The notes beneath the pieces are model-generated. The model did no database searches and was not told the origin of the DNA. It saw only the letters and a list, made by a program, of their open reading frames with translations. DNA of 64,000 bases from Fidelibacterota bacterium. Lineage in GTDB: Bacteria; Fidelibacterota; UBA8477; JABMPR01. The stretch is from assembly GCA_016845065.1 (NCBI GenBank), contig JAERTG010000142.1:62001-126000 (forward strand), read 5' to 3'. Shown in pieces: positions 1 to 64,000 of the stretch; position 1 is the stretch's first letter; every line of letters begins with the position of its first letter. A program made the position numbers and the translations under genes.

Positions 1-1929
1 AATACCATATGTGCGAGAATTTGAGATCTGGCAATATTTTAAATGACTTCCAGAGGCACTTTCTCCCATGAACTCTATACCATTCCAACCCTCCGGTCCG
101 CCAATAAATCTAATTGTATCCTGTTCAGAGCCGATCGCCTCTAAAGTTCCATAGCTGATAATTTTGTTTGTGAAACCTATAGATGAGATGACTACTCCAG
201 GAGCAATCGAAAGCATGGAACCTGCAGGTACGATGAGATCACTTGCCAAAACCACATCGCTGGAGATCACACCAGCATGAATACCTCCAATTACACCAGA
301 TGGATAATCACCTGTCCCTGCGAAAGACAGAGTTGTAAATGCTCCCATATCTGCTGTAGTTCCATCTTCATCTTGCCGACTCCAGGGTGCTCCCTCATTG
401 ATACAGGGTGAATTGGACTGCAATCTGTAATCATTAGAATCTGGATCAACAAAAAATGGACTACTGGAAATATTATTCACTCCAGCCCAATAATTGATAC
501 TACTGGTTCCTACAAGGTTAGAGTGATGAAATGTCATCACCTCCCTGGCATCCAAAAGAGGTGCGATACCCTCATTTTGACTATTGCCAATAATTGAGTT
601 CAATACTGAGATCTCGGCATAATCATCAACGTAAATGTTATCACCATCTTCAGTCTCAGCACGATTATCAATAATCGTTGCATTTTGTAGGGTTAGATCC
701 AACGAGTGACCTGCAAATAATCCACCACCATGTGCTCCTGAGGTATTGCCTGCAATAAGCGTACTGGTGATACGCGATCTTCCAGCATCAAGATATATGG
801 CACCACCATATGCATCAAATGAAGAAGTCGTTTCATTGTGGATAATAACAGATTTTGATATGTCAACATTAGAATTTCCCGAGCGTATTGCCCCTCCGAC
901 AAACTGGGCTGTATTACCTATGATTCTGCAGCTATCAAGTGTCAAATCTGTATTTGATACGTATAGCCCACCACCATCAACGGCATGATTATTCAGAAAC
1001 GTTGAATTGGCAATGGTAAGCGATCCATTTTGAAGATCGCATCCAGTATTCTCTGTCAGAATTGCTCCACCTGGTTTTCCAATGTTATTCCCATTTTTGA
1101 AGGTGAGATCAGATATTGAAACATCGAGGTGTGAATTAATCCGCATGATGCCGCTAGTATCACCTCCAATAATAGCAAGGTCTGAATTGGTCTGGCCAAG
1201 TATTGAAACACTTCGATCTACGACAAGCTGACTATCTAGCTGGATACTATCAGATTCAAGAACATCAAAGTGAATTGTCCCGCCGACACCTATCTCAGAT
1301 AAAATTTGTCGCAGAGATCCTGGTCCAGAGTCAAGATTGTTCGTTACGGATAAAGACATGGGAGCATTTATTGAAATGGGGTGATCATTTGATCTAACAG
1401 CATTGAGCCCGGAGGCATCTTCTCGCAATCTATAACCATCCGAGTTCCTTATTGGTCCTAACATATAGTCAATGAAAAAGGTTCCCTCTTGAGAATCCGT
1501 AAATATTTCGATATCTGAGTGTACTCTCCCCTCTGGAACAATGGATGTTACAGTATCCAGACCCACCCACCAGAAGTACCCAGAGGGTGCTGGATCGATA
1601 ATCTCCATAGTATCAGAATACTCTATTGAATATCGAACCCAACCAGGACCTCCTCCATGCTGATAGAAGAGTGAATCATCGACCCCCCAGCCATTTGGCA
1701 GCAACACGCCAAAAAATGGTCTTGAACTTCTATTTTCACCGTGGTGTCCGATCCACTTCTGCATCTGAAAACTGACTGTAAACGAACTTTCGGGATCAGC
1801 TATGTCAGGTTGATGGATGGCTTCGAAAGTACAATTGTTGAAAACGAATAGTACACCAGGCAACAGTAAAACCCGTAATGCTAAAAGTTTGTGTCTGAAT
1901 TTTGTGTTTAATATTGATATGATATTCAT
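1..1929 (-). CDS. Secreted right-handed beta-helix lipoprotein, 3'-truncated by window edge
   Basis: I translated this reading frame by hand. It starts at ATG 1929 and stays open for 643 codons to base 1, so the C-terminus lies outside the window. The N-terminus is basic, then hydrophobic (LLALRVLLLPGVLFVF), then NNC, so it reads as a lipoprotein signal with an imperfect lipobox. After a beta-sandwich-like section (about residues 40-190) comes a motif SLRQILSEIGVGGTIHF, resembling the start of CSLREA/choice-of-anchor beta-helix proteins. Repeated turns follow (GGAILTENT, GGGLYVSNT, GGAIRSGNS, GGAIYLDAG, GGGLFAG), typical of a Pmp-like parallel beta-helix. A second beta-helix begins near residue 550. 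It probably acts on the cell surface or is released. A T9SS tail, as in the 1311-residue protein at 6860, may lie beyond the edge. The Shine-Dalgarno AAAGGAG is 13 nt from the ATG, and an in-frame CTG at 1938 is nearer. Confidence 0.8.
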   Translation of the reverse strand, partial: MNIISILNTKFRHKLLALRVLLLPGVLFVFNNCTFEAIHQPDIADPESSFTVSFQMQKWIGHHGENRSSRPFFGVLLPNGWGVDDSLFYQHGGGPGWVRYSIEYSDTMEIIDPAPSGYFWWVGLDTVTSIVPEGRVHSDIEIFTDSQEGTFFIDYMLGPIRNSDGYRLREDASGLNAVRSNDHPISINAPMSLSVTNNLDSGPGSLRQILSEIGVGGTIHFDVLESDSIQLDSQLVVDRSVSILGQTNSDLAIIGGDTSGIMRINSHLDVSISDLTFKNGNNIGKPGGAILTENTGCDLQNGSLTIANSTFLNNHAVDGGGLYVSNTDLTLDSCRIIGNTAQFVGGAIRSGNSNVDISKSVIIHNETTSSFDAYGGAIYLDAGRSRITSTLIAGNTSGAHGGGLFAGHSLDLTLQNATIIDNRAETEDGDNIYVDDYAEISVLNSIIGNSQNEGIAPLLDAREVMTFHHSNLVGTSSINYWAGVNNISSSPFFVDPDSNDYRLQSNSPCINEGAPWSRQDEDGTTADMGAFTTLSFAGTGDYPSGVIGGIHAGVISSDVVLASDLIVPAGSMLSIAPGVVISSIGFTNKIISYGTLEAIGSEQDTIRFIGGPEGWNGIEFMGESASGSHLKYCQISNSRTYGI

Positions 1930-1993
1930 GTTTTCCAGTTAACTCCTTTGAAATTCAGCACCTTACAAAGGATAGCTAAAGATTGTTTAAATG

Positions 1994-2923
1994 TCAATAT
2001 TCCAAATAATTGTACAAGCCATACCAGGCGCTATTCCATGAGAAGACCATGGATATCAGTGGAATAAAGTTGTGATCCTTGTCCTTGTAGATCGGATCGT
2101 TCTCCAGGTTCTGGGATGGGAACACTGCAATTCCTGTATCAAAATAAAAATTCTGATAGACCCTGATCTTGGCATTCACACCAGCAAAGGCCCCTGAACG
2201 TATCATGTTTGAGTATTCATCAACTTCATTGATATACAAGCGAGCACCAGCTAGCATCTCGAGTTGAAGATGACCAGGCCAGATCTCAGCCTGATAACCC
2301 AGCATAGGACTAATCCTGGAAGGTACCAGGTCTGAAATCAATCTGATTTCCATGGACGATGTGACGATTCCCTGGAAGGGGCGCGACAATTGAATGGGTC
2401 TGGAAACCATGGCAGCTGCAAAACCAGCCATACCACCTTCACAATATGGCACAAATAACTCAGGTAAATCCTTCATTCGGTGGAAACCGTTTTGAATTTC
2501 ATCACCACCGCAATCCCCCTTCCACACCAATCCAAGCTCGGGTTTCACCACAATCCCATTCAATTCATAACGCTTGGAGAGACCACTAAAAATGAGATCG
2601 TAGCGATACTCCTCCTTGCGTGAAGTCACATTATTATAAGTCAAAGCGAGACGCCAGGTATCGAGGTGAAGACGAAAGAACACAGACACAGTTAAAAAGT
2701 CATCAGGTCCAATGTACAAACCCTTTTTACCACGCTCAACGTTCCCCGTGTTGTTGTCATTGATGACAGCCAGGAAGACCTTCAGATCTCTATCTTCATT
2801 CAATCCAATTGAAGGGTTTAAATTTGTGGGCGGGATCTTAGGAAGTGAAGTGCCCCATGCGCTCCAGCATAATAGTAGCAGAAGTAGAAGTCTTCCCCAT
2901 CTCATTGATTGTTTTTGTATCAT
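1994..2923 (-). CDS. Hypothetical secreted protein, probable outer-membrane beta-barrel
   Basis: A 309-residue protein with a clear Sec signal peptide (poly-Leu core, cleavage likely after SAWGTS). ATG 2923 is preceded by AGGGGGTAGT. The mature part is rich in alternating hydrophobic/polar stretches with aromatic girdle residues (FLTVSVFFRLHL, WRLALTYNNV, FYFDTGIAVF) and ends in an aromatic-rich strand, as expected for an outer-membrane barrel. The opening NDNNTG followed by glycine and tyrosine residues faintly recalls LpxR-type lipid A deacylases, but I see no catalytic set and do not assign that function. It opens a run of five co-directional small envelope proteins ending at 6768. Confidence 0.6.
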   Translation of the reverse strand: MIQKQSMRWGRLLLLLLLCWSAWGTSLPKIPPTNLNPSIGLNEDRDLKVFLAVINDNNTGNVERGKKGLYIGPDDFLTVSVFFRLHLDTWRLALTYNNVTSRKEEYRYDLIFSGLSKRYELNGIVVKPELGLVWKGDCGGDEIQNGFHRMKDLPELFVPYCEGGMAGFAAAMVSRPIQLSRPFQGIVTSSMEIRLISDLVPSRISPMLGYQAEIWPGHLQLEMLAGARLYINEVDEYSNMIRSGAFAGVNAKIRVYQNFYFDTGIAVFPSQNLENDPIYKDKDHNFIPLISMVFSWNSAWYGLYNYLEY

Positions 2924-2953
2924 ACTACCCCCTATTTCAAACTTTATTATCTT

Positions 2954-4165
2954 TTAATTCGAATATGAAGCTCCTATACTCCAAAACATCAATCCCAGGA
3001 ATGCTGCACCTGATCCCAGGATACACCCCGTGCTGGAATAAATAGTATTGTAGAAACTGGTCTGTTCACTATATCCATCAATTAAACCAGCACCGTATGC
3101 TTTTGATTTATGAGCCATTTCTGAGGCTGGTGGGCAAGGTCTTAGGTTTCTTGAGGTCTGAACTGCCCAGAAGTTGTAGAAAAAACCCGGTAACAACCAG
3201 GTAGGTTTGGCAGATGCCAGATTTTTCCCTGCTTCGTAACCCTGTTCATAATCCCAACCATTTCTAGGAATTTGAGGACGATACACTAACTGCCAGCTTG
3301 GTTTATTTACAAATCTTTTTCCGACTAAAAATGCTGTAGCAACTGGAACTGCTATGACTGGTAGAATACTCGTTCCTTCATCAAAGCTCATGATGAGCAA
3401 TGGATAGGATAGACAGGAACCACATACTAAACCACAACTTGACCCAACAGCTCCAGCTTCAATATCCTGCCCTTCAGACCAGAGCGAACTGATACTTCCA
3501 AGAGACACCGCTGAATCAGCTCCTAAACCGTAAAACAAGGAGTCATTGTATACCTTCCGAAAATATACCTCCTTCACAGCACCACCATCCAGAACCAGCA
3601 ATACTTTATGGTTCGGCAATAACCTAAAAGCGTCCCATTTCTCCTGCACAACAGCTTCCTTGGGAGTTTGAACTACTTCTTTGGGGTATAAGACTTCACC
3701 TTCTGCATCCAGAATTTGATGGATCACGCGTATGGGTAAATTGTTAATATTCTTTTTCGAGTTTTCGCAAAACTGCACAAAGTCGGCATTCGAGGAGAGA
3801 AATTCGCCTGTGAGTGTGTCCCCATTCACTAGGATAAGTTGATCGGATGCTATTGATTCGAGTACGGCTGCAGGCTCGGATAATTTGTTTGTGGATAGTT
3901 GCTCAGTCTCCTCATCCTCGAATACAGCAACCTCACTTTTGATAGGTCGAGTTCCATAAAACAAGGTTCCTCCCTCTGACGAAAGATATTGAACGACCTT
4001 AAGTGGTAACCTTTGTGATCCTGCAAAGTCGTTAGCATTGAAAACAACATGAGTTTGAGTGAGCTCAATACATGTCCCAAAATAAACCATGTTATTCTTT
4101 GTCCATAGCGTGTCAGTAGCTAACACAGATCCGAATAAGAGTACAATAATCATGATAACTCGCAT
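2954..4165 (-). CDS. Hypothetical envelope protein with three copies of a small beta domain and C-terminal membrane segments
   Basis: A 403-residue protein with a short signal peptide (IMIIVLLFGSVLA). Residues about 19-71, 108-160 and 186-233 look like three divergent copies of one domain of about 50 residues. Each has a strand, a G, a polar turn, a V-x-F strand, then L-P-[LI]-x-V-[IV]-x-x-[IL] and a closing EG-x-[LV]-[FY]-Y. The same pattern occurs once in the neighbour at 4232-5032. The C-terminal half holds hydrophobic segments (around residues 240-290 and 370-400) and a glycine-rich GYEAG region. Function is unknown. The domain may be a small barrel that senses or binds a ligand. ATG 4165 follows GGGGATACAC. 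Confidence 0.55.
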   Translation of the reverse strand: MRVIMIIVLLFGSVLATDTLWTKNNMVYFGTCIELTQTHVVFNANDFAGSQRLPLKVVQYLSSEGGTLFYGTRPIKSEVAVFEDEETEQLSTNKLSEPAAVLESIASDQLILVNGDTLTGEFLSSNADFVQFCENSKKNINNLPIRVIHQILDAEGEVLYPKEVVQTPKEAVVQEKWDAFRLLPNHKVLLVLDGGAVKEVYFRKVYNDSLFYGLGADSAVSLGSISSLWSEGQDIEAGAVGSSCGLVCGSCLSYPLLIMSFDEGTSILPVIAVPVATAFLVGKRFVNKPSWQLVYRPQIPRNGWDYEQGYEAGKNLASAKPTWLLPGFFYNFWAVQTSRNLRPCPPASEMAHKSKAYGAGLIDGYSEQTSFYNTIYSSTGCILGSGAAFLGLMFWSIGASYSN

Positions 4166-4231
4166 GTGTATCCCCTTTCACTCCGGTGTATCCTACTGAG
4201 AACTGACCTAAGCCCTACCTTATTCTTCAAT

Positions 4232-5032
4232 TCAAAAAATATAGCTTAACATAAAAACAAGTGTTGAGCCCTTGTCTTCTGTAACCTCATCGTGTCCATA
4301 GCTGGCATTAATTTGGTTTTTGTAATCGCTTGCATCCCTGGTACTTGACCAGAAATCAAAACCGAAGTTGTTTAGTCGATATCCCGCCCCTATCAGAGAA
4401 AGACTACCTGAGAGGAGACTGGTGCGGCATGATTTGGTGAACTGCTCCTTATAGCGCCCTCTACCAACATAGAATTTCAGCCCAGGGGTTGTAAAGTTTA
4501 TTCCGGCCAATACTTGATATTCACTGCCTTCACAATCACATTCTGATCCTGAGGCATAGCCCAGTGAATACCATCCAGATCTGAAGGCTAGATATCGCAT
4601 CACTGGAATGGTCACAAATAATGAAGTTCCGGACCACTCATCCCCAGCCCCTGGATAGCCTAAGAATAAAAGGCTTCCTCCAACGCGGACCTCACTGAAC
4701 AAGTATCTTTGCGTGAGTTCTATAGGTGAGGGTTTGTATTCAGAATAGTAGCTGTTGTATTCTCTTCTGGATAACTGATGGACAGCATATGGATAAGCAA
4801 CACGTCCATCCCCAAGTTCTAGCTTCTCAATCATTATTGTGGGAAATCTGGTATACAAAGATTCCCCCTTCATAATCACTGTGACTTCGTCATTTGTTAT
4901 GCCTATGAGATTACCTTCATAGACGGGACCTGATTCAATAAAAACAAATACTTGAGACAATACTGCTATTGGAAGTAGTATGGAGAAGCAAAAGAGCCAA
5001 ACAGGCATTAGAGAATTCTTGAGCTTGCTCAT
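4232..5032 (-). CDS. Hypothetical secreted protein: signal peptide, one small beta domain, C-terminal barrel-like region
   Basis: A 266-residue protein. Residues 1-27 form a signal peptide. Residues about 28-80 carry the small domain also present three times in the upstream-facing neighbour (SGPVYEGNLIGI, a V-x-V strand, FPTIMIEKLELGDGRVAYP). From residue 105 on, alternating strands with aromatic ends and a terminal LVFMLSYIF suggest an outer-membrane barrel. A short CDCEG motif near residue 167 holds two cysteines. Its start codon overlaps the stop of the preceding gene by one base (TAATG), so the two are probably translationally coupled. I cannot assign a function. Confidence 0.55.
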   Translation of the reverse strand: MSKLKNSLMPVWLFCFSILLPIAVLSQVFVFIESGPVYEGNLIGITNDEVTVIMKGESLYTRFPTIMIEKLELGDGRVAYPYAVHQLSRREYNSYYSEYKPSPIELTQRYLFSEVRVGGSLLFLGYPGAGDEWSGTSLFVTIPVMRYLAFRSGWYSLGYASGSECDCEGSEYQVLAGINFTTPGLKFYVGRGRYKEQFTKSCRTSLLSGSLSLIGAGYRLNNFGFDFWSSTRDASDYKNQINASYGHDEVTEDKGSTLVFMLSYIF

Positions 5033-5814
5033 TATCGTTTCTTCCCTATGCCGATTTCATACCGGGCATAGATGAGAAAACGAACTAAATAAGCGACATC
5101 ATCTACATAGGTAGATATTCCCTCCGATCTTGGTCCTACTACGCCACGCACACCAATGCAGTAACGGTTTGGCGAGTTTTCCTCATTAAAACAGTAGCCC
5201 CCGCCAAAACCCAAACTTAGTCCCTGTCCGCTGGAGCTTTGTCCCCGGGCAAGGACTGAATGTGGACCCCATGGCCAATCCTCAGTTTTTATAAATTCAC
5301 TATGCAAAGCCTCTTCGTATCGATATCCAATTCCGGCTTCCGCAAAGGGAATCCAACTCTCTAATTCTAGAAGATTCTTCTGGACGCCAGCATATATGTC
5401 CCACGTTTTTTCAAAGTTTTTTAAATATTCATCTCCTTCCTCATAGCTACTGAACTGGACATCGAAGGATGTATAGGAAATGGTGGTATACCACCTGGTT
5501 GGACTGATGAAGCCAATATGTTCCATGGCTTGACTACTATTCAGATGAATGTTGAATTGCAAACCATGCTCACGGAATTCAGCATCACCATCTTCACGTG
5601 GTGAAAGTGTTGAAACTAGCGGTAATTGTAGTTCCATGGCTTTCCCCGTCATGAAACCCGTACCGATGCCAATGTAGAATGGTGGGCTGAAGGAATCATA
5701 AGGGGAAACAGCATAAAGAGAAGAAATCGGTAACAGTGACCAGGGAATCAGGAACATAACCAGGCATTGTTGAATTCGTGGGTGTAAGCGAAAGAACTGC
5801 AAAAGTCCAAACAA
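5032..5814 (-). CDS. Hypothetical secreted protein, probable outer-membrane beta-barrel
   Basis: A 260-residue protein. The start is TTG at 5814: a strong AGGAGG lies 7 nt upstream and overlaps the stop codon of the previous gene, and no ATG gives a complete signal peptide. The hydrophobic segment CLVMFLIPWSLLPISSLYA is the signal peptide. The mature protein shows barrel-like features: FYIGIGTGF, WYTTISYTSFDVQF, PFAEAGIGYRYEEA, LSLGFGGGYCF and a final LIYARYEIGIG strand. It is translationally coupled to the next gene and probably belongs to one envelope operon with 1994-6768. Function unknown. Confidence 0.6.
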   Translation of the reverse strand: MFGLLQFFRLHPRIQQCLVMFLIPWSLLPISSLYAVSPYDSFSPPFYIGIGTGFMTGKAMELQLPLVSTLSPREDGDAEFREHGLQFNIHLNSSQAMEHIGFISPTRWYTTISYTSFDVQFSSYEEGDEYLKNFEKTWDIYAGVQKNLLELESWIPFAEAGIGYRYEEALHSEFIKTEDWPWGPHSVLARGQSSSGQGLSLGFGGGYCFNEENSPNRYCIGVRGVVGPRSEGISTYVDDVAYLVRFLIYARYEIGIGKKR

Positions 5815-5826
5815 GAATCCACCTCC

Positions 5827-6768
5827 TCAATTGAATTGCAGTGACAATATTGGGATTAAAAATGAACGTTCACCTGGTTTTGCAAATAAATTCATTCCCA
5901 TCAGCGAGGGAAAGTGGATTTGTGTATTCAAACCGCCTACAGCTCGAATCGATGTAGTACCTCCCCTGTTTTCTGAATTTAAACTTCGATTAAATGAAAT
6001 AACGCTGGAACCGACCATAAGAATGCTTGCAGGAGCCCAGTATGCCAGATTATCAGGATCGGACATTGGTAGACTTTCAGAATCTACTTTCCAATCGTAC
6101 ATATTCATCATTCCATAGAATGTGAAAGCTGCGAAAGCTGTCCCCATGAATGTTTGTGCAAATGACCCTCCACTATTTCTGATACTACCAAGATAGTAGA
6201 CAGGGTAAGAAGTCATTGCACTCGAGACCCCCAACCACAGTGTTGCAGGACCTGTACCCAGCTCAGGTACCATATACATGAATAAGCCGCTAATTGCGAA
6301 TCCAGCCGCACCACCAATTAGTTCCAGCCAAAGACGTTGAGGACTAACAGTCGTTTTTGTGGTTCTGTTGGGTTTACGGAGATACCCTACAATATTATCT
6401 ATATCCTTCTGGGTTCGGGTGGTTTTCTCAGCAATTATCAGAGTTGCACCTGGATGAGTTTCACAGAGGACATATGATTCAAAATCACTTCCAGGAAGTT
6501 GAACGAAGAATGCATACTTATAGCCTGGATAGGCAGGAAAGAGCTGATATTGATTATTTTCGGACTCATCGATGACGATTCCAACTTCATCTGAAATAGC
6601 AAGCAATTTTCCGGAGTCAATGAAATCAAGGATTTTTAGGATTGCCAGTGAGTCGACGTCGCTTGATGCCACTGAGGGGTGACCAGAAACATCAGGAATT
6701 GCGAAACTGCACAGCCATATGATACTGGTAAAAAGCAGTATCCTGTCCAATCGAATTTCTGGTCTCAT
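5827..6768 (-). CDS. Hypothetical membrane protein with signal peptide and periplasmic N-terminal domain
   Basis: A 313-residue protein starting at ATG 6768 behind GGGGGTGTGAC. A signal peptide (LLFTSIIWLCSFAIPDVSG) is followed by a soluble domain of about 110 residues, possibly a ligand-binding module (KLLAISDEVGIVIDE, then LFPAYPGYKYAFFVQL). Four to five hydrophobic segments follow from about residue 148 (LELIGGAAGFAISGLFMYMV, ATLWLGVSSAMTSYPVYYLG, MGTAFAAFTFYGMMNMY, ASILMVGSSVISF). I recognise no family. It is the first gene of the small-envelope-protein group if transcription starts in the 91-base gap before it. Confidence 0.5.
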   Translation of the reverse strand: MRPEIRLDRILLFTSIIWLCSFAIPDVSGHPSVASSDVDSLAILKILDFIDSGKLLAISDEVGIVIDESENNQYQLFPAYPGYKYAFFVQLPGSDFESYVLCETHPGATLIIAEKTTRTQKDIDNIVGYLRKPNRTTKTTVSPQRLWLELIGGAAGFAISGLFMYMVPELGTGPATLWLGVSSAMTSYPVYYLGSIRNSGGSFAQTFMGTAFAAFTFYGMMNMYDWKVDSESLPMSDPDNLAYWAPASILMVGSSVISFNRSLNSENRGGTTSIRAVGGLNTQIHFPSLMGMNLFAKPGERSFLIPILSLQFN

Positions 6769-6859
6769 GTCACACCCCCTGGTGTAAGGTCTACGCTATA
6801 AAAGAATGTTCCTTTTCGTTTAATCCTGGCAACATTTCAATGAATCACACATGATGAAT

Positions 6860-9800
6860 TTATTTTAGATATACCATTTTAATGCTTTTGCTATAGACCC
6901 CAGCTTCTAGTCGACATAGATAAACCCCAGTACCCACTAACTCGCCAAACATGTTGCTGCCATTCCATTCATAATTAACCCACCCGGCTGGCCGATTATT
7001 TTCCGAATATCTCATGACAACTCTTCCCTGCAGGTCGTAGATAGTCATCCGGATATCAGAGGTCTTGGGTAATCCAAAGCGGATGATAGTCGTAGGATTG
7101 AAAGGGTTAGGATAGTTTTGCTCAAGTGTGAATTCGTCAGGTAAGATTTCATGGCTATCCACACCCACATAAGTTGTTACCTGCGTCGTGTGAGAAAACT
7201 CAGATGTGTTTCCTTCAGTATCCGTTGCCGTGGCAACGATATAATCACCCATTTCGAGGTCAAAATTAGCAACTGGACCTAACACAATGGTCTTTAACCC
7301 CAATTCATGGTTATCACCCGTGTAATAGTTTGAATACAGAAATCTCTGACCCTCCCCATCTTCATCAGATTGAAAAAACTCCACTTTTATCGGGTACTCT
7401 GAATTTTCAAGATCAGAGTCAACCAGGTATTGGATTTTCAGGTCGCCACCATCATCGACACCCACATTGAGTGATTCAGGGAAGTTTTGCAGATGATTGG
7501 GACCTTCATCTCCATCACCAGGATCATTCTCAGTCACACCGTCTGTATACGGAAAACTGCTGGACTGAGAGAGGTCAATGCCAGCTTCACCATTGCTATA
7601 GAAGGAGTTTGCTGATACGGAATTGCTCACCTCTGATGAAGTCAAATTAATACAAACACCAGCATAGATATTATGGGCTATATAATTACCAGCTCCCGGT
7701 TCATCGAGACCAATTACATTGTTGGTCGCAGCTCCAAAGAGTGCAATACCCGAGATGAGGTTTCCAAGTGCAACTGACCTGCTTGGGTCGGAACCAATTA
7801 TATTTCCCAACACCTGATTTCCAGTTGAGCCACCAGTACCTCCGATGCTGATGCCGCCCCTTTCATTGCATGAGATCACGTTTCCACTTCCTGGAGCGGT
7901 TCCACCTATGATGTTATGAGATGCCTCAGCTGTAATGCGAATACCCGCGTTTCCATTCCCCAGCGGGCTTGCACCAGAAACATCCACACCGATGTAGTTT
8001 CCCAATATCTGATTGTCTTGAGTTCCAAGATTCCAGAGGGCTATTCCAAAGCGTGTATTTCCGGATACAATGTTTCTGTCCTCTTCCGTTTCACCTCCGA
8101 TAAGGTTGTTGTGGGAACCGGAGCCAATAACTAACCCATCTCCATCGAAACCATTTCCTATAGCTATAGTCCCGGAGTAATCAGTGCCTATTAAGGTACC
8201 CTTGATCTGGTTTTCGTAAGCTCCATAGAGCCATATCCCCCTCATTCCATTCCCGGAAACGAGGTTTCCATCCCCAATAATATTATGATGGGTTTCTTCG
8301 CCGACATAGATCCCCTCATTATGGTTTGGCAGAGCAAGTGTTCCACTAACATCTGTTCCTATCTTATTGTTCGCCAGGTAACTATGATGGCAATCAAAAC
8401 CTTCATCGATAAGGGAGTACATTCCGACGCCTGAACCTGTATTGCCTGAAATAAGATTTGCAACGACTCGGTTGTAAGGGCCCATTATTTCAATGCCAGT
8501 GTTATTGGAATGGCTTGTCGTACCGCCAATATCAGTTCCTATATAACTATAAATGATCGAATGACCACTGCCCTCCAGTAGGACGCCGGTCCCGTTAAAT
8601 CCGGAAACATTCACACCAATCATCCGCGAAAAAGCGGCTGTCTGCCTGAACACGATGCCATTGGATTCCCCTGAATTCATACCTTGAATCGCCACGGCGG
8701 GACCATTATTCCAATCTGGCTCGGATCGTCCATTTATATCAGCTGGATCTTCAACAGCGGGCAATTCGGTGAGAGGTTGGATATAATGGGGTGGGTCCCC
8801 AGGGATATCAAAAAAAATGATATTGTAACCTGGATATGCATTTGCTTCTTCTATAGCCGCTCTAAGCGTACAATCCCCTGAACCATCATCACAGATTCCG
8901 TCGCCAGGATCCATATCACTTTCATCACCAGTTGAATTCACAGTGAAATTCGGGGTATTCAGTTCAGTATCCAGGAGATATAGTCCACCCCCACCGTCTG
9001 CTACTGCCATGGTCCCATTCTCAAGGGAAAAACCCCTTGCAAATCCACCTGTATTAAAATAGCCAACTTCCTGCGGGTTCGTGGGGTCACCAAAGTCCAA
9101 AACACGCACTCCTTCCCAGGAATCAAGGGCATACACGTAACGACCAAAGGCTTGAACATCCTCTAATCGATTAAAACTGCTGAAAGTCCCTGCACCGACC
9201 GGGATTTGTGGATTTGATACATCAACAGCGTGAATCTCATTCCCGCCTCGATCAGCCAGGAAGGCATATTTTCCAGTAACCGCAACAGACCAACAGTATG
9301 GGGCATCGTAAAAACTGCTTGTATGCTGTGGATTTACTGGATCCCTGATATCTATGATATGCATGCCTCCACCACGGTTGGCCAGGAAGGCAAAACCACC
9401 ATTTATGGCTATCTCATATGCACTTGATGGTAAATCATCCAAAACTCCCAGTAGTTGAATATTATTGGGATCGCCCACATCCAGAATCTGCAGATCTGGC
9501 CATCCAGTGATATACAAGTAGTGACGATAAGCCGTAACTCCAGTTACAAATCCCTCCTCCCAGGTATTCAGGATCTGCATGTTAGTGGGGTCAGAAATAT
9601 CTATGATCTGCAAGTTCCCATCGTTTGTTGCGAACAAGCGATCGCCTCGAATCGAGAGTTTGTTCGGTGCCTCCAATTCAATCTGCCCAACTTGTGCAAG
9701 ACTATCATTCCCAAGTCTCTGAAAGGCACGAATACCGTAGCTTCGATACGAAGCGTACACATAGTCTCCTGAAAATGCAGCATCCAGACTATATCCACCC

Positions 9801-10795
9801 ATGGGGTTCTCGTAAAGAAGTATTGGGTTCAGAGGATCGCTCATATCAAAGGACTTAACACCCCAACTGGAAGCTGCGACATACATGCTATCTCCCTGAA
9901 AGTGAATAGCATCTGCATAATCCATCTCGATCATCCCTACAGAATCCGGTGTTGTGATATCAGAGATGTCCAGGATTTGTATACCTGACCATCGCTCAGC
10001 AACATAGGCGAGAGAATCGCGAATCTCAATCCAGGTAGCGTCATCTGGAGTCTGGAAGTAACCAAGTTCGGCAGGACTGGTGGGATCAGCGATATTCACC
10101 AGGCGTATACCATCACCCCACTTTGGTAGATATGCTATGGTATCTACCACATGCACAGACCAGGCTCCATTCTCTGCTGGTGAATATCCCAGCTGCAGAG
10201 GAGCTGTTGGGTCGCTTATATCAAGGATGTAGAGTCCTGATTGTGTTGCTGAATAAGCAATGGTGTCAATTACCTGAGTGTACTCAAAAATTGCCGCTTC
10301 GACTGGAGTAAAGGTACTTGCATGTGTAGGTAGTAATGGATTAGAAATGTCAATAATGCGTAATCCCTCATCACCATTTCCCAGGTAAGCATAATCCCCA
10401 TCCAGAGAGAGATCAAAACACTGTCCTGGAAAATCAATCTGTGCCACTTGCTGAGGTGCTACAGGATCTGTAATGTCAATGACCTTAAAGCCATCACTCC
10501 AATTGGCGATATAGGCATAATTTCCAGATACAGCAATACTGCTGACGATACTTTCAAATACTACTTCCCCTTGAGGAACCAGGGTATGGATATCCATCAC
10601 TTCAAAGACGGTACCGTTTGCAGCGTAGGCATATTCTCCCTGGGCAACTACAAAGGGACAATACCCATATGGGCTTCGACCAAGTAAATCGACACCATCA
10701 GCATCATAGTCAGCAAAACCAATACTCATCAGAAGGATGAGTGAAATGCTTACATAGACAATACTCTTTGAAATTTGTTTGGTAGTGGAAAACAT
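6860..10795 (-). CDS. T9SS-exported protein: LVIVD beta-propeller, CSLREA, beta-helix, sorting domain
   Basis: A 1311-residue secreted protein. Order: signal peptide (SIVYVSISLILLMSIGFA); about twelve LVIVD repeats over residues 30-600, each with an I-D-[IV]-S/R-D-P-x-x-P core; a CSLREA-type segment (FTVNSTGDESD, then CTLRAAIEEANA) near 612-650; a parallel beta-helix of NosD/PbH1 type over about 660-1080, with repeats such as IGG-x-x-x-G-x-GN-x-IS-x-N; a beta-sandwich; and a type A T9SS sorting domain over about 1225-1311 (NYPNPFNPTT, YDLQGRVV, GTGVYLCRLE, final KMVYLK). The sorting domain implies export by the Por system and surface attachment or release. Propeller-plus-helix architecture suggests binding of carbohydrate or protein partners. 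No catalytic motif is visible. ATG 10795 follows GAGGGGGTTTC. Confidence 0.9.
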   Translation of the reverse strand: MFSTTKQISKSIVYVSISLILLMSIGFADYDADGVDLLGRSPYGYCPFVVAQGEYAYAANGTVFEVMDIHTLVPQGEVVFESIVSSIAVSGNYAYIANWSDGFKVIDITDPVAPQQVAQIDFPGQCFDLSLDGDYAYLGNGDEGLRIIDISNPLLPTHASTFTPVEAAIFEYTQVIDTIAYSATQSGLYILDISDPTAPLQLGYSPAENGAWSVHVVDTIAYLPKWGDGIRLVNIADPTSPAELGYFQTPDDATWIEIRDSLAYVAERWSGIQILDISDITTPDSVGMIEMDYADAIHFQGDSMYVAASSWGVKSFDMSDPLNPILLYENPMGGYSLDAAFSGDYVYASYRSYGIRAFQRLGNDSLAQVGQIELEAPNKLSIRGDRLFATNDGNLQIIDISDPTNMQILNTWEEGFVTGVTAYRHYLYITGWPDLQILDVGDPNNIQLLGVLDDLPSSAYEIAINGGFAFLANRGGGMHIIDIRDPVNPQHTSSFYDAPYCWSVAVTGKYAFLADRGGNEIHAVDVSNPQIPVGAGTFSSFNRLEDVQAFGRYVYALDSWEGVRVLDFGDPTNPQEVGYFNTGGFARGFSLENGTMAVADGGGGLYLLDTELNTPNFTVNSTGDESDMDPGDGICDDGSGDCTLRAAIEEANAYPGYNIIFFDIPGDPPHYIQPLTELPAVEDPADINGRSEPDWNNGPAVAIQGMNSGESNGIVFRQTAAFSRMIGVNVSGFNGTGVLLEGSGHSIIYSYIGTDIGGTTSHSNNTGIEIMGPYNRVVANLISGNTGSGVGMYSLIDEGFDCHHSYLANNKIGTDVSGTLALPNHNEGIYVGEETHHNIIGDGNLVSGNGMRGIWLYGAYENQIKGTLIGTDYSGTIAIGNGFDGDGLVIGSGSHNNLIGGETEEDRNIVSGNTRFGIALWNLGTQDNQILGNYIGVDVSGASPLGNGNAGIRITAEASHNIIGGTAPGSGNVISCNERGGISIGGTGGSTGNQVLGNIIGSDPSRSVALGNLISGIALFGAATNNVIGLDEPGAGNYIAHNIYAGVCINLTSSEVSNSVSANSFYSNGEAGIDLSQSSSFPYTDGVTENDPGDGDEGPNHLQNFPESLNVGVDDGGDLKIQYLVDSDLENSEYPIKVEFFQSDEDGEGQRFLYSNYYTGDNHELGLKTIVLGPVANFDLEMGDYIVATATDTEGNTSEFSHTTQVTTYVGVDSHEILPDEFTLEQNYPNPFNPTTIIRFGLPKTSDIRMTIYDLQGRVVMRYSENNRPAGWVNYEWNGSNMFGELVGTGVYLCRLEAGVYSKSIKMVYLK

Positions 10796-11290
10796 GAAAC
10801 CCCCTCTTGTTAATTTTGAATCAGCTTTCCATAACAGAAGGAATGAATACTAGATGTGGGTCAATTTGGAATGTCCAAAATCTAATTCATCTAGTGTCAA
10901 TCGACAAATACTTCTGATATGCAACAATAATTTATGATTTAGGTTTATTACTGTCTATCACATAAGGAACATATCCTTGCACATATGGAACATTTGAGCT
11001 GTTTTGAGGATAATTGGGCGTTTTAAAACTGATAGAAAGTCTAGCAACTTTAAAATAATTGTGATCGCATTGCAAAAGATCCAAAATAGAATCAGAAGAC
11101 ATTTCGAGTTCTATATACCAACTTTTTGTGTTCTGAACACTTTTCTCAGTCGAGATCGGTGGCATTTTGTAAATAATCGAATGGAACGCTATTCTGCTGG
11201 AAAGACATTAGTCCTAGCTCAATTTCTATACACTATTTCCAAACATGCCGAATATATTTCACCTTACAAAAGGGATGAAAGGACACTCAA
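10796..11290. other. 495-base intergenic region between divergent genes
   Basis: This is AT-rich DNA between the start of the T9SS protein (minus) and the dehydrogenase at 11291 (plus), so it should hold two divergent promoters. Small open frames on both strands (about 77 and 106 codons) have no recognisable protein features and overlap each other, so I do not call them genes. A 21-base-period direct repeat lies at 10959-10993. I see no RNA gene and no terminator hairpin. Confidence 0.5.
10959..10993. repeat. Short direct repeat, 14-bp units with 21-bp period
   Basis: Two copies of CACATAAGGAACAT / CACATATGGAACAT (one mismatch) start exactly 21 bases apart, at 10959 and 10980, in the divergent intergenic region. 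A spacing of two helical turns fits a transcription-factor site, but nothing identifies the factor. It could also be a chance repeat. Confidence 0.35.
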
Positions 11291-12649
11291 ATGCGATCGT
11301 TCAATCCTACCTCCGGTGAATTGATAAAGGAGTACTCCGACCACACTAGCGAGGAGGCTGCCACAATCATCAATCAAACTCAGGATTCATGGCATAACTG
11401 GAAGCTAACTGGATATCAGGAACGGTCTGAGCTCATGTTCACAGCGGCTTCCCTCCTGCGAAAGGATAAAGAAACTTTAGCACATCTCATGACGCAGGAA
11501 ATGGGGAAAGTTATTCACGAAGCACATGCTGAAATTGAAAAGTGTGCCTGGGTTTGTGATTATTATGCAGAAAATGCTGAGTCGTTTCTGGCAGATGAAC
11601 GAGTAGAGACCAATGCCTCTAACAGCTTTGTAAGCTATACACCCATTGGGATTGTCCTGGCAGTTATGCCCTGGAATTTCCCTTTCTGGCAGGTCTTTCG
11701 TTTTGCTGCACCAGCATTAATGGCAGGCAATGCTGCAGTTCTGAAACATGCCTCAAATGTCCCCGGTTGTGCACTGGCTATCGAAGAGATATTCAACAAA
11801 GCCGGATTCCCCGCAGATCTGTTTAGAACCTTGATGATATCATCTAATCAGGTGGAATCAGTCATAGAGAATCCCCACATTCGGGCTGTAACCCTGACAG
11901 GGAGCGAAGCTGCCGGGATGCAGGTAGCCTCAATTGCTGGTAGATCTTTGAAGAAAACTGTCTTGGAACTGGGTGGTTCAGATCCATACATCGTCCTGGC
12001 GGATGCCAATATAGAGAAATGTGTGGAAACGGCCGTCAATGCCAGAATGATCAACAATGGCCAGAGCTGTATTGCTGCCAAGCGATTTATTGTGGTTGAA
12101 TCCCTGCTGAGCAAGTTCGAAGCCGAAAAAGTTAAAATCATGTCTACCCTCAGACCTGGTGACCCCCTCCTGCCTGGCATATCTGTGGGACCCTTAGCCC
12201 GCGGAGATCTTCGTGATGAACTCACTTCTCAGGTCAAGACCAGTCTGGATGCTGGTGCCAGACTCCTGCTGGGTGGAAAATCAATACCTGGTCCTGGTTT
12301 TTTTTACGAGCCTACAATAGTCAGCGATGTAAGACCAGGAATGAGGCTGTATCACGAGGAAACATTTGGTCCCGTTTCAGCAATCATCCCAGTGAAAAAT
12401 GAGAGTGAGGCCATCAAGGTAGCCAATGATTCTGAGTTCGGTCTAGGAGGATCACTCTGGACCGATGACCTGGCTCGAGGTGAAATACTGGCCCGGCAGG
12501 TTGAGAGTGGCGCTGTATTTGTAAATGGGATGACAGTTTCTGATCCACGACTTCCTTTTGGGGGTGTAAAACGATCCGGGTATGGTAGAGAGCTATCACA
12601 TTTTGGTATCCGGGAGTTTACTAATATCAAATCGATAGTGATTGCATAG
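11291..12649 (+). CDS. NAD(P)-dependent succinate-semialdehyde dehydrogenase-type aldehyde dehydrogenase (Sad/YneI-like)
   Basis: A 452-residue aldehyde dehydrogenase, the compact length of the Sad/YneI and GabD-like group. It oxidises an aldehyde, most likely succinate semialdehyde, to the acid in the cytoplasm. Visible motifs: the cofactor-binding PWNFPFWQVFR stretch, TGSEAAG after the Rossmann fold, the general base in LELGGSDPY (Glu226), the catalytic cysteine in NNGQSCIAAKR (Cys260), EETFGPV, and the C-terminal PFGGVKRSGYGRE. GAAAGGA sits 7 nt before ATG 11291. An amino-acid permease follows on the same strand, so a role in 4-aminobutyrate or related amine use is possible. No transaminase is nearby, so the substrate is inference. 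Confidence 0.85.
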   Translation: MRSFNPTSGELIKEYSDHTSEEAATIINQTQDSWHNWKLTGYQERSELMFTAASLLRKDKETLAHLMTQEMGKVIHEAHAEIEKCAWVCDYYAENAESFLADERVETNASNSFVSYTPIGIVLAVMPWNFPFWQVFRFAAPALMAGNAAVLKHASNVPGCALAIEEIFNKAGFPADLFRTLMISSNQVESVIENPHIRAVTLTGSEAAGMQVASIAGRSLKKTVLELGGSDPYIVLADANIEKCVETAVNARMINNGQSCIAAKRFIVVESLLSKFEAEKVKIMSTLRPGDPLLPGISVGPLARGDLRDELTSQVKTSLDAGARLLLGGKSIPGPGFFYEPTIVSDVRPGMRLYHEETFGPVSAIIPVKNESEAIKVANDSEFGLGGSLWTDDLARGEILARQVESGAVFVNGMTVSDPRLPFGGVKRSGYGRELSHFGIREFTNIKSIVIA

Positions 12650-12983
12650 TGTGATATTCATTGATTAATCCATATCCCTTAATACGCTGATTATCATTGG
12701 GTTATAGGATATAGTTAATTTAACATCCGCTATTTATTCACCCTCAAAGACGGGATTTTCCAGTTCTGAAATCATAAGCTTGATGATTTATTGGATGCGA
12801 TTCTACCCCCTGCGGTGAAGGGGGCAAATTCCACCCTTGTTTCAAACAATTTTACCCCTTAATTATAACTGTCATGCTGATTAAATCTGTTTAATTAGTA
12901 TTATGTATTTTACATACTTGGAAAGGTAACTCAACTCCCAGAGTTCAATTGAACAAGCTTTTCCAATCCATGAGGAGGTTTTC
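12650..12983 (+). other. 334-base gap between dehydrogenase and permease
   Basis: No gene is visible. It contains a G/C-rich stem at 12806-12824 (CCCCC and GGGGG with a 9-base loop) without a T-run, so it is not a convincing terminator. AT-rich DNA at 12850-12920 could hold the permease promoter. A strong AGGAGG at 12973-12978 precedes the permease. Confidence 0.4.
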
Positions 12984-12986
12984 ATT
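12973..12986 (+). promoter_or_regulatory. Shine-Dalgarno AGGAGG directing a probable ATT start
   Basis: AGGAGG (12973-12978) is followed after 5 bases by ATT (12984). The nearest in-frame standard start, GTG 12999, is 20 bases from the Shine-Dalgarno, too far for normal initiation. The frame-shifted ATG at 12997 runs straight into TGA. Initiation at AUU is the simplest reading. Confidence 0.5.
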
Positions 12987-14390
12987 TCTACCACTGATGT
13001 GACATCAGCATTGAGAGATTTCGGTGATTCAACTGAATACAAGCGCGACCTCGGACTCATCGAAGCTATTTCCATTGTTATTAGTCGAATAATAGGATCA
13101 GGAATATTTAGAACACCTGCCCCTATTATGGCACTGGTTGGTTGCACTTCGCTGTTTGGTCTGGTGTGGGTCCTTGGTGGTGTTGTTACCATCTTCGGAG
13201 CGGTTGTCTATGCAGAATTAGCTGCCATGATGCCTCGCTCAGGTGGACCATATGTTTACTTAAAGATGGCTTATCACCCGTTTTGGGCATTTCTTCGCGG
13301 CTGGGCTATGTTTTTTGTTTCAGAGACAGCCTCCATCGCCGCCGTGGCTCTCATCTTTGGTGAATACCTCAAAGCGCTCTGGATTATCGCCTTTGGGGAA
13401 GCATTTGGGCAGATCGCTCTCTATCTAATCGCCCTTACTACAATCTGGTTACTTACAATTGTGAACCTCTTCGGAGTTTCCCTTAGCGGGAAGATCCAAA
13501 ATGTCTTTGGGGCTATCAAGGTTGTCGCTGTCGGTGGGATTATTGGTGCGAGTTTTACCAGTTGGTCAACTGGTTCATTTTCAAATTTTGTAAACCCCTT
13601 GATGCCTGAAGCCTTTAATGGGTCAACCTTTCTGGCAGTTGGCGCTGCTTTAAGATATGCTTTCTTTGCTTTCAGCGGGTGGGAAGGTGCAACTTATATT
13701 GCTGAAGAAGTAAAAAATCCACGACGCAATCTACCCCTCTCCCTTTTTATCGGAATTGCCGGTGTTATGGTTTTATACATGGGGGCAAACTCAGCATACT
13801 TATACCAGCTAACACCAGAGCAGATTGCTGACTCGAAGTGGGTGGCTACTGAAGCTATGAGGGTTGCTTTGGGTGCAACAGGTGGAATCCTCATTTCGGT
13901 GGCAGTCATGTTCAATACATTTGGAAACGTGAGCACCCAGATTTTATGTAAGGCACGTGCTTGGCAGGCTATGGCCCGGGATGGTATGTTCTTTAAAAAG
14001 TTTGCCGTCCTCAGCAAAAAGCATAAGACTCCTAACAACGCATTGATAGGTCAGGGACTCTGGGCAACCGTTCTCTTGACATTCGCTGTCACGGCAGCCA
14101 ATTCTTACGAAACGATTATTGACTTTTTCTCAGCAACATCAACCGTCTTTAATCTCATGGTTTTTGCGGCTATCTTCGTGCTACGTAAAAAATACCCGGA
14201 TGTCTCAAGACCTTATAAGGCCTGGTTATATCCCTGGAGTTTGATTATCGTATTCGTGATCTACGCTACATTTTTCGTGATTACGTTGATGACAACCCTG
14301 ATACCATCGCTTATTGGTCTCGGATTAACTAGTCTGGGATCGATTTACTATTATTTTTATATCCATAAACCTGGAATTCAGGTGAAGTAG
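12984..14390 (+). CDS. APC-superfamily amino-acid permease
   Basis: An inner-membrane amino-acid transporter of about 468 residues with about twelve hydrophobic segments, as in the APC family. The family signature is clear in TM1 (LIEAISIVISRIIGSGIFRTP), with conserved GGPYVYLKMAYHP after TM2, FFAFSGWEGATYIAEEVKNP (TM6 region), and RAWQAMARDG before the C-terminal half. These features place it with LAT/AAT-like exchangers or permeases; the substrate cannot be read from sequence. The start is taken at ATT 12984 because of the Shine-Dalgarno placement (N-terminus STTDVTSALRDF). GTG 12999 is the conservative alternative and removes five residues. It follows an aldehyde dehydrogenase and precedes a histidine kinase on the same strand. 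Confidence 0.85.
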   Translation: MSTTDVTSALRDFGDSTEYKRDLGLIEAISIVISRIIGSGIFRTPAPIMALVGCTSLFGLVWVLGGVVTIFGAVVYAELAAMMPRSGGPYVYLKMAYHPFWAFLRGWAMFFVSETASIAAVALIFGEYLKALWIIAFGEAFGQIALYLIALTTIWLLTIVNLFGVSLSGKIQNVFGAIKVVAVGGIIGASFTSWSTGSFSNFVNPLMPEAFNGSTFLAVGAALRYAFFAFSGWEGATYIAEEVKNPRRNLPLSLFIGIAGVMVLYMGANSAYLYQLTPEQIADSKWVATEAMRVALGATGGILISVAVMFNTFGNVSTQILCKARAWQAMARDGMFFKKFAVLSKKHKTPNNALIGQGLWATVLLTFAVTAANSYETIIDFFSATSTVFNLMVFAAIFVLRKKYPDVSRPYKAWLYPWSLIIVFVIYATFFVITLMTTLIPSLIGLGLTSLGSIYYYFYIHKPGIQVK

Positions 14391-14405
14391 GATTAGCAAA
14401 CAAAA

Positions 14406-16757
14406 TTGAATATGAACTCAACACATATCCATCAACAGCTTGCGAAATTAATAAACGCGACTGAATCCCTCAGTGTCTTTGTGGATCAAGCTATTGACAC
14501 AATGCTTCAAGGGAAGCAGCTCAGTAATTATTACCTCGCATTGCATGATATTGAGTCCCAGACTTTATCCCTGCCCTACACACATGGTAGAAGTGAGATT
14601 GAAAAGTCTTGCACCCTACACAGTGTGAATTCGCCTATTAAGAGAGTGATCCAGAGCCAGGAAGCTCTGGTGATAAAAACTGAGGACTACCTCAAACTGT
14701 GCGATGATGGATCTCGTATTTCTAACCCGCCCATGCTCTGGATTGGTCTCCCACTGGCGAAGGGTTCTGACGTGTTCGGAGTGCTTGTTTTTACTGCTTT
14801 TGATAAGTCCCAGTTGGGTGAATTGGAAGCGACTGAGTCGCTTTTGAAGCCATTTCCAGAACTTCTGTCTCCCTACCTTTTAACAAAAATAAGGTTGACG
14901 AATCTAGAAGAGAGTGAGCAGAGATTTCGAAGATTCGTGGAGACATCCATCGATATCACTTTCCAGGTGAATACGGATGGAATCCTGGATTATGTGAGTT
15001 CCAATATTGAGACTCGATTTGGTATCGACCCGAAAGCGCTCCTGGGTAGAAACATCACCACGCTCACGACAGAGAATCAGGGTCCACTCTTGAAGAAAGG
15101 GATGAAGACCATCTCTGAAGGTAAAACGATTAGAAATCTAACTGTCAATATCCAGAGAAGTGCTGGTGAAATTATCCCCATGGAAGTAAGTGCCAGACCC
15201 ATAGTCGTTGGTGACAAAATTGTTGGTGCACAGGGTACAGTTCGTGATATCAGCGAGCGGAATCGGGCTCAGCAAGAGATTGAGCGATTGGCGTTTTTCC
15301 CTTTAGCTAACCCAATGCCCGTTGTCGAAGTTGACTTAAATGGTGTTCCCGGTTATATCAATCCCGCAGGAATCAAACTCCTTGAGAGGATGGATCTTGA
15401 CATGTCTCAGGTTTCTCAAATTCTACCTAAGACTTTCAAAGCTGATATTACTGTTGCCCGTTCTGTTAAAGGTCAGATTCCATCAAGGGAAGTTTCCCTG
15501 GAAGGCATGCATCTACTTTGGTCAGCCTTCTTCCTCCAGAATCAGAACCTTTTGCACTACTACGCTACTGATATTACAAACTTAAAAAATACTGAAATGG
15601 AACTCATCTCTGCCAAGGAACAAGCATTGAAGAATGAAGAGGTGAAAACCCTCTTTCTCGCAAATATGAGCCATGAGATTAGAACCCCACTAAATTCAAT
15701 TCTCGGTTTCACTGAACTCATTGAAGAAGAAGTCAAAGATAAGTTTGATGAACACCTCGAGGCCTATTTTGATACGATCTACATGAGTGGGAAACGGCTG
15801 TGGCAAACAGTCCATCACATTCTTGATATTTCCCAGATTGAGACTGGTACCTTTGAATTGAAAACTGAGAGTGTAGATCTTGGTAAGATTATTACCGATC
15901 TGGGTGCATCCTTCAACTCTGTTGCCAAGGCAAAAGATCTGGAACTCAAAATCAACGTTCCGGATATGGATCTGCATGTTATCTCCGATGAATATTGTGC
16001 CACTCAGGCCATATCAAACCTCATCGACAATGCCATAAAATACACGAATTCTGGTTATGTCAGTCTTGAAATCAACGTGGTTGGGGATAGCGTGAAGATC
16101 ACCATTAAGGATACTGGGATTGGCATGTCAAGGGAATACCAGGACATGATTTTCGAGGTATTCTCACAAGAAAGTACTGGCTACACCAAGAATTTTCAGG
16201 GTATGGGTCTTGGATTGGCCCTTGCCCACAGGTATCTCAGCCTGATCAATGGCAAACTGCACCTTGAGAGTGAACAGGACAAAGGCAGTATGTTCACTAT
16301 AATCTTCCCCGGTATGGATCCAGCAACGACTGAGGAAGTGATAGAGCCAGTCCTGGTAGAACCAGAGGTGAAATCGCTTGATGAAGCATCTGATACTCGA
16401 ATAAACATTTTGGTGGTGGAAGATGACCCCAACTCCCAAAAATTAGCCAGTTTCACACTAAGCAAGGATTACGATCTCCACTTTGCTGAATCGGTTGCCG
16501 ATTCAAAGAAAATGCTCGATGCACACGAGGTTCAAATGATACTTCTTGACCTTTCCCTACGAGGTGACGAAGATGGACTGGACCTGGCCAGATTCCTCCG
16601 TAATGAAGAAAAGTGGAACAAAATTCCCATCGTAGCACTCACAGCCCATGCTTTTACATCGGATCGGGATAGATGTATGGAAGCAGGTTGCAGTGACTTT
16701 ATGACGAAGCCCTTCAGACTGGCTGAATTAAAAGAAACCATCCAACGTTTGATCTAG
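14406..16757 (+). CDS. Hybrid sensor histidine kinase (GAF-PAS-PAS-HisKA-HATPase-REC)
   Basis: A 783-residue cytoplasmic sensor kinase; I see no transmembrane helix. Order: GAF-like sensor (about 1-170), PAS (about 171-290, with a PAC-type GTVRDISER end), second PAS-like (about 290-400), HisKA with FLANMSHEIRTPLNSILGF (phospho-acceptor His423), HATPase_c (N box LIDNAIKYT, G1 IKDTGIGMS, G2 GMGLGLALA), and a receiver domain (about 660-783) with acidic pair VVEDD, phospho-acceptor Asp715 in LLDLSL, and Lys in MTKPF. No partner histidine phosphotransfer protein or output regulator lies nearby. It begins 15 bases after the permease, so it may sense a condition linked to that transporter. TTG 14406 and ATG 14412 are both possible starts; AGGA at 14389 is nearer the TTG. 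Confidence 0.9.
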   Translation: MNMNSTHIHQQLAKLINATESLSVFVDQAIDTMLQGKQLSNYYLALHDIESQTLSLPYTHGRSEIEKSCTLHSVNSPIKRVIQSQEALVIKTEDYLKLCDDGSRISNPPMLWIGLPLAKGSDVFGVLVFTAFDKSQLGELEATESLLKPFPELLSPYLLTKIRLTNLEESEQRFRRFVETSIDITFQVNTDGILDYVSSNIETRFGIDPKALLGRNITTLTTENQGPLLKKGMKTISEGKTIRNLTVNIQRSAGEIIPMEVSARPIVVGDKIVGAQGTVRDISERNRAQQEIERLAFFPLANPMPVVEVDLNGVPGYINPAGIKLLERMDLDMSQVSQILPKTFKADITVARSVKGQIPSREVSLEGMHLLWSAFFLQNQNLLHYYATDITNLKNTEMELISAKEQALKNEEVKTLFLANMSHEIRTPLNSILGFTELIEEEVKDKFDEHLEAYFDTIYMSGKRLWQTVHHILDISQIETGTFELKTESVDLGKIITDLGASFNSVAKAKDLELKINVPDMDLHVISDEYCATQAISNLIDNAIKYTNSGYVSLEINVVGDSVKITIKDTGIGMSREYQDMIFEVFSQESTGYTKNFQGMGLGLALAHRYLSLINGKLHLESEQDKGSMFTIIFPGMDPATTEEVIEPVLVEPEVKSLDEASDTRINILVVEDDPNSQKLASFTLSKDYDLHFAESVADSKKMLDAHEVQMILLDLSLRGDEDGLDLARFLRNEEKWNKIPIVALTAHAFTSDRDRCMEAGCSDFMTKPFRLAELKETIQRLI

Positions 16758-16868
16758 CTTGGCACAATATGTGAATCATCTCAGGGATATTATGAAGCCA
16801 CGGGATGAGTTTACCTGATGAGAACCCTCCCGCTAATTAATGGAGCAGGGTCTACCTGAATCAACACA

Positions 16869-17342
16869 ATGAAAACAAGCTGGAAACACACCCTACTGGT
16901 TCGCTATTTTGGGATAACAAAAATACCTCTCATTTTCTTTGTTAGACCCCGTGTCCTACAATTAGATCATTCCAAATGCATCATCAATATTCCCCTGCGT
17001 CGTCGGACGCGTAATCACCTAAGAAGTATGTATTTCGGGGTGTTGGCCGTAGGTGCTGACCTTGCTTGCGGATTATTGAGCAGGCATCAAATCGCCAGTG
17101 ACGATCATAAAATCAGTCTTGTGTTTAAAGATATGCAGGGAGATTTCTTAAAAAGAGTGGATGCAAATGCCATTTTCACCTGTGAGGATGGTGAAAAAAT
17201 TGAATCACTCATTCAAAAAGTCGTTGAAACAGGCGAGCGTCACCATCAACCCATACGTGTTCAGGTAACTGCGCCAGACAAATATGGGGATGAAGTCCTG
17301 GCGACTTTTACCCTCACACTCTCATTAAAGGTTAAGGATTAA
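16869..17342 (+). CDS. DUF4442 hotdog-fold protein (thioesterase-like)
   Basis: A 157-residue protein resembling the DUF4442 family, a hotdog-fold group related to acyl-CoA thioesterases. Typical features are the N-terminal basic and hydrophobic helix (LIFFVRPRVLQLD), the strand CIINIPLRRRTRNHLRSMYFG and the central helix FGVLAVGADLACGLL. The length matches the family. Substrate and activity are unknown. Its stop codon abuts the stop of the convergent CtpA-type protease with no spacer and no visible terminator. The start is ATG 16869, but the Shine-Dalgarno is weak. Confidence 0.7.
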   Translation: MKTSWKHTLLVRYFGITKIPLIFFVRPRVLQLDHSKCIINIPLRRRTRNHLRSMYFGVLAVGADLACGLLSRHQIASDDHKISLVFKDMQGDFLKRVDANAIFTCEDGEKIESLIQKVVETGERHHQPIRVQVTAPDKYGDEVLATFTLTLSLKVKD

Positions 17343-19001
17343 TTATTCAGAAGGACCGGCGAGGATTTCCTGAACCTGTGTTCCAGATGAGAGAACTTCA
17401 ATCGCTTTGAGTACGACGCGGTCATGCGGTAGGGATGCAGCAATACGAGCGCCATTACCACCCAATACCCTGGCCATCTCTTTTTCAAGACCTGCAAGAA
17501 TTTGGAATTTGATTTTACGAAATTCCTCATGGGCATAAACTTCTTCCAGAAGACTCATTGAATCAGCCAAATCCAGGATATTAGTGTAGATAGCACTCGT
17601 TGTGTCAATGACATCATCAAGATCACTTATCCAATGATTTAGACTCGTTTCAGGTAGTAATTCATTTCGGGACATCCAGGTGTAAAAGCTATCTACTTCA
17701 GAATCATCAAAATGAATTGGCAGGGTAAGACCTGGTCTTGAATCGCCATAATCCAGCGCATATTTAAAGAATAACCTACTACGCCACAGCGATCTTTCCA
17801 GATTACTTAAAGGAAAGTCTTCAGCAACAATATCTGGTTCAACACCGCCCCCTCCTTCAAATCTGCGGTTATTATCTGAACGAAATGACGTATCAGATGA
17901 CATCAGTAAATCTTCATACATTACATCCTGGGCAATCTCACGTTTCTGGATAAGTCGTCCGCTAGGTAAGTAGTATTTCGCTGAGGTAAGTTTGAGTCTG
18001 GTTTCAGGTGACAGCCGAGTAACCGTTTGAACCAAACCTTTCCCAAAAGAAGGTTCCCCAATGACAACAGCTCTGTCATAGTCTTGAAGGATGCCGGCAA
18101 GTATCTCCGATGCTGATGCTGATCCACCATCTATGAGAATGGCTACCGGCAAATCATCTTTTACAATCGGAGGTCGTCGGGACAGGTATTTTTTGTTGGA
18201 CTGCTTAATTCGACCCCGTGTCTCTAATAATACAGCCCCTTTTTCAACGAATAGATCCGCAGCCATGAGAGCAGCGCTAAGCAGTCCGCCTGGATTGCCC
18301 CTCACATCAATGATGAGAGCCTGAAGATCAACCCGATTCATTTTTCGTATGGACTTTTCTAGCTCCTCGGCAGAATACTTCGAAAAATTAGAAAGTTTTA
18401 CATAGCCTGTTTTATCCCTCAATAGACCAGAATAACTAACATCCGGGACTTTTATCAATTCTCGAATCAGCTCGAAGCTTAAATACTCGTTCTCCCCTTC
18501 CCTCTTAATCAATAGAACTAAGGTAGTTCCCTTCTCCCCTCGTACCATACGGGCAGCTTCATTCAAATCCAGCTTTTTGGTCCAAACGGAGTCAATTTTC
18601 ACAATACGATCGCCAGCCATTATCCCCTGGAGGTATGCCGGTGTCCCATCCATTGGTGATATAACGATGAGAGAATCGTTCATACGCCCCAAACGTATAC
18701 CCACACCTCCATACTCACCTGTGGTGATGGCATCAAGGCGGTATGAGTTGTTATCATCTATATGCTGTGAATAAGGATCCAGCTCGCGCAACATTCCTGC
18801 AATAGCTGCATCTGACAGTTTTTCAGGATCGATTTCAGCTACATAACGATCTAGAATCGTTTGAAAGACCCGCTTCATCGATGTCTCCCCTTCGACCCGA
18901 TCCGTATGAGCTTGAGTATATAGTGTAACTGCCCAGCCAGAAATCAGGAACAGGACCAAAGTGGGAAGTATAGTGGATCGAATTTTCAAGCTGTAGACCA
19001 T
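17343..19001 (-). CDS. S41-family C-terminal processing peptidase (CtpA-type)
   Basis: A 552-residue periplasmic serine protease. The N-terminus has a signal anchor (ILPTLVLFLISGWAVTLY), then an S41 N-terminal helical region, a PDZ domain (about 90-175, with GGVGIRLG and GIMAGDRIVKIDSV) and the peptidase core. By comparison with Prc, the catalytic residues should be Ser296 (in GGSASASEI) and Lys321 (in PSFGKG), 25 residues apart as in that family. A C-terminal extension of about 130 residues is longer than in short CtpA enzymes. It trims the C-termini of periplasmic proteins. The ATG overlaps the end of tmk by 16 bases, so it is probably in the rsmI-tmk operon. Confidence 0.9.
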   Translation of the reverse strand: MVYSLKIRSTILPTLVLFLISGWAVTLYTQAHTDRVEGETSMKRVFQTILDRYVAEIDPEKLSDAAIAGMLRELDPYSQHIDDNNSYRLDAITTGEYGGVGIRLGRMNDSLIVISPMDGTPAYLQGIMAGDRIVKIDSVWTKKLDLNEAARMVRGEKGTTLVLLIKREGENEYLSFELIRELIKVPDVSYSGLLRDKTGYVKLSNFSKYSAEELEKSIRKMNRVDLQALIIDVRGNPGGLLSAALMAADLFVEKGAVLLETRGRIKQSNKKYLSRRPPIVKDDLPVAILIDGGSASASEILAGILQDYDRAVVIGEPSFGKGLVQTVTRLSPETRLKLTSAKYYLPSGRLIQKREIAQDVMYEDLLMSSDTSFRSDNNRRFEGGGGVEPDIVAEDFPLSNLERSLWRSRLFFKYALDYGDSRPGLTLPIHFDDSEVDSFYTWMSRNELLPETSLNHWISDLDDVIDTTSAIYTNILDLADSMSLLEEVYAHEEFRKIKFQILAGLEKEMARVLGGNGARIAASLPHDRVVLKAIEVLSSGTQVQEILAGPSE

Positions 19002-19621
19002 AACAATTGATTAACACGTTCCATGACAGCCTGTTTGAGCACCTCTATTGTCTCTCGACCATCAAGTAACAGAAATCTGTAAGGCTCATCTTCTACAAGT
19101 TGGAGATAACCGTTTCGAGTGCGTTGTTTAAAATCTTCATTTTCCGCTTCCAGTCGATCTAGCTCCCGATTGTCCATTCTGTCCTCTGCAGTATCCAGCG
19201 GTGTGTCTACCAGGATAGTCAGATCAGGACTTAGATCCCCTATAGCAACCTCTGCAACCTTGCGAATACTCTCCAGTGACAAATCTCGACCATGCCCCTG
19301 ATAGGCAATGGTACTATCAACAAAGCGGTCGAGGAGAACGATTTCGCCACGGTTCAATGCCGGCAGGACTTTTTCAGTGATAAGTTGATTTCTGCTGGAA
19401 AAATAAAGCAGCATTTCAGTAATGGGGCTCATTTCCTCATTCTCCCGGTCAAGAAGTATATCTCGGATCTTTTCAGAGATGGTGGTTCCGCCAGGTTCCC
19501 GATAAAGATGAACACCATAACCCCTGTCCAGAAGCTCATGATATAACATCTTGCACTGGGTAGATTTCCCAGAGCCATCAATTCCTTCAAAGCTTATGAG
19601 GAGGGGTTTAGCTGTTTTCAT
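18986..19621 (-). CDS. tmk: Thymidylate kinase
   Basis: A 211-residue enzyme that phosphorylates dTMP to dTDP for DNA synthesis. It has the P-loop GIDGSGKST (residues 13-21), the DR motif in LLDRFVDST and the family motif ILVDTPLDTA. The reading frame extends further upstream, but ATG 19621 begins exactly at the P-loop domain and its ATGA overlaps the stop of the preceding gene, so this is the start. The C-terminus overlaps the CtpA-type protease by 16 bases. All of these overlaps suggest one operon. Confidence 0.93.
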   Translation of the reverse strand: MKTAKPLLISFEGIDGSGKSTQCKMLYHELLDRGYGVHLYREPGGTTISEKIRDILLDRENEEMSPITEMLLYFSSRNQLITEKVLPALNRGEIVLLDRFVDSTIAYQGHGRDLSLESIRKVAEVAIGDLSPDLTILVDTPLDTAEDRMDNRELDRLEAENEDFKQRTRNGYLQLVEDEPYRFLLLDGRETIEVLKQAVMERVNQLLWSTA

Positions 19622-20244
19622 TTTTTGGTTTTCGCCAATTGGATAAGAATCCAGATATAATCGTAAAAACTTAACGCTGCCAGCAACCACGCTAAAAGTA
19701 CGACAAACAGATAGGCTCGTTCACCTGGCCATGAGCCCAACAGGGTAAAGAGAAACATAATGCCCATTCTGTCCCACCTTAAAAAATATAGCCGGGGAAG
19801 ATTAATCGCCGATAAATCATATTTCATCTGCAAGTTCGTGAGCAAATAGAGACCAGTAATTCCCACCAGCCCTGCAATACCTGTCCATAGATGCCCCTCG
19901 ACCCACATATGCAAACTTAATGCTACCATGAGTGGGACTTCTTCCACAAAATGCTTGAAACGGCTGCTGGGTACCGAACGATCTACAAAAAGGTGAAGAT
20001 TTAATTGATCCAGAAAAAGCCAGATTGCCAGGAAAATAGCTGTCCATAGATATAGGCCCAGGACTAATGCAAACATGCCGGATAGTCCAACGACATAGCG
20101 AACCTTTTTTAGAGTCCCGGCTTCAACATTTTCCTCTTGAACCTTTGCTATAGCGGCATTAAGGGCTTTCTTTAAAATATTCTGAATAAATCTGGGATAA
20201 TTAAAATCATCTCGTGCATACTCAAAAACCTGATCTGTGGTCAC
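19618..20244 (-). CDS. Integral membrane protein, possibly a degenerate CDP-alcohol phosphatidyltransferase relative
   Basis: A 208-residue protein with about five transmembrane segments (GMFALVLGLYLWTAIFLAIW, VEEVPLMVALSLHMWV, GIAGLVGITGLYLLT, MGIMFLFTLLGSWP, FVVLLAWLLAALSFYDYIW). The size, topology and position of a charged loop (VDRSVPSSRFKHFVEE) recall CDP-alcohol phosphatidyltransferases, but the diagnostic DG-x2-AR-x8-G-x3-D-x3-D motif is absent, so catalysis is doubtful. The start is GTG 20244, whose GTGA overlaps the rsmI stop; the end overlaps tmk by ATGA. It is sandwiched in a housekeeping operon. Confidence 0.55.
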   Translation of the reverse strand: MTTDQVFEYARDDFNYPRFIQNILKKALNAAIAKVQEENVEAGTLKKVRYVVGLSGMFALVLGLYLWTAIFLAIWLFLDQLNLHLFVDRSVPSSRFKHFVEEVPLMVALSLHMWVEGHLWTGIAGLVGITGLYLLTNLQMKYDLSAINLPRLYFLRWDRMGIMFLFTLLGSWPGERAYLFVVLLAWLLAALSFYDYIWILIQLAKTKK

Positions 20245-20918
20245 GCTTTATTCCCTCCAATCATAATTACTACTTCACCTTTAATGCTACGCGTGTCCAA
20301 GTGTTCCCGTACCTCTGAGACAGAACCACGTATGAATTCTTCAAACTTTTTAGTTAATTCTCGACCAATCACAATCTGCCTGTCCCCCATATATTCACCA
20401 ATATCCCTGAGGGTCCTGGCTACGCGGTGAGGGGATTCATAGATGATAATCGTCCTGGGATCATCAGCCAGCAACTTAAAACGGGTTTGGCGCCCCTTCT
20501 TTCGAGGTAAAAATCCTTCGAAAGTGAATCGATCAGAGGGAAGGCCAGCAGCAACCAGTGCCGCTAGCATGGCAGAGGCACCTGGAATGGGAATTACTTC
20601 AATTTGTGAGTGAACAGCTGCACGGACGAGGTAAAATCCGGGATCACTCACCAGGGGTGTACCAGCATCCGTGATGAGTGCAATATCATCCCCACTCTCA
20701 AGTTTCCTCAACAAACCCGGTGTTGCCTGCTCCTTGTTGTGGTCATGGTATGGCAACATAGGAGTGGATATCTCGTAATGTTTTAAAAGCACACCAGATT
20801 TGCGTGTGTCCTCAGCTGCAATTAGCTGGACCGATTTCAATGTATCAACTGCCCGAAAAGTAAAATCCCCAAGATTTCCGATGGGTGTAGAGACAATATA
20901 TAGTTTACCAGAAGGCAT
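20241..20918 (-). CDS. rsmI: 16S rRNA (cytidine-1402 2'-O)-methyltransferase
   Basis: A 225-residue SAM-dependent methyltransferase of the tetrapyrrole-methylase fold that 2'-O-methylates C1402 of 16S rRNA in the decoding centre. Family motifs are clear: STPIGNLGD at the N-terminus, AAEDTRKSG, TDAGTPLVSDPG, PIPGASAMLAAL, EGFLPRK and IIYESPHRV. It is somewhat shorter than E. coli RsmI (about 286 residues) and lacks the extra C-terminal domain, as in many other bacteria. It is the first gene of the rsmI-membrane protein-tmk-ctpA unit; its stop overlaps the next start by four bases. Confidence 0.93.
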   Translation of the reverse strand: MPSGKLYIVSTPIGNLGDFTFRAVDTLKSVQLIAAEDTRKSGVLLKHYEISTPMLPYHDHNKEQATPGLLRKLESGDDIALITDAGTPLVSDPGFYLVRAAVHSQIEVIPIPGASAMLAALVAAGLPSDRFTFEGFLPRKKGRQTRFKLLADDPRTIIIYESPHRVARTLRDIGEYMGDRQIVIGRELTKKFEEFIRGSVSEVREHLDTRSIKGEVVIMIGGNKA

Positions 20919-20928
20919 CCGTGATTAA

Positions 20929-20951
20929 GCGGGACTTAAAAAAAGCCCCGC
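20929..20951. terminator. GC-rich hairpin between aldehyde dehydrogenase and rsmI
   Basis: GCGGGACTT and AAGCCCCGC form a 9-bp stem with one wobble pair (G-U in the minus-strand transcript) around a 5-base A/T loop. Neither strand has a T-run after the stem, so it is at best a weak terminator or attenuator between the lysine operon and rsmI. Confidence 0.4.
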
Positions 20952-20964
20952 CTAGAGTCCAGTT

Positions 20965-22485
20965 TTACAGATCGAAGGAGATTCCCTGCGCTAATGGCAG
21001 GTCTTTACTCCAATTGATGGTGTTGGTCTGACGACGCATATAAGCTTTCCAGGCATCCGAACCAGATTCGCGACCACCACCAGTCTCCTTTTCACCACCA
21101 AAAGCACCACCAATCTCTGCTCCGGACGTACCAATATTGACATTGGCTATACCACAGTCAGATCCAATGTGTGAAAGGAACTGTTCAGCATGCTGCATAT
21201 TCATAGTGAATATGGCTGATGATAGTCCTTGAGGTACACCATTGTGGAGCTCGATAGCTTCATCTATGGTTTTGAAAGGAATGATATAAAGAATTGGTGC
21301 AAATGTTTCCTTCTGAATGATATCCCAGTGATTCTCACCGATAACAATGGTGGGTTCCACAAAGAAGCCATCCTTGTCAGTGATTGCCTTACCACCCGTC
21401 AGGATCTTACCGCCGGCTTCATTCACTTCCTTAATCGCTTGTTCATAGTCCGCCACTGCAGCAGCATTCACCAAGGGTCCCATGAGTGTACCCTCTTCCA
21501 GAGGATCACCAATGCGAACTTGCTTGTAGGCTTTCACAAGACGTTCAACAAAGTTGTCCATGATGTTTTCCTGGATGATGATCCTACGTGTTGAGGTACA
21601 GCGCTGTCCGGCGGTACCGACTGCTCCAAATACAGTGGCTGGAATAGCCATATCCAGATTGGCTGTATCATCTATGACGATGGCATTGTTACCACCCAAC
21701 TCAAGAATGGTGCTGCCAAATCGCTTGGCAACCACTTCACCGACGTGACGACCCATATAGGTAGAGCCTGTGAAGGAAACCAGTGGAATACGTTTATCGT
21801 TGATTAATCTTTCTCCGATGGTAGAACCACGGCCAATGACCAGGTTGAAGATACCCTTGTAACCATTTTCTTCCAGAACCTGGTTACAGATATTCTGAAC
21901 GGCGACACTACATAGAGGTGCTGTTGAGGATGGTTTCCAGATGGTGATATCACCAGCAATTGCTGCCAGGAAGGAGTTCCAGGCCCAGACTGCAACTGGA
22001 AAATTGAAGGCAGATATTACGCCTACCATGCCCAATGGATGGTACTGATCATACATTCTGTGTTGAAAACGTTCGGAGTGTGTGGTAACTCCATAAAGCA
22101 TGCGAGACTGACCAACTGCGAAATCTGCAATATCGATCATTTCCTGAACTTCTCCATCACCTTCCTGCTTGATTTTACCCATTTCAAGTGAAACCAAACT
22201 ACCCAGGGCATCTTTCTTCTCGCGTAATGCAACACCCATTTTGCGTACGAGTTCACCGCGGACTGGGGCAGGAACCTGGCGCCATTCCTTGAAGGCTATT
22301 TCAGACTCAGCCACGACTTTTTCATAGTCTGCTTCCGTGCACTGGTAAACACTGGCAATAAGCTCTCCATTTGCTGGATTGATCGATTTGAGAATATCGT
22401 CACCTTCACGAGCAGACCAGTCTCCCGCACCTACACAGGCACCGGGGTTAAACTCTTCAATTCCTAGTTCCTTTAAAAAATCCAT
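20965..22485 (-). CDS. Alpha-aminoadipic semialdehyde dehydrogenase (ALDH7A1/antiquitin family)
   Basis: A 506-residue NAD-dependent enzyme oxidising 2-aminoadipate 6-semialdehyde (in equilibrium with piperideine-6-carboxylate) to 2-aminoadipate, the third step of the saccharopine route. It matches antiquitin in length and in signatures: PFGYE-like opening [46 protein letters not shown], catalytic Cys296 in [21 protein letters not shown] and the C-terminal [23 protein letters not shown] region (only its parts are quoted here). ATG 22485 has AGAGGTAATT upstream. It is third in the operon behind the lysine-ketoglutarate reductase and saccharopine dehydrogenase, which fixes its role. Confidence 0.92.
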
Positions 22486-22556
22486 AATTACCTCTTTTTA
22501 GCCTCTTTAATTATCTATTAAACTTGTGATGTTTATTGACTGGGTATTCATACGCA

Positions 22557-23873
22557 TCAGCTTCTCACTAACTCCTCTGTAAATTCGATGCCAAGCGTCT
22601 TCAATTCTGAGAGAACAGGCTCATAAATGATGGGGTCAACCGGAATTTGTACACCAGTCAGATTTATTTTCCCATCCAGAATAAGCTTTACTGCAATAGC
22701 TAGCGGCAAAGATACCGTCCGTGCCATAGAACTATTGCCATTGGGAATGCCATAATCAAATAAAGTCGAGGTGATTTCCTCACTATGATCTGAGAAGGTC
22801 GCTTTAAATCTGTGCTGAAGGGCTACCATATCTCGCTCCCCATCTGCATATGCCATCTTCTCGTTCATGCTTTCTGCAAGTAGATCAATGGCCGTTGTAG
22901 CTTGGAACTCAACAGGTTTTATGTCAAATAACCCCAACCATTCAAGGGCACTGACTGTATTATCATCCTCAGCTACTTCCAGTTTTGAAGCCACATCTGA
23001 GCGAAGGTTTGCCGAGTCCAAACCATTAAGATCTGCGAGTACTGAAGCAAAACTACTCACCCCCGCAGGAACAGATGTCTCTGACAACAGGTTCAGTGCT
23101 TTCAAAGCCAGAATCAACTTGTGCCACCCTGCGTAACGTAGAGTTCCTCGCATGAGGTGATCTATACCTTCCAATCCATAGATTTCTTCATAGCTGGTAG
23201 AATCTCTGTTGGGATAGGCTTCAAAATCCATCCCATCAATCTTCATGGGAGCTGTGGAGTGAAACAAATCCTTAGCACTGATTTGCTTCAGGGCACCACC
23301 ATCAATGTATTGAGCAGGATTATTCCCTGCTAATAGGACCCCTTTTGGACTCCATGAGAACTTATACCCAAATGGATTTGTATTGGCCTCCGGTGCTGGT
23401 AATCCTCCACATACTGACACAAACTCCTCAACCTTGCCACCTCGCTTCTGAACAGAGTGAATAATCTGCATGGCCGACATATGGTCAATACCAGGATCGA
23501 GTCCGATCTCACAAAGAAACAGTAAGTTTTTTTCCCGCGCTTCTGCATCAAAAGATTTCATTTCCTCTGAAACATAAGATGCGTTAACCATATGTTTTTC
23601 CGCCTGCAGACAATGATTCGCAACAATTCCATGAAGTGTATAGGGAAGCAGTGAAACCACCAGGTCTGCTGATTTAATCAGGCGACCTAATAGATCTGAA
23701 TTATTGACATCCAGGACTGCAGACTTCCCTCGGGGGTTATTGCATATGGCCTTGGCGGCATTATCCTCGATAATATCTGCTACCGTGAGCGTGAAATCAG
23801 TGTTCTTAAATAAATAATCGATAATTGGCTGAGAGACAAGGCCAGCTCCCAGAATGAGTACGTGTTTGTTCAT
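22557..23873 (-). CDS. Saccharopine dehydrogenase (LYS9-type, glutamate-forming)
   Basis: A 438-residue Rossmann-fold enzyme that cleaves saccharopine to glutamate and 2-aminoadipate 6-semialdehyde. The dinucleotide site is at the N-terminus (VLILGAGLVSQPIIDYL); typical later motifs are VVSLLPYTLHGIVA, NASYVSEEM, CEIGLDPGIDHM and the SVCGGLPAPEANTNPFGYKF core, as in the C-terminal half of plant and animal AASS. It starts 8 bases downstream of the lysine-ketoglutarate reductase stop, so the two activities that are fused in eukaryotic AASS are separate adjacent genes here. Together with the ALDH7 gene this makes a complete lysine-to-aminoadipate pathway. Confidence 0.92.
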   Translation of the reverse strand: MNKHVLILGAGLVSQPIIDYLFKNTDFTLTVADIIEDNAAKAICNNPRGKSAVLDVNNSDLLGRLIKSADLVVSLLPYTLHGIVANHCLQAEKHMVNASYVSEEMKSFDAEAREKNLLFLCEIGLDPGIDHMSAMQIIHSVQKRGGKVEEFVSVCGGLPAPEANTNPFGYKFSWSPKGVLLAGNNPAQYIDGGALKQISAKDLFHSTAPMKIDGMDFEAYPNRDSTSYEEIYGLEGIDHLMRGTLRYAGWHKLILALKALNLLSETSVPAGVSSFASVLADLNGLDSANLRSDVASKLEVAEDDNTVSALEWLGLFDIKPVEFQATTAIDLLAESMNEKMAYADGERDMVALQHRFKATFSDHSEEITSTLFDYGIPNGNSSMARTVSLPLAIAVKLILDGKINLTGVQIPVDPIIYEPVLSELKTLGIEFTEELVRS

Positions 23874-23881
23874 TGATTCAA

Positions 23882-25180
23882 TCAGACCTTCAAATATTTG
23901 TGCAACATTTCGAAATCAGGTGTCAATTTCCCAGCATGTGCTATAACAGCTCTCTTCACCTCAGCTGGTAGGTTTAGGCTTTCAAAGGGCTTGGAGTAGT
24001 CACAAGCGCCCATGGCATACACAAAAGGTATGAGGGCTTCGCCAAAAGCTTCAGAGGCTTCACGGGGCAATTCTGTGGGTAGATTGTCAACTGCCATGAC
24101 GAGGGGCCCATCACCTTCAAAACCCATAATTTTCTCACCTGTCTTTATGTCATGGATATAAACCGGATCAGGACTCAAGGTTGCCCCTGTGTTGAACTGA
24201 ATTGCTCCATCAATATCACAGGTGATATCACCAACCACCATGAGTGTCTTTTCTGACTCATAATGAGTCTTGATGTCCTCGAGTGTTACAAGTCTGGGAT
24301 AAGGAGTGTCCCAGTAAATACAATTCACCAGCATGTGCATTTTATTGAGGTATGGCTGAAACTTTGCCTGATACTTTTCGGGATGATCAAAATAGTCCTG
24401 TAGGTCAAATTCAGCGTTGGAGTCTGTAGGTTCAAACATGTCCTGTTCTTTGAACACGACTTTGATAAGTTGACCATGGAATGCATCCAGATCAGCGGCT
24501 AACAGTTCTTCAGCACTCATTTCATGTATGGGAAGATTGGCCAGGATCTCCTGGGCCCCCCCTGCAACATTGCCATATCCAGTCACACCGATAACGATGG
24601 CAGGCTTGTCAGCCATCCAGCGACTTATTTCTGATCCCAAAATTTGCAGAGAAAGATTGATCTCTTCAAGGTTTGCGTAATCCTGTGCCTGCTTAATCCT
24701 TAAAAAAGGACTTTCCGTACCCAATGCCTTGAGACGTTGTCCATAGGACCACAGGGTATTCACCATTCCTGCAAGACCTGCATGACGACCGAAGAACACT
24801 AAGCGACGGTTGTTTTCATCCCGGATTAGTTCATAGTCCAGCAATGTTGCCCCTGTATCCAGAATATGCTGAAGCATAGGCATGTTGTAGTCCTGACCTT
24901 TAATAGTATGGGAAAAGTAAAGGTATGCCTGATTGCCACGAATATCTTTTACATCTATTTCCTTGACGGCCATGACTAGATTTGCATCTTCCAGATCCTG
25001 GGTCATGCGGATATCTGATGAACGAAATTCATCATCAAGAAAAACCCTCTGTGCTGAAGGCATCACAGAGATTGTGAGATCTTCGTTTTCCTTCTGCAAT
25101 TGTGTGATTTGAGCGGGTGTCAATGGTATCCGACCTTCCCCCGGTTTATGCTCTGCTATGATTCCAATTTTAACAGCCAT
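23882..25180 (-). CDS. Lysine-2-oxoglutarate reductase (saccharopine-forming, LYS1/AASS N-domain-like)
   Basis: A 432-residue enzyme related to alanine dehydrogenase/transhydrogenase N-domains and to the lysine-ketoglutarate reductase half of AASS. It condenses lysine with 2-oxoglutarate to saccharopine. Visible features: IGIIAEHKPGEGRIPLTP at the N-terminus, VMAVKEI, YLYFSHTIKGQ, LLDYELI, FFGRHAGLAGMVNTLW, the nucleotide loop IGVTGYGNVAGGAQEIL, VNCIYWDTPYPRLV and VGDITCDIDGA. It is the first gene of the lysine operon; the 222 bases upstream hold palindromic DNA. Reaction direction (degradation rather than synthesis) is inferred from linkage to the aminoadipate semialdehyde dehydrogenase. Confidence 0.9.
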   Translation of the reverse strand: MAVKIGIIAEHKPGEGRIPLTPAQITQLQKENEDLTISVMPSAQRVFLDDEFRSSDIRMTQDLEDANLVMAVKEIDVKDIRGNQAYLYFSHTIKGQDYNMPMLQHILDTGATLLDYELIRDENNRRLVFFGRHAGLAGMVNTLWSYGQRLKALGTESPFLRIKQAQDYANLEEINLSLQILGSEISRWMADKPAIVIGVTGYGNVAGGAQEILANLPIHEMSAEELLAADLDAFHGQLIKVVFKEQDMFEPTDSNAEFDLQDYFDHPEKYQAKFQPYLNKMHMLVNCIYWDTPYPRLVTLEDIKTHYESEKTLMVVGDITCDIDGAIQFNTGATLSPDPVYIHDIKTGEKIMGFEGDGPLVMAVDNLPTELPREASEAFGEALIPFVYAMGACDYSKPFESLNLPAEVKRAVIAHAGKLTPDFEMLHKYLKV

Positions 25181-25366
25181 CAGTGCGAATTCCCTATCTT
25201 TGAAAGTCCAATTAAAATGAAGCCATGCAATATAGTTTAGGGTAGTTCTGACTCAAGGTTTATGCTGTAAAAAAGTGCCAGAATGGACAAGATTTTGGGA
25301 TGGATTTTTACCGTATTAGTTAGTGATAATTTACCAATTAAGTAATACTTCTAACTCAATATTTAT

Positions 25367-25380
25367 CACATATATATGTG
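25367..25380. promoter_or_regulatory. Perfect 14-bp palindrome upstream of the lysine operon
   Basis: CACATATATATGTG is a perfect palindrome in the 222-base gap between the lysine operon and the following same-strand gene. A second pair of 7-base arms (GTGATAA and TTATCAC) flanks the adjacent AT-rich stretch at about 25321-25368. Either could be an operator for the lysine operon or part of the end of the gene at 25403. The regulator is not in the window as far as I can tell. Confidence 0.35.
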
Positions 25381-25402
25381 TACTGAGGTTAATTGTATAG
25401 AT

Positions 25403-26389
25403 CTATTGAATCCAACCAATGAGACTTTCACTCAGTCTAGAAGATTGAGTCAGATTAATTTCTGTCTTTAAATTCAAATCTGTGACGAAGATATCAAACT
25501 GTGGGCTCCCCTCGGGAACTGGGCGAATCGTAGCTAGAAATCGCGATTCTCTGGTTAAGGCACCCTGTCTTGATTTATTCCGATATATTTCAGTGGTCTT
25601 TCTAGTTTCTGGATTGTACAGGGCGTAAATCCGATTTCCATTTTGATCCTTGTCCCTAAAGGAAAATAGTATCTCCCCCATCCTTGTCCATTGCTCCAGA
25701 TAGACGTATTGATCCACAAAATGCATCTCAGTATTTCCAGATTCAATCTCAGTTAAAACAGATTTGATAGGTTCTGTGGTTTCGCCCATTTCATCAGTTT
25801 GGGGGATATATCTATAAATCAGCTTATCCCCATCAGGATGCATGAGGGGCCAGATATGGGTGGATACACCCATATTGTTACTGAATTGTTTAATCTCTTC
25901 ACTACTTATTAGATAAATAAACGAGGTCCCATCATGTGATAATGAGACCTGCTCAGGCATTGACATGTACACTGATTGATCATCCTTAAATACAGGCCAG
26001 GCCCCTCCCCGTACTGTCATGAGCTCGAGATCGTTTGCCTGCCATCTATTCTTGATCTTTTGGATGGGTCCCAGAATGTGAATTGTCTTTTGATTACGAC
26101 CATTATCCACCACAAAGGTGATATACTTCCCATTTCCACTCACCGAGGGCGTAAGGATGATGACATTTGCAGATGCACAGGAAAAAATGATGTTCTCACC
26201 TGAAGCATCTTTGACAAAAATTGCATCACGACCATTTGATTCTTTGATGAAGGCGATGGCCCCCATTTCAGTGGTCATACTTTCGGCGCTTAAGGGCGTT
26301 GGATTCAACATAACAAAACTCAAAACCAGGAATAGTGAGGTGAGCGTATGTTTATAGAGCGATCTAAGAATGGGGCTGAATATGATCAT
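25403..26389 (-). CDS. Secreted TolB-like beta-propeller protein
   Basis: A 328-residue protein with an N-terminal signal peptide (LTSLFLVLSFVMLNPTPLSAES). The mature part has WD40/TolB-like blade motifs: AIFVKDASGENI, TPSVSGNGKYITFVVD, HIWPLMHPDGDKLIYR, EILFSFRDKDQNGNRIYAL, FDIFVTDLNLKTEINLT. These resemble the PD40 repeats of TolB propellers, so it probably folds as a six-bladed periplasmic propeller. It lacks the TolB N-terminal domain. Function unknown. It is followed at 58 bases by the TrmH gene reading the same way. Confidence 0.6.
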   Translation of the reverse strand: MIIFSPILRSLYKHTLTSLFLVLSFVMLNPTPLSAESMTTEMGAIAFIKESNGRDAIFVKDASGENIIFSCASANVIILTPSVSGNGKYITFVVDNGRNQKTIHILGPIQKIKNRWQANDLELMTVRGGAWPVFKDDQSVYMSMPEQVSLSHDGTSFIYLISSEEIKQFSNNMGVSTHIWPLMHPDGDKLIYRYIPQTDEMGETTEPIKSVLTEIESGNTEMHFVDQYVYLEQWTRMGEILFSFRDKDQNGNRIYALYNPETRKTTEIYRNKSRQGALTRESRFLATIRPVPEGSPQFDIFVTDLNLKTEINLTQSSRLSESLIGWIQ

Positions 26390-26447
26390 CGGAACTGATT
26401 TCCTTATATAGTTTTCAAATTATCATTACCTGAAAGTAATGCTGAGT

Positions 26448-27092
26448 TTATTGGCGCTGCTTACGTTTGTTAATATTAATGTTCACCCATTCATCCGTCA
26501 TTTTCTCCAACAATTCCTGGTTTGAATTTGGATTCGGATAATTCCCGCTAACTATTCGCTGCCTACATGCTTCAAAGAGAATCACAGCTGTCGCTACCGA
26601 TACATTCAGGCTCTCTACCATTCCAAACATGGGAATGATAATGTTCCCTTCAGCATGTTTTGTCATTTCTGAGGATACACCACGATTTTCATTCCCCAGT
26701 ACCACTGCTGAAGGTTCTGTCCAATCAATATCATGGATGGAAACTGCATCTGCAGTGAGATGCGTAGTATATATCTTGAAGCCCCGCTGTTTTAAATCTG
26801 CAGCCAACTGTTTCGGATCACGATACTTCCTTTGTTTGACCCATTTACCACCACCAGTGGTCACTTTTGGATGTAGATCCGGAAACCGTTCCTTTGTATA
26901 GAGAAGTTGTACTTCATCTATGCCCACTGCATCTGCTGAACGGAATATGGCCCCAACATTGTGGGGATCATGAATATTTTCCAGGATGACAGTGAGATCA
27001 AACTGTCGATTACTGATAACCTGTTTAATCGTGTCCAACCGCTTGGCAGTAACGGTACCTACAATCTCACCTGGAGGTAAGTTTGACTTCAA
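26448..27092 (-). CDS. SpoU-family tRNA/rRNA 2'-O-methyltransferase (TrmH-like)
   Basis: A 214-residue SPOUT (trefoil-knot) RNA methyltransferase. All three SpoU motifs are present: motif 1 NIHDPHNVGAIFRSAD, motif 2 VVLGNENRGVS, motif 3 IPMFGMVESLNVSVATAVIL. The lack of an extra N-terminal substrate-binding domain and the N-terminal ERL-like helix match TrmH, which methylates G18 in tRNA; this target is inferred. The start is TTG at 27092 behind GAGAAG; no ATG occurs before motif 1. The YbjQ gene ends 10 bases upstream of the start. Confidence 0.82.
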   Translation of the reverse strand: MKSNLPPGEIVGTVTAKRLDTIKQVISNRQFDLTVILENIHDPHNVGAIFRSADAVGIDEVQLLYTKERFPDLHPKVTTGGGKWVKQRKYRDPKQLAADLKQRGFKIYTTHLTADAVSIHDIDWTEPSAVVLGNENRGVSSEMTKHAEGNIIIPMFGMVESLNVSVATAVILFEACRQRIVSGNYPNPNSNQELLEKMTDEWVNININKRKQRQ

Positions 27093-27102
27093 TATGAACT
27101 TC

Positions 27103-27417
27103 TCAGAATTTTACTGCGGTTCCATAGGCCATGACTTCAGCAGTACCCTGCATTATCATGGCGGTTGAAAAACGTACTCCAACTACGGCATCAGCCCCCA
27201 TTTCGTTTGCTTTTGCAAGCATGCGCTCGATGGCTTGATTTCGTGCGTGGGCCATCATTTCTGTATACTCCGGAACCTCACCACCAACCAGGGTTCTCAA
27301 TCCAGCTACAATATCTCTACCGATATTTCGAGCTCTGATGGTACTTCCTGTCGCGACACCAAGATTTTTGGATATTGTTTTACCTGCTACCCTCTCTGTT
27401 GTATACCACTCTACCAT
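27103..27417 (-). CDS. YbjQ/UPF0145 family protein
   Basis: A 104-residue protein of the YbjQ (UPF0145, putative heavy-metal-binding) family. Conserved features are the N-terminal strand with TTERVAGK, the GSTIRARNIGRDIVAGLR helix and loop, GGEVPEYTEMM, and the ARNQAIERMLAKANEMGAD helix followed by VVGVRF. YbjQ proteins form pentameric rings with a dodecin-like appearance; their role is not established. GGAGAGAGAA precedes ATG 27417, and the start overlaps the stop of the small membrane protein by 7 bases. Confidence 0.88.
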   Translation of the reverse strand: MVEWYTTERVAGKTISKNLGVATGSTIRARNIGRDIVAGLRTLVGGEVPEYTEMMAHARNQAIERMLAKANEMGADAVVGVRFSTAMIMQGTAEVMAYGTAVKF

Positions 27418-27671
27418 TTCTCTCTCCTGAATTTTTCCGATTTTCGCATCTCAACGCGTTGAATAATCACATAGACCAGGGCTGCAATAATTGCGATTAT
27501 AAAACCAGTTACCAGCACCTGTTCAAAAGCTGAGACTGACTCTCCACGCCAAACATCCCAGGCAATACTGTGTAGACCAATACTCGCTAAAATCATCATT
27601 CCTGCTACAAATATACGTGAGAAGAGATTGGAATCTCTTCTTTCAGGTGGGCTATTCTTCGTCTGGTTCAC
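27411..27671 (-). CDS. Small two-helix membrane protein
   Basis: An 86-residue protein with two transmembrane segments (IFVAGMMILASIGLHSIAW and VLVTGFIIAIIAALVYVIIQ) and charged ends. It starts at GTG 27671 inside the end of the DUF971 gene (AAAGG six bases upstream) and its end overlaps the YbjQ start, which supports it as a real, coupled gene. I recognise no family. Confidence 0.6.
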   Translation of the reverse strand: MNQTKNSPPERRDSNLFSRIFVAGMMILASIGLHSIAWDVWRGESVSAFEQVLVTGFIIAIIAALVYVIIQRVEMRKSEKFRREKW

Positions 27672-27966
27672 CGAGGGCCTTTAACAGTTTTAGTGTATAG
27701 ATTCCAGAATCGTGGCGATCTGCCCATGTAAATTGAATAGCGTAGTGTCCAACCCAGCGGAAGGATTGCATTTCATAGGTGCTGGCAGTCTTCAACATGG
27801 GTAAGCCAAAAGTCTTATTTCCAAAGAGATCACTTTCACCAGAACAATTCGCACAGGGACAAGCGTCTCGGAGTTTATGATAATCTATTAAAGCTTCATC
27901 ACCATCATCCCAGCGAATGGCTATGCCCACGGGAAGTTGGATGATTTCTTGTATTTTCATGTTCAT
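27652..27966 (-). CDS. DUF971 domain protein
   Basis: A 104-residue DUF971 (gamma-butyrobetaine hydroxylase N-terminal-like) protein. The diagnostic features are IRWDDGDEALIDYHKLRDAC, the CPCANC cysteine cluster that could bind zinc or an iron-sulfur site, and YAIQFTWADRHDSGIYTLKLL. Stand-alone DUF971 proteins are often linked to iron-sulfur carrier functions, but its role here is unknown. ATG 27966 has AAAGGATCC directly before it. It heads the DUF971-membrane protein-YbjQ-TrmH unit. Confidence 0.85.
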   Translation of the reverse strand: MNMKIQEIIQLPVGIAIRWDDGDEALIDYHKLRDACPCANCSGESDLFGNKTFGLPMLKTASTYEMQSFRWVGHYAIQFTWADRHDSGIYTLKLLKALGEPDEE

Positions 27967-28087
27967 GGATCCTTTCGGCGCAAATATAAGCTTATCAAGC
28001 TCTACAGAAATAATTATAACGAATAGTCCTGCAGGATGTTCTCAATAACCTGAGACTTTCAATTACAACTTCACACCATATTAGTAC

Positions 28088-28117
28088 AAAAAAAGCCCCG
28101 GATAGTTCCGAGGCTTT
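28088..28117 (-). terminator. Rho-independent terminator after the UMF1-type transporter
   Basis: Reading the minus strand, AAGCCTCGG pairs with CCGGGGCTT (one wobble) around a 6-base loop and is followed by a run of T. It lies 21 bases after the stop of the transporter at 28138. Confidence 0.8.
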
Positions 28118-28137
28118 AGCTTCAGGATCGTCATAGT

Positions 28138-29478
28138 TTAATCTGAGTGCTCACTGATATAAGCGGCTTCTCTTTTACCCTCTTCTTCATCAACAAACTT
28201 GAAAAGAATAGCACCGATTACAAAAAGTAAAACTACAGATCCAATGCCCCATCTTGAAGCGATTTGACCAATGGCCATCTGTTGTTCCGGAGTGCTTGCC
28301 AGAGGTCCCAAAGTACCTTTTATGGTCAAACCTACTACACCAATGAGGAGTGGACCCAGTATTGCAGCAAATTTACCTAACATATTATAGAATCCGTAAA
28401 ACTCGCCCTCCTGACCCTTGGGGATCAGTCTTGAGTAATATGAACGACTCAAGGCCTGGATACCACCCTGTACCATTCCAATGGCAACAGCTAAGGCATA
28501 GAACTCAATTGCTTTTGTCATGAGGACACCATAAAAGGTGATGATGATGTAAGCGAAAATAGCAAGATAGATGGATCTTCTCACCCCCCACTTCTCTCCT
28601 AGCCTCCCAAAGATGATTGCTGCTGGAAAACCAACAAATTGTGTGATCAGCAAGGCCTTAATGAGATCTGTGGACTCGAAGCCAATGGACATACCGTAAT
28701 CGACAGCCATGCGAATAATGGTGTCAACCCCATCGATGTAGAACCAATAAGCCAGTAAAAATATGGAAACAGTTTGCAGATGTCTGATTTTCTTCCAGGT
28801 ATCCAGATACTGTTTAAATCCGGCTTTGATTACCTCGATGGAACCCATTGTGTTTTCGGGTTTTTTCTCTTCTACCCAAAAAATAGTAAAAAGGGTAAAA
28901 AGACCCCACCAGAGTGCCACAGAGATGAAAGATATCCGAACTGCCTGGGCTGCACCGGACAAACCAAAAGTTTCAGGAGAAAGTGTCATGGCAACGTTCA
29001 CGGCAAAGAGGACTCCTCCACCGAGATAACCCATTCCAAATCCGAGGCCCGAGACACGATCTATGTTCTTTTCAGTAGTTACACTTGGTAGCAGAGCATC
29101 ATAAAAAATATTCGCGCCAGAGAAGCCGATAATTCCCATGACATAGACAAAAATTGCCATGGCCCAGTCACCTTGTTCAACGAGGAAGAGACCGGCAGTC
29201 ATCAAGGCACCCAGGTAAGCAAAAAAGATCAGGAATTGTTTCTTAGCTGAACCTTTATCAGCAATAGCACCCAGGATTGGTGCCATCAAAGCCACGATTA
29301 GACTTGCTATAGAATTAGCCAGACCCAGCTGTGCAGTACTCACATTCACATCTGCTCCAGCACTCCAATAATCCTTAAAAAATATGGGGAAGAATCCAGC
29401 CATGACCGTCGTTGCAAATGCAGAATTTGCCCAGTCATACATAGCCCAGCCCCATATACCTTTTTTGGCTTTATCCAT
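28138..29478 (-). CDS. MFS transporter of the UMF1/Atg22-like family
   Basis: A 446-residue inner-membrane transporter with about twelve hydrophobic segments. The N-terminus WGWAMYDWANSAFATTVMAGFFP is the hallmark of the UMF1 family (Atg22-like; its yeast member effluxes amino acids from the vacuole). Also present are ANSIASLIVALMAPILGAIAD, GNIFYDALLP-like NIFYDALLPSV, and GMVQGGIQALSRSYYSRLIP, which is typical of the group. The substrate is unknown. ATG 29478 follows AGGAGGATAACTC. It is transcribed alone, with its own terminator. Confidence 0.85.
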   Translation of the reverse strand: MDKAKKGIWGWAMYDWANSAFATTVMAGFFPIFFKDYWSAGADVNVSTAQLGLANSIASLIVALMAPILGAIADKGSAKKQFLIFFAYLGALMTAGLFLVEQGDWAMAIFVYVMGIIGFSGANIFYDALLPSVTTEKNIDRVSGLGFGMGYLGGGVLFAVNVAMTLSPETFGLSGAAQAVRISFISVALWWGLFTLFTIFWVEEKKPENTMGSIEVIKAGFKQYLDTWKKIRHLQTVSIFLLAYWFYIDGVDTIIRMAVDYGMSIGFESTDLIKALLITQFVGFPAAIIFGRLGEKWGVRRSIYLAIFAYIIITFYGVLMTKAIEFYALAVAIGMVQGGIQALSRSYYSRLIPKGQEGEFYGFYNMLGKFAAILGPLLIGVVGLTIKGTLGPLASTPEQQMAIGQIASRWGIGSVVLLFVIGAILFKFVDEEEGKREAAYISEHSD

Positions 29479-29655
29479 GAGTTATCCTCCTGTGCACAAT
29501 CATAGCTTTAGCTGTCATTGTGTTCGGTTTGATTATTTCGATTGAGATATTAATACTGCGGAATCAATATAGGCAGTCACTCAAATATGCGAAGAGAATT
29601 CTTCCCCTTAGGGCTCTACTCCCATAGGATTTAGAGTGTCAGAACTGTATTGTTC

Positions 29656-30093
29656 CTATGTCTCACTATCAGAATTGTACACTATTTCGTATTTAATCCC
29701 CTCTGGATCTTTGAAAAAGAGCGCATAATATCCCGGTGGTGTAAATTCTGGATAGACTCGAGGTGGACTGATGATATTTGCTCCTATGGATTCCAACTCC
29801 AGGTATAATCTATCTACCTCGCTTCTTGACTCAACTTTAAAGGCGAGATGGTGAAGTGCACCAGGTTTTCTGCGATTTATTTTCTCATGGGCAAAAACTT
29901 TAAGGGGTGATGTGATTGTAAATCCCAATTTTGGATGTTCATAGGTGACGACATCCTTCTCGTGCTCCTCAAGTAATGCACGGCTTTTCAGATTCAAATC
30001 ATATCCAAGCAGAGCCAGAAATTGATCATAGAACTGAACCGCAGTTTCAACATCTCTTACTGTTATTTCAATATGATCGACCAGGGGTTCCAT
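29656..30093 (-). CDS. VOC-family (glyoxalase/dioxygenase-like) protein
   Basis: A 145-residue single VOC module with the paired beta-alpha-beta-beta-beta motifs: DHIEITVRDVETAVQFYDQFLALLGYDL in the first half (parts only) and HHLAFKVESRSEVDRLYLEL in the second. Likely metal ligands are His6, the HH near residue 80 and the Glu in KYEIVYN. The small size fits a glyoxalase-I-like lyase, epimerase or resistance protein; the substrate is not readable. It is last in the run downstream of the symporter, 49 bases after it. Confidence 0.75.
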   Translation of the reverse strand: MEPLVDHIEITVRDVETAVQFYDQFLALLGYDLNLKSRALLEEHEKDVVTYEHPKLGFTITSPLKVFAHEKINRRKPGALHHLAFKVESRSEVDRLYLELESIGANIISPPRVYPEFTPPGYYALFFKDPEGIKYEIVYNSDSET

Positions 30094-30142
30094 GTAAGTA
30101 ATTTATTTATTCAATAGTTATTATGGAGCACCAACTACCAGA

Positions 30143-32104
30143 CTAGACCGTAATTTTCGAAATCGTGTATTTCCACATCCAGGCAAATCCAGCTAGAGCG
30201 ATGGCAAACAGACCTATACCTATCCCCCAGTTCCCAAATACCATATGACCAATAGCGAAGGTCAGGCCCCATATCATGGCAACACCGGCAATCCAGTTCC
30301 CCAGAAAACCTTTGGATACTGGCTGCAGCGTGTGGTTGATCTTTGATTGTATGGGTGACCACCAGCCACCGGGTTGCACCCGCTGGTAAAAATTCACCAG
30401 GGTATCTTCACTTTCAGGCTGGGTTAGGAATGTCACGGTTAACCATGAAACAATGGATACAGGAACAATGATTAATAGTTTTAAGTGAAATTTCATGGTG
30501 ATTCCAAAGAAAACAGGGTCGGGACCAAACAGTTCATACTCCAAGCCAGTTCCAATAGTTTGGAAATAGGCAACAACTTCGAAAATGATTGCAAGTAGTA
30601 ATGAGGTAGATAGAGCTGCAATCTCTGTCCAGGCATTGATACGCCACCAGAACCAGCGCAGGATGATGACCAGCCCTATCCCTGCTCCCATGGCAGCCAT
30701 GAATTTCCAGGCTTTCTCGATACTTTGCATCTGCATGGCTATGTAGGCGGCCACAACCATAAGGATAACTGTGGTGATCTTGGAAATTACCACATAGTGA
30801 CGTTGGGCAGTATCATGATTGGCGAATGCAGATTCAGGTTTAAAGAAACGCTTGTACACATCATTGATGATGTATGAAGCTGCCCAATTCAGATGTGTAT
30901 CTATTGTAGACATAAAAGCAGCGAGGAAAGACACGACGAGAATCCCACGCATTCCACTGCCTAATAATTCTCTCATAACGAGTGGATAAGCCGCTTTCGT
31001 ACCGAGTTCATGAGCACTCAAATCGGTAAACATCACAATAGAAGCCAGGGCAACAACAATCCAGGGCCAAACTCTCAATGCGTAATGAGCAGTCTGGTAC
31101 CATAGGGTGGCTGCCAATGCATGTCGTTCATCACGAGCAGAGCCCATGCGCTGGATGATATACCCGCCACCATCAGTATTATACATGGACCACCATAATA
31201 TGGTCATATAAACCAGAAACTGTGAAAATGGTGATTCCCAGAAAGCAACAGTAAAGAAGCCTGCTTCAGGAACTGGTGGGACAAAACTTAGTGTATTTTC
31301 ATTCACAATGGGGGTTTGTGAAAGCTGATGAGTTAAGCCTTCCAGTGAGGCACTTAATTCTATACTTCGCAATGAATCCGTTGTCACCGCGAGCTGAGAA
31401 GTTACCTGTTGAATGTTGGCCTCAATATTGGCATGTTCACCAGTAAAATGTCGCAATTTTTCAAGGAGAACATCCATTCCACCAACGTAATTCACTGCAA
31501 TAATAGCAAGAACAATTGATCCAAACATGGCAATGACGAATTGGACAAGATCAGTGACAACCACTCCCCAGAAACCAGAGAGTAATGAGTAGATGACTGC
31601 GATGACAACACAAATCCATACAGCAGCCCATTTATCAACATCAAGCATGACAGCTGCAATGGAAGCCATGGCATTTATTACCCATCCCATCACAATAAAG
31701 TTGTACATGATGGCAAAGAAACCGACTTTGAATAAGCGTAGACCTGCGGCTGGTTTGCCTGAGTATCTAATTTCAATAAGCTCATTATCTGTCAAGACCT
31801 CTGCCCTTCTCCATAACCTGGAAAAAAGGAATACACCTAAAAGACCGGCTAACAATTGATTCCACCAGAACCAATTCTGCCAGATACCAGGTCCACGAAC
31901 AAATTCCGTAACAGCCAGTGGGGTGTCTGCTGCGAAGGTGGTTGCCACCATGGAGGTTCCAACAACCCACCAGGGCAAGGTCCGCCCTGCCATAAAGTAT
32001 TCGCTGGTAGAGCCAGCTGCTCTCTTGTAAAAGAAAATCCCAACACCCATTGAAAAAGCAATGTATGCAACGATAATTGACCAATCCAAAAATGAGAGAG
32101 CCAT
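30143..32104 (-). CDS. Sodium:solute symporter (SSS family) with extra periplasmic segment
   Basis: A 653-residue inner-membrane symporter. It has the SSS N-terminus (LDWSIIVAYIAFSMGVGIFF, then GSTSEYFMAGRTLPWWVVGTSM in part) and the conserved FAADTPLAVTE, followed by about 13 transmembrane helices. Between helices near residues 210-290 lies an unusually long hydrophilic stretch predicted to be partly coiled coil (ANIEANIQQVTSQLAVTTDS), absent from ordinary family members. Its place directly after the AmpG-like transporter and beside muramidases suggests import of an amino sugar or peptidoglycan fragment, but this is inference. ATG 32104 follows AAGGATAGCTC. Confidence 0.85.
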   Translation of the reverse strand: MALSFLDWSIIVAYIAFSMGVGIFFYKRAAGSTSEYFMAGRTLPWWVVGTSMVATTFAADTPLAVTEFVRGPGIWQNWFWWNQLLAGLLGVFLFSRLWRRAEVLTDNELIEIRYSGKPAAGLRLFKVGFFAIMYNFIVMGWVINAMASIAAVMLDVDKWAAVWICVVIAVIYSLLSGFWGVVVTDLVQFVIAMFGSIVLAIIAVNYVGGMDVLLEKLRHFTGEHANIEANIQQVTSQLAVTTDSLRSIELSASLEGLTHQLSQTPIVNENTLSFVPPVPEAGFFTVAFWESPFSQFLVYMTILWWSMYNTDGGGYIIQRMGSARDERHALAATLWYQTAHYALRVWPWIVVALASIVMFTDLSAHELGTKAAYPLVMRELLGSGMRGILVVSFLAAFMSTIDTHLNWAASYIINDVYKRFFKPESAFANHDTAQRHYVVISKITTVILMVVAAYIAMQMQSIEKAWKFMAAMGAGIGLVIILRWFWWRINAWTEIAALSTSLLLAIIFEVVAYFQTIGTGLEYELFGPDPVFFGITMKFHLKLLIIVPVSIVSWLTVTFLTQPESEDTLVNFYQRVQPGGWWSPIQSKINHTLQPVSKGFLGNWIAGVAMIWGLTFAIGHMVFGNWGIGIGLFAIALAGFAWMWKYTISKITV

Positions 32105-32136
32105 GAGCTATCCTTTCTTCGAGAATGTGAGAGTGA

Positions 32137-33942
32137 CTAGGCCTGCGACTCTACTTTTTTTCCAAATTCCGGGTCAATGTTTAGATACTTCAGAAGAATG
32201 AGTCCGGGTATGGTTGCGATGAGAACCCAGATAAAGAACAGTTGGTAACCAATCGTCTCCTGCAACCAGCCACTAAACATACCTGGAATCATCATTCCTA
32301 GAGCCATGAAACCAGTGCAAATGGCATAATGGGCAGTTTTATGCTCTCCGGCTGCTACCGTGATCATGTAGAGCATGTAGGCCGTGAAACCAAAGCCATA
32401 TCCAAATTGCTCAACACCGACCATTGCAGCAATCATGTAAAAATTTTCGGGCTGGACATATGATAAATACACATAAACCACATCAGGGAGTTTCATTGCC
32501 AGGGCCATCCACAGGATCCAAAACTTGAGGCCATTCCTGGCTGCTACAAATCCACCTAGCAAACCACCGAGGGTAAGCATAATTGCTCCCAAAGTTCCGT
32601 AGATAAATCCATATTGCTGAGTAGTTAATGCCAGACCACCCGCTTCAATAGTGTCGATCATAAAAAGCGGCGCAATCTTAACCAACTGTGCTTCTCCAAA
32701 TCTATATATCAGAATAAATGCGATAGCCAGACCAATGCGCTCCTTAGTGAAAAAAGCAACAAATGTTTGGATATAATCTCGGGCAAAAGCTGAAGCATTG
32801 GTTACAACCTTACCGCGATCTTCATCTGGTTTGGGTAGCATGAAATAATGGTAAATGAAGAAGAGGAGGAAGAGAATTGCCAGGACGAGAAATGACATGG
32901 TCCATGCCAATGAAATATCACCAGAGCGTGCTATAAAAACTGCTGAAGAATTGTGCTTCAAGTTCGGATCAAACTGTATCAGTGCCAGATAAGGGATATT
33001 CCATGATGCCCTATCAAAAACAAGTCTGGTATCACTAAGGAGTTTTATACTTTTGTCACCCGAATCAAGACCAAATGTTACAATTGTTTCCTGATCAGGA
33101 TCAGGTGGAGCGGACAAACTGAGATAGACCAATCCAGAGTTTCCCACATCCTTGCCGATGGCTGGAGGTTGATAGTCCTTAAAGGCTGCAGTCGATAAAT
33201 CTGTGTAATCTTTTATCCTCAATCGATTTGCATTCCAATAGTTGACCATCGTCAGCAGCGAATCGTGACTCAAATTGGATTGGGAACCAAGCTTGATGTT
33301 GAGCTCAGAGGGGTGAATGTTTATCCTAACATCGCCCTCACTTTCCATAACATGAAGTTGACCAGGATCAATTCGGTGATTCATCTGTATGGCATTGTTG
33401 ACATTTACCTTTAAATCAAGGTCTGCCAGACCAGTACTACTTTCAATTAATCCAGCAAATATAATCAGCCCACCCTGTCCAGCGATAATTGCCAATCGAT
33501 AGAAGGTACTTCTTATCCCTACCCACCATGCCTGATCATGCTCAGAAAGACCAATCATGTAAAAACCATCTGCTGCAATGTCATGAGTAGCAGAGCTAAA
33601 GGCCAGCAACCAGAAGAAACCCAATGTGAATTGAAAGAAGGCGGGCATGGGAATCGTAAGTACTACACCCCCTAGTCCAGCTCCTACCAACAACTGCATG
33701 GTCACAATCCAAAAACGCTTGGTTCTGAATATATCGACTATGGGACTCCACAATGGTTTCAGTACCCAAGGGAGATATAACCAGCTGGTATAGAGGGCGA
33801 TATCAGTATTGCTGACACCCATTCTTTTGTAGAAAACAACAGCAATTAACATAACCACAGTGTATGGTAGACCTTCTGCAAAGTATAAACTTGGTATCCA
33901 GGTCCAGGGCGTTCGCTTTTTGGTTGTGACGTCAGTACTCAT
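32137..33942 (-). CDS. AmpG-like MFS transporter with a large periplasmic insertion
   Basis: A major-facilitator permease of about 601 residues related to AmpG, the importer of anhydro-muropeptides. The AmpG-like start (WIPSLYFAEGLPYTVVMLIAV), YLPWVLKPLWSPIVD and SSATHDIAADGFY are conserved. Between TM5 and TM6 (about residues 170-340) sits a soluble beta-rich domain of about 165 residues (GDVRINIHPSELNIKLG, LVYLSLSAPP, IVTFGLDSGDKSIKLL) that ordinary AmpG lacks and that would lie in the periplasm. The start is ATG 33942, behind AAGGA; ATG 33957 is an alternative. It is next to two NamZ-type muramidases, which supports transport of peptidoglycan fragments. Confidence 0.8.
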   Translation of the reverse strand: MSTDVTTKKRTPWTWIPSLYFAEGLPYTVVMLIAVVFYKRMGVSNTDIALYTSWLYLPWVLKPLWSPIVDIFRTKRFWIVTMQLLVGAGLGGVVLTIPMPAFFQFTLGFFWLLAFSSATHDIAADGFYMIGLSEHDQAWWVGIRSTFYRLAIIAGQGGLIIFAGLIESSTGLADLDLKVNVNNAIQMNHRIDPGQLHVMESEGDVRINIHPSELNIKLGSQSNLSHDSLLTMVNYWNANRLRIKDYTDLSTAAFKDYQPPAIGKDVGNSGLVYLSLSAPPDPDQETIVTFGLDSGDKSIKLLSDTRLVFDRASWNIPYLALIQFDPNLKHNSSAVFIARSGDISLAWTMSFLVLAILFLLFFIYHYFMLPKPDEDRGKVVTNASAFARDYIQTFVAFFTKERIGLAIAFILIYRFGEAQLVKIAPLFMIDTIEAGGLALTTQQYGFIYGTLGAIMLTLGGLLGGFVAARNGLKFWILWMALAMKLPDVVYVYLSYVQPENFYMIAAMVGVEQFGYGFGFTAYMLYMITVAAGEHKTAHYAICTGFMALGMMIPGMFSGWLQETIGYQLFFIWVLIATIPGLILLKYLNIDPEFGKKVESQA

Positions 33943-33991
33943 ATCTGTATCCTTCATGTTGTGATCGTCTTAAACTGCGTAGTATGTTCCA

Positions 33992-35320
33992 CTAGTAGAT
34001 CAAATACTTAGCTTGGATCTTCTCAAATTCTTTTAACTCATGCTGATAGGATTCAATGATTTCACTGGCTGACTTGCCAGCATCCACCATCTCTCGCAAT
34101 CCTGATCCACCCCATAATCGATCGGGGCCACGAGTACTTCTCCAACCAAACTCTGTGGGATAATTCTTTTTAGTAATAACCAGGAGGTGAATCAAAAAAT
34201 CCACAGCCTTAAATTTATCTGGGTCAGTTACCACAATGTTGACTCCATTGACTACCTCACCTTCAAACAGCGGATTCATCGCAGCTCCAGGCATATCCAC
34301 TGGAGTATATGAAACCGGCTCAACGGTGAAACCTTCTACTTCTGTAGCCATAAGCTCTCTGGCCAGGAGTTTTCCATCCATATATGGGGTTCCGACATAT
34401 TCGAATGGAAACTCAGTTCCTCGACCCTCGTTAATTCTAACACCTTCCAGTAGACAGAGCCCTGGGTAGGTCAGGGTTTCATTGGTATTTCGCATATTGG
34501 GTGAAGGTGGCAACCATGTGAGATCCAATTGAGACCAGTATAATTCACCTGTCCAACCCTCACATTCAACAACGTGAAGTTCCAGGCGTTCTAAACCGGG
34601 TATCATCTTTTCACCAACAATCATTCGAGCCAGCTCTCCCATTGATAATCCATAGCGGATTGGAATTTTGTAACGACCTACGAAACTCTCAAAACCTTCA
34701 TCCAGCACATTGCCATTTATGCTTCGCCCAATGGGATTTGGTCGATCCAGTATCATTACCGGGATATCATATTTAGCACCTGCCTCCAGCACATAACCCA
34801 TGGTGGAGATATAGGTGTAAAAACGCGTTCCTACATCCTGAATATCAAAGATGAGAACATCAATACCCTGTAACATCTCAGGATTTGGTTCTCGTTGAGC
34901 GCCATATAAACTATGTATCGGAGCTCCCGTGTTTGGGTCAGTCCCACCTGGAATAGCATCACCACCCTGCTCTTTTCCTCTAAAACCATGCTCCGGTGCG
35001 AAGATCGCTTTGATGGAAATATCACTGTTTGCATGCAACAGATCAACGAGGTGAGCACCCTTTTTGTTTACAGCAGTATGATTGGTTACCACACCTACGT
35101 TTCTTCCAAGCAGGGGTTCGAAGCCCATCTTTTCCAGAACATCCAAACCTGTGTGGACGATAACTTTTTCCTGTAGAACCTGAATTGATCCCATTTCCAT
35201 TTGCTGATCCTCATGGGGACCTGGAATCTCTTCCTGGGGAGTACCTGAAGGCGTGGTTGTGCACGACCATAATCCGAACATCATTAAAGAGAGTAGAAGG
35301 TGTTTTGAGTCTAATTTCAT
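33992..35320 (-). CDS. DUF1343 (NamZ-type exo-N-acetylmuramidase) lipoprotein
   Basis: A 442-residue DUF1343 protein. The family includes NamZ, an exo-enzyme that releases terminal N-acetylmuramic acid from peptidoglycan fragments. Signal peptide and lipobox: LLLSLMMFGLWSC, with lipidation at Cys19. Family motifs: NVGVVTNHTAVN, IFAPEHGFRG, IFDIQDVGTRFYTYI, ILDRPNPIG and NMRNTNETLTYPGLCL. It starts 8 bases after the GH18 gene and is paralogous to the gene at 37788-39083. It probably acts in the periplasm or on the outer membrane and feeds the downstream transporters. Confidence 0.88.
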   Translation of the reverse strand: MKLDSKHLLLSLMMFGLWSCTTTPSGTPQEEIPGPHEDQQMEMGSIQVLQEKVIVHTGLDVLEKMGFEPLLGRNVGVVTNHTAVNKKGAHLVDLLHANSDISIKAIFAPEHGFRGKEQGGDAIPGGTDPNTGAPIHSLYGAQREPNPEMLQGIDVLIFDIQDVGTRFYTYISTMGYVLEAGAKYDIPVMILDRPNPIGRSINGNVLDEGFESFVGRYKIPIRYGLSMGELARMIVGEKMIPGLERLELHVVECEGWTGELYWSQLDLTWLPPSPNMRNTNETLTYPGLCLLEGVRINEGRGTEFPFEYVGTPYMDGKLLARELMATEVEGFTVEPVSYTPVDMPGAAMNPLFEGEVVNGVNIVVTDPDKFKAVDFLIHLLVITKKNYPTEFGWRSTRGPDRLWGGSGLREMVDAGKSASEIIESYQHELKEFEKIQAKYLIY

Positions 35321-35328
35321 ATCTATCC

Positions 35329-37767
35329 CTATTTCAAGTAGGTAATTCGTTGTGTATAAAACTGGGGTCCGTTTTCAACCTTAAGGATGTACACACCAGA
35401 GCTTATGTTTGAGTGATTCAGACCTGTGAATGTAATATGGTTTGCACCAGAATGAACCCTTTGATCCAACCGCTTCACTAATTGTCCTCTCAAATTATAT
35501 AGATGTAGGGTCAAGTCACTCGGCTGGGAGGTATGTACATCAATTGCAAAATCGCCATTAAATGGATTTGGATAGGCCTGTGAAACCTGAAAATCATCGG
35601 GGTTTTGCATGGGAGGTTCAATATCCACTGATATCTCAAGATAGTCCAGAGCAGCAGACATGATGGCATTCCTGGAACTCTCTGGATAAATGGCCTCAAA
35701 ACCCACCGCCAAATATACTATACCACCTAAAGCAGTGCTTTCACCAAAACTTCCAAGATATTGAATACCAGCTCCTCCCTGGCTTGAGTAGTCCGAACCT
35801 TCGTACCTTAAGTTATTCAGGGATCCACCATATGGTTTGATGCCATCGGGGTAGTCAACATCATAAGTTCCATGGAACCCATTGTCAAAAGCTACCCCTG
35901 ATAAATCAGAAAATATTCCACTGGCCATACCGTTTACTGCATAGGATTGAGCATCGTCGCTTATATAATCAGCCTTGAAATAATTACGATAAAAGTTTAT
36001 ATCCCCTGTACTACCAGCACCCTCAAGATCATATCCAATTTCAGAACCAGAAATGAAAATTCGACCTCCCTGTTCTAAATATGCTTTAATACGTGCTTGT
36101 TCCGTTGTTGAGAATGATACTGTTGCAGTAGCTTCTTCCCCACTGATCCAGTCGACGATGGTGTAGTCTGAAAGATCAATAGCGTTTGCCTCCACTGCAT
36201 CATTACTGGCAGCATCGAAAAGACGACCACTGGCCTGTATGGCAGAGCCGTGCTCGATGATATAATCAAAATTATTGACAGTACCTGCAGTTCTCTCAAA
36301 CCCCTGGACCACAAGGACATGTGATTCATCCTGAGTACTAACTGTAACACCGAGCACCTCTGACAGATTACTGTCACCATAAATGTTTGAGTTTCTAACC
36401 TTAACATAAATCAATTGGTCTGGATCTAGATTGGTCAATAGTATATCCTGGGTATCAGAACTATCTGCGAGAGTGAATAGCTCTCCGTCGGTACTGGTAT
36501 AGACTTTATAGTAATCCGTAAATGGTGTATAAGCACAGTGAACTGCGACATTTCCATTACCTACATTTTTAACCGTAAAATACCTCGCGGTTTGTGGCGC
36601 AGCGCTGGCACCAAATATTTCACTTAACCCTCCCCAGATTTCAGGTCGACCCCCATCATAACCCAGTGCCCATATACCAATTCCCTTGATGTCTTCATCT
36701 ACTGCATACTGGTACTTCGTCACAAGACTTAACGAATCGTCGAACCAAACCTGATGTTGATCACCATTGTTATAGTTATACCAGGCTGTGGCTGTACTTG
36801 TGTGGTATTGTTTACCATATGATTGGGCACTACTCTCTGCAGAGGGGTAGAGAATGGTCGCTCCACTGGTGTTATCAACGACAGGGGCATTGATAGCCGT
36901 GCTAGTCACCTGCCAGTCTCGACCATACCATGGGAGCCCCAGAATGAGTTGTGAGCCATCATTCCCAGTCTTGGTCAGGTAATCCTGAATCGTCCGACTG
37001 ATGTACCAACTTGATAACCCACTGTTTAAGGGAGAAATCGGACCAGCATTGGAGCTTCCAGACCAGTAATATCCATATGCCATAATCATAAGACCATCGG
37101 AATTGTCTGAGAGGTAATTATAGTCATAGGCATTGGACCAATCCACGGAGGGCATGGCGATGCTTACTTCAGAACCGGGAACCTGATCGTGGAAGGCCTG
37201 GGTGAGATCATGAATGAAGGTGTTAAAATTGGATCTTGCTGATGCAGGCACAAATTCAAAATCGATATTTACACCATCAGCATTCCCCTGGACAACCCTG
37301 GAAATAAGATTATCAATGGCAGCTTGACGAAATTCTGCATTCGCCAGAAGTGTACCAATCCCCGAATTGTCAAAGTTTGTAACGGTTACAATAACTTTCA
37401 CACCCCGACTGTGGGCCAGATCAACAAGACCATTTATAGGCCAGCCGTGGGCGTTGGTTATCTGACCATTATTGCCCATGTTTAATCCGAACCAGGCTAT
37501 ATGACTGAGAAGATCATAGCTATAGTTTTCCCAGGCTGTGCCATTCCAATATGGATGGTATCCAAAAACAACATGACTTGGTTCCCTTAAAGCGCTCCGC
37601 GGCACCAGATCTCTGGGGTAGCCCGTAAATTCACCATTCTGATCAATATCTACATTCCCAAACTGAGCTGCATGGTGGGCATGTGGTTTTTCCATCATGT
37701 TCTGACTAAACAGTAGCGTGTTAAATAGCAGGACACCTATGACAATTGTTTGGATTCTACTTATGAT
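35329..37767 (-). CDS. GH18 glycoside hydrolase with FN3-like, DJ-1/GATase-like and T9SS sorting domains; non-AUG start
   Basis: A secreted GH18 family hydrolase (chitinase/endo-N-acetylglucosaminidase group). Numbering from ATG 37698: GH18 barrel about 40-385 with DGVNIDFE at 141-148 (catalytic Glu148) and IMAYGYYW; FN3-like domain about 390-470; a DJ-1/PfpI-like domain about 470-690 (KAYLEQGGRIFISGSEIGYD); T9SS type A sorting domain about 705-789 (AYPNPFNG, SSGVYILKVENG, final ITYLK). The ATG start gives no signal peptide. The frame continues upstream through an excellent one (IQTIVIGVLLFNTLLFSQN) to ATA 37764 or ATC 37767, just behind GGAGGTGG, so I take a non-AUG start. It lies between two NamZ-type genes, so peptidoglycan or chitin-like glycans are likely substrates. 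Confidence 0.85.
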   Translation of the reverse strand: MISRIQTIVIGVLLFNTLLFSQNMMEKPHAHHAAQFGNVDIDQNGEFTGYPRDLVPRSALREPSHVVFGYHPYWNGTAWENYSYDLLSHIAWFGLNMGNNGQITNAHGWPINGLVDLAHSRGVKVIVTVTNFDNSGIGTLLANAEFRQAAIDNLISRVVQGNADGVNIDFEFVPASARSNFNTFIHDLTQAFHDQVPGSEVSIAMPSVDWSNAYDYNYLSDNSDGLMIMAYGYYWSGSSNAGPISPLNSGLSSWYISRTIQDYLTKTGNDGSQLILGLPWYGRDWQVTSTAINAPVVDNTSGATILYPSAESSAQSYGKQYHTSTATAWYNYNNGDQHQVWFDDSLSLVTKYQYAVDEDIKGIGIWALGYDGGRPEIWGGLSEIFGASAAPQTARYFTVKNVGNGNVAVHCAYTPFTDYYKVYTSTDGELFTLADSSDTQDILLTNLDPDQLIYVKVRNSNIYGDSNLSEVLGVTVSTQDESHVLVVQGFERTAGTVNNFDYIIEHGSAIQASGRLFDAASNDAVEANAIDLSDYTIVDWISGEEATATVSFSTTEQARIKAYLEQGGRIFISGSEIGYDLEGAGSTGDINFYRNYFKADYISDDAQSYAVNGMASGIFSDLSGVAFDNGFHGTYDVDYPDGIKPYGGSLNNLRYEGSDYSSQGGAGIQYLGSFGESTALGGIVYLAVGFEAIYPESSRNAIMSAALDYLEISVDIEPPMQNPDDFQVSQAYPNPFNGDFAIDVHTSQPSDLTLHLYNLRGQLVKRLDQRVHSGANHITFTGLNHSNISSGVYILKVENGPQFYTQRITYLK

Positions 37768-37779
37768 AGAGCCACCTCC
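37762..37779 (-). promoter_or_regulatory. Shine-Dalgarno GGAGGTGG placed for an ATC/ATA start
   Basis: On the minus strand GGAGGTGG (37779-37772) is followed by ATC (37767) and ATA (37764) in frame with the GH18 protein. From GGAGG the spacing is 7 and 10 bases. The first ATG (37698) is 76 bases away with no Shine-Dalgarno of its own. Confidence 0.55.
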
Positions 37780-37787
37780 GTGGGGAA

Positions 37788-39083
37788 TTAGTTGTAGAGT
37801 AGGTACTTCTGACGCATTTCTGCGAAATCATTGAGTTCTTCCAACCAGCCTGCTTCCATCTCAATTGGATCCATACCGGCCTGGATATCTTTCATGATTT
37901 GATCATCCCCCATGACCTTATTAAACATGGACCAGCGTCCGTCATTGGCAAAGAGGTCAATTTCTGGATATAACTCCTGATGAACTGCCAGGATTTGAAG
38001 TCCAACCAGATAGGGCTTGTATTGTTCACGATTTTTGACATGTAATTGGACTCCGCCACACACCTGCCCCTTATAGCGCCCATAATAAGGCTTCACAAAT
38101 GTTGGACGGAAGGCAATGGCATCTCCTACCCGGACTTTCAAGGCATCAGCAAATTCATGTGGATTCGTTATCCAGGGTCCACCTGCAAATTCAAAGGGAA
38201 CCGTAACACCCACGCCTTCAGAGAGAACATGCAGCTCGCCATAAGTTCCAGTTGAGATCATGGGTAGAATGGTGGATGCGTCCGGTACATGAGGTGAGGT
38301 TGGAACCCATGGTAAACCAGTCTCATCAAACCACATGTCCCTGGTCCATCCCTTCATCTTAACAACCTCGAGATTACAATTTATCCTAAATTCAGTATTG
38401 AAGAGTAAAGCCAACTCACCTGTGGTCATTCCATGCCGATATGGGATTGGATATCTACCTACACCACTGGAAAATTCTGGCTTAAGAATATTTCCCTCCA
38501 TTTGGACACCATTGATGGGGTTTGGACGATCCAGGATAATCACTTTTTTACCTTTTGTAGCTGCAGCCTTCATGATGTAAGACATGGAGTAAATAAATGT
38601 ATAGGATCGGACACCAATGTCCTGGATGTCAAAAAGGATCACATCCAGGTCAGCAATCATCTCGTTGATAGCCTCCTGACCCTGTCGGTACGTTGTAACA
38701 GACTTGATTCCAGAGCTGGATTCAATCTCTTCACCGATATGGTCTCCCGCATTTTCAGCACCAAACAAACCATGCTCAGGCGAAAGTATGAGAACCAGGT
38801 TGACATGTTGAGGAAGTAATTGTACTCCATGGACCAGATTTCTATCTACACAACTCTGATTGGCGAGTAACCCATATCTCAGATCACTGTCCCAGCTCTT
38901 CGAATCGATGAATACTTCAAGCCCAGTTTTGACTATTTCTGTATTTATTTGAGGGACTACGGGAGCCTGAGGTTTTTCTGTGGCTTCAGGCGGAGCAACG
39001 CTTACACATGACTGAATAATCAACATCAGGATGAACGTCGTTGCTGTGATCTGTTCTCGAAAATAATTAGTTCGATTGGGCAT
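37788..39083 (-). CDS. Second DUF1343 (NamZ-type) lipoprotein
   Basis: A 431-residue paralogue of the protein at 33992-35320. Signal: ATTFILMLIIQSC, with lipidation at the Cys. DUF1343 motifs: GLLANQSCVD, LVLILSPEHGLFGAENAGD, LFDIQDIGVRSYTFIYSM, ILDRPNPINGVQ, and a variant PHVPDASTILP where the other copy has NMRNTNETL. Duplication with divergence suggests different substrate ends or peptide-substituted muramic acid. It ends 20 bases before the GH18 start, so the two are very likely co-transcribed. Confidence 0.88.
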   Translation of the reverse strand: MPNRTNYFREQITATTFILMLIIQSCVSVAPPEATEKPQAPVVPQINTEIVKTGLEVFIDSKSWDSDLRYGLLANQSCVDRNLVHGVQLLPQHVNLVLILSPEHGLFGAENAGDHIGEEIESSSGIKSVTTYRQGQEAINEMIADLDVILFDIQDIGVRSYTFIYSMSYIMKAAATKGKKVIILDRPNPINGVQMEGNILKPEFSSGVGRYPIPYRHGMTTGELALLFNTEFRINCNLEVVKMKGWTRDMWFDETGLPWVPTSPHVPDASTILPMISTGTYGELHVLSEGVGVTVPFEFAGGPWITNPHEFADALKVRVGDAIAFRPTFVKPYYGRYKGQVCGGVQLHVKNREQYKPYLVGLQILAVHQELYPEIDLFANDGRWSMFNKVMGDDQIMKDIQAGMDPIEMEAGWLEELNDFAEMRQKYLLYN

Positions 39084-39229
39084 AGGTTTATACTCCGGGT
39101 TACTGATCCAAACTAGGTTAGTTAAAAGCTTTTACCAACACCTAATAGATCGATCTCGTGCAAATAGTATGATCACAAAAAACAGCTTATAATCTGATGG
39201 GTCTTTCTACAGCATAGATTCAGGACTGG

Positions 39230-40534
39230 TTAGCTAAGTGAAGTCAGCCTGGTTCCTGGGTAATAATGTTTTAGTATATTTTGGTAGCCAATGTTGTCCA
39301 GGGCCATTCCCAGGGCACCCATCTGACACAAGCCAACACCATGCCCCCAACCAACCCCCTTCAGTACGACATGATCATCATCAGCCACGGTTTCAGCATT
39401 TTTGATGACAAATGCTGAGGAGTACAGGAATGAGTCACTAAACATTTGACGAATGCCATATTCAGATTTCACCATCTGCTCAGCAGTATTTCCATTTTCA
39501 TCAGTACCGACAAGAAAAAGGTATTTAATCCTGGCACTGGGACCACGCTCCATAATGCGTATATCGTCAATGCTCAACCAGATCAAGCCCGTGTATTTTT
39601 TCAAATTTTTCAAAATGTCGGTTTTAGTCATGGTCTGTTCCCAGCGTGAATAACTTCCGGAAACATCAACTTTGCCCAGCATACCTGCCAGATTAACGTT
39701 CTCAAATCTTTTAGATGAACAATAAGCCTTATCATAGGCGTAATGGCTCTCAAAGTCATCCACAGCAAAACCCGGTTTCTGATCAGGTGCATCCCAAAGA
39801 GGAATCAGGTATGGAACTTTGTCACCTTCCCATACCGTATCATAGGCTTCTACCATTCCCCCGCAATTTTTTGAATAACGAGCATCAATGACCTCATTAT
39901 CATAGACCAATACTTCCCCGCGAGTCTCTATAGCAGCATTTAAGGAATGATCAGTAAGGTATGTCGTCCCCTGATAGCGCTGACAGCAGTCATCATTACA
40001 AACATCATAACCATCAGTAAGGTGCTTGGCTTCGGCAAGTGCCAAGGACCAACATCGTGCAACTACAGTCTGGGCTGCCAGAAGGTCGGAAGGAGCCTCT
40101 GATCCCATTTCAGAGGTAGCTACGCAGGCAACATAGGCTTCAACATCTACAGAGTTGATAACTTTAAGAAACCCATCCTGTTTGGAAACATCGAGTTTCC
40201 CTGGCAAATCCACTGCTATTCGCTTCTCCCAATGAAAACCACGTCCTGCAACCACAGAATCGATATGGAATCCATATTTTGTAGATAGAGACTCAACTTT
40301 GTCAGGACATTCGAAAGTGATTGGAGTCAGGGAGGCAATATGAGGGGAATTCTTGATAACGATACCATCATCCCCAATTTGAAGGGTAACACTTTGAGTA
40401 GTCTTTATTTCTGGAACGTTGGATTCGAGCTCAAGCTCAGTTGGCCAGGAGATGGTTATTTCCTGGATCTTATCTTCAGGTAGTACAATTCCTACGCGGA
40501 TTATTTCACTGTTCAATCCACTCGAGATAGGCAT
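39230..40534 (-). CDS. SpoIID/LytB domain protein, no visible signal peptide
   Basis: A 434-residue protein with the SpoIID/LytB domain, named for the lytic transglycosylase SpoIID that cuts denuded glycan strands. Motifs: VEAYVACVATSEMGSEAPSD (parts), AQTVVARCW, CQRYQGTTY, AIETRGEVLVYD, YSKNCGGMVEAYDTVW, and GWGHGVGLCQMGA near the C-terminus. Unlike most family members there is no signal peptide or anchor, and the start lies inside the upstream kinase gene, so none can be hidden upstream. A cytoplasmic role in muropeptide breakdown, or an unusual export route, would follow. Start ATG 40534 (AGGAG 9 bases away); TTG 40516 is possible. Confidence 0.82.
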   Translation of the reverse strand: MPISSGLNSEIIRVGIVLPEDKIQEITISWPTELELESNVPEIKTTQSVTLQIGDDGIVIKNSPHIASLTPITFECPDKVESLSTKYGFHIDSVVAGRGFHWEKRIAVDLPGKLDVSKQDGFLKVINSVDVEAYVACVATSEMGSEAPSDLLAAQTVVARCWSLALAEAKHLTDGYDVCNDDCCQRYQGTTYLTDHSLNAAIETRGEVLVYDNEVIDARYSKNCGGMVEAYDTVWEGDKVPYLIPLWDAPDQKPGFAVDDFESHYAYDKAYCSSKRFENVNLAGMLGKVDVSGSYSRWEQTMTKTDILKNLKKYTGLIWLSIDDIRIMERGPSARIKYLFLVGTDENGNTAEQMVKSEYGIRQMFSDSFLYSSAFVIKNAETVADDDHVVLKGVGWGHGVGLCQMGALGMALDNIGYQNILKHYYPGTRLTSLS

Positions 40535-41699
40535 CGACGGCAGCTCCTAAGGCAGGGGCATGTCTCAATTCAGAATGAATAATCAAGTCATCCCTCAGAC
40601 GGTTTGTTTTGGTCAGATATTGAGACTTCACTTCAGCAGGTAAACTGGAGGAGTGGATCATGCGTCCTAGTTTTTCATTCACGGGATCAAGTAGTAGGGG
40701 TGTGAACTTTTTAAATTCCCAGATATCCCCGAGACGTTGACCGATCACAATTCGCTCGAAGACACCACCTATGTATTCATGTTCAGCTTCCAGTGTTCTT
40801 CCAGTATCTCTGAGCAAGGTCTCTGGTGCTCCAAGAGCAAGTGTCACGATGCGATGAAACAACAACTCTGACAAGGCTTGGGCTGTACTAGCTACAATCT
40901 CGATAGCAGCTTCTTCTTCAATGAGGGCACGCTCGTAGATTTGCCATGGAAAAATCTCAGCTTCGTCCAATTCTTCAACAGTAGTTTCCGTGAGTTCAGC
41001 ATAACGAGCTTGGATTCCCTTGGCTGACAGCAGATTCTCGTAGCTCTCATCTTCGTTGGCCATCATCTCCCAGGTTTTTGCGATCCAGGGCTTACAGTTG
41101 TCGAAAGGAACATTTTTTCCATTGAGCAACATGGCATCTGCAATACCTGTTCCTACTCCAAAATAGTAGGCGGAATCCACACCACGCATACCGCCTGCAT
41201 CTCCCCATTGCTCTCCCAATCCACAATAATCAGCATCACTGCCAATCACTTGAATAGGATTAAGGGTGGTGTAGCCTTCCTTCTTCAAGGCCTTCTCTAG
41301 TTTATTGAGGAATTTTGGCATACGCGGGCCATTAGCCATTGCCGAAATACCTCGCCCATTTTTGGTCTTTAGACCAGGCAAACCAATACCCACAATTACG
41401 TCCTGAGTAACATTGTCTCCGAGAATAGTGCGTATAGCTTTTGTAAAGCTATCCAAAAAGGCAGTTTCCTGGGCAGCTTCAGATTTAGTTTGTACAACAC
41501 TCCCGCTATTGTGCTCTTTGAGCTGACGTGACAAGACGATGGGTTTAAATTTTGGATTGTAAGAATCAGAGGTGCTGTAAGCGACCTCAATAAACGGTTT
41601 CAGGGCTACAAATCGCATAGGGTTAATCAGAATATCAACTTTATGCACCAGGACCTTGGAAGCCCCTCCGTCAATTCCAACTAGAACAATTTCATCCAT
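40506..41699 (-). CDS. BadF/BadG-type ATPase, probable amino-sugar kinase
   Basis: A 397-residue ASKHA-fold protein related to the BadF/BadG/BcrA/BcrD family, which includes N-acetylglucosamine kinase and MurK, the N-acetylmuramic acid/GlcNAc kinase of Clostridium. The phosphate-1 loop is VGIDGGASKV at the N-terminus; also GIGLPGLKTKN, a GSDADYCGLGEQWGDAGG stretch resembling the catalytic-Asp region, and YFGVGTGIADAMLL for phosphate 2. With two muramidases nearby, phosphorylation of released amino sugars is the natural role, but the substrate is inferred. The start is ATG 41699, six bases after GAGG, overlapping the glycosyltransferase stop by 8 bases. Confidence 0.75.
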   Translation of the reverse strand: MDEIVLVGIDGGASKVLVHKVDILINPMRFVALKPFIEVAYSTSDSYNPKFKPIVLSRQLKEHNSGSVVQTKSEAAQETAFLDSFTKAIRTILGDNVTQDVIVGIGLPGLKTKNGRGISAMANGPRMPKFLNKLEKALKKEGYTTLNPIQVIGSDADYCGLGEQWGDAGGMRGVDSAYYFGVGTGIADAMLLNGKNVPFDNCKPWIAKTWEMMANEDESYENLLSAKGIQARYAELTETTVEELDEAEIFPWQIYERALIEEEAAIEIVASTAQALSELLFHRIVTLALGAPETLLRDTGRTLEAEHEYIGGVFERIVIGQRLGDIWEFKKFTPLLLDPVNEKLGRMIHSSSLPAEVKSQYLTKTNRLRDDLIIHSELRHAPALGAAVDAYLEWIEQ

Positions 41700-43155
41700 T
41701 TGCAACCTCATTTATAATTTGACGTCTGTAGATAGCTTCACGACGCATTTCATCTTTAGCATTATCATTGCGGTCCACAGTTGCACGATCGATGTTGTGA
41801 TCTGTGCCCCCACCATGCCTGATGACCTTGTAGATTGGATCCCAAACGCGACCAATTCGATGATATTCGCTCATTCTGGACACAAAATCGTAGTCCTCAC
41901 CATAATTTCTGGCATAGGCCGATGTATTCATATCCAGGTACCCAAGGTCTCTGGCAGCTTCAATATAAAATGAGCGTGGCGCACCGGCACCATTGATACG
42001 AAGTAAGTTGTTGCGGCCATTTTCTTCAGTCCATTCATCATGAGTCACAACGGGTATGGAATCCATCCGGGTGATTTCACCTGAATCAGAATCTTTCTCC
42101 CATACTTCATAGGAACCGATTACCATGGCAATCGTATCATCAGAGGCATAGACCTCTGTGACTTTTTCAACTGCATCCTCAATGAGCTGATCATCAGAAT
42201 CCAATTGAACGTAAAATTTTCCTTTGGCTCGTTTTAATCCGGCATTTAAGCACAATCCAATATTATTGATATCAAGAACGACCAGCTGTACAGCTGGTTT
42301 GGCAGCATCATACTTATTCCCACCAGGTAAATACTCCTGGACAGCAGGAATTGTAGGATCTGTCTCACCACCATTCACTACTACGATGACCTCAATATCC
42401 TGTACGGTTTGAGCCAGAATTGACTCGATCGCTGCACCAATAAACTCTGGACGATTATTTACTGGGATGATAACTGAAGCAGTGAGATCATATTGTTTTT
42501 TGGCATACGGTACGGTTGAATAATTTGCCCCAGGTGCTAGATAAGAACCAATTCTTTTGAGGTGATCAGTAACAATATGTTCCAGTTCAAGCTGTGATTC
42601 TTTACTGGCAAGGAGGTAGTCGAAAACGTTCTGCTCTCCCACGGCTTTATTTACCCGGTAAGGTGCACCTGCATAGCGATTAGCAATGTGAACCAGTTCC
42701 CCTACCTCACTCAAACGTAACCTTAATTCATAGAAGAAGTGCTGGGTAGTAGATTCAGCTAATGGGAGAACTTCCTTCAGCTTCTTTAGATTGATAACCC
42801 ATGCTTTTCCATAATCTGTATTATCACGGACTCGACCAATATGGTGATCCAGTAAATGCTCATCACTGAGTTGTCCATTATCATTAACTTCATAATCAGC
42901 ATAAATGAGCGACCAATCATCTGAAGTTTCTGCTACCAGTTCATACAACTCAATCGCAGAATTTTTAAATTCAATTTTGTCGCCGCGTGCATCTACGAGG
43001 AGCAGCATTTCCCCTTCAAAGCTGAGCAGCTTATCAGTAAAAGATTTAGACGTTAAATCAGCTGAGTTAACCATGTCAATTCGAGAGTCCGGAAATGTCT
43101 TTCCATAATTGACGAGCTCGTGGGTTTGCTCTCCACTGATCACTAATATATTCAC
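41692..43155 (-). CDS. Family 2 glycosyltransferase with a duplicated or unusual N-terminal domain
   Basis: About 487 residues. The C-terminal half (from about 225) is a GT2 enzyme: ASVIIPVNNRPEFIGAAIESI, EVIVVVNGG, GLKRAKGKFYVQLDSDDQ with the DSD metal site, and GEDYDFVSRMSEY. The N-terminal half (VNILVISGEQTHELV, LLLVDARGDKIEF, WSLIYADYEVNDNG) looks like a second, decayed nucleotide-sugar domain. GTG 43155 is the likely start because AAGGAG is 6 bases upstream; ATG 43173 has no Shine-Dalgarno. It overlaps the kinase gene, tying it to the amino-sugar locus. Acceptor and donor are unknown. Confidence 0.8.
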   Translation of the reverse strand: MNILVISGEQTHELVNYGKTFPDSRIDMVNSADLTSKSFTDKLLSFEGEMLLLVDARGDKIEFKNSAIELYELVAETSDDWSLIYADYEVNDNGQLSDEHLLDHHIGRVRDNTDYGKAWVINLKKLKEVLPLAESTTQHFFYELRLRLSEVGELVHIANRYAGAPYRVNKAVGEQNVFDYLLASKESQLELEHIVTDHLKRIGSYLAPGANYSTVPYAKKQYDLTASVIIPVNNRPEFIGAAIESILAQTVQDIEVIVVVNGGETDPTIPAVQEYLPGGNKYDAAKPAVQLVVLDINNIGLCLNAGLKRAKGKFYVQLDSDDQLIEDAVEKVTEVYASDDTIAMVIGSYEVWEKDSDSGEITRMDSIPVVTHDEWTEENGRNNLLRINGAGAPRSFYIEAARDLGYLDMNTSAYARNYGEDYDFVSRMSEYHRIGRVWDPIYKVIRHGGGTDHNIDRATVDRNDNAKDEMRREAIYRRQIINEVANG

Positions 43156-43451
43156 GTTAAACTCCTTTTGCATTCCTGGACAGAAGGCATAATAAAAAGA
43201 CCATCAAAGGCAGGTGATATTTCACCTTGATGCTGGCATGGAGTTAAGAAATATTTCAGCAATTTCAACCATTTTTTGTCGCAGATCGACTGGATTTGTA
43301 AAATAAATAAACAAACAGGTTAATTAAACCTGGAAAACAAATTAATTTGCTCTATAACTTGAGTGAATTACTTGTTTACACAGGAATTAAATGACGAAGT
43401 CATGCGTTTAGAATATGTCAATACTGATCGATTATCGGGTCCGAAGCAGGA

Positions 43452-44528
43452 TCAATATTGGCGTTTTACTCTAGGTGAAATGCCACAACAAATTTCATAC
43501 GGGATGGTGGATAGATTTTTAGAAATCGTATTCACCTGAACGCCAGGAAAATTACCACCCATCACATGAAACAATGCACCAGTTTGTGGATCATCATCTC
43601 CAAGATCTATCATGATATGGTCCATTGTGATAGTGCCAACCACTGGATAGGTTTTTTCCGCGAAAGAAACCACCCCCCTGTTGGTCAACGCCCTGTTATA
43701 ACCATCAGCATAACCAATTCGCAGCGTACCAATATTTGTATCAACAGCGGACTGCCATTTTTCAGCATAACTCACAGATTCACCTGCGCGAATACGTGCC
43801 ACCCGAATAAGCGGAGCTTTTACGGTCATCGCTGGTTTCAGACTGTCTTGATGCAGGCCTTCATGGGTAGTGTCATACCCATATAGACCAATACCTAGAC
43901 GCATGGCGTCATAGGGTCTTTGTTGATCATGTAATCCAGCCGCACTGTTTGCAATGTGTATCATCCCCTGGAACCCAATATTTTGAAGTTTTTCAACAAA
44001 GGCATCAAATACACGGTTTTGCTTGGTATAAATAACATTGGAGAAAGTGTCCGAAGATGAAAAATGGCTATACACACCTTCTATCTGCAGATGTGAATAC
44101 CTTATGGATAATTGCTCTAAGGCTTCTTCTGATGAGAGACCGAGCCTGTTCATTCCGGTGTTCACATTGAGGTGAACTCTGAGCTTGGAATCCGTACTGC
44201 TTGCCAATGCTCGGGCATCTTCTTGTGAACACACAGTGAGAATGGCATTCTTAGGCACAGATGCAAGCTCTGAGGGAAATACTCTACTAAAAATTAAAAT
44301 TGAAATTTCTGGAAAAACAACTGCCAGCTCCTGTGCTTCCTCAAGCGTGGCTACAGCAAAGGTTTGTACACCCAATCGCGTGTGCAAGTGGGAGGTAACT
44401 TCCAGCGCTCCGTGGCCATAGGCATTGGCTTTTACAACAGGGATAACTTGTGCGGGATTTACTCTTTTTTGAAAGTATGAATAATTCTGGGTGATGGCTT
44501 CAAGAGATACTTGACAGATGGCTTCCAT
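43452..44528 (-). CDS. alr: Alanine racemase
   Basis: A 358-residue fold-type III PLP enzyme converting L-alanine to D-alanine for peptidoglycan. The PLP lysine is Lys33 in VVKANAYGHGA; other family motifs are VHLNVNTGMNRLGL, GVYSHFSSSD, ANSAAGL, MRLGIGLYGYD, VSYAEKW (catalytic Tyr region), TLRIGYADGYNR and MDHIMIDL. Length is typical. It is the first gene after the HU terminator and is followed by the cell-wall salvage locus after a 296-base gap that holds only a short stem (43316-43332). Cytoplasmic. Confidence 0.93.
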   Translation of the reverse strand: MEAICQVSLEAITQNYSYFQKRVNPAQVIPVVKANAYGHGALEVTSHLHTRLGVQTFAVATLEEAQELAVVFPEISILIFSRVFPSELASVPKNAILTVCSQEDARALASSTDSKLRVHLNVNTGMNRLGLSSEEALEQLSIRYSHLQIEGVYSHFSSSDTFSNVIYTKQNRVFDAFVEKLQNIGFQGMIHIANSAAGLHDQQRPYDAMRLGIGLYGYDTTHEGLHQDSLKPAMTVKAPLIRVARIRAGESVSYAEKWQSAVDTNIGTLRIGYADGYNRALTNRGVVSFAEKTYPVVGTITMDHIMIDLGDDDPQTGALFHVMGGNFPGVQVNTISKNLSTIPYEICCGISPRVKRQY

Positions 44529-44546
44529 GAGTTGGTTCTCCCCATC

Positions 44547-44577
44547 AAAAAAGGGCGTGAAATATCACGCCCTTTTT
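44547..44577. terminator. Strong terminator after HU, T-run on both sides
   Basis: A perfect stem AGGGCGTGA / TCACGCCCT with a 4-base loop, flanked by A- and T-runs so it can act in either direction. It lies 24 bases after the HU stop and 18 bases before alr. Confidence 0.88.
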
Positions 44578-44601
44578 CTAATTGATGTATAGCAAAGAGT
44601 T

Positions 44602-44874
44602 CTAGTTAACAGACTCTTTCAAGCCTTTACCAGCTTTAAAACGAGGAACGTTCATTGCAGGAACATTGATCGGTTCACCTGTACGAGGGTTACGAGCAAC
44701 TCTAGCTGCACGAGCTGATACATCGAAAGTTCCGAAGCCAACTAAAGCAATTTTGTTACCGGATTTTAAGGAATCTGTAACAGCGCCTGTAAATGCACCA
44801 AGTGCTTTTTCAGCCTGTACTTTTGAGATCCCTGCATCATCGGCAATCTTTGCAATCAATTCAGCTTTGTTCAT
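44602..44874 (-). CDS. hup: HU-family DNA-binding protein
   Basis: A 90-residue histone-like protein that bends and compacts DNA. Classic HU sequence: MNKAELIAKIADDAGISK, the GAFTGAVTDSLKSGNKIALVGFGTF core (parts), and the DNA-intercalating arm RNPRTGEPINVPAMNVPRF. The length matches one full HU subunit. It has a near-consensus AAGGAGG 7 bases before ATG and is monocistronic, with a terminator at 44547 and its own long leader containing inverted repeats. Confidence 0.95.
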   Translation of the reverse strand: MNKAELIAKIADDAGISKVQAEKALGAFTGAVTDSLKSGNKIALVGFGTFDVSARAARVARNPRTGEPINVPAMNVPRFKAGKGLKESVN

Positions 44875-44922
44875 AATGTTTCCTCCTTGTTTTTGTATTT
44901 TTGATTTATTTCGTTTCAGTTG

Positions 44923-44955
44923 ACTTGAGCAGCACCTCTGCGGATTGGCTCAAGT
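44923..44955 (-). promoter_or_regulatory. Inverted repeat in the HU leader region
   Basis: ACTTGAGC and GCTCAAGT form perfect 8-base arms around 17 bases, upstream of the HU Shine-Dalgarno. It could be a protein-binding operator or a leader-RNA stem; nothing decides between these. Confidence 0.4.
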
Positions 44956-44960
44956 GGGCT

Positions 44961-45002
44961 AAAACCCTTACCCACCTTAGGATAACGTCAAAAAGGTAAG
45001 GG
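44961..45002 (-). terminator. Possible terminator ending the 45025-62072 transcription run
   Basis: On the minus strand CCCTTACC and GGTAAGGG pair across 22 bases and are followed by TTTT. It lies 23 bases after the stop of the gene at 45025. The loop is long, so efficiency is uncertain. Confidence 0.5.
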
Positions 45003-45024
45003 GTCATTTTTGAAAGTCAAGCAG

Positions 45025-45501
45025 TTATTCAATATTATTAGTGAATCCATTTTTGAGCAGATACAGCTTCATTTCTTCAAAATCTGAAAAAAATTCTGTT
45101 GTGCATCCAACGATCCAGGAAGACACTTTTTCCAGGGGCATTCCCAATACGAGATAGACAGGCATCTTATGCTCATAGGCAAGCGTGAGTTCGCCGTGAG
45201 TCCCACCTCCCTGAATAACATGCTCATCCCATAAACAGATAACAGCATCACATTTTCCAAGGAGCTGTGCTAAATCTCGGTCAATAATTTTTTTGATAAC
45301 TGGCCTAAATCGTTTAATATCAACACTTTTCCACTGTCGGAAGTTATCCTTCTCTTCTTGAGTTAAAAAGTCCTGCTCGTGTTGTGAGGGATCGAATACA
45401 TCGATACTAAATTGACTATCCAGGAATTGTGCTATCTCAGCTCGCCAGACCTTGCCATCATCTGGGGCTGCTTCAATAGCCCCAGCTAAATAGATTTTCA
45501 A
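45025..45501 (-). CDS. Nucleoside 2-deoxyribosyltransferase-like protein
   Basis: A 158-residue protein resembling the nucleoside 2-deoxyribosyltransferase-like/DUF4406 group. The fold signature is KIYLAGAIEAAPDDGKVWR at the start, a central IIDRDLAQLLGKCDAVICLWDE, and GGGTHGELTLAYEHKMPVYLV, where the Glu of GELTLA would be the nucleophile. The physiological substrate is unknown; many relatives are DNA- or nucleotide-linked hydrolases. Its start overlaps the ABC permease stop by four bases (ATGA), so it is co-translated with the exporter genes. Confidence 0.7.
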   Translation of the reverse strand: MKIYLAGAIEAAPDDGKVWRAEIAQFLDSQFSIDVFDPSQHEQDFLTQEEKDNFRQWKSVDIKRFRPVIKKIIDRDLAQLLGKCDAVICLWDEHVIQGGGTHGELTLAYEHKMPVYLVLGMPLEKVSSWIVGCTTEFFSDFEEMKLYLLKNGFTNNIE

Positions 45502-46256
45502 CTATCTCCATCCAGGTGAAAAAACGTTGCTGAAAGCCAGATTAGGAAGGTTGTCTCTATTAAGCAGATCAATAAAAATCCATAATCTATCATACCATTA
45601 AGAAAGGCAATGTCCAATCCTGCCATCCAATTGTAAGGGGGCAAGTAGAAGGCGATTTCGGCAAATTTGTCCATTGGTGCGCCTTTGGTAAGGAATAATC
45701 CACTGATCATCATTATGGGGAGAAGCCCAATATAGAGTAGCTTGCTCAGGCTGTCAACATGCTTGGCAAGCAAACCAATTATCTTGCTCAGGGCTACAAT
45801 TTGGAATGCTCCCAACAAGATGAAAACAATACTGGCTTGGAAATTTATAGCCGCAAAAGACATCTCAGTTACAAATGCCAGAATGGCCCAAACAACACCA
45901 AGATGTGTGAATCCTTTTGCCAGACTAATTATCCCCTGGGCAATAAAGAATGAAGGTTGCCTATGAAAGCGACCCATTTCATAGAGGCTTGCCATGCCAT
46001 TACTCCTCTGCGTCTCCCAGTAAAACCGTGCCGTCGTTTCATAAATCGTGATAAGCAAGGTTAAGAGTAATGAGTCCAGAACCAGAGCTGGCATGACAGC
46101 TACCATTTCTGATTTTGATAAAAGTGACTTATACGGAAGAAAAAACATAAAAAAGAAAATTAAACCTGTAAGAACAGGCATGAGGCCCATGGTGGTAAAC
46201 TGACGTTTATAAATGGTCAATTCGCGGTGCCAGAGAGCAGCTAATACGTTATTCAT
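45498..46256 (-). CDS. ABC-2-type transporter permease
   Basis: A 252-residue inner-membrane protein with six hydrophobic segments, as in ABC-2 exporters: TTMGLMPVLTGLIFFFMFF, VMPALVLDSLLLTLLITIY, GFTHLGVVWAILAFVTEM, ASIVFILLGAFQIVALS, LLYIGLLPIMMISGLF, FLLICLIETTFLIWLSATF. It starts inside the end of the ATPase gene (8-base overlap), so the two form one exporter. The loop ETTARFYWETQRSNGMASLYEMGR lies where the coupling helix that contacts the ATPase is found (parts only). The cargo is unknown. Confidence 0.8.
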   Translation of the reverse strand: MNNVLAALWHRELTIYKRQFTTMGLMPVLTGLIFFFMFFLPYKSLLSKSEMVAVMPALVLDSLLLTLLITIYETTARFYWETQRSNGMASLYEMGRFHRQPSFFIAQGIISLAKGFTHLGVVWAILAFVTEMSFAAINFQASIVFILLGAFQIVALSKIIGLLAKHVDSLSKLLYIGLLPIMMISGLFLTKGAPMDKFAEIAFYLPPYNWMAGLDIAFLNGMIDYGFLLICLIETTFLIWLSATFFHLDGDS

Positions 46257-47175
46257 GCATCGCCTCCGCTTTGATCATCCGCTTAAAGATGTCAGACAGG
46301 GCCGGTAAACGAGGTGTGGCCTCCACAACCCTTTCATGGAAGAGGGCAGTTATTTGCTCAGGAGGAATGTCCACCTCAGTAATGATTTCATAGTGATTTC
46401 CTTGAACTGTATAGGAAACCACGTGGGGAGACGCATCCAGAATGTTGAAATCCCTTTCATGAGTTTCTGATAGGATGAGGTCCAGGATACGATTTTCACG
46501 CTCCGTTTCTTTCAATTCCTTAAGAGTCCCATCTGCAACCAGTCGGCCATCATCCAGAATTGAAATTCGATCAGCCAGACGTTCAACCTGATCAATATTG
46601 CTGGACACCATAACTGTAGTGAATCTTAGTTTTTGTTCGCGGAGAAAGGCCTCCATGAGTTCCTTGCACCCCTGATCCAGGGATGCTGTAGGTTCATCCA
46701 GGAGGAGAATGGATGGATTGTGCAAAACAGCACGGATGAATTCCATCTTCCTACGGGTTCCATAACTTACTTCTCTTGGAAAGGCGTGTAAACTATCTGC
46801 CACCTCAAAACGTCGGACAAATCCAGAGATTCGATTTATCAAATCCGCCTGGGCAATCCCGTGCAGTTTCCCGTGTAAAGTCAGGTTTTCCATCAGGGTA
46901 AGCGATTGCTCAAAACGACTGTCCTGAGACATATATCCAATCTGATGACGGATTTGATTTTGCCTAGCGCCTAGATTAAGACCGTTGATATAGCCTGAGC
47001 CAAGTGTTGGGGCGCACAAAGTTGCGATTACTCTCAGCAAGGTGGACTTGCCAGAACCTGTTGTCCCGATAAGGGCATGGATATGCCCTTTTTCAACACC
47101 CAGTGTTACATTGTTTAATGCTGCCTTCTCATCATATTTTTTGATGATATTTCTCAGCGTAATTGAAACGGCCAT
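46249..47175 (-). CDS. ABC transporter ATP-binding protein
   Basis: A 308-residue ATPase of an ABC-2 exporter. Walker A GTTGSGKS (37-44), Q-loop GYMSQDSRFEQSL, an unusual signature VSYGTRRKMEF in place of LSGGQ, Walker B ILLLDEPTASLD, and an H-loop region altered to MVSSNIDQVERLAD, lacking the usual histidine. The C-terminal 80 residues form a domain (RDFNILDASPHVVSYTV) common in drug/polysaccharide exporter ATPases. The ASN in place of the H-loop His and the changed signature suggest altered ATP hydrolysis. It starts 42 bases after the membrane-protein cluster, on the same strand. Confidence 0.85.
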   Translation of the reverse strand: MAVSITLRNIIKKYDEKAALNNVTLGVEKGHIHALIGTTGSGKSTLLRVIATLCAPTLGSGYINGLNLGARQNQIRHQIGYMSQDSRFEQSLTLMENLTLHGKLHGIAQADLINRISGFVRRFEVADSLHAFPREVSYGTRRKMEFIRAVLHNPSILLLDEPTASLDQGCKELMEAFLREQKLRFTTVMVSSNIDQVERLADRISILDDGRLVADGTLKELKETERENRILDLILSETHERDFNILDASPHVVSYTVQGNHYEIITEVDIPPEQITALFHERVVEATPRLPALSDIFKRMIKAEAMHE

Positions 47176-47217
47176 CTCAGCCTTTTCTCCCTACAAAAAC
47201 GATTAATTTATTGTGCC

Positions 47218-48060
47218 CTAACCGGTCACTTTCTTGTCACCCTTAATGGTCCAAACTGCCAGCAGTCCAATCATTAGCAGCAAGACCCAGAGTGAGGCAT
47301 AATTATATGTTGAAGTACCATAGCTGATGAGATCAGTGAACCGTCCAATCAGCAAGGAGATACGACCCATGACAGCAAAGCCAAATGATGCACCAAAGCT
47401 GATCATGAGGAAATAAATTCCAACTCGTGTTACCTTGCCAAAAGCTCCGCTGTGCTCCTTGGAAAAATAGAAATACAGTAAACCGGTAATCGTACCCACT
47501 AAAATGATAAGATTGTTGAAAACACTTACCCCTGTGAGACTAAAGAAAGGCATATCAACAAATGATACTGCAGTCCCTTTTATCTGACCGAGCACATTTG
47601 AATTTAGAAACGCATATGCCCTAAGTCCCGCTGCCATACCAACTGTGTAGGCAATACCCAGACGTGCCATCCAACTCAATTTTGAGGAGACACTAAGCAA
47701 CATCATGATACCCAGTACAAACGGAAGGATATAGATGAAATGTGGATCATGACCATGACCCTTATCTATACCCCCCTCAGGAAATACACTTGGTAAAACA
47801 AAACCAAAGATATTGTATATCCCATACCAGGTTTTCATGAAGAAACCTGAAATAGCTCCATCAGGGGTTGGCCACAAACGACCAAACAGATTTGGTTGAA
47901 TTTGCGTCCAGAAAAACATGGACATCCAGTAACCAGCAGAAACACCGACAAATACGTGTTCAGCGATCTTATAAAATGGATTATCCTTGTACAAATAGGA
48001 AAAAATACCAAGGGTTAGAAAGACTGCTACCCATGCTCCAAAAATTTCAGAACCATTCAT
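47218..48060 (-). CDS. Polytopic membrane protein of unknown function (GlmL cluster)
   Basis: A 280-residue protein with seven to eight hydrophobic segments (IFGAWVAVFLTLGIFSYLY, GVSAGYWMSMFFW, FIYILPFVLGIMMLLSV, LGIAYTVGMAAGLRAYAFL, VFNNLIILVGTITGLLYFYF, YFLMISFGASFGFAVMG, LWVLLLMIGLLAVWTI). A periplasmic or cytoplasmic loop carries GGIDKGHGHDPH, with three histidines that could bind a metal. I recognise no family. It is the last of the seven genes before the ABC exporter. ATG 48060 follows GGAGACTGGAAT. Confidence 0.65.
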   Translation of the reverse strand: MNGSEIFGAWVAVFLTLGIFSYLYKDNPFYKIAEHVFVGVSAGYWMSMFFWTQIQPNLFGRLWPTPDGAISGFFMKTWYGIYNIFGFVLPSVFPEGGIDKGHGHDPHFIYILPFVLGIMMLLSVSSKLSWMARLGIAYTVGMAAGLRAYAFLNSNVLGQIKGTAVSFVDMPFFSLTGVSVFNNLIILVGTITGLLYFYFSKEHSGAFGKVTRVGIYFLMISFGASFGFAVMGRISLLIGRFTDLISYGTSTYNYASLWVLLLMIGLLAVWTIKGDKKVTG

Positions 48061-48071
48061 ATTCCAGTCTC

Positions 48072-48917
48072 CTAATATTTCTTGGAACGTCGTCGTTCAA
48101 CAAAGAACGAGATGTTTCCGAAAATGATAAATGCTACGATGACGATATGAGCAACGGACTGGGCATCCATACCGCTGGTACCAATCCCAGCCTGTCCGAT
48201 GAGGGACTCATATTCAGCTGCACCAGGCATACCACCAAGTATTCCCTTGATCTGTCCCGATTGGACATAGGGCATCACTTCATTTACTTGAATGGAGGTG
48301 GTCCCTGTGCTCATTGTGATCCCAACTGGATCAGCAGCATACTGAACCCATTCAACGGTACCAGGATAGCCTGCTGAGGCCGAAAACAAATAATCAAAAT
48401 CAGCAACCTGATTGATGCCGTCCATCATAGGGATGTCGTCAAGGAAGTTGCCATTGGCATCGACTGTGAAGACCTTCCGAAGATTACTAACCAGTCCCTT
48501 GATTACCGCCTCATTACCAGGTCTGAACCCGAGCAGCACATAATCTTCACCATATTCTTTACCATATTGATCCTCAGCAACCTGCTCAAGAGCCTCCATG
48601 GCCATAAACTGACCGTCCGGCCATAGGCATGTTACATATACCTTTACATCTTTTTCAAACAGATGACGTAAAAGTCCAACCGCCATGGGATGAATTTCAG
48701 GCTTGGTACTGGGACCATATTCGAAGGATACCAGGGCTTTGTCACCTGCATTGAGCTCTTCTACAACATCGTAAACTGTCTGAGAAGCAATTGTAGGTCT
48801 GATAGGTAGACCCAAGGGGAAGAAAAGTGGCAGCATCACAACAAGGGCAATAACCAAGAAGATATAACGTCTATCTAAGCCACCGGCACGAACGATTAAA
48901 TCTAAGAATTTTTCCAT
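48072..48917 (-). CDS. Bitopic membrane protein with large periplasmic domain (GlmL cluster)
   Basis: About 281 residues. An N-terminal helix (YIFLVIALVVMLPLFFPLGL) and a C-terminal helix (VAHIVIVAFIIFGNISFFV) flank about 210 soluble residues with an alpha/beta appearance (DKALVSFEYGPSTKPEIHP, VKVYVTCLWPDGQFMAME, EDYVLLGFRPGNEAVIKGL, ILGGMPGAAEYESLIG). No catalytic motif is recognisable; a conserved-looking EYGPSTKPE and LGGMPGAAEYE are candidates. The start is ATG 48917 because GGAGA is six bases away; ATG 48923 sits directly on it. Function unknown. Confidence 0.65.
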   Translation of the reverse strand: MEKFLDLIVRAGGLDRRYIFLVIALVVMLPLFFPLGLPIRPTIASQTVYDVVEELNAGDKALVSFEYGPSTKPEIHPMAVGLLRHLFEKDVKVYVTCLWPDGQFMAMEALEQVAEDQYGKEYGEDYVLLGFRPGNEAVIKGLVSNLRKVFTVDANGNFLDDIPMMDGINQVADFDYLFSASAGYPGTVEWVQYAADPVGITMSTGTTSIQVNEVMPYVQSGQIKGILGGMPGAAEYESLIGQAGIGTSGMDAQSVAHIVIVAFIIFGNISFFVERRRSKKY

Positions 48918-48919
48918 GA

Positions 48920-49948
48920 TCATTCTCCGATGTATGATTTTTCAATTCCCAGGATATAGCGAATTGAAGTTGCGAAGATACCAAGACCAATACCAATCAT
49001 GATAGCACGAGCCCCTGCCACATTTGGATTATTGTATATCCAGTCTTGCAAAACTGGGAGATAAAAGATACCAGGTTGATCAACTGGCCACCCAGTAATA
49101 AAACCTGCAATGGTCACCAGGAGGACTCCCCCACCGACTGTGGCCAAAGTATAGGTTCGATTCTTGAACCAGGTATTCACACCAGCTCCTATACTCAAAA
49201 CGACGATGTACATGATAAACCAGGCAGAGATATTCCCGCCAATGGGAACTCTACCAAGCATAATGATGATTCCAGATACCAACAGCAGGGTTGCTTCAAA
49301 ATTGCGGATTTTGAATGCCCGATACGAGGCTGAAGCTACAAAGAAGGCCAATAACGCAAACATCGTTGCCGAAAGTGGAGTGAAAATAAATCTAAACATC
49401 CAGTTAAAAAGTGATCCGCGGGTGGAAATATGCGAACCCCACTCAGTGGCACGCATGTTCGCAGTACCCCCAGCGGCATTAATTTTATCTACGACATTCT
49501 CAGCACCACCTCTCGTGAAGTAGGGTGCCTCAATTGTGTAGGTGTCTCCTTCGGGCATTGCCAGTAGAATGTTCTCAGTGCTCTTCTCATCGAGATTAAT
49601 CTCACTGGCTAAAACCGTGGCAACCTTGGCAGGATTATCATACTGGCTTATTTCCACGTTATACGAGCCCAAGAGGATAAACCCGGCTGTGAATGAAAAA
49701 GTGAAACCAACGATGGCAAGCGCGGCGTAGGGCCAACCCTTCTGTTGCTTCATTACTTTCATAGCCTGGAGTTTGAGTAGATTTAAGGCACCTAGAAAAA
49801 TGGCAAAACTCGCAAGGATGTCAAACCATTGTGTAGCATCATCATCAACAAATGATTTAATGCTTGGTTCATCTACAAACCAGCCAAAGAGCGTTATAAA
49901 ACCAATAATGGCCGCGATGGCAATGGGTAGTTGTCTTTTCATGAACAT
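48920..49948 (-). CDS. Polytopic membrane protein of unknown function (GlmL cluster)
   Basis: A 342-residue protein with about eight hydrophobic segments: one or two N-terminal (LPIAIAAIIGFITLFGWFV, ILASFAIFLGALNLL), IVGFTFSFTAGFILLGSY, then a soluble loop of about 90 residues (VATVLASEINLDEKSTENILL) before further helices (FTPLSATMFALLAFFVASAS, LLLVSGIIIMLGRVP, AWFIMYIVVLSIGAGVNTWF, LATVGGGVLLVTIAGFITG). No family recognised. GGAGGAATATT precedes ATG 49948; the end overlaps the next upstream-facing start region by a few bases. It should work with its neighbours as one membrane complex. Confidence 0.65.
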   Translation of the reverse strand: MFMKRQLPIAIAAIIGFITLFGWFVDEPSIKSFVDDDATQWFDILASFAIFLGALNLLKLQAMKVMKQQKGWPYAALAIVGFTFSFTAGFILLGSYNVEISQYDNPAKVATVLASEINLDEKSTENILLAMPEGDTYTIEAPYFTRGGAENVVDKINAAGGTANMRATEWGSHISTRGSLFNWMFRFIFTPLSATMFALLAFFVASASYRAFKIRNFEATLLLVSGIIIMLGRVPIGGNISAWFIMYIVVLSIGAGVNTWFKNRTYTLATVGGGVLLVTIAGFITGWPVDQPGIFYLPVLQDWIYNNPNVAGARAIMIGIGLGIFATSIRYILGIEKSYIGE

Positions 49949-49958
49949 AATATTCCTC

Positions 49959-50822
49959 CTATTGGACCGTCAGGTATCCCAGGATATCCCAAGAGATCCA
50001 ACCCAGGTCATGAAAAAAGTTAAAGATTAAGGAGATAATAATAGTGGCAGTAACTAACAGTTTCAGAGTATCCTGTCCTTTTACTCCGCCAATCAGTTCG
50101 GGTTCTTGAGAGAGATAAGCACTCGCTGCAAAAAATTCTTCACCAATTAGTGTATAGTCACAGGCCGTCACAAAAAATGGAATTTGTGAAGGAGAAGCGG
50201 TACCAGCTATCTGGATAGCACCAATGGAGTTACCAGTTTCAGCCAATAGCAACGATTCTGCATAAAATTTTCCCATATAAAGGCAGGCTGCAGGTTCTTC
50301 GCGGAGCATAATCCCATTAACTCCAGCAGCGTAAGCAAATTGATCATCTGTGAGATAGTGAACCATATCATCATGAAACAAATCTGGACGACCCTCCAAG
50401 AGATAGGATTCGCGACAGGATTCCCTGGCCGCCTTCATCACAATAGCACGTGAAACCGGAACGTTTAAACTGGTCTCATAGCGGGCTGTCATCTTGGCCA
50501 CGTGACCAAGTACAACGACTCCTGCAACAGTTTCAACTTGATCCATATCCATAATTCCTGGAACATAGAGTACAGGTTTCCCCATTTCAGTGGAACGCCC
50601 AACAGCTTCTTCCACGGCTTTTAAACCGGGAATAGTACGCAGGAATATCTTCTCTCCTCTTTGTGCCATGCGGGTTGAATAGATCAACACACCACCCACA
50701 ATAAGGATTGACCAAAACATGACACCACGTTCGGAGACAAAATAAGGATGTCCCGCAAACCAGTAAATCATGAATAGGACGAAGATGGTACCGGCAACAG
50801 ACCAGAATTGTTTATCTTTCAC
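49959..50822 (-). CDS. DUF6754-like membrane protein (GlmL cluster)
   Basis: About 287 residues. Two N-terminal helices (FWSVAGTIFVLFMIYWFAG, GVMFWSILIVGGVLIYSTR) lead into a cytoplasmic alpha/beta domain with GKPVLYVPGIMDMDQVETVAG, RAIVMKAARESCRESYLLEGR, LREEPAACLYMGKFYAESLL and IGAIQIAGTASPSQIPFFV, and a C-terminal helix (LLVTATIIISLIFNFF). I recall similar proteins as DUF6754; the name is unverified. No function is known to me. The start is GTG 50822, behind GGAGAAG, and overlaps the previous stop by 11 bases; ATG 50870 gives a longer form. Confidence 0.65.
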   Translation of the reverse strand: MKDKQFWSVAGTIFVLFMIYWFAGHPYFVSERGVMFWSILIVGGVLIYSTRMAQRGEKIFLRTIPGLKAVEEAVGRSTEMGKPVLYVPGIMDMDQVETVAGVVVLGHVAKMTARYETSLNVPVSRAIVMKAARESCRESYLLEGRPDLFHDDMVHYLTDDQFAYAAGVNGIMLREEPAACLYMGKFYAESLLLAETGNSIGAIQIAGTASPSQIPFFVTACDYTLIGEEFFAASAYLSQEPELIGGVKGQDTLKLLVTATIIISLIFNFFHDLGWISWDILGYLTVQ

Positions 50823-51105
50823 TGTGCTTCTCCGTTTGTTTGTTTTTATGTTCTTCTTCCAGTTGCTCAAGTCTTGAGATTAGTCTTTCAACATTACTCG
50901 GTTCTTCAAACAACTCGGCGGCTTTATAATAACCATCGGCCTTAATAAAGGCGCTAATCATCGGTCCAAAAAATATCATGGTATGGCTACCTAACAAAGC
51001 TAAAGGTTTAACCATTTCCAATGCAAAGACTGCGGCTGTTATAAAACCACTGTCATATATTCGGTTTGCAATTCTCTCAATGAAGGCCAGGTCTTCGGTT
51101 GACAA
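50812..51105 (-). CDS. Small helical protein (GlmL cluster)
   Basis: A 97-residue protein. The first two thirds hold a hydrophobic helix or helical hairpin (ITAAVFALEMVKPLALLG, MIFFGPMISAFI), the last third a charged coiled-coil-like helix (NVERLISRLEQLEEEHKNK). It may attach peripherally to the membrane proteins beside it. The predicted start is TTG 51105; an ATT at 51138 is in frame and no Shine-Dalgarno clearly decides. Its end overlaps the DUF6754-like start. Confidence 0.55.
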   Translation of the reverse strand: MSTEDLAFIERIANRIYDSGFITAAVFALEMVKPLALLGSHTMIFFGPMISAFIKADGYYKAAELFEEPSNVERLISRLEQLEEEHKNKQTEKHSER

Positions 51106-51133
51106 TGATGATGAATCTGCAGTTTCCGTTGTC

Positions 51134-52261
51134 TTAATCAGTTTCGACCATCTCCAGATTAGCTCGAGGGATGACCATCACCTGATCGTCGATCTTTATT
51201 TCAGCTACGCGAACCATGGTCTCGGATTCCATCTTCTGCAATTCAGGTGGCAAAGAAACAACCGTTCCAATCCGACCAAAATATGGTGCACGAATAACCC
51301 TTACCAGGCTGCCGGCCTGTATACCCTCATTGATTTGAATGGCGTGGACATCACCCTTGATATCTTCCGGGTTCAATGGAATGACTATCTCGGGGCGAAT
51401 AACTCCTGCTCTAATCTGAGTAGCACCATTGATGGATGTAAATTTTCCATCGTGCTCCTTTAAGAGATCAAAGGTTCTCGATCCCATACGGATTTCACCA
51501 TAGCCCTCTGTAAGAACGAGAGAGGTCACCAGATCTTCGGATCCAGTGATGGCAACACCAAGTGTGTACCCTAGAATTTCTTCAAGATCGAAGTAGTTAA
51601 ATCCTCCCACGACAACGCCAGCTACTTTCATACTCAAAGCTTTATTATAGGCTGCAAGGCTTATAAATGATCCGCCTACCAGAACTTTGCCAGCATGTTC
51701 TGGTTTGATCATATCTGCAGTGAGCTCATCCTCGCGAGTTTCAGTCACCACGACAAGCTCTCCCCTGCTCTCACCACCAATTCCAAAAATCCCCTGGATG
51801 AAGACTGCCTCGGTTTCAATGACCACACCTTCTTCAGGTACGACCTCTGCAACAACACCACGGATGTAGGCATCTACCTCAACAGGAATTGGGGCATCAC
51901 GGAGAACAACCTGACCAGTAATTGAGGAAATGGATTCCAGTGTACAGTCTATAGGAGCTACCACATTGGATTTAAAGAATCCGAAGAGACCTTTGGTTTC
52001 AGCAATCAATTCACCCTTTTTGAACTCAGAACCAATTGGCTTCTGCATCACTGCTTCCACATCTGTAGGATCTATGTTCAATAAATTACCTACATTTATC
52101 ATCTGTACATTCCCAGGTAGATGAGTGCGGGCAACGATGTCATCGGGAGTGACCGAAGCTTTTGCTTCAACAATCACATCCCCCTTCAGAGGTAAAATTC
52201 TATCTTTCTGTACTTTGGTTTCGTGGAGGACTTTTAGTCCGGGAGTATATGAATGGGCCAT
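51134..52261 (-). CDS. Barrel-sandwich/KOW-type protein of unknown function (GlmL cluster)
   Basis: A 375-residue soluble protein. The N-terminal third has two hammerhead/barrel-sandwich-like segments (KGDVIVEAKASVTPDDIVAR, FGFFKSNVVAPIDCTLESIS) like those in RnfC, NqrA and lipoyl-type domains. A central alpha/beta domain contains GIFGIGGESRGELVVVTE and VGGSFISLAAYNKALSMKVA. The C-terminus (GSLVRVIRAPYFGRIGTVVSLP, then VMVIPRANLEMV) is KOW-like, a fold that binds RNA or ribosomal partners. I recognise no whole-length family. It begins 3 bases after the GlmL-like stop, so it is tightly coupled to that ATPase. Confidence 0.65.
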   Translation of the reverse strand: MAHSYTPGLKVLHETKVQKDRILPLKGDVIVEAKASVTPDDIVARTHLPGNVQMINVGNLLNIDPTDVEAVMQKPIGSEFKKGELIAETKGLFGFFKSNVVAPIDCTLESISSITGQVVLRDAPIPVEVDAYIRGVVAEVVPEEGVVIETEAVFIQGIFGIGGESRGELVVVTETREDELTADMIKPEHAGKVLVGGSFISLAAYNKALSMKVAGVVVGGFNYFDLEEILGYTLGVAITGSEDLVTSLVLTEGYGEIRMGSRTFDLLKEHDGKFTSINGATQIRAGVIRPEIVIPLNPEDIKGDVHAIQINEGIQAGSLVRVIRAPYFGRIGTVVSLPPELQKMESETMVRVAEIKIDDQVMVIPRANLEMVETD

Positions 52262-52264
52262 GAT

Positions 52265-54106
52265 CTATGCTCCTCCCAGTAATTCTGTGTCCGGGTATTC
52301 ATTGGTAGCCTTGGACCACTTGTTCAAGTTCTCGATTCGCTTTGACTTCTCATTGCTCAATTCAAAGGGTCGACCTCGACCATCAAAAATGAGTCCAACG
52401 GTTCCACCGTATATGTCCGTTACATGGGACTCACCCTTATCCTTACCAATCGACATCGATTTAGAAGGTGTCAATTTGGCTTTAATTGGTTCATAAGGTG
52501 CAGGCATAACAATAATTTCACCCTGCTTCAGCTCTACAACTTTTTTGCCTTCGCCTGGAAGCTCAAATTCTGCTGTCAAAATGACTGACCCCGGTTTTGG
52601 CTTACCAACGGGAGCGATACAGGTGCCTAGACGTATTAAACAATCCTTTTCAAATACTTCAACCGCAGCCTTCCTGGCATCTTCGGCCATCTCATCATTT
52701 TCAATATTCGCCATAACACCCAGCTGAGGCATCATAAAGATTGAATCAACTGCCAATTGTGTTATTCCCTCAGGAACAAAGGCATCAATCATCATGCGCA
52801 TGGCCTGCTCTCTTCGTGGAGCATGTGATAACACACCTCCAGAGCCAACGAGCAGATCTAAATCCATCATATCCACCAGCGTTTCCCCTGAGCCAGACTG
52901 ATCAAATGCATCGGAAATGGTTCTCTCCTGCTGCACACCCTTCAGACTCACTGCAAATGCCTTATGTTGAATAAAAGACAGACGGAGAGCTTCCCTGGCA
53001 ATAGCTTGTTCAATGATAAGTTCTTCTAGCGACTGAGGAACGGTTGTAGGTCGGATCATTTTGTTACCAATCCGATTGGTAAGTGTACCTTCATCGATAT
53101 CGATGGGAACCCAACGCAAGACGTTATCCAAAGTGGCTTCAGCCAGAACATTACACACCGAATAACTCATACCCAGATTGGCACTTACCGTTCGATTGAA
53201 TTGTCCCTGGAATACAGAAAAGATATCCGTTGTTGCGCCACCGATATCCACTCCAACAACTGAAATATTTTCCTGCCTGGCGACCATTTCAATCAGGGAA
53301 CCAACAGCTCCTGGCGTTGGCATGATAGGCGCATCTGTCCATGACATCAGCTTTTTATAACCTGGTGCCTGGGCCATGACATGCTCCATAAACAGGTCAT
53401 GGATCTTGTCTCGTGCTGGTCCAAGATTCTCTACTTCAAGTACGGGTCGAATATTTTCTATCAGATCTAAATCGGTAATCTCACCCAAAGTTTCAGCAAT
53501 ACTTTCTTGAGCTTTGGTGTTACCAGCATAGATAACAGGAAGCTTGTAATTCTGTCCAAGTCGAGGTTTTGGGTTCGCTGCTGCTAAAATTTCAGCCAAC
53601 TCGACAACGTGGGACACAGTACCACCATCAATACCACCGGATAACAGAATCATATCGGGACGTAGCTGACGAATACGCTCAATTTTTTGATGGGGAAGTC
53701 TACCGTCATTTGAAGCTAGAACATCCATTACAATGGATCCAGCACCCAGAGCAGCACGTTCAGCACTCTCACCCGTCATCGCCTTGACAACCCCGGCAAC
53801 CATCATCTGTAATCCGCCGCCTGCGGATGAAGTAGAGACATAAACATCAACGCCAGTACTGTCATCTCTCATGGGATGTATGATTTGATCACCATCCAAT
53901 ATTTTTAATCCCGAAAGCTCTTCAACTTCCATGATAGCATTGAGCACACCCTTGGTGACGTCTTCAAAGGGAGCTTCAACAGTTGTAGGAGCTTCTCCCC
54001 TTGTTTTTAAACGATAGCCCTGATCTGTCAATTCGATCAGGATAGCTTTGGTTGTGGTTGACCCACAATCTGTTGCCAGAATAGTTTTAAGTTTGTTACC
54101 AGCCAC
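52265..54106 (-). CDS. GlmL/MutL-type ASKHA ATPase (glutamate mutase-associated family)
   Basis: A 613-residue protein of the MutL/GlmL family, ASKHA-fold ATPases named for their place between the two subunits of adenosylcobalamin-dependent glutamate mutase. Two phosphate loops are visible: ATDCGSTTTKAIL at the N-terminus and VGVDIGGATTDIFSVF near residue 300; also LLSGGIDGGTVSHVVELAE, IYAGNTKAQESIAETLG and LVGSGGVLSHAPRREQAM. It lacks any mutase neighbour: no B12-binding DxHxxG protein and no epsilon subunit is in the window. Here it heads seven tightly packed genes of membrane and barrel proteins, so it may energise or assemble that complex. The start is GTG 54106. Confidence 0.85.
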   Translation of the reverse strand: MAGNKLKTILATDCGSTTTKAILIELTDQGYRLKTRGEAPTTVEAPFEDVTKGVLNAIMEVEELSGLKILDGDQIIHPMRDDSTGVDVYVSTSSAGGGLQMMVAGVVKAMTGESAERAALGAGSIVMDVLASNDGRLPHQKIERIRQLRPDMILLSGGIDGGTVSHVVELAEILAAANPKPRLGQNYKLPVIYAGNTKAQESIAETLGEITDLDLIENIRPVLEVENLGPARDKIHDLFMEHVMAQAPGYKKLMSWTDAPIMPTPGAVGSLIEMVARQENISVVGVDIGGATTDIFSVFQGQFNRTVSANLGMSYSVCNVLAEATLDNVLRWVPIDIDEGTLTNRIGNKMIRPTTVPQSLEELIIEQAIAREALRLSFIQHKAFAVSLKGVQQERTISDAFDQSGSGETLVDMMDLDLLVGSGGVLSHAPRREQAMRMMIDAFVPEGITQLAVDSIFMMPQLGVMANIENDEMAEDARKAAVEVFEKDCLIRLGTCIAPVGKPKPGSVILTAEFELPGEGKKVVELKQGEIIVMPAPYEPIKAKLTPSKSMSIGKDKGESHVTDIYGGTVGLIFDGRGRPFELSNEKSKRIENLNKWSKATNEYPDTELLGGA

Positions 54107-54154
54107 TATTTCGGTCCTTCATTTAAGATTTGTAAACTCCGATTATGGAGTGAT

Positions 54155-55189
54155 TTATTGTTTCAGACGAGGATCCAATGCATCTCGTAAACCCTCACCG
54201 ACAAGATTATAAACAGTCACAGTAATAAATATTGCTAATCCCGGAAAGGTAGTTAACCACCAACCTGTTGGGAGCGTATCCCTTGCACTACTAAGCAGGG
54301 ATCCCCAGGTCGCCTGCTCAGGAGGTGCTCCAAAACCAAGAAAACTAAGCCCAGACTCAATCAGAATTGCAGCAGCTACACCAAAGGTTGCTGTTACGAG
54401 GACAGGTGTCAAAGTATTAGGTAATACGTGTCTGAAAATAGTACGAAAGTCCCTGTATCCCAGTGCTTTAGCTGCTACCACATAATCCTCATTTTTGACT
54501 TTCAAGAATTCACCCCGAGTGAAACGAGCTACTCCCGTCCAGCCAGTCAGGCCCAATATTATCATGATATTGATAATAGACTGGGTCTCCATCACTGCAA
54601 CGATGGTAATAATGAGAAACATGCGGGGAAAAGTAATCATAATTTCAATCATTCGTTGAATGATGATATCTATTACCCCTCCATAAAAACCTGCTAACGC
54701 TCCCAGGATGACACCAATGAAAACATAGATGGCTACTGCTACAAATCCCACCAATAGACTCACACGAGCACCATGAATCATTTGAGACAGTACATCTCGA
54801 CCTAACTCATCCGTTCCAAATATATGAGCCCGGCTGGGCGGTTGCAGTTTTACCTTAAGATTATACTCAGTTGATGAATAAGGAATCACAGGATAAATGG
54901 CCCAGTCCCCTTCTTCATATTTTTCCTCTAGAATCTTAAACTGCTGACTCTTAAAGGCATCCTGCCAATTCATACCAAACCATTTTACACCGTACTCCCT
55001 GAATACTGGAAAGTAGGTGTTGCCTTCATATCTCATAACAATGGGCTTGTCATTCGCCAGGAAATCAGCGAATATGAAGACAAAAAGCAGGACATAAATG
55101 ATATGTAAAGACAGAACTGCCAACTTGTTCTTGCGGAACTGTGAGCCGACAATCTGGGAATAGGTGCGTGCTGGTGCCATCTCTGACAT
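54155..55189 (-). CDS. Oligopeptide-type ABC transporter permease (DppC/OppC/YejE-like)
   Basis: A 344-residue inner-membrane permease. It has the OppC-type N-terminal helix, a periplasmic loop of about 85 residues with IFGTDELGRDVLSQMIHGAR, and the binding-protein-dependent permease core ending in the EAA loop AAKALGYRDFRTIFRHVLPN and ESGLSFLGFGAPPEQATWG. The long first loop resembles YejE of the microcin C/peptide importer. It starts one base inside the stop of the partner permease (TAATG). Its ATPases are not in the window, so they must be supplied from elsewhere. Confidence 0.9.
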   Translation of the reverse strand: MSEMAPARTYSQIVGSQFRKNKLAVLSLHIIYVLLFVFIFADFLANDKPIVMRYEGNTYFPVFREYGVKWFGMNWQDAFKSQQFKILEEKYEEGDWAIYPVIPYSSTEYNLKVKLQPPSRAHIFGTDELGRDVLSQMIHGARVSLLVGFVAVAIYVFIGVILGALAGFYGGVIDIIIQRMIEIMITFPRMFLIITIVAVMETQSIINIMIILGLTGWTGVARFTRGEFLKVKNEDYVVAAKALGYRDFRTIFRHVLPNTLTPVLVTATFGVAAAILIESGLSFLGFGAPPEQATWGSLLSSARDTLPTGWWLTTFPGLAIFITVTVYNLVGEGLRDALDPRLKQ

Positions 55190-56574
55190 TAGCGCTTCTC
55201 CTCAAACGTAATTCGTGGGTCAACTACGGCGTATAATAAATCTGATAGTAAGATGCCTGACAGAGTCAGCATGGCTGAGATCGTGGTTACTGCCATAATG
55301 ATTGGATAATCACGGAACAGGACAGCATTAAAACTCAATTGCCCCATCCCGGGAATAGAGAAAATAGACTCAATAATAATTGAACCCGAAATGGCCAGTG
55401 GCAACAGGTTCGCCAGCATGGTGATAATTGGGATCAGAGAGTTTCTAAGCGCATGTTTATAGGTCACTGTACGCTCACTGAGACCCTTGGCACGAGCTGT
55501 TCGAATGTAGTCTTGCCTGATCACTTCCAGCATGGATCCACGCATATACCGTGATAGCGCAGAAAAAGAACCATAGGTCCAGATAATTAGGGGAAGCGCA
55601 ACGTGATGTCCAAGATCTAGCAGGTATTCCCAGGTACTCATGTCCTCTGCTCCAAGACTATGCAGACCTGTTACAGGGAAGACATCCCAGAAATCGCCAC
55701 CACCAAAAAAGACAATGGCCATGGTAGCTACCCAAAAGTTAGGTAGAGAATAAAGGATAAATAGAATAACTGTGGTAACCTTATCCCCTGTAGAGTATTG
55801 ATGGGTCGCAGAATAAATGCCCAGGGGTATAGCAATCAAATATGCGAGAATGAATGAGGTTAGAGTAAAGATCAGAGATACTGGTACACTTTCTTTAATG
55901 TGATCCCAGACGGGTCGATTGTCCTTGATGGATGTTCCAAAATCAAGGGTGATCATATTGACTAACCAGCGTGGGTATTGAGCATCTGTGAAAATCTTCT
56001 TAAATTTTTGAAATCCTGTGAATTGGTAACTGTCTCTGGCTGCATTACGAACAACTCCTGTTGAGTCCGTTCCACCATACCACCAGTTCTGAATGTATTC
56101 CAGTTGCTTCTCTACACTCATTTCTGCACTAATACTCAGCTTCTGTTTGATAGTCAGAATTTCGAGTACAACCGTGGTCTCATCTTCTGTAAGGTCGGCA
56201 GATTCTAGCAACCCAACCAGAAACGGCACGGCCACTTCGTCGGCTTGCTTAATCGGTTCAACAATATCATCGTAGTCCCTACCGCTAAGCTCCTGACCCT
56301 CAGCAAGATAGTTCTCGACAGCCTCCCAGTTGCCTTCAACATTGAAAATGACGAAATTAAGTAAGAGTGGCTTGTCAAGACCGTAGATTTCACGGGTCTG
56401 TTCAATGACTTGCTTGGCAAGATTCTGATCTGAAGACATACCAGATTGCTGATTACCCATTTTGAAGGCTGTTGGATCACCAGGGGCAAGCTTGATAATG
56501 ATAAAGGTAATGATGGATATCCCAAAAAGGGTTGGGAAGATCAAGAGAATACGTTTGAGGAAGTAGCGCCACAT
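55189..56574 (-). CDS. Oligopeptide-type ABC transporter permease (DppB/OppB/YejB-like) with a helical periplasmic insert
   Basis: A 461-residue permease. The N-terminus RYFLKRILLIFPTLFGISI and APGDP motif are those of OppB/DppB, and the EAA loop is RTARAKGLSERTVTYKHALRN. Ordinary members have about 310-340 residues; here about 125 extra residues (about 80-205) between TM1 and TM2 form an alpha-helical, HEAT-like segment (DDIVEPIKQADEVAVPFLVG, LTEDETTVVLEILTIKQ). The start is ATG 56574, which overlaps the binding-protein stop by one base; the frame upstream of it lies within that gene. It pairs with the downstream permease. Confidence 0.88.
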   Translation of the reverse strand: MWRYFLKRILLIFPTLFGISIITFIIIKLAPGDPTAFKMGNQQSGMSSDQNLAKQVIEQTREIYGLDKPLLLNFVIFNVEGNWEAVENYLAEGQELSGRDYDDIVEPIKQADEVAVPFLVGLLESADLTEDETTVVLEILTIKQKLSISAEMSVEKQLEYIQNWWYGGTDSTGVVRNAARDSYQFTGFQKFKKIFTDAQYPRWLVNMITLDFGTSIKDNRPVWDHIKESVPVSLIFTLTSFILAYLIAIPLGIYSATHQYSTGDKVTTVILFILYSLPNFWVATMAIVFFGGGDFWDVFPVTGLHSLGAEDMSTWEYLLDLGHHVALPLIIWTYGSFSALSRYMRGSMLEVIRQDYIRTARAKGLSERTVTYKHALRNSLIPIITMLANLLPLAISGSIIIESIFSIPGMGQLSFNAVLFRDYPIIMAVTTISAMLTLSGILLSDLLYAVVDPRITFEEKR

Positions 56575-58421
56575 TATGAGGATTCTCCCACCATTGAAGT
56601 ATTCCGCCACCAGCTATACAACTTGTAGCCAGGACGAATAGGAATCCATTTTACACCATGGAATTCTTTCAGGTAAGCACCAGGATCGCGTTGGTAAAAC
56701 ATGAATGTGTATGGTTGCTCCTCATGAAAAATTTCCTGTAAGCGGAAATACATGGCATTTCGCTTTTCTTTATCCATCTCAAATCGAGCGGTCTCAATAA
56801 GCGAATCAGCTTCAGCATGTCGGAACCCCATATAATTCGAGCCTCGATCTCCAATGTTATCTGAATGCCAGATCTGATATGGATCAGATTCCAGCCCACC
56901 AATCCACAACAGGGACACAACATCAAACTGGCGATCTCGTAGATTTTCAACATAAACTGACCACTCTAACTGCCTGATATTCACTACAATACCAACTTTA
57001 CGCAAATCTTCTTTCAACATGAGCGCCATGTACTTGGAACTTGTTGATCCTGCAGATACCGAGAAAGTAAAACTAAATGGTACCCCATCCTTATCACGAA
57101 TACCATCACCATCATGATCTATCCAACCAGCTTCCTCAATGAGCTCCACTGCCCTGACGGGATCATAGGGCCACCGCTCTATATTGTGGTTGTATTGTTC
57201 ACCATATATATAGAAAGGTCCAATGGTTGGAATCCCTAAGCCATAGGACACATACTTATTATACGAATCCCTGTCAATGAGCATGGTCATAGCCTGCCTT
57301 ACACGTTTATCACTGAAATAGGGTTTATCATTGTTCCAGCCGATGTAGCTGTATGCAGGCACTACATAGCTTACCTTCTGGTATTTTTCCAGAAAGTCAG
57401 GTGTGTTGGTCTGAGTGAAATACTGAACCGCCCGCATACGAGGAATAAAATCAATTTCGCCTGCTTTTAGAGCTGTCAGACGTGCTGTGGCATCAGAAAT
57501 GACCTTTACAATGACCTTTTCTAGATAGGCACCCTCATCAGAGTAACTTTTGATATAGGTAGAGTCATCATTCCAATAATCATCATTTCTAACATAGGAC
57601 ATATAATCGCCAGTGATCCATTTATCGAAACGCCAGGGACCTGATCCAATGATGGGTTCAGCGTCCTCTCCAACGGGTCTCCCCTGGGGATGTGTATTAA
57701 AGGCATCTGCAAATTCTTTTATGGCAGCTTCTTCACGTGTAACCGATGTGTTCAAGAGATCTTCAACCGTATATCGATCCAACAATCCCTTTGGATCCCA
57801 GACATGTTTGGGAATAATATGAAATCCACCAAGAATTTCCTGATTTCTGAAATAGGTCTCAGAACTGGTGATGATAAACTCATTTTGCTCATTGATTCTG
57901 GCACTAACCACTTTAGAAAAGGAGCTGCGCATGGGCGCGCAATCTACAAAGGGATTAAGGACAGCCTTGATGGAAAACAGTACATCCTCCGCCGTAAGTG
58001 GCTGGCCATCATGCCAGTAGGCGTCTTCTCTAATCTTAAAAGTAAAAGTATATCCATCCTCGCTGATGTGAAAGCTCTCAGCCAGCAGCGGACGATCAAA
58101 GCGCCATGTTTCGTAGTCATAATCCAACAGAGTTTCATAGATGTAGTCAAGTACTCTTGTGGCAGCAGCTGAAGTTGAAGTATAGGTGTTCAGGTGTTCC
58201 GGTTCAGCAGATTCAGCCAACACCAGGGTTCCACCTTCGGAGGGCTCCAAATTCTGAGGACTACTTTCAAAAACAGTCTGGTCACCTGTAAGGTCGACTC
58301 TCACTCCCCCAGCATTGCCTAATTCATCATCATCAACATTCTCAACGCTTCGTAAACCCAAATTGGCAAAAATGATCAGAAGGATCAGAATGGAGAATTG
58401 AATAAGAAAAGATTTTTTCAT
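56574..58421 (-). CDS. Family 5 extracellular solute-binding protein (peptide/YejA-like)
   Basis: A 615-residue periplasmic binding protein for peptides or nickel-type ligands. A signal peptide (FLIQFSILILLIIFANLGLR) is followed by a linker and the SBP_bac_5 domain: ESFHISEDGYTFTFKIREDA, YWHDGQPLTAEDVLFSIKAV, GPWRFDKW, ALKAGEIDFIPR, VRQAMTMLIDRDSYNKYVSY and FDVVSLLWIGGLESDPYQIW (parts). The length fits the YejA-like group. It starts immediately after the cdsA stop with no gap and its stop overlaps the OppB start, so the uptake genes are co-translated. No paired ATPase is in the window. Confidence 0.9.
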   Translation of the reverse strand: MKKSFLIQFSILILLIIFANLGLRSVENVDDDELGNAGGVRVDLTGDQTVFESSPQNLEPSEGGTLVLAESAEPEHLNTYTSTSAAATRVLDYIYETLLDYDYETWRFDRPLLAESFHISEDGYTFTFKIREDAYWHDGQPLTAEDVLFSIKAVLNPFVDCAPMRSSFSKVVSARINEQNEFIITSSETYFRNQEILGGFHIIPKHVWDPKGLLDRYTVEDLLNTSVTREEAAIKEFADAFNTHPQGRPVGEDAEPIIGSGPWRFDKWITGDYMSYVRNDDYWNDDSTYIKSYSDEGAYLEKVIVKVISDATARLTALKAGEIDFIPRMRAVQYFTQTNTPDFLEKYQKVSYVVPAYSYIGWNNDKPYFSDKRVRQAMTMLIDRDSYNKYVSYGLGIPTIGPFYIYGEQYNHNIERWPYDPVRAVELIEEAGWIDHDGDGIRDKDGVPFSFTFSVSAGSTSSKYMALMLKEDLRKVGIVVNIRQLEWSVYVENLRDRQFDVVSLLWIGGLESDPYQIWHSDNIGDRGSNYMGFRHAEADSLIETARFEMDKEKRNAMYFRLQEIFHEEQPYTFMFYQRDPGAYLKEFHGVKWIPIRPGYKLYSWWRNTSMVGESS

Positions 58422-59252
58422 CTATAGCCCAACAACAAATATTAAATATAAATAACTCAAAGGCGCAGAGAACAATATGGAATCAAAACGATCCCAAGCT
58501 CCCCCGTGCCCAGGTAAAAGATTTGATGAATCTTTTACGCCTACATCCCTCTTTACCAGGGATTCAGCAAAATCACCAAGTTGCCCACCAACACCAGCAA
58601 TCAAACCTAAAATCAGGGCATCAATATAATCGAGTCCTGGTAACCAGCCAGCCCACACAATAATGACGATGGCGATCAAAGCGCCGATCAAACCGGAAAT
58701 GGATCCTTCCCAGCTTTTATTTGGACTTACCCGAGGAAAAATTTTGTGTTTGCCAATAGCTGAGCCAATAAGGTAGGCCAGGGTATCGCATGTCCAGACC
58801 CCGATGAAAACGGTCAGGACTGCATATCCTCCCAGGTGCCCTCCTTGCCCTTCAAAACCCAATTGTTGTAGCAAAATAAAGTACGACATGGCTAGCGCAA
58901 TAAAAGTCGCAGCGAAAAGTGTAGAGGCGACATTCTCCAATACATGGGATTTTTTCCGAAACATTTCCCAGGTTAAAATGAGGAGAACGGCAACAATCAA
59001 AATCGCTCCCAAATGCTTACCGTCCATAAGGAGATGATCACCAACAAGGCTAAGGTACAGGAAATAACCAAGCCAGACATTGGGCTCAGTACCATTTGGA
59101 CGCAACATCCGATGAATTTCCCCAAGTATAAGCAAACCAACGATTGTGAAAATTACCATAAAAATATCGTGAGTATAGAGGGTGATCCCAATGAGAGCAG
59201 GGATACCAATTATGACTACAGGGGCGCGTTTTATAATATTTGTCAATGACAT
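58422..59252 (-). CDS. cdsA: Phosphatidate cytidylyltransferase
   Basis: A 276-residue integral membrane enzyme that makes CDP-diacylglycerol from phosphatidate and CTP, the branch point of phospholipid synthesis. About eight hydrophobic segments. The family signature SLVKRDVGVKDSSNLLPGHG followed by GAWDR is complete, and the earlier SPNKSWEGSISGL is also conserved. Its stop abuts the start of the peptide-binding protein with zero spacing, and 95 bases separate it from the TPR lipoprotein. Linkage to peptide uptake has no obvious functional logic. Confidence 0.93.
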   Translation of the reverse strand: MSLTNIIKRAPVVIIGIPALIGITLYTHDIFMVIFTIVGLLILGEIHRMLRPNGTEPNVWLGYFLYLSLVGDHLLMDGKHLGAILIVAVLLILTWEMFRKKSHVLENVASTLFAATFIALAMSYFILLQQLGFEGQGGHLGGYAVLTVFIGVWTCDTLAYLIGSAIGKHKIFPRVSPNKSWEGSISGLIGALIAIVIIVWAGWLPGLDYIDALILGLIAGVGGQLGDFAESLVKRDVGVKDSSNLLPGHGGAWDRFDSILFSAPLSYLYLIFVVGL

Positions 59253-59347
59253 ATTAGAGCGCTGAAATTATTGGGCGCCCCCCCAAACACCAACATGTTT
59301 TCGGCAAATGGTAATATTATCCGTTAGGAGCAAGAAATGGGAGTGTT

Positions 59348-61330
59348 TTATTTTTCATTCTCGCTCTCTTTTGGATCCTTAGGTTTATTAGATTTTCGGT
59401 CTGCATCCTGCTCGTCCTTTTCCACCTCTTTTTCTTTTCCTTCTTCATCAGGAAGTTCTTTTTCTTTTTTCTGAGCTGGATCTTGAGTCAATGCATTTAA
59501 GCGATTCCTGGCCGTCTTCGCCAGGGGATCATCGGGAAAATGGGCTACCATATAGCTGTAAGATTCCACAGCCGAGGTCTTATCGAATAGGAAATGATCG
59601 TTCAACCAGGCGTGGTTGAAACAGGATTTACCCCTTATAGAAGCAGAAATTGTTGAATCCTCTTTTAAGGAAAAATACTCAGAACTAGCTGCCTGGTGCT
59701 GCCCAGACTCAAAAAGAGAAGCAATTTGAATAAATCTTTCTTCATTTTGGTCAATTTCTAATTCTGTCTCTTCAGGCTCACTTATGATCGTGCTGTAATA
59801 ATTAGGGTACTTTTGCTCAATCTGAGCCAGGGCTTGACGCCCCCCTTCATAGTCTCCACGAATTGACTCTAAAGCGTAGTATTGCATATATGCGCACTGA
59901 TGCTTCAGCGAGGAATCCGATGTACTCAGCTCAAGATTACTCAATATTTCCAAGGTAGTATCCACCCTGGTAAACTCGAACAGCATGTATTCTGCTAGCG
60001 AATATCGATTTTCATCGATCTTCTTGTTTATTCTGAGGGAATCTTTTTCAGAGACTTCGACGGTCTCGATCACAACCCTTTTATTCCCATCAAATTTACT
60101 CGCAGGGGCTCGTTGATCCTGATTCGCTGGTTTTCCTGACCTGGAGCGTCCTCTCTTATTCGAACTGCGATTAGATCTGCTCTTGGATGATTTCTTCTTC
60201 GCCTTCTCCAATGGTGGAAGTCCAGCTAGCTCTCTGCGATAGTTCGTATAATCCAGTTGAATTTTTTCATACCGGGCTATCTGTTTATTTTTCATAGTTG
60301 CTTTGTTCACAAGGGGTGAACGAGATGATTGAGTTTTTACATTGCCATATGCTGCCTTAGCCTCAGTATAGTTCAATCGGTGTGTGAGAAACAATTCTCC
60401 AAGGTAAAAGCTGGCTTCAGCAGACACCTCAGTGCGATTATAATCCTCAACAATGCTCGTTAATTTCGTTTCGGCTCTCTCAATTTCATCCATGACCAGG
60501 TACAGCTTGCCCAGCTCTACCTCCAACTGTCCTCGAATTTCGACAAATTTATCACTGAGCAGCATGCCTTGAATCATTTCCACTGCATCCTCATCCCTAT
60601 TCAGGGCTTTGAGCATACTGGTTTGTCTTATAATGGCTTCCACTTTCAGGGATTCGGATGGTTTAAACTTCGAGACGGTCTGATAAGCTTTGAGGGCACC
60701 ATCAAAATCCAGCTCGTTCTCCCGCATTTTTCCAACCTGAAATTGAGCCTGTGCCTTAGTGAAACCATCCGGAGAGCGATCAATCACCTGCTCCAGATAT
60801 TTTTCTGCAACTCCCAGACTATCCTGTTGTACTGCAATCTCTCCCAATAACAATAAGGCATCCGCCTGAAGACCACGATCTTTGTCACCCTTCAACACAC
60901 GTGAGGCTTCGTAGCGGGCCATTTCCATATCTCCCGTCTTCATGAGGCATCTACCGATCCAGAGTGGAACCTCATTGGTATGAGGCGAATTAGAGTAAAC
61001 TGAACTCAATTCCTCGAAATGACGTTTTGCCAGCAGAAAATCACCCTTGAAATAGTATGCTTTTGCTATAATAAACTGGGCATCGTCCCGGTATTTGCTA
61101 TCGGGGAATTTTGTGAGTAGCTTTTTTGATTTCTCAATAGCTTTCGAATATAGGGCTATCTCATCGCGGCTTACGGTCTCAGTTTGATTTTCCCTGGTAA
61201 GCTTCTGAGCTTCAGCGAAATACTCCTCAGCATTGTAAAAGGTATTGTAGTAAGCACATGATTGCATTCCAAGAAACACCAGTAGGAAGATTGATGTCAG
61301 GTATTTCCTGAAATTACTTGAGTTGAGCAT
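59348..61330 (-). CDS. TPR lipoprotein (FCB-type, YYNTFYNA motif)
   Basis: A 660-residue outer-membrane lipoprotein. The signal peptide YLTSIFLLVFLGMQSC has lipobox G-M-Q-S-C; directly after it comes AYYNTFYNAEEYFAEAQ, a motif seen in Marinimicrobia/Calditrichota-like TPR proteins. About a dozen tetratricopeptide-type helical pairs follow (DDAQFIIAKAYYFKGDF, PLWIGRCLMKTGDMEMARYE, ASFYLGELFLTHRLNYTEAK), interrupted by a basic Ser/Lys/Arg-rich linker near 390-430. The last 45 residues are almost all Lys/Glu/Asp. It may scaffold envelope or peptidoglycan machinery. The start is ATG 61330, with GAGGA seven bases upstream; it overlaps the Sir2 stop by 17 bases. Confidence 0.8.
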   Translation of the reverse strand: MLNSSNFRKYLTSIFLLVFLGMQSCAYYNTFYNAEEYFAEAQKLTRENQTETVSRDEIALYSKAIEKSKKLLTKFPDSKYRDDAQFIIAKAYYFKGDFLLAKRHFEELSSVYSNSPHTNEVPLWIGRCLMKTGDMEMARYEASRVLKGDKDRGLQADALLLLGEIAVQQDSLGVAEKYLEQVIDRSPDGFTKAQAQFQVGKMRENELDFDGALKAYQTVSKFKPSESLKVEAIIRQTSMLKALNRDEDAVEMIQGMLLSDKFVEIRGQLEVELGKLYLVMDEIERAETKLTSIVEDYNRTEVSAEASFYLGELFLTHRLNYTEAKAAYGNVKTQSSRSPLVNKATMKNKQIARYEKIQLDYTNYRRELAGLPPLEKAKKKSSKSRSNRSSNKRGRSRSGKPANQDQRAPASKFDGNKRVVIETVEVSEKDSLRINKKIDENRYSLAEYMLFEFTRVDTTLEILSNLELSTSDSSLKHQCAYMQYYALESIRGDYEGGRQALAQIEQKYPNYYSTIISEPEETELEIDQNEERFIQIASLFESGQHQAASSEYFSLKEDSTISASIRGKSCFNHAWLNDHFLFDKTSAVESYSYMVAHFPDDPLAKTARNRLNALTQDPAQKKEKELPDEEGKEKEVEKDEQDADRKSNKPKDPKESENEK

Positions 61331-62072
61331 GGAATTCCTCATAGAGTTGTGGCATAATAAGACCGGCCTCCTGGCGCACACTAATGTCTGCTAGGTGACT
61401 AAATGGTGTCGGTTCTGGATTAATTTCAATAACAAAAGCACCCTGTGACTGAGCCTCGACAGGCAGTTGGGCTGCCGGATAGACCTGAGCTGAGGTTCCA
61501 ATACTGAACATCAGATCACAGCGCTGGACAGCTTCAAAAGCGGCATTGATGGTTCCCAGTGGTAAGGATTCGCCAAACCAGACCACATCGGGTCTAACCC
61601 CTCCTCCACAGGCACATCTGTTTATTATTCTCATTTTCCTTTTAGCTAATTCGATCATTGTTCCGCAGCTATTGCATTTATGACGATGGATGTTCCCATG
61701 CAACTCATAAATGGATCTGTTACCGGCCCGTTCGTGTAGACCGTCGACATTCTGAGTTATTACTACGGAATTACTGAATAGTTTCTGAAAATTACTGATA
61801 GTCCTATGGGCAGCGTTGGGTTTTGCCTTTTGAATTGCCTCACGTCTGTCCGCGTACCAGTTAAGTACCATAACTGGATTCTCCTGAAAGCCGGTCTGAC
61901 TGGCAAGTTTCATCGGATCATGTTTTGACCAATGACCATCAGGATCACGAAAAGTTGAAATTCCACTTTCAGCTGAGATCCCAGCGCCGGTGAAAAACAC
62001 GACCTGGCTATCTCGATTGAAGCGCTCCATCGGAATTAACTGTTTATTCATAGCATTGAATATAGAAGCCAT
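61314..62072 (-). CDS. Sir2-type NAD-dependent protein deacylase
   Basis: A 252-residue sirtuin that removes acyl groups from lysines using NAD. Motifs: FFTGAGISAESGISTFRD, the Tyr-x-x-Arg pair in NWYADRREA typical of class III (desuccinylase/demalonylase) sirtuins, TQNVDGLHERAG with catalytic His in ELHGNIH, the zinc cysteines CNSC and CACG, and GTSAQVYPAA and EINPEPT. The long spacing between the zinc pairs (KRKMRIINR) is slightly unusual. ATG 62072 has AGGGA close by. It is the first gene of the long minus-strand run and is divergent from marR, sharing the repeat-rich 108-base gap. Confidence 0.9.
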   Translation of the reverse strand: MASIFNAMNKQLIPMERFNRDSQVVFFTGAGISAESGISTFRDPDGHWSKHDPMKLASQTGFQENPVMVLNWYADRREAIQKAKPNAAHRTISNFQKLFSNSVVITQNVDGLHERAGNRSIYELHGNIHRHKCNSCGTMIELAKRKMRIINRCACGGGVRPDVVWFGESLPLGTINAAFEAVQRCDLMFSIGTSAQVYPAAQLPVEAQSQGAFVIEINPEPTPFSHLADISVRQEAGLIMPQLYEEFHAQLK

Positions 62073-62146
62073 CTGTCCCTAACAAAACGTCCCTCCACTC
62101 ATAATATCCAAAAACAATAAATTTGATAAGTGAGATAATATTTATC

Positions 62147-62176
62147 TTGATATCTAATTATTTGATATTTAATTAT
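62147..62176 (+). promoter_or_regulatory. Tandem 15-bp repeat, probable MarR operator
   Basis: TTGATATCTAATTAT (62147-62161) and TTGATATTTAATTAT (62162-62176) are adjacent copies with one mismatch, ending 4 bases before the marR start. Each contains a near-palindrome like those bound by MarR-family repressors. A third TTGATA occurs at 62123. TTGATA at 62147 with TAATTA 17 bases on could be a promoter giving an almost leaderless transcript, in line with the absent Shine-Dalgarno. Confidence 0.6.
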
Positions 62177-62180
62177 TGCT

Positions 62181-62639
62181 ATGAGCACACATTATCAAGG
62201 CAAAGACCGTGAAAAACTTGTATTAGATACCTGGATCAAGTTTTCGAGAGCAAACAACACGATAGGCAATATTATGCGCCGCAATATCGAGGACCAGGGA
62301 CTCACCATATCTCAGTTTGGAGTACTCGAGATTCTTGAGCACATTGGTCCCCTTTCAGTCAAGGAAATCAGTGGAAAATTGTTACTCACGACCTCGAATC
62401 TCGTGACGGTAATAGACAACCTGGTAAAACAAGGACTGGTGAAGCGGGAGCCTTGCTTAGATGATCGAAGATCAATTATTATTCATCTCTCTGAAAAGGG
62501 CTCTGATGTCATCGGTCCCATCTTCAAGAGCCATCTTGAAGAGCTGCTAAATTGTTTTTCAAATTTTAATGAAAATCAGCTCAAAACACTCGGATCACTC
62601 TCAAAAGGTCTGGGATTAAATCAGAACACAAAAGGATAA
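62181..62639 (+). CDS. MarR-family transcriptional regulator
   Basis: A 152-residue winged-helix repressor. The DNA-binding core is ISQFGVLEILEHIGPLSVKE, ISGKLLLTTSNLVTVIDNL (recognition helix) and the wing REPCLDDRRSIIIHLSEKG; flanking helices form the dimer. MarR proteins respond to phenolic, quinone or oxidant signals. The first cysteine-bearing wing residue (PCLDD) could sense electrophiles. It is followed by three or four genes with redox themes and preceded by tandem repeats that are likely its own operator. ATG 62181 has no Shine-Dalgarno. Confidence 0.9.
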   Translation: MSTHYQGKDREKLVLDTWIKFSRANNTIGNIMRRNIEDQGLTISQFGVLEILEHIGPLSVKEISGKLLLTTSNLVTVIDNLVKQGLVKREPCLDDRRSIIIHLSEKGSDVIGPIFKSHLEELLNCFSNFNENQLKTLGSLSKGLGLNQNTKG

Positions 62640-62643
62640 TCAT

Positions 62644-63003
62644 ATGAAACATATAAAATCAATAGGTCGATATTTGTTCACCGTTCCATTCGCAATGCTT
62701 GGACTCACTCACCTTTTTATGGCCAAGGAAATGGCTGGGGTCGTACCAAGCTATGTCCCAGGCGGCATATTCTGGGTCTATGCTATAGGGCTCGCTCTGC
62801 TTGCTGCATCTGTTAGCTTCATCATTCAGAAGCACACTTATCTTGCTGGCTTATTAACCGCTGCTCTCATGCTGATTTTTGCATTCACAATTTATTTGCC
62901 CGATCTCATTGGTGGCAATCAGATGGCCATGCCGATGTTATTAAAGGACCTTGGACTGGGTGGTGGAGCACTCCTATTGGCATCCAATTACCAGGAAGAT
63001 TAA
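62644..63003 (+). CDS. DoxX-family membrane protein
   Basis: A 119-residue protein with four hydrophobic segments (YLFTVPFAMLGLTHLFMA, GIFWVYAIGLALLAASVSFI, LAGLLTAALMLIFAFTIYLP, LLKDLGLGGGALLLASNY), the DoxX/DoxD-like arrangement linked to quinone or thiol redox in the membrane. The end sequence KDLGLGGGALLLA is typical. AAAGGA lies 7 bases before the ATG; it begins 4 bases after marR, so it is co-transcribed. Confidence 0.8.
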   Translation: MKHIKSIGRYLFTVPFAMLGLTHLFMAKEMAGVVPSYVPGGIFWVYAIGLALLAASVSFIIQKHTYLAGLLTAALMLIFAFTIYLPDLIGGNQMAMPMLLKDLGLGGGALLLASNYQED

Positions 63004-63005
63004 CA

Positions 63006-63716
63006 ATGATTGACGTCATTCCATTCCAGTCGCTGGGTCTTGCGAAACATGGTTGGTTAACTGCAAGACACCATTTCAGCTTCGCGAGGTATTATGATCC
63101 CAATCGCCAGGGCTATCCCCCACTGCTGGTTTGGAATGACGATGAGATAAAAGCGGGGACCGGATTCGGCTTACATCCCCATGATAACATGGAGATCATC
63201 ACCTACGTACGTCAGGGGGCGATCACACACAGGGACGACATGGGAAATGTGGGGCGCACTGTTGCTGGAGATATACAAGTCATGTCTGCAGGTACTGGCA
63301 TCATGCATAGTGAGCACAATGAGGAATCCGAGGACACCATACTGTTCCAAATCTGGATTCATACTGCTCAAAGAGATGTCACACCGCGTTGGGAGACCAG
63401 AGCCTTTCCTAAAAAGACGGATAACACACTAATTCCTATGGTCAGTGGACGCGAGGTTCACCAAGGGCTGGACGTTCTCAACATATTCCAGGATGCTGCC
63501 ATCTTTGCAGGCGTCATAAACGAAGGGTATTCATTCACCCAGGTTGTTGAGCCAGAACGTCATGTTTACCTCGTGGTTTCAGAAGGAAGCATTGAACTCA
63601 ACGAACAAAAAGTCCAATCACGTGATGGAGTATACATCCGGGATGAGGAAGATATAATTATTACGGCTAGATCTGATGCTGAAATTGTCATGGCCGACCT
63701 ACCAATTCAAGAATAA
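63006..63716 (+). CDS. Pirin-family bicupin
   Basis: A 236-residue pirin/YhaK-like protein. The N-terminal cupin has the metal ligands in HPHDNMEIITYVRQGAITHRD and GTGIMHSEHNEE (His, His, His, Glu); the C-terminal cupin is degenerate, as in the family. Some pirins have quercetinase activity and others act in redox or stress sensing. It follows DoxX by 2 bases and precedes YjdI and a flavin oxidoreductase, so it belongs to the marR operon and probably to an electrophile or quinone response. Confidence 0.9.
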   Translation: MIDVIPFQSLGLAKHGWLTARHHFSFARYYDPNRQGYPPLLVWNDDEIKAGTGFGLHPHDNMEIITYVRQGAITHRDDMGNVGRTVAGDIQVMSAGTGIMHSEHNEESEDTILFQIWIHTAQRDVTPRWETRAFPKKTDNTLIPMVSGREVHQGLDVLNIFQDAAIFAGVINEGYSFTQVVEPERHVYLVVSEGSIELNEQKVQSRDGVYIRDEEDIIITARSDAEIVMADLPIQE

Positions 63717-63735
63717 TGAAATATTTGAGGATGCC

Positions 63736-63948
63736 ATGAAAGAATATACAAACGGGGAACTTACCATCGTATGGAAACCAAAATTATGTACTCATGCAGG
63801 CGAATGCTTCAAGGCACTACCGCGAGTTTATAACCCTAAAGCCAGACCCTGGGTAAGACCAACAGGCGCAACAACCGAAGCTTTGAAAAATCAGATTGGG
63901 CTGTGTCCCTCTGGTGCACTCTCCTATTACATGAATGAAGACAAGTAG
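63736..63948 (+). CDS. YjdI-like divergent 4Fe-4S mono-cluster protein
   Basis: A 70-residue protein of the YjdI (Fer4_19) family. Features: YTNGELTIVWKPKLCTHAGE, FKALPRVYNPKARPWVRP and GLCPSGALSY, with the cysteines CTHAGEC and CPSGA that would hold one iron-sulfur cluster. GAGG lies five bases before ATG 63736, which sets the start although the frame is open further upstream. It would pass electrons with or protect the neighbouring flavin enzyme. Confidence 0.85.
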   Translation: MKEYTNGELTIVWKPKLCTHAGECFKALPRVYNPKARPWVRPTGATTEALKNQIGLCPSGALSYYMNEDK

Positions 63949-63959
63949 GCTGCGAATCC

Positions 63960-64000
63960 ATGGAAATCGGTATTGATAGTTTTGCTGCAAGTAATATAAC
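63960..64000 (+). CDS. Start of LLM-class flavin-dependent oxidoreductase, truncated by window edge
   Basis: Only 13 codons are inside the window, reading MEIGIDSFAASNI. This is the characteristic beginning of luciferase-like monooxygenase (LLM) flavin oxidoreductases (first beta strand with the GIDSFAA motif). It begins 11 bases after yjdI on the same strand, so it is probably the next gene of the marR operon. The call rests on 13 residues only. Confidence 0.6.
   Translation, partial: MEIGIDSFAASNI

Follow-up and report, generated by a model that had tools for sequence, protein, structure and literature searches.

A conserved seven-gene cluster joining a long GlmL-type ATPase to four membrane proteins probably encodes an undescribed membrane machine

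GlmL proteins of glutamate mutase operons are described as reactivating chaperones, a role for which membrane energisation is not required. PilM (type IV pili), GspL (type II secretion) and FtsA are ASKHA-based membrane platforms, in which a cytosolic actin-like ATPase attaches to bitopic as well as polytopic membrane proteins. The gene set described here would share that general plan, and in a Pfam scan at E-values up to 1 the PilM, GspL and FtsA families were not listed for its proteins. Literature searches found no paper on the gene set or its function.

A long GlmL in a tight gene cluster

The window (the whole stretch of 64,000 nucleotides that was analysed) had been predicted to hold a tight seven-gene cluster with a complete GlmL-type ATPase, and the reading frames bear this out: all seven are confirmed on the minus strand within 47218-54106, in the order GlmL, K2, H3, M4, M5, M6, M7 from the 5' end, with spacers of -11 to +28 bp. 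The genes, their neighbours and the evidence for each are as follows.

52265..54106, minus strand: GlmL, long GlmL-type ASKHA ATPase, 613 aa (PF13941 match)
51134..52261, minus strand: K2, soluble adaptor-like protein, 375 aa (family-level domain matches, predicted structure, Foldseek, natural fusion to GlmL)
50812..51105, minus strand: H3, small helical protein with one hydrophobic stretch (reading frame, 31-sequence alignment, hydropathy)
49959..50822, minus strand: M4, DUF6754 membrane protein (PF20539, predicted structure, hydropathy)
48920..49948, minus strand: M5, polytopic membrane protein with about 8 hydrophobic segments (hydropathy, 49-sequence alignment A6)
48072..48923, minus strand: M6, bitopic protein, a domain of about 210 aa between two TM segments (hydropathy, conserved columns)
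47218..48060, minus strand: M7, polytopic membrane protein with 5 hydrophobic segments by the rule used (hydropathy, alignment A7)
54155..58421, minus strand: neighbours outside the module, dppC, dppB and a peptide-binding protein (reading frames; SBP_bac_5 match)
45498..47175, minus strand: neighbours outside the module, a DrrA-type ABC ATPase and an ABC-2 permease (profile matches)

GlmL and K2 are 3 bp apart and K2 and H3 28 bp; H3 overlaps M4 by 11 bp and M5 overlaps M6 by 4, while 10 bp separate M4 from M5 and 11 bp M6 from M7. On the outer sides, dppC lies 48 bp from GlmL and the ABC ATPase 42 bp from M7. The start of M4 is most likely the GTG at 50822, giving 287 aa, and not the TTG of the longest reading frame at 50870; many Marinimicrobia homologues are 287 aa long. 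When the region was scanned against shuffles, promoter-like matches lay under the mean of the shuffles, and terminator-like matches exceeded that mean by one standard deviation.

The window GlmL is a member of the Pfam MutL family (PF13941; 4e-121 over residues 9-472, 405 bits against a curated cut-off of 27), and about 140 aa of C-terminal extension follow the Pfam domain. Three motifs, DCGSTTTK, DIGGATTD and SGG.LSHAP, are invariant in 28 aligned sequences; we take them to be the ASKHA phosphate-1, phosphate-2 and adenosine motifs. With all three present, the window protein has the motif set of an ASKHA ATPase, and ATPase activity is predicted. The 27 other sequences are 58-80% identical to it (58-68% for those outside Marinimicrobia), and mean column identity is 71%; for M5-M7, in samples of different composition, it is 36-43%. 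It belongs to the same ASKHA family as the GlmL/MutL of glutamate mutase operons and Or-4 of ornithine degradation, and its phosphate and adenosine motif regions align with theirs. It differs from them in length (about 610 aa versus about 450-475 aa, the C-terminal extension being extra) and, unlike GlmL of mutase operons, its gene is linked to those of K2 and M4-M7, and mutase E was not found.

Glutamate mutase genes were looked for elsewhere, and mutase E (PF06368) has no match in the source genome, a 93% complete draft, and exceeds the cut-off in 0/60 relatives; eight other genomes gave weak, partial matches below threshold. The mutS gene was covered solely through the general B12-binding domain, which has 8 matches in the source genome, 5 of them over the cut-off. 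PF13941 is present there in a single copy. The NCBIfam scores of the window protein fall below all three cut-offs (NF040745, NF040744 and TIGR01319), and it reaches 215.8 bits where the GlmL equivalog asks for 475. In the GlmL tree, three mutase-like GlmLs split from the long form with support of 100/100 and on long branches, the short and fused rows having very long branches and the fused rows being unsure in their placement. Given these scores, the missing mutase E and the separate position in the tree, we rejected a glutamate or ornithine mutase context for the long GlmL.

Distribution, gene order and copy number

The arrangement of the gene set recurs far beyond chance and is not a local accident. 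Counting only places with enough contig room in the named genomes, M4-M5-M6-M7 are consecutive in 81/83 and GlmL-K2 adjacent in 52/53. The original prediction had made much depend on gene order elsewhere, and the order is conserved both in relatives (where a count of 14/16 comes from neighbourhoods picked by choice among M4 holders) and under about a dozen phylum-level labels. M4, K2 and GlmL occur together: of 38 well-assembled relatives, 26 have all three and the other 12 lack the module. Among 20 further genomes chosen for M4, a MutL match was found in 19 and K2 in 19; one of them (G065) has M4 and K2 with no MutL match found, and another (G066) M4 and GlmL with no K2 match found. One WOR-3 and one Caldithrix-labelled genome of this group hold M4, MutL and K2 though the genes lie apart, and relatives with genomes of 0.9-1.0 Mb retain the module. 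H3 was not seen within the GlmL-K2-M4 stretches of three (L095, L097 and L103) of the 96 loci scanned.

At some loci, many of them from Zixibacteria, there are two or three M4-M7 sets, and no more than one GlmL-K2 pair is visible there. One genome (G070) has three sets in a single locus (L113), yet one MutL match and one K2 match. In the M4 tree, copies 1, 2 and 3 of the Zixibacteria arrays fall in separate clades, indicating early divergence; its 74 rows include 7 of 34 Marinimicrobia loci and those other copies that had at least 200 aligned residues and few X. As a marker gene, M4 has at least 581 relatives on hundreds of contigs in many phyla, and the best 80 of the 581 candidates were kept. 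The window sequence was added to each of alignments A3-A9, from which short matches and similar or X-containing rows were dropped, leaving 41/43, 48/79, 49/83, 48/83, 43/78, 27/32 and 30/48 references in that order. The conservation of the gene set as a unit across many mostly uncultured bacterial groups makes it probable that an undescribed membrane machine is its product.

K2 and the membrane proteins

K2 has an N-terminal barrel-sandwich hybrid domain (RnfC_N/biotinyl-like), a central beta/alpha part and a C-terminal KOW/SH3 domain. RnfC_N was matched in 34/42 family members and KOW in 18/42 at E-values up to 0.5; in the window K2 itself the KOW match is sub-threshold (0.0057) and RnfC_N was not matched. 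The predicted structure has a pLDDT of 88, and Foldseek matched it best to NusG (3e-4, probability 0.80) and to Spt5 KOW5 (probability 1.00). At the domain level, members of the family thus resemble the N-terminal barrel-sandwich domain of RnfC/NqrA and the KOW domain of NusG/Spt5. A Rnf/Nqr redox pump was rejected, because the likeness is to the RnfC_N-like domain of the K2 family only; no further RnfC/NqrA domain was matched in K2, and no Rnf/Nqr family is among the Pfam matches of M4-M7.

Two genomes that carry different phylum labels each have a paralogous reading frame in which GlmL is fused to K2, without adjoining M4-M7 in either case, and more long second MutL frames were seen. Because such a fused paralogue exists, it suggests that GlmL and K2 work as a single unit. 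The fusion, the co-occurrence and two Riflebacteria-type genomes that hold the long GlmL together with additional shorter, mutase-like ones support the original prediction that this GlmL is tied to a membrane gene set and not to a mutase.

M4 is a clear member of DUF6754 (PF20539, 1.8e-112), which Pfam labels a domain of unknown function and which was not found as a term in the literature searched. Its well-supported predicted structure (pLDDT 90) has two N-terminal TM-type helices, a Rossmann-like alpha/beta domain that would be cytosolic, and a C-terminal TM-type helix. Foldseek gave nothing at 0.001 for M4, the best matches (from 0.016, a Moco carrier protein and generic Rossmann folds) being taken as fold class only. 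In other phyla M4 has an N-terminal extension that looks Fn3-like by eye, and Pfam at E-values up to 0.01 gave no Fn3 domain in the five extended proteins scanned.

H3 has the conserved patterns KPLxxxGSQ and FFGPI in 31 aligned sequences. The M6 alignment has invariant R18 and R19 and other conserved columns, and by the positive-inside rule its domain of about 210 aa is probably periplasmic. H3, M5, M6 and M7 gave sub-threshold family matches or none in the Pfam and NCBIfam scans, and M5-M7 no convincing match to any transporter or secretion family. The sole hint is a weak resemblance of M5 to TMD0_ABC in 10/49 members (best 2e-6; window M5 0.073), which may reflect membrane-helix likeness. 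By sequence, no solved structure was convincing for the K2, M4, M5, M6, M7 or GlmL profiles (best E 0.08), profile comparison showed no relation between M4 and M6, and PADLOC gave 0 anti-phage defence matches for the seven proteins at E-values up to 0.01.

What the module may do

We would read the seven genes as one conserved module. From the gene conservation we infer that M4-M7 form a heteromeric inner-membrane complex, in which the M4 Rossmann-like domain would face the cytosol and the M6 domain the periplasm, with M5 and M7 as polytopic parts. GlmL and K2 would be a cytosolic unit shared between complexes, and H3 a small link, probably membrane-associated. GlmL would bind ATP in its actin/Hsp70-type cleft. 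By way of the barrel-sandwich, beta/alpha and KOW domains of K2 it would alter the membrane complex's state, and something would thereby be moved or remodelled across or at the inner membrane. We give about an even chance to the proposal that a shared GlmL-K2 ATPase unit powers or remodels a four-protein complex of this kind.

A possible though rather unlikely alternative is that GlmL-K2 merely assembles or repairs M4-M7, as a chaperone like the mutase GlmL, without driving the working cycle. Several M4-M7 sets beside at most one GlmL-K2 pair are what a chaperone would predict, but an assembly factor is not expected to show such conservation of GlmL and such tight linkage. It is very improbable that the long GlmL has kept a role in reactivating a B12-dependent enzyme whose gene lies elsewhere, its place among membrane genes being historical. 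The homology of GlmL and the B12-binding domain proteins of the source genome speak for this; however, no mutase E was found, the fusion joins GlmL to K2 rather than to a B12 protein, and the mutase-like GlmLs are separate in the tree and coexist with the long form. The KOW domain could also hint at RNA, RNA polymerase or the ribosome, with the module coupling transcription or translation to the insertion of membrane proteins or exported ones. The NusG and Spt5 matches favour this idea, but their query TM-scores are low (0.12-0.16), so only the small domain fits; KOW/SH3 folds are common, no obvious Sec gene is among the first 45 recurrent neighbour clusters, and we consider the idea improbable.

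The original prediction hinted that the flanking transport genes might belong to the module, which does not hold in general. dppC adjoins GlmL in 6/13 relatives and in 1/19 named Marinimicrobia loci with room, and an OppD-like ATPase stands behind M7 in 3/16 and 7/28 of these groups by a motif rule applied to the ends of ORFs, which may overlook truncated ones (L059 is a likely miss). One binding-protein-like gene and two Opp-like ATPase genes also precede M4 in L086, L090 and L104. Outside Marinimicrobia, however, the counts are 0/16 testable loci for dppC and 0/33 for the OppD-like ATPase; a SBP_bac_5 match is absent in 10/38 DUF6754-positive relatives and present in 11/12 well-assembled module-negative ones. 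Phylogenetic profile and neighbourhood counts thus rule out the importer as an obligate partner, and cooperation of the module with oligopeptide ABC importers in peptide uptake is decidedly improbable. The ABC-2 exporter was rejected as a module component, since its permease has relatives in only L036, L038, L041 and L042 of the 96 loci scanned. TonB/ExbBD was likewise rejected as a general partner: clusters 12 and 18-20, named by eye (Pfam confirmed a TonB receptor for L107), occur in 11, 8, 8 and 7 loci, none from Marinimicrobia.

Returning to the proposal of a GlmL-K2-driven complex, its fullest form would be an undescribed, ancient ATP-driven inner-membrane machine of some ten bacterial phyla, in which long GlmL and K2, as a single ATPase unit of actin/Hsp70 fold, serve one or several four-protein complexes. 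Such a machine would be a new energised envelope class outside the ABC, TonB, secretion and redox-pump types; we advance this tentatively, at somewhat less than an even chance. At the least, annotation should be corrected, as a long GlmL in these phyla is not evidence for glutamate fermentation. The gene set matters because its marker gene is on hundreds of contigs, its ATPase keeps its 58-68% identity in the genomes sampled outside Marinimicrobia, and genomes of about 1 Mb keep it; if it does encode an ATP-driven envelope machine, it would add a kind of membrane energy coupling.

The module in the window and its GlmL

The original prediction placed a GlmL/MutL ATPase at the head of a seven-gene membrane cluster lacking glutamate mutase, and both parts hold: seven minus-strand ORFs run from 54106 to 47218 in the window, and mutase E was not found. 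The order is GlmL, K2 (a barrel-sandwich/KOW protein), H3 (a small helical protein) and the membrane proteins M4 to M7, with spacers of 3, 28, -11, 10, -4 and 11 bp and a GTG start for M4 at 50822. In Pfam, the 613-aa GlmL matches PF13941 over residues 9-472 (4e-121) and M4 matches DUF6754 (PF20539, 2e-112); K2, H3 and M5-M7 of the window have no family above cut-off in Pfam or NCBIfam. The genes dppC, dppB and a peptide-binding protein lie 5' of GlmL, and a DrrA-type ABC ATPase and an ABC-2 permease lie 3' of M7, in a draft genome of 4.05 Mb and 182 contigs. One further pair was noted 5' of the module; similar proteins, in two clusters of 24 and 17 loci, recur near the module in Marinimicrobia loci (Marinimicrobia, Neomarinimicrobiota and Fidelibacterota are one phylum).

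Window 58422-61381, minus strand: CdsA-like protein and TPR lipoprotein-like protein

In the M4 model (pLDDT 90), a Rossmann-like alpha/beta domain lies between two TM-type helices at the N-terminus and one at the C-terminus. This model had no Foldseek match at 0.001; among the 50 matches shown, a Moco carrier protein was best (0.016), and SIS-domain and UspA folds also appeared. The K2 model (pLDDT 88) is mostly beta and in Foldseek resembles NusG (3e-4) and Spt5 KOW domains (probability up to 1.00), with a central part weakly resembling ZNRF3-ectodomain and RraA-type domains. When the K2 family was scanned against Pfam at a permissive E of 0.5, RnfC_N was matched by 34/42 members (best 5e-7) and KOW by 18/42 (best 3e-5); at that threshold the window K2 matches KOW and not RnfC_N. 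A simple rule gives eight hydrophobic segments in M5 and five in M7. Weak TMD0_ABC likeness in 10/49 members of the M5 family (Pfam, best 2e-6) is the sole hint of a transporter fold.

Against NCBIfam, the window GlmL scores below cut-off for GlmL (216 bits, cut-off 475), Or-4 (202, 600) and glmL_fam (152, 204). Sampled GlmLs from outside Marinimicrobia share 58-68% identity with it. MutL was matched three times in the Riflebacteria-labelled genome G061. One match is the long form, in a frame of 618 aa. The second, 450 aa long and followed by what by eye are two racemase-like genes, scores 524 bits for the ornithine-type protein, and the third, of 475 aa, scores 466 bits for GlmL; these two fall below the equivalog cut-offs and above that of glmL_fam. 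A second genome (G068) has one long and one short GlmL. In a tree, the split between the long GlmLs and the three short ones of these two genomes has 100/100 support and lies on long branches; the short sequences stop before the C-terminal extension. These comparisons indicate that the module GlmL is a form distinct from the mutase- and ornithine-type GlmL. At L131:1480-3916, in a Riflebacteria-labelled genome that has the membrane module as well, racemase-like genes come after a short ornithine-type GlmL.

Distribution and gene order

Within the phylum, counting the source genome, DUF6754 was found in 38/60 relatives and K2 in 41/60, and MutL was over cut-off in 41/60. Among the well-assembled relatives (at least 90% complete, at most 5% contaminated), each of the three is present in 26/38, and a row-by-row comparison of the tables gives the identical 26 genomes. 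The module is kept even in genomes of 0.9-1.0 Mb reported as 96-98% complete (G027, G045, G051). All seven genes lie in one stretch in 14 of the 16 neighbourhoods fetched, 12 with the order of the window and two (L028, L034) with H3 ahead of GlmL; in L035 and L040, GlmL and K2 are on a separate contig from the rest.

An M4 profile scan of named genome contigs gave at least 581 relatives. The best 80 loci carry the labels Neomarinimicrobiota, Eisenbacteria, Riflebacteria, Zixibacteria, Phycisphaerae, another planctomycete, WOR-3, Stahlbacteria, Aegiribacteria/Fermentibacteria, Coatesbacteria, Gemmatimonadetes, Acidobacteriota, Methylomirabilis and Caldithrix, several being titled merely "bacterium". 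The M4 tree casts doubt on some labels: L104, labelled Methylomirabilis, clusters with Riflebacteria; L075, labelled Eisenbacteria, sits with Marinimicrobia; and the Zixibacteria-labelled L108 and L130 join Coatesbacteria. Counting starting genomes, DUF6754 is in 12/16 genomes of the phylum group of a Gemmatimonadetes-labelled genome and MutL in 44/47 of the group of G062 (Eisenbacteria label).

The gene order proved conserved across genomes: where the contig leaves enough room, M4 has M5, M6 and M7 behind it, in the same orientation and within 600 bp, in 81/83 places, and K2 follows GlmL in 52/53. The position of H3 varies: 28 loci have it between K2 and M4, 20 ahead of GlmL and six first ahead of M4; it was not seen in the GlmL-K2-M4 stretches of L095, L097 and L103. 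The recurrent whole-module orders are GlmL-K2-H3-M4-M7 (26 loci), H3-GlmL-K2-M4-M7 (10) and M4-M7-H3-GlmL-K2 (4). In a WOR-3 chromosome, GlmL, K2 and M4-M7 are at separate places, and in a Caldithrix-labelled genome the module is dispersed, with other genes interrupting M4, M5, M6 and M7. Among 20 genomes selected for holding M4, MutL and K2 are each matched in 19, the MutL of G072 and G073 being in pieces; the genome search gave no K2 match in G066 and no MutL match in G065, though the latter has K2 and two M4-M7 sets, and the stretch around its K2 (L165) contains some N.

Three side observations concern individual loci. Two separate places in WOR-3 hold DUF4388/PATAN-like proteins (by eye), one near K2 (L166:8110-8601) and the other directly behind M7 (L099:12865-13731). 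Scattered K2 fragments at L168:5136-8074 (minus strand) are apparently a decayed copy. In a Coatesbacteria chromosome (L120:13177-20402), an inverted K2/M4-M7 block lies between two GlmL pieces, which could reflect a genuine inversion or a fault in the assembly.

Neighbouring genes

Some lineages have the peptide importer, proposed as a partner, close to the module, but it is not needed: no SBP_bac_5 match was found in 10/38 DUF6754-positive relatives (G027, G031, G037, G040, G044, G045, G048, G050, G051, G053). Where contigs leave room, dppC adjoins GlmL in 6/13 unnamed relatives, 1/19 named Marinimicrobia loci and 0/16 loci outside Marinimicrobia, and an OppD-like ATPase lies behind M7 in 3/16, 7/28 and 0/33, respectively. 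In L054 (3617-4513) and L051 (11748-12659), such an ATPase is right behind M7, and dppB, dppC and binding-protein matches are absent from the locus. A Riflebacteria-type operon (L086:1126-8972, L090, L104) has a binding-protein-like gene and two Opp-like ATPases ahead of M4-M7, with no dppB/dppC match in view, together with pilin-like proteins (by eye) and a Wzy_C/TPR protein (Pfam, L086). By eye, RlpA-, diacylglycerol kinase- and CdsA-like genes lie 5' of GlmL in several Marinimicrobia loci, and ExbB-, ExbD- and TonB-like genes lie 3' of the module in WOR-3, Stahlbacteria and Fermentibacteria-type loci, the TonB receptor of L107 being confirmed by Pfam. The common thread of these neighbours is the envelope, and no more.

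GlmL-K2 and multiple M4-M7 sets

Two or three M4 genes occur in 16 of the best 80 named loci (of at least 581 relatives), and the extra copies are mostly whole M4-M7 sets, in tandem or flanking GlmL-K2. In Zixibacteria-labelled tandem arrays, copies 1, 2 and 3 fall in three separate M4-tree clades, each nearer the M4 of other phyla than its sister copies, with some inner forks weakly supported; the separate clades argue that the M4-M7 sets diverged early and have kept their order. More than one GlmL-K2 pair was seen in no locus examined (the L120 GlmL is in two pieces), and G070, whose L113 holds three M4-M7 sets, gave a single match each for MutL and K2. Single-ORF paralogues of 991 and 1046 aa join a GlmL domain to K2-like domains in G062 and G069, which have different phylum labels and each also have separate GlmL and K2 genes. 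From sequence, GlmL and K2 thus appear to belong together.

L097:14638-16413, plus strand: third-copy M5 into which an FG-GAP repeat array, several hundred residues long, is inserted (Pfam 4e-28)
L155:2424-5399, minus strand: GlmL-K2 fusion paralogue
L156:1824-4964, plus strand: GlmL-K2 fusion paralogue

Because H3 and M4-M7 are absent beside both fusions in the 8 kb read, the fused protein may serve a different partner. A MutL search of the G062 phylum group gave more second matches, one each in G097, G100 and G102 and two in G104, their frames being 848-984 aa long.

An FG-GAP repeat would be expected outside the cytosol, and the M6 domain is presumably periplasmic by the positive-inside rule. 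In the open-access PMC literature, DUF6754 is not named, and the portions covered gave no account of the module. The mutase-operon GlmL is described as a reactivating chaperone (PMC4682846); PMC11633334 possibly bears on the protein too. ATP use by GlmL-K2 that served just the assembly and repair of the predicted M4-M7 complex seems to us rather unlikely. We propose that GlmL and K2 would make up a shared unit that depends on ATP and acts on M4 in the cytosol, and that this would change the state of M4-M7, of which M6 and the variable inserts would face the periplasm; that ATP would power each working cycle of the predicted complex through GlmL-K2 has, in our judgement, about an even chance of being correct.
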